NCBI GenBank assembly: GCA_037903355.1
Contig: JBAJFE010000030.1
Span: 62,001-126,000, forward strand
Direction: 5' to 3'
Length of the DNA stretch: 64,000 nt
DNA from: Trichuris trichiura
Lineage: Eukaryota > Nematoda > Enoplea > Trichinellida > Trichuridae
Below, piece after piece: positions 1-64,000 of the stretch (the first letter of the stretch is position 1; the number at the start of each line of letters is the position of its first letter). Under the pieces are notes generated by a model that worked only from the letters and a program-made list of their open reading frames with translations, did no database searches and was not told the DNA's origin. The position numbers and the translations under genes were made by a program.

Positions 1-353
1 TACAAACGACATCCGGCCTCTCGTCTGGAGGAACCTTTATTTTATCGTTACTTGAGATTGAGCGCAATGAAAAAGAAGTTTTGAAGTACATTTTGAAGCC
101 TAATGTTTTTCTCAAATATTTGAAAAGATCGTCTATGCCGGTGAAGGAATAGGGCAAAACCACCGTAGGACCCTGTTCTTTTTAACGGCTCACCGTTGGG
201 GCGTTTGTCATGCGCTGTATAACAGATGACACTATTAGGGTAACCATTGGCGTAAAGGGTCCTTTTTATGTATCCGAATTCTCTGTCAAAAAACTCAGCG
301 TTACATATGCTCAATGTTCTGTCAATCATCCGACGGATGATATCAGTAAACAC
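1..353 (-). mobile_element. Penelope-like element fragment (end of reverse transcriptase region)
   Basis: Read on the minus strand, 353-48 gives a peptide with the pattern MIDRTLSIC, then FFDREFGYIKRTLYANGYP, then a frame continuing RTGSYGGFALFLH. This resembles the end of Penelope-like reverse transcriptases, where a conserved segment follows the RT (an 'R.L.IC' block, a 'L.YIK.TL..NGYP' block, then a 'PY..G' block). The copy is cut by the window edge, so the expected GIY-YIG endonuclease part would lie outside. No intact catalytic motif is visible. A non-LTR retrotransposon relic is the alternative. Confidence 0.5.
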
Positions 354-1138
354 CGATCGTGGACGATGAGAAGAGAAACGAAGATAGCAATCAGAGTGGG
401 TTGGTTTGCGATAGAACGTGGTCTATAATCTATTCTAGGATATGATAACAGAGCGTCGAGAAAAGATAGCCAATTCTTCTATTGCTATCTTCATTGGTTC
501 ATCCACGAACTGCCACAGGAGCAATGCAGTGTTGAACAAAACATTAAGAACAAATACACTGCAGGTTTATCAGCTGTAATGTGCGTTTCATGTAGAAGTG
601 TTATTTATGGAATCAATCCGCTTGTAACGATTATAAGAACTTGACTTTTGTTTAATATCTATCAGTTTTCGAGTCTCTCCTTATCCTGCCGGCAATTAAA
701 CAGAGAAGGGTGTGTACTCGTGAATAGCCATCAGTCTTATTCAGCAAACATTGCAAGCCACCAAATTCGAAGAGCGTGGAATATATTGACGAAAACTCCA
801 CTAGGAGATTTAGCATCTGCTTCACTGGGCGGAATATAGCGGAGTGCTTGACAAGGTGAGGTTTTGTCACTATGCCTTCTAGAAGTATATAATAAAATCA
901 GGGAAATCGAGCTTGCCAAGTTAAAATGCCATTTTATCAAAAAAACATTGCGTACTGAATAAAACACTCATATTACTTCGCAATAGTCGTGCAACTGCTG
1001 CGCACTATAACGAAAACGCACATGGAAGAACATTTAACACTGCTCTGTTCATGAAGAAGTAATGTACAATAAAATATAAAACACAGTTGAAGAATATTTG
1101 AACGGTTAGGTGCAAGTAGGTATATATTTTTGAATGGT
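354..1138. other. Intergenic, nothing recognised
   Basis: This is the 3' flank of the CWC22 gene. I see no convincing coding stretch, RNA gene or element end. The short open frames are AT-rich chance frames. Confidence 0.5.
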
Positions 1139-4100
1139 TTATTCTGAATGTTCAGCTTCAACGTGTTCGTTGGCAGCAGGAAGTTTGACAACCCTCTCTT
1201 TAGGGACATTCTTTAAATGCTCTCGCATGCCGATGCTAAAAGGTGACCAAATGAGGAAACAAAAAAGAAAAGACCTATACGCTTACGTCAAACCACCAAG
1301 TCCAATCGAAGTGTAAAAATTAATAGCAAATCTGGTGTTGTGGGGATGGTCGCGAGGAAATAATCCATCAAATGCAGCTTGCATGGTTCTTAAAATATAT
1401 AAGTACATAACATGAATTTTGCTATAACAGTACAACTTACGCGTCTTCAATCCTATCGAACAAACTTTGTAGGCCCATAAATTCTACGAGCTCATGGAAC
1501 AATATTTTGATGAATATTCGACTAGGAGATGTAGTGTCGGCTTCGGTGAGCCGAATACAATGAAGTGGCTAATAAGAATGAAATCTGATGATTAAATCAT
1601 CAAGAAATACTCACTACCATCCATGAAATTGAGTCTGTAAAAAAGAGGTGTGCAAACAGTCTAGCTGAGTTGCGCAACTTTGTTATTTCAAAACGGTGAA
1701 CTGCCAGGTACACATCTTTGAATAAGGACTCAAAGTGATGTTGATATTCTTGTTTCAGGCGACAAAAACGCTGCAAATAAAAAAACGCAGAAACTCAGCA
1801 GAACGCGAAAGAAAAAACATACCTCTGCCATCAAACCGAAAAACTTTTCATACGTGCGCTGCTGAGCGCAGCAATCCAAAATCATGTTGCAGAGTTCTGC
1901 TTCGTACCCCGGTTTAATATCCATTTTCAGCAACTTGTGAATCGCTTCTTGAAAGTCAAGGGAAGACTGGATAGTAAGATATACTGTGCGACGGAAGGTG
2001 ATGAGGTTAATTTCAGTGAGATCAGTTATTGCGTTCTGCCCAGCTGAAACATGCATCAATAACTTTACCGGAAATAGTAACTGCGGATGCTAAGCCAAAA
2101 AATCAAATATAGCAAACGCAGAGGCCATTCTATTAAGCATGAAACTTAAACATTCGCAACGATCCTATAGAGAATATGAGCCGTAAGCACTCTCTCATGA
2201 ACCTGATAACTTACATTTAAACACTGAGATTGCGATTTACCCAGAATTTTGGAGCAAAACGGAAATCTTGACTTTGTAAAAGCATTTTTGCTTTCACTTA
2301 AGGTCTCCATTTCGTTGCTCGTCTTCTCATAAACTTACAAGGTATCAAAGAAGAACAATGCTTAGAGCTTCTTCCACCGGAGAGACATTGGCAACAATAA
2401 TTAATGTGGACATACAAGCAAGTAAGCAAATGATCATATTCCTTTGCGATGAAGTTATACTAACGTATGAATCAGTAATTTTCCTTGAATATTATGTTCA
2501 GTTGTGTAGCTCAGCGTTCCACGCAAAGATGCAACGATTGGGGACGACAAATGCAATATGGCTGTTAGATCAAAAGAAAATGCTGAATGTCGAAATTTTC
2601 CGTTCTCATAATTTCAGTTCAAAGGACGTTCTACTACCCATCCCAATTCCGTCAGCGTTTACTAGATTAACATACAAACTGTAGTCATGACAAGTAAACA
2701 GCCCGATGAGGCAAGAGTTGACAGGGTTACTTATATCTATTACCTATACTCACAGCAGAAAACACTCTCAGAAAGCTTCGCTTAAATAAAGTTACCTTTA
2801 TCATGGATACAGTTGCCTTGCTAAACGAAACTCACGCGCCGGATATTCAGGAACATCGTTCGAATTAATGCAATGAGAAGCCTTACCTGTAGCTTGTTCA
2901 GTCTGTTTGTCAGTTTCTTCATCGCTTTTTTCTTCAAGTTCTTCTGTTTCAGACTCGGACTCCAAGATTTCTTAAAGGTGAAGAAACGGCTTAGAACGGC
3001 AAACAATATTGATAAGATAAATCAATCACCATTTCGAATATCTTCGTAAGCCTGTTCGTTTTTTTCGAACTCTGGGTCGTAACGGAATAAATCTGAAAGT
3101 TAAAGAGAAAGCTTGAACAAAAACAGTTAAGACACATACTTAATTCTTCTTGCAAATTCAGTTCAGAATCTAACGATACAGCATGCGTGATTTGGTCCTC
3201 CTCTTCGACTAAATCCAGCCCTTCCGCTATTGGAGGATTATTCTGCATAAGACACGAGAATCAGACAAGTTATTAAGAAATAAAGAAACGAACCACAAAC
3301 TTGTCCTTGCGGATTTGGAATAATACTTCGATCATAAATTGTACACGTGGATCAACTTCCGCTTCGTGTAATATTGAACGGAGTCGATCGAAAATGGCTG
3401 GAGGTTTACAAAATTAATTATCGGGGAAACAAATTTTTTATTCAATTATACCGTTCATTCCAACTGGAGAGAGATTACTCATCTTGGCACCACATTCTCT
3501 TAAAAACGCCACTGACAGTTCAACTGAATCGTCCGTCGGGATTTCCAAAAGAAGAGTAAGCAGTTCAAGTGCCAACACTTCATGAGCCTACGAAAGCAAA
3601 GAGACATTTCAAAATAAAGTATGAATGCGTACTCACGTACAACGCTAAAAGTAAATTACCACTGCGAGCAATTAAAGTAATTTTTTAACGCGATAGAAAT
3701 GGCAGACAGCTAAGAGTAGGAATGACACGCGAGAAGGGAATATATCTGCTCGGAAATTCGCAAAACATGACCTGATTTCAACGAATACAGGCAGCATAAT
3801 GTTAAAGCATCGTTCCGCTATTACTACTTGCATTTACAGTGCACTACCTTATCCTGTACTTTCACTCCTTTCCTTAATCAAAGGATATTTAAATATGCAA
3901 GCATTAAAAGACTAGTTTTACCTGCACCTAGTTCGAGTGGCAGTTCGTACCATATAAGACGGAAATTAAAAAAAAATAATATTAACGTAAGAGCTGCGTT
4001 AAAAGCACTAAGCAGCTTAAAACACGCTGAAGTACGAACATGAAGTTTAAAAGTCAATCATATTTTTGCATGCTACCTGGCAATTTTCGCAAAAAATACC

Positions 4101-7100
4101 GCTTAAACTCTAAGGTAAACATAAAATCGTACGAACACTTCACAGCTTTTTAGAGAAATGCTTGGGAAAGAATGCAGAAGCAGAGAACTCAAATTTCATA
4201 CATTCTATTATAACGGGCAGACTCACCACTTGCTGATTAATTAGATGAGCAATAAACTTTATTGATGGAACAGCAACGTCCCGATCATTTCTCTTGAAGG
4301 CTCGCTTGAACTGGCTCAGCAGGCGATGGAGCAGTAGTTCTCCAATTGCAGGAAACTATACAATCGAAAGTGAATAAGCGTAGCAAAAACTGAAGAGAGA
4401 CAGATGAACAATCCCACCTTAGAATTTACGACGGCAGCCAAAGCAGCCATAATAAAACTGTAAGGTTGAGCAAACGACTGGGCTTGCATGATAGCCCGTA
4501 CAAATATGCCCCTATGAACGACTGAACGTAGATATTAAAGCGCAGCAACGAAGGGCTACCTTCCGCGTATAAGATTTACTTTGAACAAATCCTCAATAAC
4601 CTGGATTATATTCGAAGCGTTCACTCTGTTCACAAGACCGTGAATGTGCTTTTTCAATTGATCCCAAGCGATACGCTGATACTCCTGACTGTAGAAGAAC
4701 ATACAGAATTAAGTTCGACAGTTGTTAACAGTGATACCTGTTTTTGTCCGTTATTGAAGCATGCATAGCTTTAAGCTTCATTGGTGGAATGTATGCGCCA
4801 CCAAGCTTTTCTTGATCCTTATTCTTAGAGTGCTTCTTTTCTATCCATTCTTTGAGATCAGAGTCTGCTTCGCTATTAATATCTGCCACTTTCTCCTCCA
4901 ACCTTGAAGGCAAATCCACTGGCAAATTCTTATCGCTACTGGTATCACTGAAGCCTTCATCTCTCCTGCGCCTTGGGTGTTCCTGTTGCAAAAATTCTTG
5001 ATTGTTACTCACTCTACTACGTTCTCCAAATTTTGTTTTCGGCGAAACGTTTAACTGGCTATGGCTTTCTTTTACGTCACTCACTGAGAGTCTTTTCCTT
5101 GAACGTTCTTCAGCCTTGGAACACGACTGATTTACACTTCGCTCCAGTACATCTTGCTGCAATGAATCTTGTCGCCTTTTGAAAGTTTTACTCTCACTAG
5201 GCCTTCGTGGTAGTTCTTTCGTTGACTCGAGAGGTGAATTTCTTCGACTGCGTCGCCTGTAATTTCTCCTCAATCCGTCACGAGTCTGGTTACTACCTGA
5301 TCGCTTCGTCAAGTTGGGGGATTTCTTAGCCTCTCTGTCTTTGTTGATACTTGATAACCCTTTTCCAGACCTGAATAGTTCACGCCTGCCTTCACTGCCG
5401 CTTCGTGAGGTGCTAGACTCAGCTGAAGAGTCACGTGATTTATTGGCAGTTTTTTTTCGTCCGCGTCTTCCGCAAAGCTTCACAGGCGATTTTATTGATT
5501 CCCTGCTGTCATTATCTCTCTTGACAAACGCCGGCTGTATTTCTTGCTGCTCACGTGTCTCACTTCGAGCATCAGGACTTTCTTGTCTCGTCAACCTTTC
5601 CTCCAAAGATGTACGTATATCATTTTCCCCTATTCTCTTTCCAACTTCGTGTCTTTCATTAGACGAAACGCGCGAAAGAAACAGCTGCTCGCTCCTTTCA
5701 GACTTTCGCCGGTGCGCCCTTGGTGACTTGCTTGGTCGGCCTAAACCCTCACTTTCACTCTGGGTGACTTTTCGCTTTCTAGAAAAAACATGATATCAAT
5801 CAATTTCTAAGTATCCTAAAAAAACTAAAATAATCTTAAGTAGACCAAATAGATTTTATCTGCGTAAAATGATCCCGTGAAGACAAATCAAAAGAGTTTA
5901 GCAACGCTGACCACTATTCAAAACAGCACCAGATTTCTGATTTCTCATGTTAGGCTGCTTCTTTTACGGATTGCATGTCCCGTTGAAAATTTTATTTCTA
6001 ATTTTCCCGGAGCTTTCGGGTCTGATGTTTCTGGTAATCGACCATACTCCTGCTGGAGGCATACCTATTCACTGCTATATACGGTAGGCCCGACGTATAC
6101 CTAATTTCGTATCCGCGGATTTGACCCAAAGCGAAATATCCAGGGAAACAGTGCTGTATATCAGTGTTGGGAGCGCTATGTGACTGAAGATAATGAGGAT
6201 AGGCTGCACGATAACGGCTTTACTTCGACAACTCCACGAATACTGACTGTAAAAGAACGTAAGGAAGAAAGAAGAAGAAACTTTCAGAGCTAGATAGTTC
6301 AGCCGTTAGATTGGCAGTGAGTTTCTAATGATTTTATTAATTGAAACGGAAATCGGCGCAGCATGCTGCGGCTGAATATTTACTAGTAAGTAGGCAGCTG
6401 TCAGTCCGAAAGCCGCTCGAAATAAAGCCGTCGGTAAAACTGTTGCCACGCAGAAAGTTAGTGTATCGAAGTTGTTGAAGTACCGCTGACCTTCACGTTG
6501 TTCATGGAATACATTTCAGAATTAACGAAGCTGAAGCCGCATTGCTGAAGTTCAACAGCATTAATTTGAGCCTTCATGCTAGCCTTGGCAATGCTAGCTA
6601 ATTAGCTTCCTTGAATTGCACGCCAGATTTCAGGAAGAAAATACAGATATACATTTCCCACAGGAAAAAGGAATTTTACACCAGAAAAACTCTGTGCCCT
6701 CAGTTACACTAGGAAACTGACCGAAAAAAATGGGGTAGCCCCCAGGTGGAGATGCCAGAGTGCAAAATAGAAGTGTCCTTGCGTAACAGTACCGGCTTTG
6801 AAGGTAAGACAGCTACTGACATGTAGCCTAACATTCCTTAATGCGTCCTTCACGGGGCAAAAACCGGGATTCTGGACACTATCCTGTTCATAAATCCATG
6901 GAGTAATGATTGCTAATCAACAAGACTTTGCCTTAAAGAGTTAGGTAACACTGTGATTATTTTTCCCAATGCAGACATTTCCTATCGCTGATTTTATTGA
7001 ATTGAGCGTGAAGTGTAAGGCTTCCTCGAAGAAGTGATTACGAGCAGTGGCCGCACAATCGTTGCTCAGCAACTCTCTCGTAATAGGCGGTCTAAACTGC

Positions 7101-8273
7101 ACGGTGGGGGCCGACGAAACTCTCTTCTCCAAGAGGAACATTCACGGTAGCACGGAGTATCTAATGCAATGGGCTTCCGGGGCGTTTGCCAAGAGACCGG
7201 AGAATCCTTTCTTATGCCCGTTACGCTCCGCAGAGCCAGACATTGGTACCACTCATCAGGCAGTACATGAGACCCGGTACTACGGCCGTGACTGACTGCT
7301 GGCAAGGGTATCACAGTCTATTTGGCGGTAATCACATTCAGTTGAGAGCGAATAATTCCACCAATTTCGTGCCTCCTGTGACAGGGGCGCACATGCTAAC
7401 TGTGGAATCCCTCTGGGTGCAAATGAAGCGGTCAAACAAGCTTCGGTGCGCCATGTACAGGAGCAAGATGGACTAGCGCCAGTGCGAGTTCATTTGGCGC
7501 CTGGAGTTATGCCCCAATGAAGACCCTTTTGACATAATCCTGAGAATATAGCGAGGCACCGGGCGCCACTGTGATTTAATTTGCATATTGACCGTTGTAA
7601 ATAAAACTGTTGTTATTCGTAACTTGCGATGATGAACGAGAAACCTACCACCGCCAAATTTCTGGAGTCCAGCGTAGTCCTCAGCCTTTCAGGAGCTTTG
7701 GGGAGGCAACAGCACTCCCTCATCGCATCCATTGGCTTCCAAAGCTCCCTTTAGAATTGTTCTACTGCATAGCACTTCACCCTGCTAGATAGTGGCAGCG
7801 GGCCTCTTTTACATCGTAACCGATAGTCTCGGCTTCGCAGCTTCCCATTCCTACCTTCTTATGACGCTTAGTTTGTTTTGATACTCAAATACTGTTAGTT
7901 ATTGCGAGAGGCAAACGTTGCACTACCAGGTGGGAATTTAATTTTTACAGAACCTATCTGCAATTTCAAAGCGTAAATATGGCTCATCTCTTCAAGTGAT
8001 TTTAAGCAAAGGTCATTTTTGGTTTTATCGAAAGAAATTAGCTTACCGAAGGCTGTGAGGCTCGTCATTGCTTAGTTTGTCGCTGTTTTTTTCGCTTTGA
8101 AAGCTGGAACCTTTGGAATTGTCAGACTTCCAATCAGAACGTTTCTTGCCAGTTCCTTTATTTTTAGCGTCACCAGGAACACGGATGCTTTGTTGGGTCT
8201 CATCTTCACCCAATTTGCTCCGTTCGTAAAGATCTCGGAAGCGTACAGGCGCATCTTTCTTCGGCCTACTCAT
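1139..8273 (-). CDS. CWC22: Pre-mRNA-splicing factor CWC22 (nucampholin), 15 exons
   Basis: Spliceosome component that, by family knowledge, escorts eIF4A3 into spliceosomes for exon-junction-complex deposition. Exons (descending): 8273-8047, 5778-4738, 4688-4560, 4511-4418, 4355-4227, 3587-3452, 3397-3294, 3242-3140, 3092-3030, 2970-2887, 2043-1823, 1770-1615, 1568-1441, 1388-1287, 1235-1139. All junctions keep frame; total 937 residues, stop TAA at 1141-1139. ATG at 8273 opens [12 protein letters not shown]. Residues about 77-405 (exon 2) are RS/RE/K-rich and disordered. GGAYIPP precedes the MIF4G domain (about 425-610), followed by [10 protein letters not shown], an acidic linker, and the MA3 domain (about 715-875, with [12 protein letters not shown] and [21 protein letters not shown]). 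A short tail follows MA3, whereas the vertebrate protein has a long RS-rich C-tail. Exon 7 uses a weak donor, GTTCGT. Intron 1 (2.3 kb) holds a Merlin relic. Confidence 0.93.
5961..6035 (-). mobile_element. Short Penelope-like/hammerhead-motif relic in CWC22 intron 1
   Basis: The minus strand shows GACCCGAAAGCTCCGGGAAAA, then after about 20 bases CAACGGGACA and ATCCGTAA. This matches the element at 53360-53506 (AAAAGCTCCGGAAAAG ... CAACGGGACA ... CTCCGTAA). The CTGANGA half of the motif is not preserved here. It lies in the sense orientation relative to CWC22. Confidence 0.35.
7030..7560 (+). mobile_element. Merlin (IS1016/ISXO2-like) transposase relic
   Basis: Two overlapping frames together read as an ISXO2-like DDE transposase: [12 protein letters not shown] (first catalytic D region), then by frameshift near 7190 [21 protein letters not shown] (second D), [20 protein letters not shown], and WVQMKRSNK. 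The tail [20 protein letters not shown] continues to about 7530. Frameshifts and a premature stop near 7475 show it is dead. It sits antisense inside CWC22 intron 1. The same family gives the relics at 19262-19505 and 20236-20475. Confidence 0.8.
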
Positions 8274-9200
8274 GCCACTTTTTTCAATTCCTTTACCCCT
8301 AAAAAAGCACACGAACATGTAGGTTTTACTAAGAAGGTTAGCAAGAGTGTTCTTGACGAAAAGTTGTAAATTCTAAATGGATAAACTAGACAACAAATTT
8401 CTTAGTCTTCTAATATAAAACAGCATGACTTTTATTAATACGAACTTTTTAAAGATTGAGCAGTTTCGGCAAGAGAACCCTAGTTTTATGGGGTTAACTG
8501 CTGCTCTTCTATGTTACTCAGTCGGCAGGAAGAAGAACGTTTCGATTGCACATGAATTAGAAAAAGCGGCACTTTCAGGACTAACACTGTTCCAACCTAT
8601 CCACCCGTACTATCATGCAGACGACTGGATAAGGTTAGCCCGAAAGTTCAATTTTTTTAATTCGCGTGAGATTATAAGTTTCCTACTTTTCACTTTGCAC
8701 AACCGAATAACATGATTAAGCCACAGTCAGCAATACGTGTTTCCAAAACGCAGCTTTTGGGCGAACATTCCCATTGTGACAGTTGGTTACGGATAATTCC
8801 TCTATTTTAAAGAGCTGTAACGACAGTGCCTGGATAGCATTAGCGCGTCTGCCAAAAAATTGTGCCCGAAACGATTGTAATCCGTACATTTCTTCGTACA
8901 AATTATGTGTATTGTTATGACGCACAAAAACGCCAAAAACATATATTGTTTTCACGGATTGCACGAACATTTACCCGGTAAAGAAGAAAAGTATAAGACT
9001 AAGTTTTCTTTGTCCAAGTTTACTCAGGGAAGAGATACCGTTGGAATTATAGAAAGCCGCAACTTTCGGGCGTTTCACCATTACTCGTCTCCAGAACTAA
9101 AAAACTTTTATATTCAGTTTTCGCTCATACTCGACGTTACCAACACAGTCTCTTGGTTACCGTTGACTAAGGGAGTTAGCGTGAGTTGCGCCTTACTCTG
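8274..9200. other. Start of the CWC22-GPD2 divergent spacer
   Basis: Between the CWC22 start codon and the first repeat. It should contain the CWC22 promoter and 5' UTR, but I cannot point to a specific element. The open frames at 8425-8715 (+) and 8905-9204 (+) show no family resemblance and no splice context I trust. Confidence 0.4.
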
Positions 9201-9300
9201 CTGACGACGGAACGAGAGCAGTTCCGAAACGTAAGGTATGCACATTGTTCTGTATTTTCTTTAACGATTTGCTCATCCATTCGTTGGTAGGGTATTTTGA
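9201..9300 (+). mobile_element. 5'-truncated miniature Penelope-like element
   Basis: Begins with CTGACGACGGAAC, a 7-base loop, then GTTCCGAAACG. It continues with TTCTGTATTTTCTTTAACG and TTTGCTCATCCATTCGTTGG, which matches the same part of the complete copy at 9610-9927. Neither inverted-repeat arm is complete and no target duplication is seen. Confidence 0.45.
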
Positions 9301-9609
9301 AGTTTACTTACAGATACATCCAACAGGCCAAACCCGTGAACCAGAAGACCAACTATGATATCAACTGCTCGTTAAAGTGCTCACCACCAACATCTCGGAA
9401 ACCTTAAGGGAAGTTGCAAACAAGGCAACCAAATCAATTGAAAAAACCATTTTGATTGCTAATAGGAAAGTAAAGGTGTGACTAGCAATTAATAAAATAA
9501 GGTGCTAATAATCAATAAAATAAGGTGCCACGAAAGAAAAATAAGTTAGCTGAAACGAGATCGCCTAATTTATTCCAGTGACAGGACTTAATTATCTAAA
9601 GTATCCAAG

Positions 9610-9927
9610 GGTCTTGAAGACGGGGTGCCTCTTAACGGGGCAATGGATTTTCATCACTACTTCGTACGGTATGCTTTCTTGCCCGTTGATGAGTTCTGAA
9701 ATTAAACCGAAGCAAATGCCCTACCAACGGATGGATGAGCAATTATTAAGGAAACCACCATCGCTGACGACGGGACAAGGTTAGTCCCGAAAGCTCCGAA
9801 CTGTTTAAGTACTTATTCTGTATTTTTCCTTAATAATTGCTCATCCATGTGTTGGTAGGGCATTTGCTTCGGTTTAATTTCAGAACCCATCAACGGGCAA
9901 GAAAACATACCGTACGAAGTAGTGATG
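9610..9927 (+). mobile_element. Miniature Penelope-like element with hammerhead-like motif
   Basis: Flanked by an 11-base direct repeat AAGTATCCAAG at 9599-9609 and 9928-9938. After about 40 bases comes the left inverted-repeat arm (about 9650-9753), then the CTGACGA...GAAAGCTC motif (9764-9796), then the right arm (about 9825-9927) ending exactly at the second direct repeat. The arms share GAAATTAAACCGAAGCAAATG-type sequence and the GGATGGATGAGCAATTATTAAGG block. The right part matches the 3' end of the Penelope-like copy near 47885-47960. Confidence 0.65.
9764..9796 (+). ncRNA. Hammerhead-ribozyme-like motif
   Basis: CTGACGA, one extra C, stem GGGAC / loop AAGGTTA / stem GTCCC, then GAAAGCTC. 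In hammerhead terms: core box 1, stem II of 5 pairs, core GAA, a one-pair stem III (A..U around GC), a possible cleavage after CUC, and a 3-base stem I (TCG before the motif with CGA after it). The unpaired C before stem II departs from the textbook core, so activity is uncertain. Confidence 0.4.
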
Positions 9928-9939
9928 AAGTATCCAAGA

Positions 9940-10952
9940 GAGTTGAAAAAACCGCAATTTACGTGGAGTAACTTAGTGTCTGATTCCTTTCTCTTAAATA
10001 TGGCAAGTTCTGAATGCATTCAACGAGCAAACATGTAAAACTCGCATGAAGAACGAACGAAAATCCTACTCGTACGTCCTAACGATCAGCTAGGTAAAGT
10101 ACTTGTAAAATGCTAAAGACCATACCACTCAGACTTTCTATTCATGATTCGATAAGTGCCGCTCTTTCGAGACCTTGCAACCAACAAATTCCAGTACTTC
10201 GAACGAAACGATTCCGGCTAGACGAGTTTATCCAGTAAAGCGATAGCTGCTTGAAGTGCTGTCAACAAAGCAAGCAAAAGTTGAGCTGAGAACATACATA
10301 AAGGAATAAGCATGTTAATTTTACCGATAAAATATTTTATTACCTTCTTCCCAAACAGAAAGTTCAGGACAGGTTTACCCTGGGTGCAGACTAAAGGTAT
10401 TCTAAACTCTTGCCGAAGGAGGAGAGTAATTACAATACAGTATGCTAAACTACACTCAAGTACAGGTGAATAAAACTTGGAAACCAATAAACCTTACTTT
10501 CCAATCATTCAGCTGGATGAGGCGTGCTTATTCCGTAGCGACTGCGGTCTTGTTCAGTGCGTTTACCAACTGTAAATGTAGTTTAAATGCGTGCAGCATG
10601 CCTTTTTCGTCTGTACTTTGTTTTTGTGCCTTGTGTCGGGATGTTCATTACCGTTAGTTATGTTGCCATACTCTTAGATCTTACTCGTCGTTCGTTTTTC
10701 TTACATAACTGCTGCTGTTACATTGAAGTTACAATTCTTTGAGACTAAACAAAGTGTTTTAAAGCGTTACTTTCCCATTTTGTGTTTCTTAGAATGCCAA
10801 GGTATTTTGCAGCCGTAGTCTCCTATTAGACCCGTCATTAACGATACGCTTTGTTTCAGAACGATGCTATCACTAGTTTGAAAGGATCTTACATTCCGTG
10901 ATTAACGTTCGAGCTATCAGTTCTGCTGCAAGAAAAAAGAGCTTTATCTTTC
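9940..10952. other. Upstream region of the GPD2 gene, nothing recognised
   Basis: Holds the presumed promoter and 5' UTR of the downstream dehydrogenase gene. No repeat with boundaries, RNA gene or coding homology was recognised. Confidence 0.4.
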
Positions 10953-13900
10953 ATGGCTCGGCCTTTCAAACGTCTTTGTTCTATGACAGCGGTTGCTGCA
11001 ACTGGGATGGTTGGCACCTGGCTTGGTATTGATATGTTTTACGAGAGAAAATTGACACAAGTAAGACTTGCATGTAAACCCATTGTAGGTACATTTTTGT
11101 GTAACAGTATTGTTTCATCTGTTTGGTTGGTACGGTTTCCGTAACAAATAAACAGATGAGATTTCAAAACGCCGTTATAAAGTCTTCCATTTTCGATTAT
11201 AACAGTGTTGTTAGAGAATCTATCAACGATCAGAAAGGTATAATAAGATTAGCAGTATAAACCTTTAAAATACGAGTGATGAAAATATAGTTAAAAAATG
11301 CTTGTAAGCTAGGCTAAGGCTTTGGGCAGTTCAAGAGCGTGAGGTTTATTTAATGTCTTAAAACAGTTGATCCATCTTCTTGAAAGACAGATGCCTGAAA
11401 GATTGCTAATGGTAAGTTGATCCATCCGTCTTAATGCACTCACATAAAGCTGAATTCTCTGCTTAGCCGTTACACCAGTTGAGGGTACGATAAATGTATT
11501 AATATTTAATCTCATTTTTCGGGTGTGCACTTACTGATAGTTCGTATAGACGGAATGTTTGATAGCAGTGCAGTTTTTGAAAATTTTTAATTCATAAATG
11601 TGCTTTGCCGGGAAAGTTTCTTACAGCGAGGAATCCGCAAGTTTTCCTTTAAAAAGGAGCGATTTGCAGCTTAGCAAAGTATAGTTTACGAATAAGTATT
11701 TCGGCATGTTTTGCTACCGCTGCTAAATTATGTCGTAGCTTATTTCCTGCTTGCTTACCAGAAATTCTTTGTCAATGCGACTACTAGAGAGTTGCAGTTC
11801 AATAACAATTTAATCGAAGTTTTACCCACCCGTGGAGAGATAATGAGATCATTGAAAGAGACCGAAGAGTTTGATGTACTCGTAATTGGTGGTGGAGCTA
11901 CTGGTGCTGGCGTAGCGTTGGACGCCCAAACGAGAGGTTTGTAGTGGAGTTGCTGTCGACTTGCTCATTTTTTAGAGCTTTTAGGTCTTAAAACTGCTCT
12001 GGTTGAAATGGACGACTTTGGTTCTGGAACCAGCAGCCGCAGCACTAAGTTAATACATGGTGGTGTGCGATATCTCCAAAGTGCGATACTAAAGTTCGAC
12101 TATGAACAGGTTGCTTATTCGTTACTTGTCGCGCTTTTAAAACGTTATCGCTACAGTTACAGTAGAACCTCGGTTGTCCGGACCGGCTGGGAAGTGGAAA
12201 ATTTTTGTCTTCACAGAAAGCTTTAAATTTTAGATAATTGGGTTATGTGCTTCCAGGACACAACCGAGTGATCATTTCTGTTGCTAGATTCTTTGTTACT
12301 CGCCAATAATCTTAGCTTTGACTAAGTCGTCGTCAGCTAGGCGAAATGTTCTTCTGTATTTTACGCCGTAGCCGTGTGGTCAAGAAGCTGTGATAGCATT
12401 GACTACCTTATTTATTTTGTTGCACTTCTGTTTCGCTCTTTGACGCACAAGGTGAATGAGCTTTTCTACTGCAGCTCGTGTGCGATATCCCCTACTGGCG
12501 TGTTGCCTTTATCTTGTACAGCTTTTATGTTGATCACCGTGAAGGTTTTCACAAGAGCAGCTGCTTTTTTCTCCTGTTTCTGCTCAGCAGAAGCAAAGAG
12601 TTACAGGCTGCTAGAGAGGAGTAAGACTGCCTTAAAACGCGCAGCTGGCCTCAGAAAAGAATGAATGACAATGGAACGTAAAGGTAACCCTAGTAAACCT
12701 ATATTACTTCGGATTAAGCTGATGGACAAAAATAGAATGAATGCTCCAGCACTGTTAGCCGCGACAGAGAAGTAGCAGACAATGGAAACAATGAAAAAAG
12801 TTTTTCCAAAAACAAATGAATGCCTTAGTTTCGGCATGCAAGTGTGCTTAGCTTGTGACAGTAAGAAGTTGACACTCCGGATGCTGAGCGGCGATGAAAT
12901 TATTAATCTATAAGGAAGTGGAAGAGGAATCAAAAGACTAAGTTGACTAGAATGGCGAAACTGAAGCACATGTTTGCTTTTCTCCCGCTGAAGTTTTCCA
13001 GGGCCTAAAGATAACTGTTGTAGTTTGAAAAGCAAGGCAAGAGCGATTCCAAAAGGTTGTTGTACTTGAAAGGTGTCCGTAACAACCGTTCGGATGCAGG
13101 TGACAGCTTTGAAACAAACTTGTTTAACAGAACTTTTTAAGTGAGGCGGTTCAGCGTGATTACGAAATTTACTGAGTAATGCCACGCGATTTCTATCCAA
13201 GGTCGTTTCTGAAAAAATAGATTTTTACAGTAAATGATATACTAAGCGAAAAGTTTAAAGAGAACACCAAAGTTCGACTATTCGGACTACCCCTGATCTC
13301 ATATCGTTCGGGCAAGCGAGGTTCTACTATATCTACAGGGGATTCAAAAAGTTTCGAGCTTAACCTATTCGTTCTGTTTCTAAATTTTGAAAATATTCTC
13401 ATGTAGATAGACGTCATCATGACTGCATACAAATTTACTTGAGAATATGTTTCCTCGCTACTGGAGAGACTTTTCTTCCAAAATGAGTTATGGAAAATCG
13501 CGGCGACGTACGATTTCAGCAACGCGCTGCCATTAAATTCTTGCTTCATGAAAGATGACATCCACCGGCAACTGCTGGAAGTTTACAAGGACGATGCTCT
13601 CTCCTATCACTGACTCCAGTTTTAAATCGCGGAGTTTCGCCGGGGCAGGGAGTCCATCTCTGACGAACCAAGGTCTGGTCGGCCAATTCAACCCACCTCT
13701 TATGAAAATGTTGCAGCTGTGGAAAAGATAGCATTAGAGAACAGAAAAATCGCTATTGCAGAAATCATGGCACAGATTAAGCTTTCTTGTGACACAGTTG
13801 AAAACATTCTACATGATTACCTCAGGCTGTGAAAGGTCACTGCACGTTGGGTGCCCAAAACTGTTTCATTTTTTAAGAGAAAATTTCGCGTAGCACATTC

Positions 13901-16900
13901 AAAAGAGATTTTGGAGTTCGAAACATCAGAAGATTTCTTAGGGCGCGAAGTAACCGGTAATGAGTTGTGGTTGAGTTACTACGACCCTGAATCTGAGCAA
14001 CAAAGCAGGCAGTGAAAGCACACGGATTCTTCGAGACCGACAACGGTGCGCATTGAACCCCAGCTCTCGACGGTTTTAGCAACCATCTTCTGGGATTTAA
14101 AAGGAATACTTCTAATTGATTACATGGAACATGGAGCCACCACCACGGGTAAACATTAAGCAAAGTTGTTCCAGTTGCTTCGTGACGCAATAAAGAAAAT
14201 GTTGAGGAGGGCTGTCATGCAAGGTGCTGCTGCTGCACGACAACGCTCCAGCTCACAGGACAAAAGTTCCGCTAACTGCTATCCAAGAATGCGGGTTCAC
14301 CCAGATTGGCTATTCACCCTATGGCCCAGACCTTTCCTCCGGCGCCTATTTTTTTGGCTAATCTGAAGCAGCACTTTCGAGGAACGATATTCGGAAACGA
14401 GAGGTAGCTACAGTTGGCAGTTGAAGAGTACTTTAACTCGCTCGAGAAAAAAACTTCATTTTGGATGCCCTAATGAATTTGAAATGTCGATGTGAAAGGT
14501 TCATAGAAGTTAAAGGATATTATGTCTGCTCATAATAAAGTTTCATTTTCCTAGCTTATCTGGAAGTATGTTAGGCTCGAAACGTTTTGGCCCTCCCCCT
14601 GTAATACAGATTCATATTGTACAATCATATTTATGTTGGAACGAAAATGAATTAGGGGTTGCAACCAAACATGACTGCGGTTTTTGTTTAAGTATCGTAT
14701 GGTCAAAGAAGCGTTGTTCGAACGTTACCATTTGATTCAGGTAGCACCGCATCTATCCTCTGTGCTTCCAATCATGCTACCAATATATAAGTAATTCTGA
14801 CAATTTTTTTCCTAAATCTAAGTTTTCCAAAAATCATTCTCTTTAGGTGGTGGCAAGTTCCTTATTATTACTTGGGCATCAAAGCTTATGACTTCGTCGC
14901 CGGTTCCCGCAGACTAAAGTCATCGTACTATATCAACAAAGAGCGCGCTCTGGAACTCTTTCCTCTACTAAGAAAGGAATCGCTTGTGGGTGCTTTGATT
15001 TACTACGATGGTACGTATAATATATAAGCGGTTTTCAGAAATGTTTTTGTTGGTTTAGGGCAGCACAATGATGCTCGCATGAACCTGTCGCTTATTCTGA
15101 CGGCTATTCGATACGGGGCTCAATGTATAAATCACGTCGAGGTGCTTAACTTGACGTACAACGAGTTGAATACACCAAATCGTCGCGTTTCTGGAGTTAT
15201 CGCCAGAGATCGCTTGACAGGTGAATTGTGTCAAAGTAACTTTTTGAGCAGTAAAACAAATTTTATGCTGTCTGAGTAGTACATTTCTGGTAACGTGATT
15301 GATTTTCAGGTTTCTCTAAACAAATTGGACTCTTTATTCTTTTTTGAAAGCTCTCAAATGTAAACGAAACATGGCTGTCAGAGATATTTAGTCGCCAGTT
15401 TGTTGTTTTGCTAGTACATCGTGTGGCGGTGTTTCCAAATGTCAGGGTCGCCATCCTCCATGAGCTAAATTCTATCTCTGGACTACCATAAAACTTTGTC
15501 GGAAATGGGGCCGGATTCACTCACTGGATCTTCCCCGGCATCTTCTCCCACAATTTTTCATGCTCAACCTTATTGCTCGATTCACCGAGCATGAATCTTA
15601 GTAATGTCCCTTTGTCCTGCGGGCGATATCACTCACTTGAGAATCACCGTTCAATAGTGATACTTCAATTGTAGTGCCTATGATGAAGGACAGTAAATTC
15701 TTCGTTTCTTTGCTTTTAATTATTAGGGACAACGACGAGATCATGAAATAAAGACGAAAAGTACCCGCTTAATCAACGGAGCGATCGCTGTGTCTTAGTT
15801 TTGAATGATATTATATGTAGAAATAAAAGAAGAAAATAGTCCATTCGTCAATATTTGTCGCTTGAATTTGCAATACTTTATCTGTGAATAAGTGTTAAAA
15901 TATTCTAGTGTCGACTTAAAATGCTTGTATTGGGCAATTTTAGCAAATTCGTTAAATTTCCATTTGTATTTTCGGTCAACGCCTTCACGCATAAATGTTA
16001 ACGGTACTTTTGTTAGGCTGATGTCTTTCTCGTCTCACTGTCATGCGTATGTAGCCAAGAGCAACTGTTAATAAATTTTGTTCCGCTCTGTTACAGCAAA
16101 ACCTCTACAAACGTTATGTTTCATCCATGTATGGAGTCTAATGCAAGAAATAATCTGTTAAAAGGCTTTCTGTTGTTGCACTGTGTGTGATCTTAGGTGC
16201 TGTTTGGTATGCATCTGTTTTCGTCATCATTAAAAGTTCTTGTCTTAAACTGCGCTCAAACATTAAAATAAGATATTATGCGAAATCTTTTTATTTTAAC
16301 TAGAAAAAGCGATTGAGTGACTTCTATGTTGCGTTTAGTCTTCTTTTATCTCACTTTTTTCAGGGCAGGAAATGCATATTCGAGCTAAGTGTGTTGTTAA
16401 TGCAACAGGAGCATTTTGCGATACAATTCGTGTCATGGACGATCCTAAGGTACCACTGTTAGTTGTTCCGTCACAAGGTGTACATATTATTTTGCCAGCA
16501 TATTACAGGTAATCGTTGTTTCTACCGTTTGTGTGATCCTCACTGCGAGATTGTGTTTGCAAATTTTAGCCCTTCAAAAGCTGGGCTGTTAGACCCGAGC
16601 ACATCGGATGGCAGAGTAATCTTCTTCCTTCCTTGGCTGAATATGACAATGGCGGGTACAACAGATTCCCCTTGCGAAATTACAGATCGCCCTGCACCTG
16701 CAGAGAAGGATGTAGAGTTCATTCTCAACGAAATTCGTCACTATTTGGTCCCAGACGTGAGCAGTAAGTGCTAGCTGTTGTGTACAAGTTTTTTATTTAT
16801 GACTGTGTATGATGCTAGTTAGACGCGGGGATGTGATGAGTGCTTGGGCAGGCTTACGTCCCTTGGTGCGCGATCCTAAAAAGACTGACACTGCTTCACT

Positions 16901-19900
16901 GGCCCGAAATCACATTATTGAGGTTAGCGCTGGCAAGCTGATCACTATTGCCGGTGGAAAGTGGACAACCTATCGTCATATGGCTGAAGAAACAGTGAAT
17001 AAAGCAGTAGAAGTTTGTGACTTGAAGCCTAAAAACGGTTGTGTAACTGCTGGTCTGATGCTGGAGGGTGGCCGTAAATATCATCCTCTGCTTTACATTC
17101 GGTTGGTACAAGATTTTGGACTAGACTTTGACGTAAATTAAGAAACGTCGCACAGGTGATCACATGAATATTTGTACATACCTTAGGTAGCAACTCACCT
17201 GGCTACCACATACGGTGACAAGGCATATAAAGTCGCTCGGATGTCAAGGTTAACAGGACAGCGGTATCCTATTGTAGGAAAGAAATTGCACAACGAATTT
17301 CCTTATATTGAAGCCGAAGTATTTTGATGTCTTGTTAGATTCGATCATCGTTTGCTGTAGTCTCGTTTCAGGTTATCTACGCTGTTAAAGAGTACGCTTG
17401 TACAACAGTGGACTTCCTATCCCGTCGCACCCGATTCGCTTTTCTTAACACTTATGCAGCAGAAGAAGCGTTACCCCGCGTGGTAGAATTGATGGGCCAG
17501 GAATTGAAATGGAATAAAGAGGAGAAAAAAGTAAAACCTTTTTAATTCTGTAAGCATGCTATCATTATTTTTACGTTTCCACAATAGCGCCAAATGGCAT
17601 TGGCAACAGAATTTCTCCAGTTTCAAATGGGAGCAAACGCTAGGCAGAAAGCCTATGCAGAAGCACCTTTGATGTTGACCCAGGAAGAGCGTGAAAACGC
17701 AATAAAATGCTTTAAGGAGGTGGACAAAGATCGTAACGGTGGCATATCCATGAATGACCTACGAAGATACTTTGAGGTAAAATGAGGTGTGCTATTTGTT
17801 GTCGTGTTTTACCGAATCTTTGTTCTTTTTCCTTCATCTTTATTATTCTTATGCTAGTAATCTTATATGGATAAACAGCCTGCTAAGCTAAAATAGTTTA
17901 CTTAGGACCAAGCTTTCATAATCGGCTTTGTCTCGTTATTTGGCATCAGTTCTACAATGGAAGGTAAAGAGAAGTCATATTCTTGAAAAAGTGTTTGGGC
18001 ACTTTATAAGCTCGCGAGTTTGAGTGTCTTCATTACTCTTCACATCGCATTTACAAAGTTCATGTGTAACCGTGGTTTTTTCATTGCAACCGAAATCTGA
18101 ATGCTCATAATTTCAAAAATCGAGTTTCTTCCAAAAGCCTAAACGAACAGCTTAAACGTTGGTGGATCAATTTTAAAAAAGAAAAAACGAGAAGCTTTCT
18201 AACGTTACGAAAGTGACTTTAAATGACTTGGGTGCCATGACCAGTAAGATGGAGGAAAAAAGAAACTGTAACAATAGTCTAATAAATAAATGCATAAATG
18301 AAAATGGTAAATACGTAGCAATTGTAACGGGTGCATAAGTTTTCATGGTAAGGTTTTTTACGTTCCGACCTGTCGATGACAAGCAAGACGGTTTCGTCTG
18401 CCCGCAAGCGTACAGTAACCAGACAGGTAAACAAGAAAACGCAGGTTGTAATACTATAATTAAACAAATTGCCAGTTGCTTTCTCTAATTTAAAGAGGTA
18501 AACATGGAGTTGCAGGTTTGTTATACTGTAAGTTAAGACGTCGGGGCTTCTGAGTGAAAAGCGAAATTAACACGTTTTTCTCGCTGAGCAGCCGCTGTTT
18601 CGTTTATGTAAACGTTGCTGGTAATGCTAGGAGCATTTACAAAACTTTGTACGCCATATTAAGGTATACTTAAGATTCTTATTCCGCTGCTTGAACCAAT
18701 TTTTCTTTTAACCAAGCTCGTCTTGCTTTTATACGTTTACGGAAACCTGAATCGGATAAATGTTGCATGAATAGAATAGGATCAAGATTCAATAGCAGTT
18801 GACAAAATTGTCTAGCATAATCAAGTGTACGTGAGGCTTGCATCGAACTACTTGAAAGAACTTTCCCGTTAACTTTGCCGATTTGCTTTTCTGTGCGTAC
18901 GAAGCCTGTATTTACGCACCCACTGGATAGATGCTGCACGAATGGGCTGAGGATTAAGGTTCACTACACGTAACGTAATCTTAACATAAAGTTAGTCAAA
19001 GTAGCACCTGCGCCAGGTGTTACTTGCGCATATCTATCGTAGCCCGAGCTTATAGCGTAAGCCAAATTTAAATTTCGCGTCGCAAAGAAAGTGCAAATAC
19101 GCTATATGATTACCCGTCAAATGCGATCGGAGAGTTAACCATCCACAGCTAGTGTGCCTTATCACATGTCCATCGATGGAAACAAAGAAAACAGCAATTT
19201 TATTTACAAAGTGACGAAGAACAATTAGATAGTACAATTCTATTTACAATTATATACAGAACGGAAGTCATATAGGCGCCCAGTAAATGGCCATGTCACC
19301 CAACAGTTTGTCAAATGGGTCTTCATTGGGACTCAGCCAGCGGCGCCATGTAAACTTGCACAGGTACGTGTCCAGCTCACCCCTGCGCTTGCCGCACTGG
19401 AGCTTGTTTAGGCGCTTCACTTGTACTCATAGGGATTTCACAGTCTGCTTTTGCGCCCATGTCACGGGGTGCACAAAATTGATGAAGCGACTCACTTTCA
19501 GGTGAGTGTAATCTTCCTAATATAACTAGTAATATGGCTTCTCCTAGGCGAGTGACCGCTAATCACTCCGCTCAAATTCATAGCATGTCCGTTCGCACAA
19601 AGTCTTTGTTAGTAATGGATTCCTTTCTCTTGAAGGAAAGGGATCGTTAAGCCTTCGTCTTCGAACTGATTGTAAAGAGAGAAAAAATGTTCGTCGACAT
19701 CGCTCGATATTAGAAAGCACACGATACTGGAAGTTTTCTGAGCACGACAGCTGCTCGCTTACAGTGCTACTTGCAAAATATTTGCATTTTACACAAGGAA
19801 CTACACAAAAACTGCAGAAAGCATTTTTCGAGCGTGCGTGAAAGTTATCGCTTTCATGAGGCGTACGCTTTTCTCAGGCCATCTGCCGAAAGCGACGTTT

Positions 19901-21892
19901 TCCACGCACGCTTGAAAAATGCTTTCTGCAGTTTTTGTGTAGTTCCTTGTGTAAAATGCAAATATTTTGCAAGTAGCACTGTGAACGAGCAGCTGTCGTG
20001 CTCAGAAAACTTCCAGTATCGTGTGCTTCCTAACATCGAGCGATGTCGACGAACATTTTTTCTCTCTTTACAATCAGTTCGAAGACGAAGGCTTAACGAT
20101 CCCTTTCCTTCAAGAGAAAGGAATCCATTACTAACAAAGACTTTGTGCGAACGGACACCCTATGAATTTGAGCGGAGTGAGTAGCGGTCACTCGCCTAGG
20201 AGAGGCCATATTACTAGTTATATTAGGAAGATTACACTCACCTGAAAGTGAGTCGCTTCATCAATTTTGTGCACCCCGTGACATGGGCGCAAAAGCAGAC
20301 TGTGAAATCCCTGTGAGTACAAGTGAAGCGCCTAAACAAGCTCCAGTGCGGCAAGCGCAGGGGTGAGCTGGACACGTACTTGTGCAAGTTTACATGGCGC
20401 CGCTGGCTGAGTCCCAATGAAGACCCATTTGACAAACTGTTGGGTGACATGGCCATTTACTGGGCGCCTGTATGACTTCCGTTCTGTATATAATTGTAAA
20501 TAGAATTGTACTATCTAATTGTTCTTCGTCACTTTGTAAATAAAATTACTGTTTTCTTTGTTTCCATCGATGGACATGTGATAAGGCACACTAGCTGTGG
20601 ATGGTTAACTCTCCGATCGCATTTGACGGGTAATCATATAGCGTATTTGCACTTTCTTTGCGACGCGAAATTTAAATTTGGTTTATGCTATAAGCTCGGG
20701 CTACGATAGATATGCGGAAGTAACACCTGGCGCAGGTGCTACTTTGACTAACTTTATGTTAAGATTACGCGACGTTACGTGTAGTGAACCTTAATCCTCA
20801 GCCCATTCGTGCGGCATCTATCCAGTGGGTGTGTAAATTCAGGCTTTGTAAGCATAGAAAAGCAAATCGGCAAAGTTAACGGGAAAGTCATTTCAAGTAG
20901 CTCGATGCAAGCCTCATGCACACCTGATTATGCTATAAAAGTTTTTCGACTGCTACCGGATCGCAATCTATTCTATTCATGCAGCCATTATGCGATGGTT
21001 TCTCAGGTTTTCGTAAGCTTAAAAAAGCAAGACGGGCTTGGTTAAAAGAAAAAAATGGTTCAAGCCGCGGAATAAAAACGTTAGGTACAGCTAAATATGG
21101 CTTACAAACCTTTGTAAATGCTCCTAGCATTACCAGCAACGTTTACGTAAAAGAAACAGTAACTGCTCAGCGAGAAAAACGTCTCAATTTTGTTTTTCCT
21201 TTTATGAGCCGCAACGTTTTTGGCGTCAGGTACGACAAACCTGCGTTTTTTGTTTACTTCTCTGGTTTACTGTGTGCTTGCGAGCAGATTCGGGACAGGA
21301 CCAACGAAGCTTTTATTCTGGAGCTTTCGGGTCCGGTCATGGCCCGTATTCAGCGGCTCTTTTTCCGCTAAGGATGGGTCAGTAGTGGACCTAAAAATTC
21401 CTGAGTGAAAACCTGATTACCAGAAGAAAGAGAAGAAGAAGAAGTGTCACCATGAAAAAGAACTTATAAAGTTATCAATTCCACACACCAGTATTACGCT
21501 ATAAAATTGTGCGCTTCTATAGAAAATAGCTGTATTTTCGATTTTAAAATTAACTACGGTTCCTCCATTGACTGAGCTGCCAAATGTTTGTTCAATTTTG
21601 AATTAATAGGAACGTGGCGAAAAGATAAATGAGAACGAATTGCACCGCTTGCTGGACGAAGTGGATTTAAATAAAAACGGCGAAATCGACTTGTGCGAGT
21701 TCTTACAGGTATGTGTGCCTCATCAGTCAATTAGCTTTTGTGAAGTTGCCAAACTTCATTTCATTTGTGTTTATGATTCTTCAGGTGTACAGCGGACTGA
21801 AAGGTGGCTGGGTATGTCAGAATCCATTTGCACACTATCTCAGTCACGAGATGAATGTTTTGACTCCCGAACGATCTGGAGGTGGCGTTTGA
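10953..21892 (+). CDS. GPD2: Mitochondrial FAD-dependent glycerol-3-phosphate dehydrogenase, 14 exons
   Basis: Oxidises glycerol-3-phosphate to dihydroxyacetone phosphate at the outer face of the inner mitochondrial membrane, passing electrons to ubiquinone. Exons: 10953-11060, 11762-11936, 11985-12109, 14693-14790, 14847-15010, 15059-15220, 16364-16508, 16570-16763, 16819-17132, 17187-17318, 17372-17530, 17588-17776, 21610-21708, 21785-21892. All phases close; 723 residues (human about 727). The N-terminus has basic residues and a hydrophobic segment (presequence/membrane anchor). FAD motif [10 protein letters not shown] starts near residue 77; [18 protein letters not shown] follows. The DAO-family C-terminal domain contains [12 protein letters not shown]. 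Two EF-hand loops lie at about 638-649 ([12 protein letters not shown]) and 674-685 ([12 protein letters not shown]), implying Ca2+ stimulation. Ends ERSGGGV like other animals. Introns 3 and 12 host a mariner relic and a large palindrome. Confidence 0.95.
12160..12270 (+). mobile_element. Possible pogo/Tigger-type MITE relic
   Basis: CAGTAGAACCTCGGTTGTCC at 12160 has a partner CCAGGACACAACCGAGT ending near 12270, forming an inverted repeat of about 15 bases. The CAGTARAACCTC start is typical of pogo-class termini. The right end has lost its last bases. It lies in GPD2 intron 3. Confidence 0.4.
13480..14570 (+). mobile_element. Mariner transposase relic in GPD2 intron 3
   Basis: Translation, with several stops and shifts, follows a mariner transposase end to end: [70 protein letters not shown], then [29 protein letters not shown], a [13 protein letters not shown] block, and [27 protein letters not shown]. 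In-frame stops (for example the TGA after DYLRL near 13830) and shifts make it inactive. It is in the same orientation as the host gene. Confidence 0.85.
15429..15650. mobile_element. Possible hAT-type non-autonomous relic in GPD2 intron 6
   Basis: Left part reads GTTTCCAAATGTCAGGGTCGCC and right part GCGGGCGATATCACTCACTTG followed by AGAATCACC, reminiscent of the CAGTGGTTCCCAAA / TTTGGGAATCACTG ends of the clear hAT element at 41994-42602. I cannot find a matching target duplication. Confidence 0.3.
19262..19505 (-). mobile_element. Merlin transposase C-terminal relic, left palindrome arm
   Basis: The minus strand reads [20 protein letters not shown], a stop where the family has W, then [33 protein letters not shown] and [14 protein letters not shown]. 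This is the C-terminal end of the same ISXO2-like domain seen at 7030-7560. The N-terminal half with the first catalytic residues is absent. Confidence 0.8.
20236..20475 (+). mobile_element. Merlin transposase C-terminal relic, right palindrome arm
   Basis: Mirror copy of 19262-19505, nearly identical, including the same stop codon at the position of the conserved tryptophan. The shared defect shows the stop predates the inverted duplication. Confidence 0.8.
21321..21353 (-). ncRNA. Degenerate hammerhead-like motif
   Basis: The minus strand reads CTGAATACGGGCC, a short loop, then GGACCCGAAAGCTC. The core G of CTGANGA is replaced by T, so it should be inactive. It is antisense to GPD2, at the outer edge of the palindrome. 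Confidence 0.3.
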
Positions 21893-22925
21893 CTTCCTGT
21901 TCAAAATTTTAGACTTAGATCGACTTTTATTTCAACTTTTTACTTGCCGAACTTACAATGTGTGCGGATGTCTGAATTGTCGAAGACAGCTACTGCATTT
22001 AGCTATTCAGTTTTATCTGTTCGTACTGATAGAATTTAAGTACCTGTGTTTGATCTGACATCCCGAATTTTACTGCTATATTTGGTTACATAGTGAATAT
22101 GCGTTACTTTTGGTTGATGGGTTCAGATGTCATGTAGTGCCGTTTTAACTGTGCTGACGTACTTCTTCAACTTGTAGTGTTTGCTCAGAATACGACGGCT
22201 GTAATGGTTATTCAGTAAAAAGATTATCTGCTTTCCGTTCAGGTGCTGTGCTTGTTCCTTTCGTTTAGTTTACCACGTCCTAAGTGCCCCGAGACTATGG
22301 TTAGTGCTCGAAAGTTATGGTGTTTATCAACTAGAATAACTAGCCTTGCTGAATTTGTTGGTGAGTTCTCCAAGTTGGAAGAACGAGCATTCGCTCGGTG
22401 GTCATTAGGTTAATGGAACTGATTGGTCATGCAGTTTTCGCAAGAAATTGGCAAGCATGGCTGAGTTGAAACATTGTACATGTTCAAGCCAAGCGCAGTG
22501 GAAGAGGTGGTCACAGTGGCCCTACAAGTGAAAGCACAAGCGGAACGGGGCAGAGCGGATAAAAGTTGATCAGATAACAGGAAGCTCTTCGTTCAGCTGG
22601 CAAATGGACTCGATATTCAGTTTTCCAGGCGTATCAGGCAACAGGTTTCCAGACTGTGAACCAGCATGATCACATTGTAGCACGTCTAGATTAGCTCAGG
22701 ACCATACAGGACGCTGCCAGGCACGCCATAAAAGGATGGCTACTGAACAGGTGGGACTAAGCGGCAAGCTTCGTATTTGCAGATTAACTTTTGCCCAGAC
22801 TGTTTCATGTTTTTATCATTCTTATCCCATCCTCACGACCCAAGGGAGTACTTAAGCTCTACCGTCGTCTGTCTAGTTATTCTCACCATTGACGCATATT
22901 GTCCTCTGTTGTTCCTGAAAGAGCA
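21893..22925. other. 3' flank of GPD2, nothing recognised
   Basis: Follows the GPD2 stop codon. No coding similarity, element ends or RNA gene were recognised up to the hAT relic. Confidence 0.45.
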
Positions 22926-22979
22926 AACGATCGTCTCCCGCTGAAGAAACAGAAGAAGAGCTGACAATATTCCGTAGAA

Positions 22980-24660
22980 TAGTTGTCTTACAGTTTCATA
23001 CGCGTTCTGCAAAATCCATCCATGGCCTGTTTGAACTGCGAGAAAATGTTCTCAAACGAAAGCGTGAGGCTGAGCAAAGTGAAAAAGCACCTCGACAGTG
23101 CGCAACCAGACAAGAAGAGCAAGACGCTGGAATGCTATCAAAACCTTCGGAACAACTTCAGAAAAAGAATGACGCTCCCAAAATGGTTATTGAAAGGATC
23201 AAAACGCTCGGCAAAGGTATGGTTGCATCGTATGTGATCAGCCAGCTCATTGCTAAAACGAGAAACTGTCTCAACATTGGTGAACCGCTAATTCTGCTCG
23301 CGTTGTCAACAATAATATCTGCGATGACGACGACTAATGCCAGATAGATCCATCAGCCGATTCCTTTGAGGAACTCCACCGTCTCCAGAAGAGTAGATGA
23401 GATAGCGGAAGATATTGAGGAGCAGTTGGTTTGCTTTCTCCGCTCGACGAAGCACTTTTGCAAGACAACGATGCTCTATTTATGACTTATGCGCAATTCT
23501 GTCATGGGACTGAGCGGACTGAAGAGATGTTGTTTGCCAGGAAGATTAAAAACAGACGTGACAAGACTGTCCATCTTTGATGAAATGAAAGGCTATTTGA
23601 CAGAGAAAAATATCCCAGTAGAAAACATAATCGCCTGCGCGACGGAAAGGGCTGCATGTATGGTAGGCCGCAACAGAGGTTATATCGCTTATTTGAAGAA
23701 GCTGGCGCCTACTGTGTTCACTGTCCACTGGATCATTCACAGGGAACATCTAGTGTCCAAAACCTTAGGAAGGCGTCTCCAACAGACTTTTTCGCATGTG
23801 GTACAATTCGTGAACTTGATAAAATCTCGTCCTCACCAAGACCGCTTTTTCAATCGGTTCTGCGAAGATAACGCGAAGAGTTCAGGACCTGGCTAATGCA
23901 TACCGAGGTCAGGTGGCTCTCCAAAGGAAACTGTCTTCAGCGGCTTGTTATTGTCTGGGACAGCCTAGTGACATTCTTGCCTAGCGCGGAGGGGCACAAA
24001 ATCCTGGAACCCAAGGTGGACATATGATGTTTAACGGACATCTTCTAAAAACTTCACTCATTGAACTTGGCACCATAGGACAGAAGCAGCAATATAGTAG
24101 ATAGTAAAGAAGCTATCGTTTTCTTTCTTCAAAAGCTTGAAGTCTATGGGCTGAACATCGGACGCTCTGAATTTTTACAATTTTCTAATCTGAAGAAAGT
24201 TGAAAAGGCAATGAAAGACGATGACCTCATCCTTCATCAGAGCCATCTGAAGCAGCTGCACAGCGACGTGGAAGTAAGGTTTAAGGACCAGCTTGAACTT
24301 GTCATTTCAGAATGGGATTCGAACCCCTTCCAAGCAGAACCTAACACTGTGGAGTTGAGATTCAAAAAAGCCTGGTCGACCTCTGGAATGATGCTATTGT
24401 GAGTTGTCAAAACGTCTGGACGAAAACCACTTGCCAGGAGACATTTCTAGCGTTATGGCAAATAGCAAGAAATTTTTTTCTTGCTTTTCCTTCTACCTGT
24501 GTAGTTTAATGCAGATTCAGCAGGGTCATTACACTCACAAAATCTAGGAACAGAATCGACATTGCGGCAACAGCTGACCTGCGACTATCACTGTCCAATT
24601 TAAAATTTAACATAGCTAAACTGACAGAAAAGCACCAACCTCAGGGGTCCCATTAAACAG
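22980..24660 (+). mobile_element. hAT (ZBED5/FAM200-type) transposase relic
   Basis: Frames in order read a BED-like zinc finger region (CLNCEKMFSNESVRLSKVKKH, with the second His lost), ERIKTLGKGMVASYVISQLI, RVDEIAEDIEEQL, FDEMKGYLTEKNIPVENIIA, CATERAACMVGRNRGYIAYL, HREHLVSKTLGRRLQ, a LMHTEVRWLSKGNCLQRL block, and near 24560 LRLSLSNLKFNIAKLTEKHQ. This order is that of ZBED5-like hAT transposases. Frameshifts and stops break it, so no functional protein is expected. Confidence 0.85.
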
Positions 24661-24812
24661 AACGATTTTTTCGTTGTTATGAATTTTAAGGCTACTTTTC
24701 ACCTATCAGAGATGTGCGTGAGTTCCTACATTCAATAAGGTCACCAGGAACAAGCTGTTTTATTCTCGCGCGCATACGTTCTACGACTGTTCGATATGGG
24801 TCCTACAACATG

Positions 24813-24890
24813 CAGTTAAACCTCCGTAAGTTGACCATCAAAGAAGCTGGCGAAAACTGGTCAGCATAGGGAGGTTGTGGGTATAAGTGC
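24813..24890 (+). mobile_element. Left end of a pogo-like MITE
   Basis: CAGTTAAACCTCCGTAAGTTGACC followed by ACTGGTCAGCATAGGGAGG matches the left end of the complete copy at 60885-61069 (CAATAAAATCCCCGTAAG, TTGACCACC). The right end is missing. Confidence 0.5.
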
Positions 24891-27800
24891 TTCGGAGAGT
24901 ACCACCGTCAAGAAATCAGGTGCCACAGGGATGAGCAGATACTGCCATTGGACTCGTGACACGGTTACGGCCTAAAGAGATCTGCCGAAGCGCGAGTTTT
25001 CCTACCAGGAGGCTATGAAGGTTCGAAATCGTTCCATGTGGGCCCTGGCTAAAAAAGCTTGAGAATGGCTTATGCATACCCCTCGGTGTAAATACATTAG
25101 GATTGAGAGAACCACAATGACTAATTAATGCTAAAGACTTGTGAAATGCCATGAACAGAAGATGGCGCCGCCGTCAGCTAAGCAGATATTGATCACCTTA
25201 GCAGCTAGTGAGTCTTAAAGTTGAAAAGTTTGTTCATATCCATTTTTACATTTCGCCTGAATAGAAATTACTTTTTACAAGTTGCCATGCTTAGTCACGA
25301 AGCTGATCCCGGCAACGGAAGAACAAGTGATGTCATTTGCGTTTGACGATCTTCATAGTCACCACTTCTATTATGCAGCAATCATTCATTCTCAAAATGG
25401 AAAACTGTTAGGCGAATATCTGATTGCTGAGTAATGTCGTTAAAGCGTCTTTTATTGCTGTCCTGTTTTAGCATTGCTATGTCTTTGTACTTCAAATCTG
25501 ATTGCTGGTTTACTTATTAGTAAGACAACGATAGTGCTAGCTAACACTTGAAGGCAATAACCAAACATTTAAAAACTTGAACTAAGAAATAACAAGGTCA
25601 CCACGCTGGGAAGTCCATTCATACACACACAGATCACGTGATACGTAAAACTGAGGTTATATTTTTAGTAGTAAAATCATTTCCAGCGTTAAGGAGACTG
25701 CCTGCCAAATTATTCATACAAGGAAGGATTTCGAATGCGTAATTCTTGTTAACAGGGTGGTAGAATTTTAGAGTATATAGATTACAGTAAGTCCCATTTT
25801 GAAAGGAAAAATAATTAAAATCAGAGCATTCAGGCTTTGGCTTCCAGCCCTCATCAGCGGTCAAGTAATTAATCAGTGTGACCAATGACGACCGGTGGAA
25901 TCTAAAACCTGAAAGCACTACTTTTAATATTTTTCAGCTGTCTCTTAGCCGCCTCACTGTCATACCGTGCGTTTGCTTGCAATCATGTTCTGCCTTTACC
26001 GTTGCGTAAGCCAAAGCGTATGCCTCAAATCTGCCTTAGACTCAGCTAAAGGCAAAACAGGAAATTCGAATTGCATTTTTTGACAAAGGGGTATATAAGA
26101 GACGACGTCCATTTTCCATTTCCATAAAAAAGCTTGTCGTTTGTAAATTCTACACAGGAACAATCTTTAAAAAAATTAAGTGTGATAATTTCAAGCTAAG
26201 TATTATTCCTAAAGTTCTGAGAAAGCGTAAGATACATTCTGTTAATATTTTCTCATCCATTATGTTCATAAGTGGTTCATGAAGTCTTTGCGTGAGATTT
26301 TCAAACTGCTTTTACCCACTTTTCTTTATGTGGTATTAAGCGTTTATTAAATGGAAGAAAACTCCTGATAAAAAATACGTCGAAAGCAAAAAAATAGTAA
26401 ATTAGGCGCCTTGCACTTTCGGCAGTTATTAACATGTTTATGAGGCAGTTATGCATTTGTCCTCTAATTCTCAATCATTCGTAGAGAACAAGTTCGTTCT
26501 CAAAGCGCTGAAGTTTAAGCAATGCTTTATTACTTTCATAATGACTGCCTATCCTCTGATTGTAGTAATATCTGTTTCACCCAATCAAAGGGCAGAATGA
26601 AAAAAATAGTGGAAGCAAAAGCTGTATGAAGATCTGAACTGTTATGTTCCAGTACTATTGTCATTACGTTGGTTGTTTAAACTATTTTTGCGCCCTTCTA
26701 ATTTTAATACTAACGTGATGGATGAATACGCTTAGATTTGTGCCGCATTTGTAGTTACAAACGATTAAATCAGTTGAAAATTTACCTGGATAACACTTGC
26801 TCAACACACCACCTTCGTAGTACATTAAGATTTTACCGTTTAGATTAAGCTAAAGCTTTCTGTCTTGCTGAACTGTATGTTTTCAGAGTATCACCTCAGC
26901 GTTCACAAAGGCAATTTCACTTCTGCAGTCTTTACCCGCCGGGTCAACCGTTATATGGTCCTCGCGACAGTGAATATGCTGGACCAGCATGCAGTTCCCA
27001 AATGTCTGAGCTGGAGAAGGGTCTTATACTCGGACCGTTCTTTGCCGAATTAGTATTTGGCCCAAACGGAAAATGAGCAAGCTGACATCTATTTGAAAAT
27101 AAAGCGTATGGTGGCTGTTTGGGTAAAGAATACCACTGCTGCTTCGCTTGAAACTTGTCGGGAGGAAGTCAAGTTTACGTCATCCTTAAAAGCATTCACT
27201 GAAACAACTCCTTGAAATTGTCAGCGCTAATGTATAAGTAGATTTAACCTCATTCTTCGGGAAGTAAAAGTTTACTGTAAGGCTTGTATACGCTTAATAA
27301 GGATTATACTAAGTTCAAGTGCAAAAGCTTGTCGCTTGCGCCAGCATTCTAATCATTCGCACTGATGAAGATGAAAGGTGCATTTGCTTAATGATCACTT
27401 CACCTCCGTTTTAGAAATCCCACTGACAATGAGAAGGCCTTCATGAGGTTACTCGTCTAAAGGATGGTAATACAGACTAACGGAAAAGAGCTTCTAAGGC
27501 TCTCAGATTGCAATTACAAACCGAGATATAATGTGGGAATGAAATGAAATAAAATGTCAGCTGGTGTTTATTTTTATTTCCGCTATTCCAATGCTTTTGT
27601 CATCTGCCAGCACGTTTGCAAGACAACAGCAAAATTTCCAGTACTTTTCCCATCTTGTTCATTTTCTTAGGCTAGGGGATGCTCTCTATTCATTAATGCT
27701 GTTGAGTCTATTGAGCGGTATTATTCTTTAAAAATATACACCGCTTACGTATGATAGCTGTAGAAGCCTTATACGACTTTTACCGTGGAACTTTCTTGAC

Positions 27801-28993
27801 CAGCTGTCGTCTGCGGCTAGCAGGTAATGGGATAAATTCTAAATGAATATTCACGTTGACAAGAAACTTTCATTGGAGTGGTAAGGAGCAAGCTAAAACT
27901 GATATATTTATCCTGTGCAGATGTAATTTTATTCAGCCTACAAAACAATAACAAAAAATAATAACAAATATAAAATAAAATAAATTAAGATGGCTTGAAA
28001 ACAGCCCACTATAAGCCTCTGCAGGCAGGTTTCTTTCCAAAACGTGCAGCCTTTTTCTTCCACGCTTACTTAAATCAAACGCGTTCGAAGTCTTTAAAAA
28101 TCTCCAACATCAATCTGTTATGGGTGTTTTTGAGGATATTCAAGAGAGAGAAGTTGTTGACTCAGACTGCCCCGCAAGAAAGGCCAGATTTTTCCGTTGT
28201 AGCCGTCGAAGGCGCCTGAAGCGGGACTCCACAGAAAATGTGGGGTTAGAAATTAACACGTGACACCAAATGCAGTCGTAAATGGGTCAATAAGGTATGT
28301 ATCTATTGCGTCCCCTGTCGTGATTCCGCAAACCACCTGACACGGAACGAAGCTGCTCATTTAGGATCGACTAGAGGACGCTGAGTTGTACATTCTGATG
28401 GACTCAGGAACAGAAAAGCGTAATGTGCAAAGACTCTTTCCAGAAGATTGAACCCAGCGCAGTCAAGACTTTAATACCTGGCTGTTCGCGAAAGCCGCCG
28501 CAGCCCTGGGACAGTCATTCAAACCGGTCGCTAAGTACGTGTAGTTTGTCGAGCTGGGTACGGTTGTCTACCAGTAACGTAACAGTTGAGTGCCTCTTAA
28601 GGGCTGATTTCCCACAGCAGAACAAGCGTGTAGTCGACCGTGCCCAATGGTCTTTCATATCTGAGGATATCAGGCTGTGAGATGGGGAAAGCGATGCCGG
28701 CAACGGCGGCTGCGTGTGGCCAGGTTGTTAGCGGTAAAGTTTACTTGCTCCGACAGGCCAGCAGGCCAGCCGACGATCAAGCAGGAAGTGAGCATCGGCG
28801 AACTGATCATCTGTGTGAGTCTTGGCCTGACCATAGCCGGGGAACTGAAGCTGCTCAGCGGGCCATTGTTTTTCGGCGGTTCTACTGTGTCTTGTAGATT
28901 GAGCACCTGTGCACCGACAGTAGCAGGCCTGTACCAAGCTGGCTGCGTGAGTGTTTCTAATTTTCAGTTCGCGTAGAAAATAAATGACTAGCG
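24891..28993. other. Intergenic, mostly unrecognised
   Basis: AT-rich and without convincing genes. On the minus strand 25857-25833 has CTGATGA, GGGCT/AGCC stem and AAAGCC, a weak form of the hammerhead-like motif seen elsewhere. Around 28380-28900 base composition becomes more GC-rich and some frames look gene-like (for example LMDSGTEKR near 28400), but I could not tie them to a family. Confidence 0.4.
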
Positions 28994-29476
28994 CAGCCAT
29001 TCTCAGCCTTTTTTGCGCTAGGCCCCCTTGGAAGGTGTCCTCAGGTGCCAGACCCCCCTTTTCCTATTGGTCGATTAATTTTTGCGTCTTTTGTATAGCA
29101 CCCAATCAGCTTTCGATGGCAACCTCCTAGGATCGAGTTAATGCACTGATACAATGCGAATATACAGTGGTCAAATCATTTGAAACGAGCACTTGCTGTT
29201 CTTCGAAGCTAACAATGAAACCACTTCGTCAAGTCGAGTGAGAATTTCTGCCAATCCTCTATAAAGGGATGCTGCTATGGGTTAACCAATCCTCTATAGA
29301 GGACTGGCATAAATTCTCACCCTTCTGATCTGCCTAACTGCGCTTGTTCCAATAAGGCCTCTCAGCCCCCCTTGACGACCTCCTGGCCCCCCTCTGAAAA
29401 ATTTTCGATTTCGCCCCCTCTGACACCCTCTCGGCCAACTCCCCTGGGGCCCCAGGCCCCAAGTTGAGAACGGCTG
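28994..29476. mobile_element. Non-autonomous hAT element with perfect 8-base target duplication
   Basis: Ends are CAGCCATTCTCAG and TTGAGAACGGCTG (inverted). The flanks carry GACTAGCG at 28986-28993 and 29477-29484. Inside are the runs of C/G typical of such elements (GGCCCCC blocks) and a nested hairpin at about 29236-29320 (GTGAGAATTTCTGCC against its complement). No transposase is encoded. Confidence 0.85.
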
Positions 29477-31469
29477 GACTAGCGTCTTAAAAGTTTTCAG
29501 TTTAGTTTAGGCCTAGGCGGCTGTAGCGTTGTAATCGGCTGCTGAGGAACGATTGAGAAGCCTGACGGCTAATAAGGAAAATTTTACTGCCAACGAGAGC
29601 AAAAACACTGAACAGCGAGTAGCAAAGTTGGCAAGTCCGAATCCATCGTGCTGTGAGCGGCGCACTTATATACCTCTACTTTACTGCGCTGTTGGTCACC
29701 TGACCAGCATAGGTCACGGATCGACAGCCGTTAGAAGTTTCCGCCAGAGGCCTACGCGGATCTTCGGCGAGGTCGCAAATATTGACGTCTTTGCCTGGGA
29801 AATCATCCGTGGTAAACACGTTGCGTCAAGGGGCTCCGGACTCGCAACCACCGGCACAGCTGCCTACAAAAACTGTTGACAAGTTTAGGGTCTTTCCCAT
29901 TAGCAGCCCTCCAGTCGCAATGTAAATTCGCCAAAACAGTGTGCAAAATGAAAGTTCCCGAGATCCAAATTTGATTTCGCTTCCCACTGGACGACGCTTC
30001 CGGAGACTGCGCGAAGATTAACGCTAAGCCGCATTAGCAAACCTGTTCATGTATGCAGTGTATACGAACAAATGAGATAAAAGGCCGGACCAAACCTGAA
30101 CGCCTACTAATGAGCCTCTTTGATTAGCGCTTCCTACGGACGCGCGAAGCGCAACACTGGCTGAAGGGTTCCTTTTGACCTTTCTATTTCTTGCACCACC
30201 GCCGCAAAAGCCGCATTAGCAGCAAGCTAGTTTCCATTCAGCTGTCCTTTCGGAGGTGTTAAAGTGCGCCCGTCCGCCAGCTTACTTTTTATGCCAACAT
30301 TAGGCTTTCATCAGGAAGGTTGCTATGGCCACTTCCAACTTACTTCGCAGTGTCTGTGACAAACGCGCTACGCTATCGGTCCTCCAGGAAAACGGGGTCA
30401 TCCATCGCGTCAAGGTGTGCTTTTGCGCAGTACAAATGAACATGTGGTGGAGCCCCCCCAACGGACGGCGGCCTGTATGAAGGTGCTCCAGGTGGGGATG
30501 CAGAACAGATGTACGCGTTCGCACTGGCTTGTAGCTAGACGGTAATCACCGTGACAAGCGCCTTGTTGTTTTACTATATTGTGTGTGCCATTCAGGAGCT
30601 ACACCTACACCTTGCTCTATTGAGCTTCACCGTTGTTGCGCCGCGGATCCAGCAACATTGACAATGTAAACTGGCTATCGGCCAGCACTAGACAGATCAT
30701 CTCTATACTTCGAAGCGAGGACACTCAAATGTAGGCGCCTGAGCGACCTATTAGGCAGCTGACGGTTTCATCCATCGAAACTGTTGGAGTTGTCGCACAA
30801 ATGGCTATAAGCTAATGGCAGTGAACCGATGGAGATTGACCACGAGGGTTGAACATCAAACTAAAGGAGTCGATCAGTGGAAAATTAACTAAGAACAATC
30901 ACCCATCCACGGTAAAAAACGATAGCGAATCACGGCCAGGGTAGACATGGGGAGACCTTATGCCACCTTATAGGGTGAATTAAACTCTCGGTCGGTGGCG
31001 AAGTACAAGCGTTTACTGCGTAACGGACGCGATAGTGCAAAGAGAAAGCTACGGCAACATGAGCGCTACGACAGTTTGGACGCTAGGCGAAGTGAAACGC
31101 TTCCCACAACTTAAGCTTAGACGACTTGCGTAGGGAAAGAAGGAATTTGAAGATTCGAAAAAGAAACATGGCGAAACAAATTGGCGTGCATAGACGCAGC
31201 AGTCTGAGCCGTTTAGAGCTCTTCTCCTTAGTGACGGAGTTGAATAGCGTTACTGATTTCTGCCTACGATGTAAATAACAGCATGCAATCATTGATGACT
31301 ACCAAAGATTATCTTGAAGGAATAATGAAATGGTGTGAGAGGTTACTGTCCATAGCTGTCGCATGTCGCTAGTGTGTCGACTACCGTCTTCGAAGAGCAG
31401 ATGAAGCAAGTTCAGTCATCTCCATTGGAAGCTCCGTCACGGCTGCGCGTTTAGCCTACTAAAGGTTTT

Positions 31470-31600
31470 GCAGGCAAAACTGGAACGCCTTAAGTTAGAG
31501 CATGAGCAATTTAAACGCCAGAAGCACCTTTAGGTGGCATATGAACAGAAACGTTTCAAGGAAGAGCAGAAACAGCAAGCATATAAGCGATAAATCGACG
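31470..31600 (+). pseudogene. Coding-like coiled-coil fragment, family unknown
   Basis: The plus strand reads QAKLERLKLEHEQFKRQKHL, a stop, then VAYEQKRFKEEQKQQAYKR, a stop, then a few more residues. The heptad-like K/E/Q-rich composition suggests a coiled coil once encoded here, perhaps from a retroelement gag or transposon accessory gene. Two stops in 130 bases make it dead. Confidence 0.3.
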
Positions 31601-32153
31601 CTTTGACAAACAGGAATGCTAATTTTGCGCAGACGAAGAGCTACGCCCATCCCGCGCTCGTTTTTTGTTCAGCATTGGTTATATGTAAACGGAGTGCGAA
31701 AGAATGATGAAACGTGTAGCTCAAAATAAGTCCTGAGCACCTGCTGCGCAAACGACCGGCCTTCTCCTGTCTAACGATTTTTGCCAAAAAGTCCCGCTGT
31801 TTCCACCGATGTCAATGCAGCTCGGGTTGCCGACATGGCTCACCTGTATCCAGCTGCAAGACCGTTTAGTTCTGATGAAGGTGACGTACCATGTTTCCTC
31901 TGTAATAAAATCTAGTTGCGGTCGCCCGCTAGAATGACACACTTAGCAAGTCCGTTAGAAAATACGACGGGCGTAGTATATTTAAAAAAACCAACTTGCA
32001 TATGGTTTGATTACTGTGCTGTAATTTTCATGAATGAAGCGTTTGGTGAACGCGTTTGTCAGGTGCTTTGACGCAATCTGTTCGAACGAATTCTTTTAGT
32101 GATTGTTGCAATTTTGGGTGCAAAAGGGAATAAAACTTTTACTGCAAGGCAAG

Positions 32154-32245
32154 ATGGCTGTAAATACGAAGAGATATAGCATGGAGTACAAGAAAGCAAT
32201 CGTAGAAGACTCCCTGGGCAGGAATTTGAGAGCTTTAATACCTCC
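32154..32245 (+). pseudogene. Possible pogo-like DNA-binding N-terminus
   Basis: ATG at 32154 opens MAVNTKRYSMEYKKAIVEDS then LGRNLRA. The 'KRY..E.K..IVEDSLG.N' pattern is like the N-terminal helix-turn-helix of pogo/CENP-B-type transposases. It runs into unrelated sequence after about 30 residues. Confidence 0.3.
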
Positions 32246-33415
32246 GCCGTCCGGCGGAGTTTGTCCAATTTTCCACTTCATCTGTTCACTGGTTCTGACT
32301 TAAGGTTCTGCAAGCGTTGGAGGTATGCTCAAGCTATACAGATCCATTTTTGGCGCCACTGGATAAAGAAGGGTGTTATGCCCCATCGTTCATTGGACGT
32401 GAAAAATGAACGAATAATGAGCGAATTTGTCTGTTGGTGATTTTATTATTTTGGTGGATTCCAACAGTCCCAGTGGGAGTTGGCCACTGGGCCATTATTC
32501 CCGCAAAGATGGTGTTGTTCGTTCGGCAGACATGTGTTAACTTTCACGATAGTGCATAATGTACGCCACCAGTCACTTACTTGTCTTCCAACATCAAATG
32601 CCCCCCGTCGATTTAACTCATTCATCATTATTCAGGTTTTTCGCAATGTAATCCTATATAACCACGCTTGGACCATCTCTTCAGCTAGTTTATCGCACCT
32701 CTTGACGCTGCTTACAGGTTGACTTTCTTCTCTCAGCATTAAAGGGTTAGCACTGTTCGTCGTCGCAGTATCAGTTGCAACACGTACTACGTCAAATTAA
32801 AGAGGTGATATTTCATTAACAGGCGTTTAGGTTTTCATGTTTGTTTGAAAAAATATTACGAAGCGTCATGAACGAAGACTTTTACAGTCGAGGATGTTAG
32901 CATGAGGTGGAAGTTTTGTCGCTGTGGTCGCCCACGCCTACCTAATTTTGACATCACGTTTACTTGCTCGCGAGGTTTAAGTTTTAGTTTTGTCTGTCGA
33001 CGTCGCAGAGAACGGTCGCTTTCGTGTGCTCTAGTAAACGCCGTATCCTCGTGCGTATTTCATCTCTTGTCACCATTTCAGCTCGGTTCGTGACACGAAG
33101 TAGTAAAAACCTTGGGGCAGGTTTACATGTTTCTTTACAGAAAGTATCCGTTTAACTCCAAACTAAAGTTCGCAGCATTTGGGATAGCACTTCTCTGTCA
33201 TCAAAAGTTTTCCAAGAGACGGATGGTGACGACGGGCCAAGTTCAGGCCCAGACTTCCATGGGCTGTTTCAATAAAAACATGGGAAATTGGTAAATCGAA
33301 ACAGAAAAGTTCACGTAACGTTCGCTTAACTGTTCATTTGTTTTTTTATTTGAGAATTGTCGTAGCGTCGTAACAAAACGAAAAGTCTGAAAGGCGTTAC
33401 CGTACTCACGAAAAC

Positions 33416-34364
33416 AGGGTCTAGTATGTTGTCTCCCCACCGGAAGTTCAGGCAGCTACTTCAAAGCGTTATCTGCAAATCTACGGCGTAATAAATGGTT
33501 GTTATTGGCGCAACGGACGGACGTTATCTTCAGGTTTAGTGAAAGGATGGAATTCAGCAGGTGCGCATGCATTGTAGTTGCGGGAAACACAATGGGGTCT
33601 GCAGGTGTTCAAGCTGAGACGTCGTGTAGGAATTCGTGAAAAACATCGCAGGTCAACTTTCCGAGCTGAGGCGTGCCTTGGTAGACAGGGTAAATCTCAT
33701 TCTGGTTTATGTCTGTCCCGGGATCTAGTGACAACTTCCCATCGACAAGTGGAGGCACCGCAAAGAGGCACTGACGCCTTCTGCCTGATTAGGTACACCC
33801 AAGTGAACCCGTCGGATGCGCCTGCTGCGAAATCGACGCGTTGCCTTCGTCAGGGTGAGCGCCTGCGTTAGCAGTACATACGCTTTTTCCCTTTTTCCGT
33901 TACTCACTGCTTGCGTGTTCAGTGATCGCTAAATAACGTTAATTTGCGCCAAGCTTCTTGTCGTTTGCTTCACGGTCAAAACTGCAAAACCCAACAACAG
34001 CAACGAACACGCGTCATGTTAACGTTTAGGCTTAGGCTTAGGCTTAGGCTTAGGCTTAGGCTTAGGCTTAGGCTTAGGCTTAGGCTTAGGCTTAGGCTTA
34101 GGCTTAGGCTTAGGCTTAGGCTAGGCTTAGGCTACGGCAGGTCAGGAGGCCGGCAGGGTTATAGAACGCACTTGCAAACAATCAGCAGAACGGCCAACTG
34201 TTTCCAGATGTGCAGCGTTCCTTTGCTGATACGCATCGCTCGTATGTGTACACAGTGAACAATAGCTTAGGTCAGCCATTGTTCAGGTGACGTAGTAATG
34301 GTCACGTGACCGGCTTTGAAGTTGCCGCCTGAACTTCCGGTGGGGAGACAACATACAAGACCCC
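33416..34364. mobile_element. 949-base inverted-repeat element carrying telomeric repeats
   Basis: Terminal inverted repeats of 52 bases, 33416-33467 and 34313-34364, differ at 4 positions; they begin AGGGTCTAGTATG and end CATACAAGACCCC. A 6-base direct repeat GAAAAC flanks both ends (33410-33415 and 34365-34370), consistent with a target duplication. No transposase is recognisable inside; the interior includes the TTAGGC array. It lies just downstream of the transglutaminase gene's 3' end. The transposon class is not clear from the ends. Confidence 0.8.
34026..34132 (+). repeat. Interstitial telomeric repeat (TTAGGC)n
   Basis: Sixteen uninterrupted TTAGGC units (34026-34121), then one 5-base TAGGC, then one more TTAGGC. 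TTAGGC is the standard nematode telomere unit. Read in frame it encodes meaningless LRLRLR. It lies inside the inverted-repeat element 33416-34364, and is not at a chromosome end. Confidence 0.98.
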
Positions 34365-34600
34365 GAAAACAAAAAATCAGTCGTTGCAACTTTTATAGAT
34401 TGTAACTGGTCAAAAAAATATCAGAGCTTTTATGTATATATCTCACGCGATATAGTGGCACAACATCGCTAATAATGATATAAAATTAATACCAGATACA
34501 GCCATAAAATACGATTAAAAGCACATGGTTATTCAGTGTGCGGCATAAGGAACAATGTTATGCATAGAAATGAGGCAAGCACTCATGCTCGAATGAGTTG

Positions 34601-36808
34601 TTAGTTTCCCACAGCAACTCCGACTGCTCCATGGATATCTTTCAGCTGGTCACAGGAGAAACGAGCGATGATAACGCGCTGAGTTCCCTCTCTATACGGT
34701 TTCACTGTGTGACGGGCTTTGGCATACGCTCGGGGTGGAATTTTCCTAAAGAAATCACTAAATCATGAGTAACTTCAAGTAAAAAATTGCGTACTTGCAT
34801 GGCACGTCCACAGTTTCCACTACACCTGGCCCTTCGATGATAAATTTACAACCGGTCAAAGTTACTGGCAGAGGATTGCTAAAATTAAATTCGATTTCGC
34901 TGCTCTTACCAACCACCAGTGGCTCCAAAACCTGTTTGCGTACATTTAGTAGACAGAATTATTAACACACGTCAAGAGCTAGCACGCTTACATGAATCGT
35001 TATGTTTGGTGCTGAGGCAACCATATCTCTGGATTCCACGAAGACCTGTTCCGTCTGCTGCACCGTAGCTCTAACCATAATTGTGAAAGTGAATGTGTCA
35101 CCAGATCTGCTCAGGTAATCATTTAAGCTGAGGACACTGCTAAATTTGCGTGCTTAAAATGTACTGGTCAATAGTGTTTGAAGCGAGATAACGTATTATA
35201 CTTTCGTTTGGGCGAAAAGAAAGTACTGCTCTTTCATGTTTTACTTTAATGCTGTTCCGACTGGCAGAGTGAACAGATACAACTCGAAAGGAGAGATTCA
35301 CCTAAACGATAAGTAGCAAGCATTAAAAGAACTACTCTGTCTTATCCTCAAATCTTCGAATGCGTATCGTACGTCTCTCTCTTCCTTAGCGTTGTTTTTC
35401 ATTATGATTGCTAAACTGGCGTCATCACCAAGAACGAAGTTCTCGTCCAGCAGGAACTCAAAATCAACATCTGACTCTGGATTGTTCGCCAGTAAACGAG
35501 AAATAGTATCAGCATATCCAGGAAATAGGGATTCCATAACTAGGGTACGCTTTTCTAAAACCAAAAATGCGCAGTATTCAGCAACAACAGCTAAAATGTT
35601 ATACTGAAACCAGTAATAACTTCATTCTTCCATAGGAAGACAAATCGTTGTCAATAAAAAAAGCTTAATGAAAATTAAAAGTTCGTTCAGAAACCAGAGT
35701 TTTCGGGACAGCTTGTCTCGCCGTCAGCAGTCGATAGCATTGTTAAACAGTTCGCTGACTTGCAGACCTGTTTCCTGCTTAACTAAAAGAGGTCCACGCC
35801 GTTATTTCCTGCAGTCAAAATTCAATTAAGTGAAAAAATTGAGCATAGATAGAGAAGAACTATTTACAGATTCTAGAAAAATTATTCTCAGCCACAGAGC
35901 ATTACCATCACTGATGCTGACAACGAAATAAAATATAGAACCGTAAAATAAAAAAGTAAAAGCACAGGCAGTTGCCCCTTAACGATATCGCATTTTAAGT
36001 AATTCCTAAATGACATTGAATAAAATGGGTGCCTTGGAAAAACTATGTTCTAAGAATGGATAGCTTTTGTGCTTCTGCCTTCCTACTTGTCAAACAATTA
36101 GGAAGGCTAAGAGTCTTGAAAGGAACGTTTTGCTTATTCCAGCAAATTTCTATGGCACCCTAGTGACTTGGATGACCTCCCAGGTAATGTGCAAATGGTT
36201 TTTCTAGCTTCAGAAATACACAGTCTGACGAAACCTGTGGATCTGACTATTATAACTGTTGTGTCCGAAGGACCATGTATCTGAACCCGCGAACCATTGT
36301 TGCCCACTTGATTTATAGCAGTGCAGTTTTATCAGACGGGCCCGGTTACTGACCTAATTGTTGGATGTTTATGCGTTGTTACTGATTAAAGCCTCGGACG
36401 AACAAGCACATAATAATAACCACATTCAAAGCTTAGTGTTTACGCAAGCGATTAAGCCCCTAGACGACAAAGTCGAACGCATTTGAACGGAACCTTGGCG
36501 TTAGCTTGTAGACAAAGTCCTGAAACTTTCTCAGCTCACTTCCTCTTTCGATTCGTTAGCACAAATGCCATAGAACCGCTTTAGTTCGTATGCAGTGGAA
36601 CTTCCAAAGCTGACCGCTCCGTAAGTTGACTGAGCTTTCACAAATTAGTCGGCTCGCACGTATTCAGATGGAAGGCTGACTTCTAAGCGCTGACCACCTC
36701 TGTCAGTTGTGTTAGATTGCTCTCTAGAAGTTGACCAATCAGATTCGCTCTACACTGTGGGATCAAACAGATATGCTTTCCTCCCTAGATGTATTACTTT
36801 TTGTATAC

Positions 36809-36849
<41 letters not shown>

Positions 36850-36869
36850 CCGCGGATAACGAGGGCCGC

Positions 36870-36909
<40 letters not shown>

Positions 36910-39900
36910 ATAAACGGCATCGGCTGATTTCGTAGCTGCCTCGACGTTCCCGAAGAAATTCAAGAAGACAGGACGAAATGCGCAGCTAGAATATAAGCTA
37001 TTTAGCCTTTTTCATTGGGTAGCCTATATAACGCGGAATTCAACTTTACGCGGTAAAATGCTCAAAATGTTGGACGAATCAACCGCGGATAACGAGGGCC
37101 GCCTGATATATATATATATATATATATAGGCTAAATAGCTTATATTCTAGCAGCGCATTTCGTCTTGTCTTCTTGAATTTCTTCAGGAACGTCGAGGCAG
37201 CTACGAAATCAGCCGATGCCGTTTTCCCAGTGATCTTTAAGTTCTTGAGGTTGAAGCGCTTCACGTATTTTGCTAGCCATCCTTTGCCAGCAGTAAACCT
37301 TTTTCTCTCGTTCTCTGCAACCACGCCAGAGAAGTGCTCATATAAGCTCATCGTTTTCTCCTGAATAACTTTCCCGTCGAGGGGGACATTCTTCCGCGAC
37401 ATGTCCTCTATCCAAATGCTTAGCGCTTTCTCAGCCTTGACGAGGACTCTGTTGCGAACTACAGCAGCTCTTTTCGCCGATGAAGGGTCAGAATACACGT
37501 TTCCTCTAGTCTCCGCTTCCTTCCGTTTTATCGTACGAATGCTGGATTCATAGTTTCTGATCCTGCGGCCCACTTCAGCAAATGATAATCCGCTTTTCAA
37601 AAGATCAAGGACATTTAATTTCTCATGAAGAGTGAGGACGCTACATTGTCTCTTAGCCCTAGAGGAACCGCTTACTTGCCTTCTGTCAGCCATCTTCCTA
37701 TGCGACACCAGAGAAACGACGCGAAAGTTCAGACTTACTATGCTGGAGGGAAACTGATGTTCGCGCACAGCGAATAGGCTCGACAACGCGCACGAAGCAA
37801 TTACGAACAATCAGAAAAATGGCAAGGCCTTATTAACATTGTGCACGGCTAGAGAGCGTTTTAGGCAGAAAAGGTCTTTCGCGCCCGGGCAGACGATCAC
37901 GCTGCTGCTCAGGCAGGCAACGACATTACTGCAACTATAATGCCAGCCAGCAGTGCGCATGTTTTTGTGAAAAGATGACGTCACTATTTCACGCCGGACG
38001 AACCGCGTTGTATAGAATCCGCGGATAACGAAGGCCCGCCTGTATATGTATATATAGTCGGCCCTTGTTATCCGCAGTTTATTCGTCCAAAATTTTGCGC
38101 GTTTCATCGCGTTAAGCTGAATCCGCGTTATATAGGATACTCTATGAAAAAGGCAAAATAGTTTATATTCTAGCCGCGTATGTCCTCTTGCCCCTTGAAT
38201 TCTTTCTGGAACGATGATCATATCCAGTGATCCTTCGAAGCTTGGCACTAGAAAATCCAGCTACGGAATAATGACATCAGTGAGACTGCCCTTGTCCACT
38301 GGGGTTAGCCTTCAGAGTCCAGGCCGTTAGATACAAGAAGGGATAAAAGTAAGATGTTCTTTCTTTAAACGCCTTGAAAACGCTTTGCTTTAATGAGCTA
38401 AGCGATGTACTGTTGCGCAGAATGGGTACAGAGGAGGGGAAATATAAAACACAGAGGCGCACTTAAGCAGAAATATTGAACATCGCATAGAACACATCCA
38501 TATAGAGCAAAACGTTTACGGCAGAAACGTTTGGCGTATCAGGAATCAATTTGCCCACTTTCTGTAGGTGGGCGCAGATCCCCTGGAGACCGGCCAGTCC
38601 TACGGTTTCAAGAAATTGTTAGTAGCGGAACTTCTCTCGTTAAAATGTTAGGCTCCGCAGCTGCCGGAGCTTCATTTAAAAACGTTGTTATAGGAAGCTG
38701 TCTCTCCCTTTTTTCACTTTATCGAATAAATCTTGTAGCGGCTTCAACGAAACCGTTATTTGTCGTGTAACCATGATGCCACGTTCCATGGATGAATCAT
38801 AGGCAGCAATCATATCCTTTAGGCCCTTTCCCCGCCGGAAACAACTGGCAAGCTTCTGCAGCGTCCAATCCGTGGGTGTTTAAGCTACTGCAACTTCCAT
38901 AACCTCATCATCGCGGCCGGTAGGTGATTGCATCAGTTCCTTGAGTTCCTCGTTGGAGGACGGTTTTCCACAATCTCCTACGTGCTCCCTGATATCGTCT
39001 TCTATCACATCGGAAAAAACCTCGCCTCCTAACTCCTTGGCAATATTCACTATGTCAATTACCTCCTCATCGATGGCACCTAAGTCCTCGCATTCACTGA
39101 CTGCGTCTCTCCACAAACGCTTCCAGCAACCACTGACTGTTCTTGGCTTTATCTGGTGTACTACCGTGTAAAAGATGGCGTCACTATCTCACGTAGAACA
39201 TTTCGCGTTGTATAGAATCCGCGGATAACGAGGGGCGATTGTATATGTATCTACAGGTACTTTTTGCGTAAGGTGAGAATTTGGTCACTTGAAAATCCTG
39301 GAAAATCTGGTCTTATATGAAATCGCGTTGTAGGAGATACTTAAAGCATGAGATAACCACAATCTGGTTCGAAGCGTCAGAAAGATTGTTTGCTTCTAAA
39401 CAACAATAGAAACAATCGTAAATAAGCTGCGTTTAAAAAAGAATTATTCTGTATCTGAGTTATCTGTTCAACCTCTATGCACCATGAAGGTATGGATCCT
39501 TTCTCACAGGATTAGAATAACATGTTTTTTTCTTTTTATAGCGATGATATATTAACTGGGTAACTTTTGTGATAGAACTTTACAGCGGGTAGAGTTGAAA
39601 GCATCTTTCAGGAGCTGTATGCTTTCATTTTTAAAATATGCAAAGTGGCCCGTTCAATTCTAACATAAATGACTTCGTACTTGGGTAAGAACGGAGGCTC
39701 ATTGGGCTCATGTTTTTATGTCAGTCTTTAGTTAAGGGTGAACTGAAGTCTTGTTTATTAGATGTAGAAGGAAGTGTTTCGTTGTCCTGACAGTGTTTCT
39801 TCATCACAGTAAAATAAAATTCCAGCGTCTTTTGTTTTGCAAATGTTCTTCTTTCGTACAGCACTTGCCTATACAGATGACTCCAAGCTAGCTCAGATAG

Positions 39901-42900
39901 CTCTTGTGGCTATCCTGTTGCATCTTGGATCACGATCATTGCCTTCGAAGCACTGTAACCGCTGTACAGTAGTTTCTGAAGTATCCTATAGTTCAGCGGT
40001 GGTTAGTTGCCCCGGATGATCTTCCTGATTTTTATCATCATCAGCTTCTTCTCTTTCTTTTACTTCCCCTGCAGGTCATCAGTAGTCAACCAATCCTGTT
40101 GACAATTCAGAATGTCTCTAACATCCTCATGTTTCATTTATTCAAATTCTACTCAGCTGAACGCAGCTTTCAGTAATTTCACATACTTCACCATAACTAC
40201 AAAGTCTTTAGAATCAAAGATCAGATGTAGGATAAGCCTCCGTTAAGCATGATGTGTTCATTACTTAAAAACGTCACTCCTAGTTTGTTTGATGTTTTTA
40301 GTGGGCATTTTGAAATTATAGCATCTGATGTGAATCATAAGTGCTTTTGTCACAATAGAACCACCGCTTCGCTTGCACGTGACCGAAGGGTATCAATAAG
40401 ATCAAGAGGGGCTCTGTAGTTTCTTATAGCAGGTAAAAACACCAGGGAAAATTTACAACACGCCCACGCTTCCCAGCCGGTAAAATCGCGTTGTGTGAGA
40501 AAATGCTACGATTTCAAAATTGCGTATGTGCGAAAAACGCATTATACAAGAACTACCTGTTTGCATGCCTCCTATAACGCGAGATTCTCCAGAATTTTCA
40601 AATGACCAAACTCTCGCGTTATACGAAATTTGACTATTTCACCATAAACTGCTTGCCTGCTTTATGTGCTTTTCACTGAGCGTTGCCTTCCCATGGTGTT
40701 GTCTTAATAAGAAATAAAACTAGATTTAAAGATCGATCGCTTCGTAACGGGTCACGGTTTCTTCAGAAGAAAAAACGCTTTTTTGTCCTGTTGTGTGAAA
40801 GAAACAAAACAGTACTCGATGTATTCAGAACGCGACTGGTTCCGTCTTCAACAGTACGGCAAAGACCAGAGACCAAGGCTCGATTACTCTTTTGGGCTTT
40901 TCATACAACGGAAACAAAAGGCATTTTTTCTTGTAATAAAACTAGGTTTCTAAAGAAGTGTATACCAAAAGCCAGCCAGCACTGACAGCTTTCTAAACTG
41001 CAATTCGAGCTACCGTTAAGAGTGTTAAGATAGAACTTCTGACAGGTACGGTAGACTGCACCTTTCACCTCTACTACCAACAGTTCTTCAACACTGAAAA
41101 GAGAGACACACAAAAGCGTCATGCAGAATGTTCATTTAAGAACTTCGCCAGAAATCTATATGAAACACAGGTCTCATCAGTTGCAAACTCGTGCCAAGAA
41201 GCAACGCCTCCAAGATATCCCTAGTATCACAGCACAAGCCTAAGTAAAACTCAGAGCAACTGTAGACAAGCATGCTTATCGATGGCCTCTTGTCCAGCTC
41301 ACGCAATATTTGAGTTATACTGAGCTCTGACAAAATGAAAATAACCCGCGATCAAGAACCACACACGGTTTACGCAGTAGTGTCCACTTGCGGCGCTTCT
41401 TGCATAGATGAAACTGGTGACCTAGTCTCAGGAAAATTCAGCGACCACGTGAACATCTTACGAAGAAAAGATGCAGATGAGAAAAGGAAAAAAGACAGAG
41501 AGGTTATGGCTATAGAGTAAACCGTACACAGCAGTCCCGGAAAATATTATACACAATACAATCAATCTCTTCTTTCTCCAAAGGATAGAGGTTACAGTCG
41601 TTTCGTCGAAAGGACGGTTCGCCGACTGATAGTTTTGACGACTGGCCGTTCTGTAGAGTGCAGTTGCGAACGACAGTTGCCTAACAAAATCTATTAACTA
41701 GCATTTTCTCGAAAAAGCGTTCCCGCGTTTCGTGGCAGCCAGAGCATGAATAATTTTTAAATTCGAAAAGGCTAAGGGGAACGAATTGCATGATAATGGT
41801 TTTCAGCTTAATGAAAACATGGGTTGAATGAATTTTGCTATTGCTCAGTTTTCAGAATACTCTTATGCAGGAACAAGTATCAGTATTCTTTAAAAATTCC
41901 AGCAACAAATATGCTTACAATAAGCTGAACTGCAGATACGTTGAACAGCTTTCCTGTCCATCATGGGAGTGGTTAGTGGTCGAAATTTTAAATCAGTGGT
42001 TCCCAAACTTTTTGTGCCATCGCCCCCTTTTGAGGCAAACGTTTTGTCATCGCCCCCGCTTCTCTCTCAGTCGTAGACTACCGAGACTTGAGTTGACTAG
42101 ACGGTGAAGATAGGTCAAAGCGTGTCGCGATGCTCCAAAGTTACCGATTCACTGACTTTCTCTGCATATTAAACGGGTTGCCTTCCGTAACAATAAGGCC
42201 TTGGGGATTATTACAAGGCGCGTACGTCGAAATCCGAAATGACAAAATCCCTAGTGATGAAATCCTGAGTGGTGAGATCTCGAACAGTCAAAATCCTGAT
42301 TTGTCCGAAGTCCTGAACGATCAATATCCTGAAAATAAAATTACTTGATTAAGAGACCGGGGCCAAGACTGTTAGTTTTTCTTTTAAAGATTTTATCATT
42401 TCGGTGTTTTGACCGTCCGGGATTTTGAGTTCAGGATTTCGGCTGTTGCAGCGTCACAAGACGGTCTGTGTGCAGTGTGATAGAACGACGTGTAATAGCT
42501 GCTCTTCCTAGAACCATCCGCTGCCTCCCCCTCATGTTTCATGCCTCGTTTCGAACATATCACCCCCAAGGCGCGCGATACCGCTCACTTTGGGAATCAC
42601 TGTTTTAAAATTTTCCAGCTAATGGAGAGCTTCCAGCAAATCAAATTCCGGAAAGAGTAGAGCACTTACAGTTCAATTTCTCTGGATGACGGCGAGCTTG
42701 CTGAAAATCCCAACTGGCGAAATCTGAAAAAGGTCATAGCCGAAATGTGAAACTCATTGTTTCATCCGAGAGATACTTTAATCGGATTACGATTTCGAAC
42801 AGTTGTGAATTTATTTCAACAGGATTTCGGTTCCAACGGGATTTGGTTCCAATGCACATAACAGCTATTGTTTCAGAATTCATACATGGCTACTTGTAGC

Positions 42901-45900
42901 TCATCGGTGTCCGCCCATACCTGTGGACCTCAATTTCGTTGTCGTCAAAAGTTACAACAGTCCCTGGCACACGCACTCGAAAGAAGTTTAGCTGTTGTTA
43001 AAGAACCTCTCCTTTTTGTTATTCGCGGAAAGAATACAACCATTCTTCTGAGTTCTGTACTTTTATTAACACTTTAGTTAGTCCATGGTTTTTTGAATCC
43101 ACTGTTTTTTTACCATAGCTCCTTTCCCATTATATCTTAAGCAGCCATGTTTTTTTGAAAGACTTAACTATATAGCAGGTTACTAACTTCCCATGGAAAC
43201 CTGTCTTCATTAATCTGAAAACCGTTATCTTTCAATTCGTCCAGCCATCAGTTTATAGAGTTTGAAAGATGTTTGTGCTCTGACTGCTACGAAAAGCAGA
43301 AGCACGCCTTCAAGAAAATCTTGATAAAGCGTTTTGTTAGACAACCTTTGTTCGCAATTGCACGTCACAAAACGACCAATGGACAAGACGGCCTGTCAGC
43401 GAACCGTCCTGTCGGCGAAAAGAGTATACTCTCCATCCTTCGGAGTAAGCAGAGATTGATCTGGCCCTTACTTGAGTTTGCCATGCGAGCATGACTTAAG
43501 ACAAAGAACAATTTAGAAAGGCTTTACAACAGACACAACCCATCCTTCGATAGGGATGAAGGCTTAACAGTCAGCAAGGCAAGCTCACGCACTCGCCATG
43601 TCTCCAAATGCATTCACATCAGCAGTCAATTTCAACGCGAGAGATACCAGGGACAAACATACCACAGTCAAGTCTGTTGGACAAATTCATCCTCTTAATA
43701 CGTAACCAAAGTATTTCCACCTCACCGACTTTAACCTAAATGTCGCTTTGCCCATGGTGAATTATCTTCCACGCTGAAGACTGAAGACTGATGATTCTGA
43801 AGGCTAAATGCCCCATTATACAGAGATTTTCTACGTACGTTACTGTACCGTGCACAACACAGCACAACCGTAGAAGAATATTCTACGTGAAACCGTAATC
43901 CTAATACTGAAGAAGCGTGTTTTTAAGATCATCATTTAGAATTCGAAATTCAAGCAAATCACATTTCTCCATCAGTCTGTCCGCATTTAACTGTACTGAA
44001 AAAACATTAAAGCCTCAAGCAATTTATCCATTTTCCACATACGCATTTTTAAGGCCACTTATTGCATCCAATTTTATGTAGACAAACGTCGCATCCATAC
44101 TAACAGGATAAAAGCAAAACAGGGATGGTATAGCTCCAGAAGGGTTTATAAAACAACAAACTACTACAAGTAAATGCAATATCTTTCATCTTCTGAAAAT
44201 TTAAAGTTTTTATTTCCCTGTTTTATTTCCCTCAGCAAGTAGCACTAATAGCATTAGCCATCCCGGAGATGATTTTTCGCATTGCTATAAACATGACAAA
44301 CTGACAGAACTTACCAGCAGACAGTTTGTAGCAACGTGTCACATCCAGACGATCTTCATTATTCAAACCATAAAATCTACGACCAGGAAGCTTAGTAGTG
44401 AGGCACGTCCCGATTCTGCACGTTTAAATAAAAGTGGTTAAAGCAAATTACGCAATATGCATTGGAAAAAGAACTCATGCAAATGGACGATGAAAGCGCT
44501 GTATTTAAAAACATGAAAATAACCCGTGAATAACTGAAGGATTAGAAATAATCAATATGATGCATTAAGAACTTTCTGGTCGACTTCTTACGATTTGTAA
44601 AACGCAAAAATCATAGATATATTTAAACTCAATGTCAATTGACTAGTGTGGAACAAGTAAGTAGCCAAATATGTTTCTGAACAGGAATAGTACATCTGAA
44701 TAAACTATTAATCTTCTGATGAATCAGCGACGAATAAAATTTTATACAAGGATTTGTTTTCGTCTGATAACATTTATGCGCTGTTTTTCCAGGGCATGAG
44801 TTGCTTATGATACAGATTAAACGTCGAATTAACTTTTGTTGCAGCTGTAGAGGTAAATTCTAGCTGCCGCATTGGTTACTGCAAACAGAAGCTATCTATT
44901 GTACTCCGCTGTAAAAATGCGTACGACAACAAGTTTTAGTAGCTTTCAGAATTCCTCTGTCTCCAGTGTTAGAGAAATAAAGGTGGGTTGTTTTACCATC
45001 CTTTCAGTGACAGCGGAAACAGAACACTACCGAAAGCCATAAAAAGATTTGTTACCCTTCCTGTATTTACAGTCAGTCGATTAACCGGTTTTATCCAGAG
45101 CATACGCAATACCTGTTACGAAGTTCCAGGTATTCTACCGAAGACATCAGCTATTTCATCCCAAAAAGATATCACCCAGTTCTCTGCTTTAGTGCTACTG
45201 TGTGTAACCACACGACAGCAAAAGTACGAAAAGCTATACAATGCAGCTTCACTCCGTGATCTTGCTTACGAGATAAACCTAGTGTAACGTACCCGTTTGG
45301 GTCGACTTTCACAAGTCTTTCTTCTCCAACCTCATTTTCCACCCAATAACATTTTTCAGCGTTCACTTCGGCAATGACGCAAGCCGTTTCGTATACAAGG
45401 TCAATGCGGCCCTCTTTCACTGCAGTTACAGGAGCAGGACCAATCCGAGTAAAACCTAAACAGGATGAACAAGTATAAATAGGACATAAATAACTATGAA
45501 CGAGTTAAATTTTAATTTTGTTTTTGATCTCTTCATGTCTTCTTCCTGTCTTTTGTAAGTGTATCTGTAATAACCAGAATAAACGCCTTTGAGCAAGTTG
45601 CTAGGAAATTCATACAGACTAAACGTACTAATCTTCAGGACGCTTTAGTCCAGCCGTCAGCGTAAGATAGGGACGTGTTTATTCCGTTGAGCATATATGT
45701 AGACCTCCTAAGGGCCAAAGGGTCAGAGTAGCACGGTATGGTGCAGCAATGGTATTTAATGATAAGTGCACTGCACACCACACTAACCCTCCGTACTCTT
45801 GTCGTGACTGATGCATTGCTGCAAATGAAGAGGGCTTATTTTATGTGAAAAGATTGAAGTTGTTTTTTTCACGTTATGATCATCGGCTTGAGGTCGAGTG

Positions 45901-48900
45901 AAACTGAAATGTGCGTTCAATGACTGAGAATGCTTTCTTTGTAATTCCTATGACGTTCTCAGGGGGATTAGCCTTGGCGGTCACCCTAAATGTACTGTTT
46001 AAGACTCCTTCAGCCTCTCCTCTGACTACCCGTACTGATTAAGCGCATACCCTATATACGGCTGTCAGACTTTTCAGATAAAATGTTGCCCATTTCCATA
46101 TGTCAAGAGCGTTGCAGGCACATTTGATTTGATAAATGACGCCAGGTTTCCTGTCAGAAGGAACCAAGACCGTAGTCCGTTGTCACTCCGTAGAATGGAA
46201 CGAATGCTAAGGGAACTTTTAGAAGGTACAATGAAATTAAGGGACCATCTTAAGTGTCTGACTTGTTCACTTAATTCATTGTAATAGAGAAGAAACGGAA
46301 CGGAATGAAATTTCACGTTTGTTGCAGAAACAGATGCCGACGACCTGCGTAACTTGAGAAGTATAATAGCTTTAATGAAACCTTTGGGGCATCTACCGTT
46401 AATTATCGTGGCCGAAAAGTGGTATGACTGAATGTACGAAAGGATTGGATCACAGATAGCATGGGTCTGACCAACCATAACGGTGACGTTGACTCTTAAA
46501 CAGATGATGGGAGGTGAAATTTAGGTGCCTGTCCAAAGGAGTTGATTTTCTAGATGCAGTAGGAAGGCTGCATCCCTTCTTAATGATTAAGACTCGTCTA
46601 AAAAAGTGGACTGCCATTAGACCTCCATCTCTCAAAAGATAAGTAGAACACATTTTCTCCTTGATCACCACCAGGAAAGAGGAAGCCTTTCTAGGATATT
46701 AAAGTAATCCTGTCTCGGTTAAAACTGAACAATGGAGATACACTCCGACAACAGCTGCCATTCTTACAAATCTTTACCATTATGGAAGAATGCGGCCTTA
46801 AAGTTATTGCATCTAGAAAACAAACCCATTTGGACAGGCACCCAAGTTTCTCCTCTCGTCATCCCATTAAGAGTCAATGTCACCGGTATGGTTGTCAGGC
46901 CTTCGCTATCTGTGATCCAAACCTTTTGCACATTCAGTTACATCACATCTCGGTCATGTTAATTAACAGTAGGCACACGAAAGGTTTCGTTAAATCTATT
47001 ACACTTCGCAAGTAAGGGAGATCACCACCACCTGTTTCTGCAACAAACGTGAAACTTCATCCTGCTCCGTTTCTTCTCTATTAGAATGAATTAAATGAAC
47101 AAGTCAGACATTTAGAATGGTCCCTTAATTTCAAAAGTTCCTGTAACATTTGTTCGATTCTGCAGAGTAACAAAGGACTACGGTCTTGGTTCCTTCTGAC
47201 AGGAAACCCGGCGTCATTTATCAAATCAAATGTGCTTGCAGTGCCCTCTGCATAAGCAGATGGGCAACACTTTATCTGAAAGATTTGACAGCTATATAAA
47301 AGCGTTCAGTCAGTACGGGTAGGTAGAAGAATGGCTGAAGGGGTCCTAAACAGTACATTTAGGGTGATCGCTAAGGCTAACCCCCTGAGAACGTCATAGG
47401 AATTATAAAGAAAGCTTTCTCAGTCATTGAACACGCGTTTCAGTGTTCACTCGACCTCAAGCCGATGATCAACCTGGAAAAACAACTTCAATCTTTTTCG
47501 CATAAAATAAGCCCTTTTCATTTGCAGCAATGCAAACAAATATCAGTCACGACAAGAGTACGGAGGGTTAGTGTAGTGTGCAGTGCCCTTATCACTAAAT
47601 ATCACTGCTGCACCATGCCAGCATTATGGTACGGATAAGCTACCCGTTCAAGCTTTTATTAATATTGCGAAGCTTTAAAAAGCTTGAACGGGTAGCTTAT
47701 CCGTACCATAATGCTGATTCACACACCCGTTAGGAGAAATCATGTTTTCAAAGCAATGCTGCACTGTACCGTGCTAATCTGATCCTTTGGCTCTTAAGAG
47801 GCCTATATATGTGTTCAACGGAGTAAACACCTTTCTATCTTACGCTGAAGACTGGACTAAGGCGTCTTGAAGGCTAGTACGTTTATTCTCTGTGAATTTC
47901 CTTGCAATTTTCTCACCTATTCATTCGTTGGTAAAGCGTTTATTCTGGTTATTATAGATACGTTTACAAAAACAGGGAGAAGCCGTGGAAAGATCAAAAA
48001 CAAAATGAAGGTCCATCACCCTGAGTGCCAAGCATCTGGTCTTTAAGAAAAAAAATAGGCTAAAAATAGGTGTTACATATTGATCTTCTGCAATACAATG
48101 CCGTTTGCGTTGAGTAACAACCGTTGATATCAAAGAAGTAAAAGAATTTTTATGTTTTGTCCCACCTTCAATGAAAAACAGAACGGCTCTATACTGAAGC
48201 GGGAATCTGATCACTTCCTGAAGCTGCGGACATCTGCACATATCACAGTGGGGATCGCGCTGACACGGTGGACTTCCTACAAGGCCTACCTTAGGTAGTG
48301 GACGCCACATGATAATAGCATACACATACGTAACTTTGATGTATATATATATTTTTGCTTCTATACTTGTCCCACACTGTAACGTCCAGGATGCTTTTCT
48401 TGTGACAACGTTACTTTACCAGCGAGCCTGTCGCAACCTGATCCTGGTTGGGACACAGATGACTCCGGACATCAGACCGTAAGTTCTTTTTCTTAGCCTT
48501 AGCCACTGTAACCTTGTATATGCACTCACAGCAGTTAATTTGTTATCTGAAACGTTTAGGAGCAGGGGTATTCCAGATTTAAGTATGTACGAGATGTTCC
48601 CCAAGTTACTGTGCATTTGTACATGGTTACTATTGTTTCATGCTATGAGTATCGAAGCGATTTACTGACAGCGTTTTGATACGTGCACCTTAAACGTTCC
48701 TATGCATACATTTACAGAGATAAAGATAAATATGTTGTACTCGGCACAGATTTAACATTCACTTACTGGTCCATGCACGACTTGAACACGTAGCACAAAG
48801 CTACTTTCAAGCAATGCATCTAAGAACTGAACAACTTCAACAGATTATTAAAGGAGCCCTGTGTGGATGTAGAAGCACTCTGCTTGAAGAAATTTTAGAT

Positions 48901-51900
48901 GCCTTAGTTAAAGTTATCTCTCTATGTAGTAACGGCCTTTGCCACGAATGTTTTCCCTTGACTTCAATAATCGACGTAACGCCATGTTCCGTAGTGGACG
49001 CTAACAAAAGGGGTTGAAACAGTAAGCGAGTTGGCTCAGTGAATGGTTGCGCAGTTAGTCGTGACTTTCAGTGCTCATCAGCTGGCACTATAATCACTGC
49101 CATTTCGTCTCCACTGATGCGTGGGTTGTCGCGTATGTACAATGCTTCTTTGAGCTTCATGAGTCTAAAGGAAGGTTGTCATGCAACCCTGTGAAGGTGA
49201 CATGGTCACCTGGACAAGAGCATGTCACCTCGTGCTCCACAACAGCCAAACTGCTCACTGCTTCCTTCACGATCTTTATCAGATCTTTCTTTTGCTGGTT
49301 TCCTTTTGTGATCACAGTCTCACCTCGGTGCTGCTTTTCAGCTGTTCAGTAGGCACTGATTGTGGTTCAGCATCGGTGTGCCCTGTTTCGCCAGTTTAAG
49401 TCTCCCCACAGCCCGAGCTAACGCTGCAGACTGCTCTGAGCTTTTCCTCAACGGGAAGCTTCACTTTGTCAGGCCGCAGTATAGATTTTAAATTTGTCGA
49501 GTTTTGAGAAACGTCGCAACGCCTAGTCTTAGAAATTCTTCGAATCTTGTCCTCAGTGCCGGGGAAATAAAGCAAAACTATTCTGGTTTGTTGGGTTGTT
49601 TTTGATTTATGCACGCCGTTGGTCCTGCGCAAGGGTTTACCGTCTGCCGATGTAAACGTCAGTTAACCTTGTAAAGTAGTAACCAAGAGCAGCCGCAGCA
49701 AACCAGAATAGTTTTGCGTTATTTTCCCGGCATTGAGGTCAAGATTCAAAAGTCGCAGAAATAAGGCAAAAACTATTCTGGTTTGCTGCTGCTGTTCTTG
49801 GTTACTGCCTCATTCGATCGCGTTCATTAACCTACCCATGATAGCTCGTCTGCATTCGTCAGTCTACTTGCTTACGAAGCCTAAATATAACACTTACGCC
49901 TTGGCTTATGCTCAGGTATGGGCAGAATAGGACGGCTGAGAAAAAGGCATGGCGGCAATCATGCTTAACCTCCACTCTAAGTCTATGCCTTAACATACCA
50001 TCTATAGTTTGCCTTAAGCTTACGTAGGGCACAGCAGGATGACCGAGAAACACCAGCCTGTACTGCTTGCCTGGCTGACATTTGTGCATGCCTTCCGTCC
50101 CTATCAGGCCAAGTGCACTAACGCGATCGAACTATTTTCCGTGGAAATGTATTGGAGAAGCAGCTGCAGGAGCACGTAGCTGTAGCTCGTCTCAAGCAAA
50201 CAATTCAGATGTCTTTTTGAGGTGCAGTTACGAATAAGGGCATTCAGTAGGAGAAGACTGTAGAACCCAAGATGATTGTATGACTGTAGGATCAAGACTC
50301 AAGATGATGACTGTAGGCGAAGGTCAACGGCAGATGATGATCGTTGCTGGAAATTGTCAACAGGGAAGACTTGCTCTTTTCAATTTGCTTAAAGAACATC
50401 ACAAACAGGAGTAGTTTTATTCGAACTATTCCTTTTTTCCTCATGTGGCGGCAGAGGACGGGGAACCGTGTATGCTGGAACCAATTATGTTTTATCAATG
50501 GTTACTGGCCAGCCTTATGATGGAATAAACATGGGCCTCATTATAGTTATCTCTCTTTTAAAAGTAATCAAATAAACTGTCACGCCGCGTTCTCCTTTTA
50601 ACGACTAAACAGACATTTTTATCTGATAAGTTTGTTCAAGAAGCATTCATTTACCACCAGCCTTTTCCTGAGGTGTCGCATCAACTACTTGCCAACCGTT
50701 GTATTCAGGTATCAGATAAGGCCTCTGCATCCAACACTCATTCCACACATGGTAAGACCTGAAAGTAAAGTCGTCAAGCGAGTATGAATAGATATATTAA
50801 AAATTTCCATGTTCACTTTGGGTTATTATAAGTTTTAATGTACTTCAGACGGCTTCACTCGAGCTGATTTTATCCAGTACGAATGAATGAACTATTTCCG
50901 GATTATTCCATGGTTTCTTTGCAAAAGTGAGCAGCGCGAACTTATGGGCAAACCAGATGGGAGCAACAGTTTTGTCGCAGAATTCTGTTCACGAATTTTG
51001 TTGAGAACAGCGAATGTGACTTTCCACTGATAGGATTTACACCACTGGGCTGAATATTTGCTACATATCAAGAAAAAATTTTAATCGACTTCATTCACTC
51101 AGGTCGCTGATTCCCTGCTATTTTGTCACGGATTCCGAAAGGCTTACTTTAGGCATGCAATACTTTTTTAAAGACAAAGAAAGACAACAGTGGAAGCTAA
51201 AATACTACAGGGAACTAGAGTTTTTTGCGCTTCGTTCCTTAACCGCCATCTTCGTTGAACTGTCTGTCCATAAGTAGTTGTTATTTCTCTTTGAAAATTA
51301 AAGGAATAGGTACAGGTGAATTCTCAAATGCCCACTGAAGGAGTATATTCATACTGAAAAAACCACAGTTTCGCAAGTCGCAAAACGCCGGCGCAGACGG
51401 TTTTCGCTTAAATCTGCAGTCTTTAGGGAAAAGGAGCCATGCCAGTTTCCAGGAGAACTAAAAACCATTGTCTTTGAATCTTGAAGAAAAATCAAGTGCT
51501 AGGAACCAAGCTGTTCAAACTTCGAAGGCAGAAAAAAAAATTTTAATTTTATCGAACGTACTCGGAAGAAGTCTGTTTATTTTTTCCCTCGGATAAGGGA
51601 TTCCACTAGCCAATTTGTCGCGCTCTGCACACAGGGTGTCTCAAAACCTATCATCCACAGCTGGTATATGGTCATCTGGTGGGCAATTGTGTTGTTAGCA
51701 TACAGCTAAGTTTCGTTAAACATTTCTGAGTTTGGGGAAACAGAAATTGCTAGGCATTGAGAAAAGTTCATGGTCTAACGAAGCGATATGCAAACTGAAC
51801 CGCCATAGCGCCGTCTAATGGCCAAATGCAGATCTGCAGCAAGTTTTAGAACGAGGGTCATTCTGGGCTGGCCATTTTACATGGTGTTGTCTTTTTCGAG

Positions 51901-54900
51901 AGAACTGTTACCGCTAGTTCATACCCGAAGGTAGTAAAGGATAAAGTGATGCCCTAAAAGAAAGCGGTGGACCTTGTGTTCATGCAGGCTGCAGTATGAA
52001 TTCATTTAGTAACCTCTGTGTGAAATTGTGTTAAAGAAAATGTTCCCCATTTGTAGATTGGGAAGAGGGGAACTATCAAATGGCCACTGAACAGTTCTGA
52101 ATCTTTTCCCGTAGGCTTTCGTTTATGGGATGTTATCAAGGGTCGCGCGTTTGACAAGAAAATTAATTCCGCAGAAACTCTCAAAACGGCAATTGAATCA
52201 ACATTCGATTAATAACATATGATCCGTGTGGATTTACGGAAGCGAGTAGATCAGCCAGAGACGAAAAGGCTAGAAAAGTGTACCGCAGTCAGCGACGTGC
52301 AAATGGAATTGCGTTAGCCTATATTTTTTTCTATTACTTGTTAATTTTGCTCCTTTTCAACTTCTTTAGAAGGAACAAAAATGTGCGGAGCCCATTCTCA
52401 AAGAAAAAATACAGTGACCTCTGCTCGTCCTGTATAAACGATACACAGAGTAACGCTGTTGCATTGGTATGTATGAGTTAAAGCAACCAATAGTTCAGAC
52501 GGAGCTTCCAGGAAGGAGAACTCGTTGTTAAGGATAGGCTGAATTTGGGGCGTTCTGTAGTAACTCAAGCAGACAATTTTATACGCTGTGTTTGAAGAAC
52601 ACTCAGCAGTGACGAAGTGTGAACTTTCGAAAGAACTTTCTGCATGCCAGTCCATCGTAAATTGTGATGGAAATTACATTAGTATAAAAGTGAAAAGATA
52701 TGCTGTTTCTGCAGTGCACATTTGCGCTGATGAATGATGTCATAGTTTTTCTGCTTTTCGCAGCTTAGACGGAAAAGGTACGCAATCTGCAGCAAGCTAC
52801 TGTGATTGATAAAAACCGGATTCTGCACTACAGCCAGAAAAGCAGAATGCAGTAGATAGTCCCAAGTCAAGGTACGCAGATTCAACTGAACCCAACATCC
52901 ATGGAAAAACTGTTCTGCCCTGCGTGCAGAAGTTCAGAAAATTCACCGTGTCGCGGGTTGCAGCAAACTTTCAGAATATCACTCAACACTACTATTGCGT
53001 GTAACTTAGGAAACTTGCACAAGCTTTGCGACGTAAGATGCAGAAGTTTGCATCAGAAGAATGTGACGTTCTCCTATTGTAAGATAACGTGTGACGTAGC
53101 AAGATGAGGCCCCATTCGTCAGAGGAGTTGGAGAAAGTACCAAACACAACGTACTCCCAGATTACTGCGTCTTCCAGCCAATTCAGCATCAGTTTGCTGG
53201 TCGACACTTCTTCAGAACTGAGCGTGACTAAAAATGGATGGTCGATTTTTTTGAGAAAAACGCGCCTGCATCTGTTGCCATAGCATCAGCATAGTGCCAG
53301 GTAGTTGAGATAAGGTTTTTTTAATTCAACGAAAGCTATACTGAATGAATAATGTTCTTGAAGATGTGATGCTTTGGTACGGAACCATAAGTTTTCATAG
53401 TGATATGGCTTTATTACGGACGGGTCACGATAGGCCCAAAAGCTCCGGAAAAGTAAAGTTTATTTTACATATCAACGGGACAGATTCTCCGTAATAAAGC
53501 CATATCAATAATGTTCTTTCATTTTATTTTTTGGAACTTATATCAGGTTTTGCTAAAAAAGCGACAAAAGCATTGCTCCTACCTAAAAGATTCACTTTCC
53601 CAAACTTGACAGGCTCAAAAGCCTTGAACGTGCATATTCACGTCTGGTTTTACCAAGTCTAAAGCTCAACTAATTAATTCCAGAAGTTGAGGGTTATTGT
53701 GCGCATATTCAGTATGCTCGCTCTTATAAATGAACTGCTAAATCATTTGGTAGTTAGATTTCCTCTTAAAATTACGGCGTTACTAAGTAAACTAATGGGT
53801 ATTCAAGTGCTTCTAAAAGCACAAAAGCTCTAGCAATATGCTACAAAGGCGCTTTTAAAATGAAGCACTAATCCAAGCATACTCTTTCAATTTAGTTATT
53901 AGTAATAAACGTGCTTTAATTGCTTTGAAAACGTAATTCCTCCTAACGGGTGTGTGTAATAGCATAATTTGTACGGAAACTCCCCGTTCGAAAAACGTTT
54001 AAATATTGCTTTTTTTCCTTTAAAACGACCCAAGTTCCCGTGGTTTAAAGCACTATTCCCACATAAAGGGCGTGCCAGCAATCTCTGCCATCTACTTGCG
54101 CTGAAGACGGGGGCAGGCGATCCCCGAAAGCTTCGCGATTAAACGTTTTTCGAACGGGGAGTTTCCGTACAAATTATGCTAAACGTGCTTTAACTTTTAA
54201 CGCAAGAATGAAAACGAATTTCACGCAAAATTGATGTTCCCAGGCAAAAATTATGGTGAAACAACCAGGTTACTACGACTAGGTAGCGAATGTCATATTG
54301 ACAATGACTGTTTGGCATATACAAATCTACTGAAGCAGTATTTTCCGAACACTTTAAAGGAAATTCGACTTTTCTAAAATGTCTGTTGCATTTCTAGGAT
54401 TATAAAAGTAAGTCTAAGCAATTCAACAATGGTCTCAGTAGTCAGCTTGACTTCAGGTTTGGAATAAGTTGATCATAACCAAAAAACGTATGAGCTTAGA
54501 AAATGCTGTATTGGGTACTACACTTTTCAGCTTTCCAGGAAACTATACTTCCTTTATCTAAGGGACTGGTCCTAAAGTTCATATGGGGTGAACTGTGCAA
54601 AACTATAAGTAAAAACCAATGAGTGAAGCACTATATAAATGGAGGAAAAATCCTAAATCAATTCATACCAGATTTTGTCAAGAGTTTCTTCTTCATCCAC
54701 CTTACCAGATTTTCTGATATGTACATCAGTGGCCATTAACTTCTCCGAATCATGGGCTGCCTGGTAACAAGTAATGATTCGTGTTGGAATGCCGATGCAG
54801 CGACATACTGAGGAAATAATGTAGCAATAAACGAATCCTGTTTAATACGTACTTGTAGTCATAACTCCAGCGAACACCCAACAGTGGCCGTAACTGATTT

Positions 54901-57900
54901 GCCTTCCCGTTTTGGCGAATTGCTGTAATATTTTCGTGCTCCCTGTCCATTCGGTCGGCGATGTTCCAGTAAAATAATTTGCTGCCCAACTGCCCTCTAG
55001 TACACTATATCCTTCTGATGACTGGATCTGTAATGCAAAATAGCGATTACAACACAGCAGTTCGAACACAAAACTTCTAGGGTAAGGTTCATTCTTTCCA
55101 TGTGGCGCGGCTAATTAAGTTTTGTTAAACGAAGGAAACCGCTTCCACTTCCAGGTCAGATTCTTCAGTCACAAGAAGGGTGTTTCAATGTTAAGCTCCC
55201 CTACTACCTATATTAGCTGCGATTTTCATGAAACGACTTGATGAGGTAGCCTTCACCATTGGCGACATGCGTGACAGCTCGTTTCTGTATACAAGATGTC
55301 GGTATCTGCGGTAGAGAGAAGGCTGAGAACACACCCTGGCCGCCGTATCGGTCATCTCAGTATTCGCGGTTGAAAACCTGCCCAAAATATAAAAGAAACT
55401 TTCTATAGGTAAACGAGTCATGATTTGCACTGTAGGGCATTTTCAATAATAGGAACGAATCATGCACTATACTGCCATGTTCCGCATGAGACACGTGAAT
55501 CATTCCTTTGTTCAGTTTATTTATGCTGGCCACACTATACTCGTATATCTACTGATCACTTACTAACTGCTTCGGTTATTGGATCGACTGTCTTAATACC
55601 ACAGATTTCGTATTGAAGTAACCCATGTTTTATCTAATAAAGACTTTAAACAGAAATAGGAGTGACAGTTATATGTATCTGTTTATTAATTTTGATAATG
55701 AAAAGTGGGAGTACTTGACGAGCAAAGGCTCAAGAAGCGCTTATCAATGGAAGTGAAGGCCTTGATCAGGCTCCCCGAATGTTGAAGAAATTTCATAGTT
55801 TACGTACTCTGCCTTCAACATACAGGGCTAGCAAAAAAGGCCTACATCAATGTTTCTCAAGGTCAGGGTCGCCTGGGTCCCCCTGTGAACGTTTCCGAGC
55901 GTTTGGCCTCCCCCCAATTCTGATTAGTCGATTTCGAGCGCGCTGATTGGCTGGATGGGAGGACGGAGGGCAGCCGGGACGTCATAATGTAGGCGCTGCA
56001 CACAAAGTTCTGTGGGGAAACGTTTCCCAGATAGTGTGTCGAACATTTACTTTCTCACTTCTGAGCTGGCTGCACCTCGTGGTCCTCCCTTCCAGCCAAT
56101 CAGTGCGGGGCGCAACAGCATGCAGCTTTCTCTTGGGCAGAAAGGCACAATATCTGACTCGCAGACCATACATTCGTATGCACTTCAACACGATCGCCCA
56201 GGTGGGGCACATGCCCCACCGTGAGAATCTCGGGTCTACATCATTCACTTCAGTTCGATTCGTCAGGTGTGCATTAGATCCTCACCTTGGGAAGTTGATA
56301 ATGTCATAGCTTTTATTGCGGGATGTTTATGATTGAAGATCGAACTTCTTTGGCGGCAGGGATTGAGTTTCATTATGTTGTTTACCGCTTTTCCTGTTCT
56401 TTCGTCGGTTCGAAGTACAAGTAATAAACGGTTTTAATCGTACACGAATGAGTAAATGGAGCTTTCGGCGCTGACCTTGTCCTGTCATTAGCTTGAGGCC
56501 CTTTACATTACGCTGACGACGGGAAAACGTCAGAGCCGAAAGCTCTGTTTACTCACTCATGTAAGATTAAAACCGTTTATGATTTTTACTCCGCACTTAT
56601 GAAACAACAAGAAAAACCGTAACTAACTTCATAGAAGATGTCATTGTAGTTGTTCTGTTTCACTGTTTGAGCACAGGGTCATTTATTACTGCCATCAGTT
56701 ATTATTGCTTACCTCATGTTGTATTTACTTGTAAATTGGGTTTTTTTATGGGCAGAAAGGAATACGTAAAAGCACAGTACAGCCGAACCGCTCGTATCCG
56801 GACAGTTTGAAACCAGGGGTCGCGCAGATGCGCGGGGTTTCCGGATAGGGCTCTAATGTATGGTGCAATTGGAATGCAGGTTCAATCCACGTGAATTTAA
56901 GTCGCTGTTGTTCACTGACACCTGTGGACGTGGTGGGCTTAGGTTGCGTAAGCTCAAAGTAGCACCTAAGCTGTGGTTGACCTCAACAGATTGCGACCAA
57001 CAGAAATTAATTTTGTAAAGAGTTGCAGGTAGCGTGCTCGGAAGTGACTGGAAGACAAGCTGTTCTGGTTGTTCCTGTCAGTGACAAAATGCTTTTGGTG
57101 CATCAAACTCATTTTTGGCATACGCTTAGGAAGTTTAACGTTCCAAGTATCGTTTAGTTCTAGACAAGATAGCAAACGCTCGAGAAGTCCTACTCATCCT
57201 CCAGAGACAAAAGCAATGAACTATAGTACGTGGGTGACCTAAGAATGGTAAAGTACTAGCAGACAACAGAAATCGTCCCAAACGATGGTTCGTCTTGTCA
57301 GTGGGCCATAGCTTCAAAGAAGAATAGCACTTCAAATTTAGCCCGGTGCGCGCCATATTTGAATGAAAAATGATTAGAAAAAAGAAAAGAGCGTATAGTA
57401 ATAGGCGGTGATGAAATAGCCTCCTGAGCTTTACTGCGTATGGTCAATCTATGGACACCTTCAGATATGATGGGCCCAGATACGAGAGGTTTTACTGTAC
57501 GTACTGCGACGAAACGTGCGGCGTTCTGAAAACTCCACATTTTTGTGTGCTGAGAAACAAGCATTTACCATCCTCTTTTTCAACGAGAGCACGCCGTTTC
57601 TAAAATTTTTTATGTGATAAGATTACACTCTGTTACCAAAACAATCCGTCCCTCGATTAATGAACAGCGAGAAATATGTTACCATATCAGACAACGCACG
57701 GACGACAAAAATGGGATTTGAGCGAAGTGGAAACGGCAGAGCGCTTCTGTTGAGTACAGAAATGCAAGCTTCTAGAATGCCTTCTTCGAACTGGAAACGG
57801 CGAAAATGGATGGTCAGTAATTAATGAAGATGAGCAATGTACTTGACCAAAAGACCAGAAACATGGGATTGGACAGTTAGAGCTGCCACGCCATATCTTT

Positions 57901-58602
57901 CCGACATCGTTCAAGACGTATTCCTCAACATCTTCAGATTCCATAAACACGACATCATCTGAAGTCAAACTCATGACATAAAGCGGCTTGCATACTGCAA
58001 TAGCGATATACCTTTATTCCAAGGGTTGAACAATATGTAGATATCACTTATCAAAGAAGTTGATTTCAAGTGCTCATTTGTGGGGTAGGCTTTCAAAGAT
58101 GTCACCACCTTAAGATTCCAGCAACCAACAATGCAATTTGGGGAAACACATATTTTCAAGAGCAGCTGAGTGCCAGTCAGTTTTTTAACTGTAGCATACC
58201 AGGATTGAACTTCTTCGCTTTCAATCCCTTCTTGTAAAGGGACGGACATGACCACGCGAGTCGAATTTGCGATTGTGGGATGATTTCCTTGATTGCATAA
58301 GAAATACAATGTTAAAGCACATACATACAACGTATATCACAAATACCAATTTCGAATACAAGCTTCAGCTCGTCTACATCTGCGTCTGCATCACGGTAGA
58401 AAGATAATAGTATTTCAAAAGGTTGACCGCGCCTTATGACCAAATTCTTATCATTTTCTCGATAAACAGCGTTAAAATCCGCAGTGTGATGGGCGGCAGC
58501 ATTTCTTACAATGAACAGATCCGCAAGTTCAAGTTCCAGTGGGGACTTTTTCGTGGGCGGCTCAACTGGTTCCGGGAAAACGATGCGATCTAAATAACTC
58601 AT
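34601..58602 (-). CDS. Transglutaminase (protein-glutamine gamma-glutamyltransferase), 13 exons
   Basis: Ca2+-dependent glutamine-lysine crosslinking enzyme of the factor XIII/TGM/hemocyte family. Exons (descending): 58602-58347, 58287-58012, 57958-57843, 57790-57683, 55027-54853, 54807-54669, 50758-50655, 45455-45293, 44415-44315, 35554-35302, 35139-34992, 34931-34795, 34745-34601. All phases close; 706 residues, in the normal range. Domains: N-terminal beta-sandwich ([26 protein letters not shown]), catalytic core from [14 protein letters not shown], then two C-terminal barrels. Triad: C301 in [11 protein letters not shown]360 in YHVWNE, D383 in [10 protein letters not shown]; spacing 59 and 23 as in human TG2 (58, 23). 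W279 in SPTEWTGS matches the conserved tunnel Trp. The usual Gln before the catalytic Cys is His (residue 300). No signal peptide is seen ([12 protein letters not shown]). Intron 9 is 8.8 kb and transposon-filled. Confidence 0.95.
36593..36757. mobile_element. Possible pogo-like MITE in transglutaminase intron 9
   Basis: Runs from CAGTGGAACTTCCAAAGCTG to a right end AGATTCGCTCTACACTG. It contains CCGTAAGTTGACTG and GAAGTTGACCAATC, the same 'GTAAGTTGACC' theme as 60885-61069. The ends are degraded. Confidence 0.4.
36811..36906. repeat. (AT)n microsatellite split by a Tigger end
   Basis: Pure AT dinucleotides run from 36811 to 36848 and from 36873 to 36906, separated only by the 23-base Tigger terminus CCGCGGATAACGAGGGCCGC+CTG. 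A further (TA)n follows another Tigger end at 37106-37127. pogo-class elements insert at TA, which explains the association. Confidence 0.9.
36907..37105 (+). mobile_element. Tigger element, internally deleted, plus orientation
   Basis: Plus-strand reading resumes the transposase segment [10 protein letters not shown] / [18 protein letters not shown], then the Tigger 3' tail (TATATAACGCGGAATTCAAC, TTGGACGAATCAACCGCGG) and ends with the terminus CGGATAACGAGGGCCGCCTG at 37105. It is an inverted partner of 37128-37215. Confidence 0.7.
37106..38042 (-). mobile_element. Tigger (pogo-class) element, 3'-truncated
   Basis: On the minus strand it opens at 38042 with CAGGCGGGCCTTCGTTATCC and GCGGATTCTATACAACGCG, passes a 5' leader, and encodes the N-terminal transposase from 37693. 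It stops at (TA)n near 37127. The DDE catalytic domain is missing. Confidence 0.75.
37115..37693 (-). pseudogene. Tigger/CENP-B-like transposase, N-terminal DNA-binding part
   Basis: Starts [20 protein letters not shown] at 37693. It has a psq-type helix-turn-helix ([34 protein letters not shown]) and a CENP-B-type second helix-turn-helix ([52 protein letters not shown]). About 170 recognisable residues are uninterrupted, then the frame runs into (TA)n giving IYIYIY. No DDE domain, so not an active transposase. It is in sense orientation within the transglutaminase intron 9. A domesticated host gene is unlikely because the terminus and truncation are those of a transposon. Confidence 0.8.
38057..39242 (-). 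mobile_element. Tigger element with internal deletion
   Basis: Minus-strand 5' end at 39242 (CCCCTCGTTATCCGCGG, ATTCTATACAACGCG) and 3' end at 38058 (inverted TCGGCCCTTGTTATCCGCAG). The 5' leader jumps directly to the C-terminal part of the transposase ([20 protein letters not shown], then [10 protein letters not shown]). It abuts the neighbouring Tigger copy across TATATGTATATATA. Confidence 0.7.
38880..39180 (-). pseudogene. Tigger transposase C-terminal relic
   Basis: The minus strand reads [20 protein letters not shown], then an acidic stretch [46 protein letters not shown]. This is the characteristic end of Tigger transposases (CW..LWP region, then a helical acidic tail ending EEL.EL). 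The DDE core is absent. Confidence 0.7.
39270..40635. repeat. Inverted-repeat pair, element type unclear
   Basis: 39270-39345 (GAGAATTTGGTCACTTGAAA, ATCCTGGAAAATCTGG) is matched in reverse complement at about 40560-40635 (GGAGAATCTCGCGTTATAGG, TTTGGTCATTTGAAAATTCT). The interior, about 1.2 kb, has no recognised coding sequence. It may be another pogo-class non-autonomous copy. Confidence 0.5.
41994..42602. mobile_element. Non-autonomous hAT element
   Basis: Terminal inverted repeat CAGTGGTTCCCAAA at 41994 and TTTGGGAATCACTG ending at 42602. Flanks TTTTAAAT (41986-41993) and TTTTAAAA (42603-42610) match 7 of 8 bases. CGCCCCC blocks lie near each end. The interior holds an imperfect tandem repeat. 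No transposase. Confidence 0.85.
42240..42342. repeat. Imperfect tandem repeat (about 16-base unit)
   Basis: Successive units such as TGACAAAATCCCTAG, TGATGAAATCCTGAG, AGTCAAAATCCTGAT and GATCAATATCCTGAA occur about six times. Related single units reappear at 42405-42440 and 42690-42860. Confidence 0.6.
45515..46700 (-). mobile_element. Penelope-like element, minus copy of a head-to-head pair
   Basis: The minus strand reads the end of a Penelope-like reverse transcriptase and the segment after it: [20 protein letters not shown], then [16 protein letters not shown] (family: YRKPTHTDRYLNF.SHH), after a frameshift [52 protein letters not shown] and [19 protein letters not shown]. Further on are CTGACGGCTGGAC/GTCC (degenerate hammerhead-like motif at 45632-45668) and a 3' tail with GTTTATTCTGGTTATTA. 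Frameshifts make it dead. It is sense-oriented in transglutaminase intron 7. Confidence 0.8.
46735..48006 (+). mobile_element. Penelope-like element, plus copy of a head-to-head pair
   Basis: Reverse-complement partner of 45515-46700, about 85-90 % similar by eye. Plus frames give [40 protein letters not shown] and [15 protein letters not shown]. The motif CTGAAGACTGGAC..GTCTTGAAGGC lies at 47846-47878, followed by GAATTTCCTTGCAATTTTC and CATTCGTTGGTA, the block shared with the short elements at 9.2-9.9 kb. A separate small element is inserted at 47614-47756. Confidence 0.8.
47614..47756 (-). mobile_element. Miniature Penelope-like element inserted in the Penelope copy
   Basis: Flanked by TGCTGCAC at 47606-47613 and 47757-47764. 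A 38-base perfect inverted repeat (47620-47657 and 47677-47714) surrounds a short loop. On the minus strand the 42-base lead (TTGCTTTGAAAACATGATTT, CTCCTAACGGGTGTGTG) is nearly the same as the lead of 53920-54180. The hammerhead-like core is deleted, leaving only AAAGCTTCGC. Confidence 0.65.
49550..49800. repeat. Three-copy foldback repeat
   Basis: The unit GCAAAACTATTCTGGTTTG occurs on the plus strand near 49571, on the minus strand near 49700-49718, and again on the plus strand near 49770. The first two units, with flanking CCGGGGAAATAA / TTATTTTCCCGG, form a hairpin of about 40 bases per arm. The second and third share a CTGC/CTCTTGGTTACT tail. Element type unknown. Confidence 0.6.
51630..52440 (+). 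mobile_element. Mariner-like (DDE_3) transposase relic
   Basis: Near 52080-52200 the plus strand gives [33 protein letters not shown] and [10 protein letters not shown], which is the C-terminal pattern 'WPP.SPDL.P.DFFLWG..K..VY..KI.....L...I' of mariner/Tc-like transposases, with key Asp residues lost. A terminus-like CACAGGGTGTCTCAAAACC lies at about 51630. The N-terminal part is not recognisable. Confidence 0.5.
53360..53506 (+). mobile_element. Miniature Penelope-like element (147 bases)
   Basis: Flanked by a 12-base duplication AATAATGTTCTT (53348-53359 and 53507-53518). A 43-base lead is followed by an 18-base perfect inverted-repeat arm (53403-53420), a motif remnant CGGGTC-loop-GGCCC-AAAAGCTCC, and the second arm (53488-53505), which ends one base before the duplication. 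Same plan as 9610-9927 and 53920-54180. Confidence 0.7.
53920..54180 (+). mobile_element. Miniature Penelope-like element with intact hammerhead-like motif
   Basis: Flanked by a 13-base duplication AAACGTGCTTTAA (53907-53919 and 54181-54193). A 42-base lead (TTGCTTTGAAAACGTAATTC, CTCCTAACGGGTGTGTG) precedes the left arm 53962-54002, which is the exact reverse complement of the right arm 54140-54180. The motif lies at 54101-54132. The right arm abuts the duplication. Antisense to the transglutaminase gene, in intron 6. Confidence 0.75.
54101..54132 (+). ncRNA. Hammerhead-ribozyme-like motif
   Basis: CTGAAGA, extra C, GGGG / loop / CCCC, GAAAGCTT. The bases before it (TTGCG) pair with those after the predicted cleavage point (CGCGA), 5 pairs including one G-U, as stem I; stem III would be a single A-U pair closing GC. 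This is the best-paired copy in the window. The unpaired C after the CTGANGA box is the weak point. Confidence 0.42.
55850..56235. mobile_element. Non-autonomous hAT element in transglutaminase intron 4
   Basis: An 8-base duplication CTACATCA lies at 55842-55849 and 56236-56243. The ends ATGTTTCTCAAGGTC and CCGTGAGAATCTCGGGT are imperfect inverted repeats of the TTTCTCA..GGT type. The GTCCCCC and GGGGCACATGCCCCACC blocks match the composition of the other hAT-type elements here. Confidence 0.7.
56424..56580 (+). mobile_element. Inverted-repeat element with hammerhead-like motif
   Basis: The left arm 56424-56469 (ATAAACGGTTTTAATCG, GAGTAAATGGAGCTTTCGGC) is the complement, with a few mismatches, of the right arm 56535-56580 (GCCGAAAGCTCTGTTTACTC, GATTAAAACCGTTTAT). 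The motif 56513-56545 overlaps the start of the right arm. No target duplication was found. Confidence 0.6.
56513..56545 (+). ncRNA. Hammerhead-ribozyme-like motif
   Basis: CTGACGA, extra C, GG / long loop / CC, GAAAGCTC. ACG before the motif can pair with TGT after it (one G-U). Here the GAAAGCTC part is also complementary to the left arm's GAGCTTTCGGC, so an alternative hairpin competes with a ribozyme fold. Antisense to the transglutaminase gene. Confidence 0.35.
57484..57500 (-). mobile_element. Single pogo-type terminus
   Basis: GAGGTTTTACTGTAC read on the minus strand gives TACAGTAAAACCTC, the canonical start of pogo-class elements, including the TA target. Its partner end was not found. 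Confidence 0.4.
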
Positions 58603-59329
58603 AAAATCAGTCTACTGCAAAGTCACCTCGTTTCAATATAATTCAATAACCATTATGAAATTTATAGCGGCAGGTATCCTAACATCTATTCATTCAGCTT
58701 TCAGGAAATGAAACTTCCAAAGTCTACTAGCATGTTCTACGCTCAACTACCCACGTGTCAATAATTTCACGTCATTCAGTTGGCTGTATCGAAGAAAGGG
58801 ACAAACATCAAAGCTGCTTATATTGTTTTAGAAGTACGTTTAAGGTGCATACGTTCATGCGTGAACGATGATATATCTAGTATTAATAAGTGCAAACTGG
58901 ACCCACTAAAGTATCCACCTTTACCGTGTAGCTAGGCCAGTGATCGTCAAGAGAGTTGTGAGACAGCCACTAAAAGGTAGACGTTTCGTCATGGTCAGTT
59001 TAGCCCCAACCGGTCCCACAGGGTCAAGGACCAAGAGATAAACCGTACCAGTGATGAATCAGTATTTTGGCTCACCAACTGACAATAAAGAGCAAATATG
59101 CCTGCGGCTAAGCGGCTGCAGTTAGTCAGCACTTGCAATATTTAGAAGTGCTTGTATTCCAAAAGGCAGAGAAATTATGAGCTAAACAATCATATTTTTG
59201 TGATCTAGGAAACCATAATTTATTATTAGATTGGTCCAATCAACGTGTCTAATTCGGCAGTATGCTAATTCCCATCGCATTATTTCTGTATCGTCACGAA
59301 TTGCAGGTTGTACTGCAGAGTTTATCAGA
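58603..59329. other. Upstream flank of the transglutaminase gene
   Basis: Would contain the transglutaminase promoter. Apart from the palindrome CGTTCATGCGTGAACG near 58850, I see nothing distinctive. Confidence 0.4.
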
Positions 59330-59510
59330 AATGCAATCAAGACAAGCCAATTGACAATAGCTATTATCATTGCATGGCAATGTCCAGTCACGTGTTTCAC
59401 CAAAGAACCGAAAAAGCTAGAGGGCTTGGTCATAAATGCACTCATTCATCCACCATGCTCTCCAGAACTGCCACCCACCAGCGACCACCCAGACTAAGAT
59501 AGAACGACTG
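59330..59510 (+). mobile_element. Mariner transposase fragment
   Basis: The plus strand reads AWQCPVTCFTKEPKKLEGL, then INALIHPPCSPELPPTSDHP. The family pattern is DNARPHV....KL..LG..VL.HPPYSPDLAPSDYHLF, so this is the DDE region around the last Asp, badly decayed. Only about 60 residues are recognisable. Confidence 0.5.
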
Positions 59511-60884
59511 TGATTAGAAAACTAGCAAACTCTGATCAGCCCATACATTTCGACTCCCACTATCTAAAATCAGTTTTCACTAATGCAGAGAATGGCATGG
59601 TGTAAAGAGCACTGGACCCGTGTTATGAAGAGTTCCTGAACGACTAGATTAAGCATGTTGAAAGGACTCTCAGTCAGAATAGTTATTGTAAATCAATGAT
59701 GGGCACAGGAGTGATAAATGCAAAATGGGGATTGGAGGGCAGTGAGGGAAATGAAGATGCGCCATGTGGGAAATATCGCAGCAGGAAGTTATGGGGAAAG
59801 GTTCCCCCAGTGGAGACTTTTGCGAGGGTGCTCACCGAGCTATTCACTAGCAACCGGATAGGCACACCGATTCATTAGCTCCCAAGGAAATTGATGGATC
59901 ATTCTGTCTCAGTATTTCAGAGAATTCCAAGAAATAAAGGATTGCATAAAAGACCGCCTGGAAGTGCTTTCGCGTCAGCTGCCTACCCAGTTCAAACGAA
60001 TTATTTGGTAACAGGAACTTTATTTCGTGTACTATGTTTTATCACGGCTTTGCCCTGTTCGGCGGTCTTTATGAAGGGAAGAATTTTGGTCGCACACGAA
60101 ATGAATACACGTAGCTTTTTCGACCGGTCATGCCCCGTCGCTAGGTTTTTTCAACGTAACTTTAGTCGGCATTTAAAAATCATCCGTGAAAAACGTTCTC
60201 GTTCAAGAATTAAATGATTAGACAGTATGACTGTAATTATATATGCGTACGCGCACATACAGGCACAGAAATATTTCTACTGACAGTGGAACAGAACTGT
60301 TCTAAAAAGAACGTAAATAAATGGCCTCAACACTAGTCGTCGAAGCGTTCTTACGTTCAGTAACATAAGGAGCGACACGGGGAATGGGTTGTCTCAACGG
60401 ATTACTCAGTTTTTCTTTAACCCAGGCATGAAAAATTGCTAGTTATAAATAGTGGCAGCAAAAAGTTCTGCTAAGTTAACACAGAATAACAGAAGCAAAC
60501 ATGCCCCTAAATATTTACGCAAACCAGATCAACAAGTATTATGTTGACAGTGAATCAGAATTGACCGCTCTGTTAGTATTCACACGTACTGCTGCGTTCT
60601 TCTGCAATTTGTCAGAAATTGGCGTAGTTATCTGCTTTGTCAATCGTCACTTATAAATCTGTAAGGCAATCAATTAGTCGCTAATGGAAACCTAATATAG
60701 GAGCTGGCGACTGCAACTTTTTACACTGAACAAGTTTTTAGCAGCGGATGATAAATTTTTATCAGCGTAATTTGAACTGCAAGACAATACAGAAACGACG
60801 TACCTTTACTTTTCCTTGGAAAACTATTTAAAATGCCAGCATGATAAAGTACAGAATTATTTAACAAATGGCAAATTCAATATA
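59511..60884. other. Nothing recognised
   Basis: The short frames at 59696-59878 and 59891-60217 have no family resemblance. No repeats with boundaries were seen. Confidence 0.4.
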
Positions 60885-61069
60885 CAATAAAATCCCCGTA
60901 AGTTGACCACCCAACGGACTGGGAAAACTGGTCAACATAGGAGGTGGTCAACATACAGGAAGTGGGTATAAGTTGCTCGGCTAACGTGCGGACAAATCAA
61001 CTGGCCAAATTCGGTCAACGTAGGGAGATGGTCACCATATAGGAGTGGTCAACGTCGGGGGTTTTACTG
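60885..61069. mobile_element. pogo-like MITE with TA target duplication
   Basis: Left end CAATAAAATCCCCGTAAG, right end GTCGGGGGTTTTACTG, flanked by TA on both sides (60883-60884, 61070-61071). The interior is built of repeated GGTCAAC/GTTGACC words. Related fragments occur at 24813-24890 and 36593-36757. Confidence 0.7.
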
Positions 61070-61071
61070 TA

Positions 61072-64000
61072 CTAAAAATTACGCAGTGGTGACGTGACAA
61101 TCATGAGGAAGTGTCCTTAAAAATAAATTATTCCTTAAGTTGCGAATGCTATGGAGATTTGCATTGATACTCAGTGTTTTGCACAGTTCCAAAACCCCCG
61201 CGTTTTCCAAACATCAGAGGGTCAAAGAAATGAGTCAGGTTAAGAGAACAGTCGGAGACGTACACTTTAGTTCCGCTTGAAAGGATTGTCTTTCGAAACG
61301 TTCCTGTGGAAATCAGAATGTGTACCGAAAGCTCCAAAAAGAACAAACTCATCCTCAGTTGTTCAAGCACTTTGGATTACTCTGAGAAACAAATTCAATG
61401 CAATGATCCTGTGCGTGATTTTATTACGGAAGAGTAAAAGCGTTTATTTTCAGTTACCAATGAACGTTTGTACCCTTCTTTAATAAAATCCCGCACATGA
61501 AATTTAAAAACAGCGTTAAAAATCATTTGTTTTCAATGTAACGATCCTAAACGATGAATCGTTTATCTAGCAACGAACTTTCTTCAGCCCGGAACTCATT
61601 TATGCTCACAGCGGTTTACGGAAATACTCAGTTCAAGATAAAAGATTTGTGCCTTCTGAACCAGTTGTAGGTCCAGAAGAATTACAACCAATTAAAGCAC
61701 GCAAACGAAGACATTTGGCTGAAACAATAAGAAGTTAAGGGGGCAATACGCCCATATGCTGTGGAAATAAAACGGGCCAAAACTAGCAGCGAAGAAAAAA
61801 TTTTTAAAGCGATATGAAAAGAACAGTGTCTCAAGAACTGTATCGTTCTGCCTTCAGCTACTGAGAAAACGCGCGGCTGTTAAACAGTACTAACAGACTG
61901 CAATGCTAAAGATGGAACAATACATTTCCACCAGCTGACCCTTATGTTTTTGGATTAAAGAATAGTATAAACTCGATTATCTGAACTAACTGTGTTAAAG
62001 AAGGTAGATCAGCTATGTAAGGGTAAGCAAATTGTTTCAACACAGCTCCATATAATTTCATCATGTATATGCGCAAGTGTAATTTACGGAGTTTTTAAGT
62101 CCTGTGTAGAAGTTTATTTGCAATCAATGAGGCTTTCAGGGATGTTTGCACCTTTCTTCAGTATACGCAGAATGCGTGTGCTGAAAATAGGCTGCAGATA
62201 TCCCTGAGAAACGTTTACGCGGAACAAAAAACCGCAAATTAAGCTTACACATATTCATGAAAAACAGTTCGTATAATCGAAAATTCTTTTAACAATGGAG
62301 TTTGTTTTGTTTGTTGGTTCTTTTTCTATCCTTCCACTTTATTTATTTTCAGCTCCATTTTTCAGAGACAGACTACAAAAATTTAAGTCACACTCAATTT
62401 GATACAGGTAAGGTTTGAAAATCACATTTATTTGAAGAAATCTGTTACAGAATTTTGCATTAATCTTGTTGTGAGTTTCTAGGCTGCTAAACCGCGAATA
62501 CTTTCCGAATATAATATTCGTTTTGAGGTGCACTGCTCTTGTTTTTTGAACCACTGCAGAAACTTCCCTGGGAGACGAAATGTCTAATCATGTTGTGAGC
62601 ATACAGATTTTTCATGTCTTCTTGAAGGGCTAATTCTTCCTCCCCTGGCTCCTCTTGTACATTTGACACTGTTCCAAATGTCCTAAACACTAACCGTATT
62701 TGAAACTCTCTATTTTTGTTGCCGCAAGCCAGTTATTAAAACGCGTCAGAATCAAATTCAGTGAAATAAATAAGGTGTTCTTAAATGTGTATGTAGGTGC
62801 ACTCAGGAGGTTGAACACAGCAGTAGTACAGTCCCAAAACCCTTGGAATTTTTTGAACATTAATCAGATGCAGAGTGAACAAGCTAGCCTACAACATTAA
62901 ACTTCTCCCATTAAACCTAAAATTTAAAGGCATTCTAGGGCTTAGAGCAATTCTGCCGCTACTCCTTCACTCATCTGTGAACAGCCCAGCTGAGGACTCG
63001 TTACTCCTTCATTTGACCTTGCGCTTCCGGATAAGGGCTACTTTCTGCTCCTTCAGCTTGATCGCACCTACAGACCAGCTAGCAAATTCAGCTTTTCACA
63101 GCCGCCTTGAGAAGCACTATCTAAACTTTCTACAACCAAACAGACAAAGCATGGCGTGCATTAATACTGTGCGTATCAGTGATATGATGCGTCGACCTCT
63201 ATTGCAAGTGTCAGTGCCATCTTTCTAACAATTAGATGCAGTGTACTGCAATTCATGCATAATTTAAATTTTTGTGCTTCCTGGCCGATCGGAGTAGTCG
63301 AAGGCTCAAACGATTGACTTTCTAATGTATTAATATTTTCCTAAAAATAGGTTCAACAGTATTTGAAAAAATACGAAAATTCACCGTGATTAACGCAAGA
63401 CTGAATTGTAACGGTGCCAGCTAAGAACAGCTGAAATTCTTGAACCACAGACCTTCTCAGTAGGACCGCGTTGTGACACAGATAAGACTGAAAGGTTCTT
63501 CACAAGTGCTCCGCAGTAAGTGGACACGCTGTTCAGTGTTTTTATTATTACTAATAACTATGGACAGGCACACATAATCGCCTTTGCTTCCTCAATTTTC
63601 TGCTATCAATTACGGCTATCTCAAATAGGCGAATGCCCTATTAAGAGGCTCAGCGTACCTGCAGGTTGTTCTGACGAAACCAGCGCAGGGCACTTGTAGC
63701 AGTAGATAAGTGTTTAAAGCGTAAGCAGTGGTTCCTTTATCTCTTTATGGTAACGATTATCCTGTCCCACTCTGCAAACAGGAAGCGTTCTTATATAAAT
63801 CCATTTAAGTATGAGCGCATTTTTAAGGTTTGTTTGTTAACCTGTTGAGTTTATGTGAGCTTCTTGACGTTACTTCATCAGTTCCTATCCCAGCCTGGAA
63901 TATTTCTAACTTATCCCACACTTGTCCCACCTCCCTCCAAATTCGCTCAAACATGTATTACTTACTTGAGCACTACGAATCTTCATCATTTGTTGTGTTG
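61072..64000. other. Nothing firmly recognised
   Basis: A short start of a pogo-type end (TATAAACTCGATTATCTGAA) may lie near 61965. On the minus strand 62690-62487 a 67-residue frame (EEPGEEELALQEDMKNLYAH and on) looks protein-like but matches no family I know. No gene model could be built to the window edge. Confidence 0.35.

Follow-up and report, generated by a model that had tools for sequence, protein, structure and literature searches.

Penelope-like elements (PLEs) with inverted ends are known from the rotifer Adineta vaga, whose Penelope copies carry an inverted repeat with a TATA box inside it and a tail of 31 bp (PMC3846280). As excerpted, that paper has the repeat covering the first 12 codons, or up to 22 when the tail is included, and its authors put forward self-priming as the cause. 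For PAc, a Poseidon-type PLE of Anolis carolinensis, the main text reports that both target strands are cut and extended, that reverse transcription starts at two internal sites 111-118 nt into the open reading frame (ORF), and that the tail is the interval between them (PMC11167929). In vitro, the start sites used by PAc did not differ between the two strands. The minimal hammerheads of PLEs are summarized in a review as retaining stem I and stem II, with helix III absent (PMC6155905).

Here we describe short inverted insertions in the whipworm Trichuris trichiura, found in a 64,000-nt stretch (positions 62,001 to 126,000 of contig JBAJFE010000030.1) that is referred to below as the window. 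Like the A. vaga Penelope copies, they combine a head-to-head inverted repeat with a one-sided tail, a TATA box and target-site duplications (TSDs), which were 8-10 bp in the rotifer cases examined. However, the rotifer repeats are described as framing an ORF or captured sequence and several solo repeats there are without TSDs, whereas whipworm copies that have two arms, TSDs and no body are common, and ends at a presumed cap site occur. With PAc, as its main text describes it, the whipworm insertions share AT-rich targets and a hammerhead-like core in the leader region and, on the model proposed below, two internal starts in the early ORF, a tail that spans the interval between them, and cutting and extension of both target strands. 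They differ from it in that the PAc hammerhead straddles the ATG, while the core of whipworm lineage A lies about 160 nt upstream of the first start, which is itself beside the ATG. PAc copies are also described as tandem, and that main text includes neither inverted body-less products nor a pairing of one start with each side of the target.

Metazoan retrozymes, in the portion of the account available (PMC7229834), are likewise small, non-autonomous and hammerhead-bearing, occur in PLE-holding animals and have TSDs of >4 bp when present. Unlike the whipworm insertions, they are arranged as direct tandem repeats, have canonical hammerheads of type I and are expressed as circles; the whipworm copies that we read are inverted, with a minimal core in place of a canonical hammerhead in each repeat. 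The whipworm core, without helix III, is of the kind that the review gives for PLEs (PMC6155905).

A survey of titles and abstract openings, which does not establish absence from print, showed among the entries listed no body-less inverted PLE and no study of Trichuris PLEs, and the excerpted text of a 2026 D. virilis paper (PMC12910113) has nothing on inverted structure. The sequence-only reading of the window had suggested that non-autonomous forms this small are not a described class in nematodes. As far as these sources go, the inverted repeats, the one-sided tail and the TATA box are all known in the rotifer (PMC3846280), and it is the body-less two-armed form that we did not find described. 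Inverted PLE ends and tails are thus already known, while the body-less forms and their presumed cap-site ends appear to be new. This is not a new element family; it is a new and informative form of PLE insertion. We consider it quite probable that each insertion is the product of two-ended, target-primed reverse transcription of a PLE.

Inverted insertions in the window

Four insertions built on a common plan had been noted from the sequence, and all four are present at or near the places given for them. Element A spans 9599-9938 on the forward strand, including 11-bp TSDs (9599-9609 and 9928-9938; AAGTATCCAAG). Its lead, or tail (9610-9649, reverse strand), is the reverse complement of an ORF start, MKIHCPVKRHPVFK, which continues in frame in the relative L052. 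The tail-side leader cDNA occupies 9650-9754 on the reverse strand, with its x end at -104, and the tail-less leader cDNA occupies 9755-9929 on the forward strand, with its y end at -176; both positions are counted back from the start 1 proposed below. The two arms, 9650-9754 and 9825-9929, are 105 nt long and match at 96%. A candidate minimal hammerhead-like core, consisting of stem I, CTGACGA, stem II and GAAAGCTC, lies at 9761-9799 on the forward strand. Some 300-400 nt before A, at 9200-9297, there is also a decayed piece of PLE leader that has a separate hammerhead-like core at 9201.

Element B (53348-53518, forward) has 12-bp TSDs (53348-53359 and 53507-53518; AATAATGTTCTT), a lead of about 42 nt and arms of 19-20 nt. 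Its tail (53358-53400, reverse) is, by similarity to A, the reverse complement of a putative ORF start, and a probable hammerhead remnant lies at 53420-53449 (forward), where the copy stops within the core. Element C (53906-54193, forward) has TSDs of 14 bp (53906-53919 and 54180-54193; TAAACGTGCTTTAA). The tail of C (53920-53961, reverse; lead about 42 nt) resembles that of A in the same way, its 43-nt arms (53960-54002 and 54139-54181) are 100% matched, and a predicted minimal hammerhead-like core, CTGAAGA...GAAAGCTT, is located at 54096-54138 on the forward strand; L009 has the same core.

Element D, including its duplications, spans 47606-47770 on the reverse strand. Its tail (47717-47756, forward) therefore appears in sense orientation, again as a putative ORF start by similarity to A, and its 39-nt arms (47619-47657 and 47678-47716) match at 100%. 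An exact 8-mer, TGCTGCAC, is found at 47606-47613 and 47757-47764. D is located within one arm of a large palindrome, and the other arm provides a built-in empty site (45683-45800, reverse) that aligns with the sequence on either side of D and contains a single target, TGCTGCACCATACC, compared to TGCTGCACCATGCC on the left of D and TGCTGCACTGTACC on its right. The duplication at D is therefore real. Based on the single target in the uninterrupted arm, the 8-mer is probably what remains of a decayed 14-mer (47606-47619 and 47757-47770), which would account for the few bases separating the 8-mer from the arm. The palindrome that hosts D is itself large and imperfect (45512-48009), with arm blocks 80-92% complementary.

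The duplications had been put at 8-13 bases. This range suits A, B and D (as an exact 8-mer) and falls short for C, which has 14 rather than 13. A hammerhead-like motif or its remnant, claimed for all four, does occur in all four; the whole core (CTGANGA...GAAAGCT) is present in A and C only, and D retains just its last bases. A probable fifth element of the same kind, at 56372-56632 (forward), has decayed 121-nt arms (78%) and a hammerhead-like core at 56513, and is apparently an older insertion.

Several other features of the window were recorded. A 2.6-kb palindrome at 18556-21198 has inner arms of 888 nt that are 97% complementary around a 32-nt loop, and its ORFs are short. TTAGGC, the repeat unit of nematode telomeres, occurs 18 times in an array at 34026-34133; the window lies inside a 151-kb contig and the array is internal, not at the contig end. 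Finally, an ORF at 37079-37810 with CENP-B_N and Tc5-type transposase DNA-binding domains adjoins AT repeats.

Copies across the assembly, their tails and the parent element

We searched the 72.7-Mb assembly that contains the window and found relatives of every query: at least 112 matches for A, at least 85 for B, at least 94 for D and at least 84 for a stretch with both B and C. An end-pairing test was applied to 40 loci and the window, covering lineages A, C, C2 and D, with B outside its scope. This test found 85 element ends, of which 62 could be paired by TSD into 31 insertions and 23 were unpaired. L015 and L016 are a single insertion copied along with its flanks, so the 31 represent 30 events. 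TSDs reached at least 11 nt in 28 of the 31 copies, while no mismatched pair out of 920 reached 10 nt or more (31 of 920 reached 8 nt or more), which places the duplications beyond chance. They vary between about 8 and 15 bp and are 70% AT, compared to 58% for the window; one 24-nt match falls in an ATT repeat and is uninformative. PLE copies that end in ATT/TTA microsatellites were also seen (L012, L040, L047).

A second built-in comparison is provided by L021, where an A copy has inserted within one arm of a C2 copy; the intact C2 arm has the 14-bp target once and the filled arm has it twice. The uninterrupted counterparts at L021 and D thus show insertion together with target duplication. 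Copies from across the genome had been expected to keep consistent boundaries and to lack the behavior of DNA transposons, and both expectations held.

Inverted arms flanked by target duplications would also be produced by MITE-like DNA transposons with terminal inverted repeats, or by solo remnants of these. However, instead of the fixed symmetric termini and constant TSD of such elements, the whipworm copies have asymmetric ends, no fixed arm length and TSDs of variable length, and identical ends bound copies with reverse-transcriptase frames. We give this explanation almost no credence.

Those longer copies point to the parent element. The ends of element A recur on L031 (about 3 kb) and L033 (about 3.9 kb), and both of these contain interrupted reverse-transcriptase frames directed away from the lead, which upholds the Penelope origin suggested from the window sequence. 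RVT_1 (Pfam) matched a piece of L033 above its cutoff (33.8 bits versus 29.6), identifying a reverse transcriptase. In L031, one piece scored 27.1 bits, below the cutoff, and the other had no match. Three T. trichiura fragments match the reverse-transcriptase fragment of L031 at 95%, 93% and 85% identity across 67%, 41% and 48% of its length, respectively; for the T. suis and T. muris proteins listed, identity to it is 31-78%. Pfam found no GIY-YIG match in L031 or in six of seven homologues, and found one above cutoff in P0096, where the GIY-YIG stretch aligns with VYVINCDCNASYIGETGNT of L031. By this alignment, the predicted endonuclease may be GIY-YIG-like. Several Trichuris homologues are also named GIY-YIG.

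A lead of about 40 bases had been recognized from the window, and it is present; that description was incomplete, since the lead of A is the reverse complement of ORF codons 2 to about 14. In L052, the A tail reads unbroken into the N-terminus of the reverse-transcriptase protein, IIQRAYGAPLNQAAKQLEQMSIKITLTKGKLNFLLQ, which begins an open frame of 887 aa. Besides L031 and L033, four copies of the A lineage are listed with open frames of 851-887 aa. Because the A version runs on in frame into the L052 ORF, the lead is, by its sequence, the PLE tail. In sense orientation the leads of B, C and D encode peptides similar to that of A; for these it is the similarity that was seen, and the continuation was seen for the A lineage. 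Conservation of the lead across lineages is, on this reading of the sequence, conservation of a protein start. The window insertions are products of PLEs, with several lineages each yielding their own.

The one-sided lead of the sequence-only reading proved general. The 30-40-bp tail by which PLEs are recognized was found at exactly one end in 31 of 31 TSD-paired copies, with none having it at both ends or at neither, in a sample taken from tail-containing queries and the best candidates among their matches, so that tail-less copies are under-sampled. Four aberrant inverted pairs, picked from the A match list because their ends looked aberrant, break this rule: L053 has two tails, L054 and L055 have none, and L056 has a shortened one. 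By eye, no clear TSD was seen in any of the four. In two C2 copies, L019 and L027, a TG run at the border of tail and arm has grown into a microsatellite, and the pairing test missed their tails as a result. The one-tail rule appears to be new.

Leader arms, their ends and the hammerhead-like core

The ends of the arms were examined in 17 short copies of lineage A (12 TSD-paired copies, the A-like L017 and L053-L056; L030, L047 and the second, duplicated copy in L029 were left out). Positions were counted back from start 1, with two arms per copy. Twelve of the 34 cDNA ends fall at -184 to -180, nine of them exactly at -182, where a uniform distribution of the 31 ends that lie from -260 to -90 would place about 0.9 (P about 3e-11 in a binomial comparison with this uniform null, for a bin picked after the data were seen). 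Alternative measurements move a few ends by a few bases. The peak is a lineage A result; in C and C2, low-complexity alignment breaks spoiled most ends, with two C ends agreeing at -93/-94. In A, the TATA box TATAAATA lies at -211, so that -182 is 29 nt past its first T. Based on this distance, which is as expected for a transcription start, -182 is presumed to be the RNA 5' end, or cap site. A template cleaved at the hammerhead was considered and rejected: none of the 34 ends comes within 3 nt of -133, where the cut is predicted.

The peak also bears on whether the short copies arose from longer PLE copies by internal deletion and not as short insertions from the outset. Intermediate forms such as L030 and L032 do exist, but deletion would not so often put ends at -182, on either side and 29 nt past TATAAATA, and we regard it as highly improbable.

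Lineage A arms range from 34 to >850 nt and grade into ORF-bearing copies. The arms had been taken for a terminal repeat, a description that fails on length, as there is no fixed repeat in this lineage; in lineage A the arms are leader cDNAs. The junctions between arms were all different (17 of 17), with 0-38 nt of filler, and these short copies were therefore made separately. In L042, the filler repeats neighboring element sequence, suggesting end-joining with template switches. Where copies resemble each other (the pair in L029, and L015 with L016), they also have a common TSD and flanks, showing that they are duplicated segments.

These results weigh on the idea, contained in the sequence-only reading, of a single family of miniature elements, which would be transcribed and remobilized as units by an autonomous PLE. 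Such copies are numerous, and those of A retain the leader and the hammerhead-like core, as a mobile unit might. Nevertheless, no junction is common to any two of the 17 separately placed short A copies, the only look-alikes are the duplicated segments, and the gradation of arm lengths into ORF copies has no place in a family of fixed units. We find a true non-autonomous family very unlikely, and the claim of one family gives way to several PLE lineages.

The two arms within each copy were compared at four variable sites (three in L017) in another set of 17 copies, which overlaps in part with the first, includes long copies and excludes L053-L056. The arms of the same copy agreed in 13 of 17, compared to a mean of 3.5 and a maximum of 11 in 100,000 shuffles; the four discordant copies include the A element of the window. 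Mean divergence between arms was 2.4% within a copy (18 copies) versus 4.0% between copies. The simplest reading is that a single RNA, or RNAs transcribed from a single source locus, gave the cDNAs of both arms, although later gene conversion between arms could mimic shared variants.

The core CTGANGA-stem II-GAAAGCT is recurrent, with 87 distinct occurrences of CTGANGA...GAAA in the examined loci and the window. Stem I is fully paired (3/3) in 50 of the 87, compared to a mean of 20.7 and a maximum of 34 with shuffled partners, and stem II (5/5) in 45 of the 87, compared to a mean of 10.7 and a maximum of 20; the set takes in decayed and chance hits, and kinship among copies inflates both counts. 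It should also be noted that the stem II register was changed after a first choice that gave four or more pairs in just 20 of 89. Helix III is missing from the core. No hammerhead model of Rfam matched the window at E values up to 1 or any of nine loci at E values up to 5, and the microRNA matches to D and L034 are long hairpins under the curated thresholds. Fold energies for three core segments gave z-scores of -3.67, -0.59 and -0.84. As only one of these is notably stable, the case for a hammerhead rests on the core and its pairing, which together place a minimal hammerhead-like motif, with a predicted cleavage site, in the terminal repeat, as expected of a PLE.

Proposed copying from both sides of the break

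Self-priming, in which one (antisense) template would double back to copy itself, would also give a head-to-head inverted repeat. It was the hypothesis published for rotifer Penelope, and the palindromic junctions and head-to-head repeats described for A. vaga speak for it (PMC3846280). Variants common to both arms are what a fold-back would produce, and the filler of the L029 insertion is partly palindromic. However, a fold-back permits only one side to be the longer, yet either can be: the longer arm is on the tail-less side in 10 of 17 short A copies, on the tail side in 3 of 17, and in the other 4 of 17 the arms differ by no more than 3 nt. Self-priming also leaves unexplained why, in all 31 paired copies, one arm has 36-42 nt of ORF at a fixed place and the other arm is without them. 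We consider it unlikely. The whipworm data agree with the A. vaga anatomy, as far as that paper's available text describes it, and favor priming from both sides of the break instead, which the biochemistry of the Anolis PLE would permit.

In the two-ended model, the PLE endonuclease would make a staggered cut, leaving 3' ends on either side of some 8-15 bp; we infer this double cut from the target duplications and from double-strand cleavage by the Anolis PLE. Both target strands would then prime on the element RNA, away from the 3' end of that RNA, using two internal starts in the early ORF. The first, start 1, would lie a few bases past the ATG, and start 2 about 36-42 nt deeper in the ORF. 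If one DNA end takes start 1 and the other takes start 2, the tail is left at a single end. Each cDNA would be copied back through the 5' leader, which contains the minimal hammerhead, and in lineage A would often halt at the presumed RNA 5' end, 29 nt past the TATA box, consistent with a capped end at -182. Finally, the 3' ends of the two cDNAs would be joined, probably by end-joining, in a head-to-head junction that contains microhomology or filler. Each insertion would draw on one RNA or one source locus; ordinary messages would give body-less copies, and read-through or tandem RNAs the long ORF copies.

The four aberrant pairs described above count against this model, as does the Anolis enzyme, whose start sites in vitro were no different on the two strands, so that a strict one-tail rule needs an extra constraint. 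Tentatively, and with more doubt than confidence, we suggest that one RNA is read twice, with the first primer occupying start 1 and forcing the other to start 2, 36-42 nt downstream. If true, this would yield the obligatory one-tail asymmetry, the variants shared between arms and the inverted plan of the class.

Two-ended leader copying offers a concrete and testable account of the inverted shape of PLEs. The short copies have no body to hide their ends, and many display both cDNAs, from the start site to the presumed RNA 5' end. Through such copies, genome data and a simple assay could settle the question of PLE integration. They also suggest where leader-only litter may come from: should priming take place internally, where the ORF begins, an ordinary message could give only its own 5' leader.
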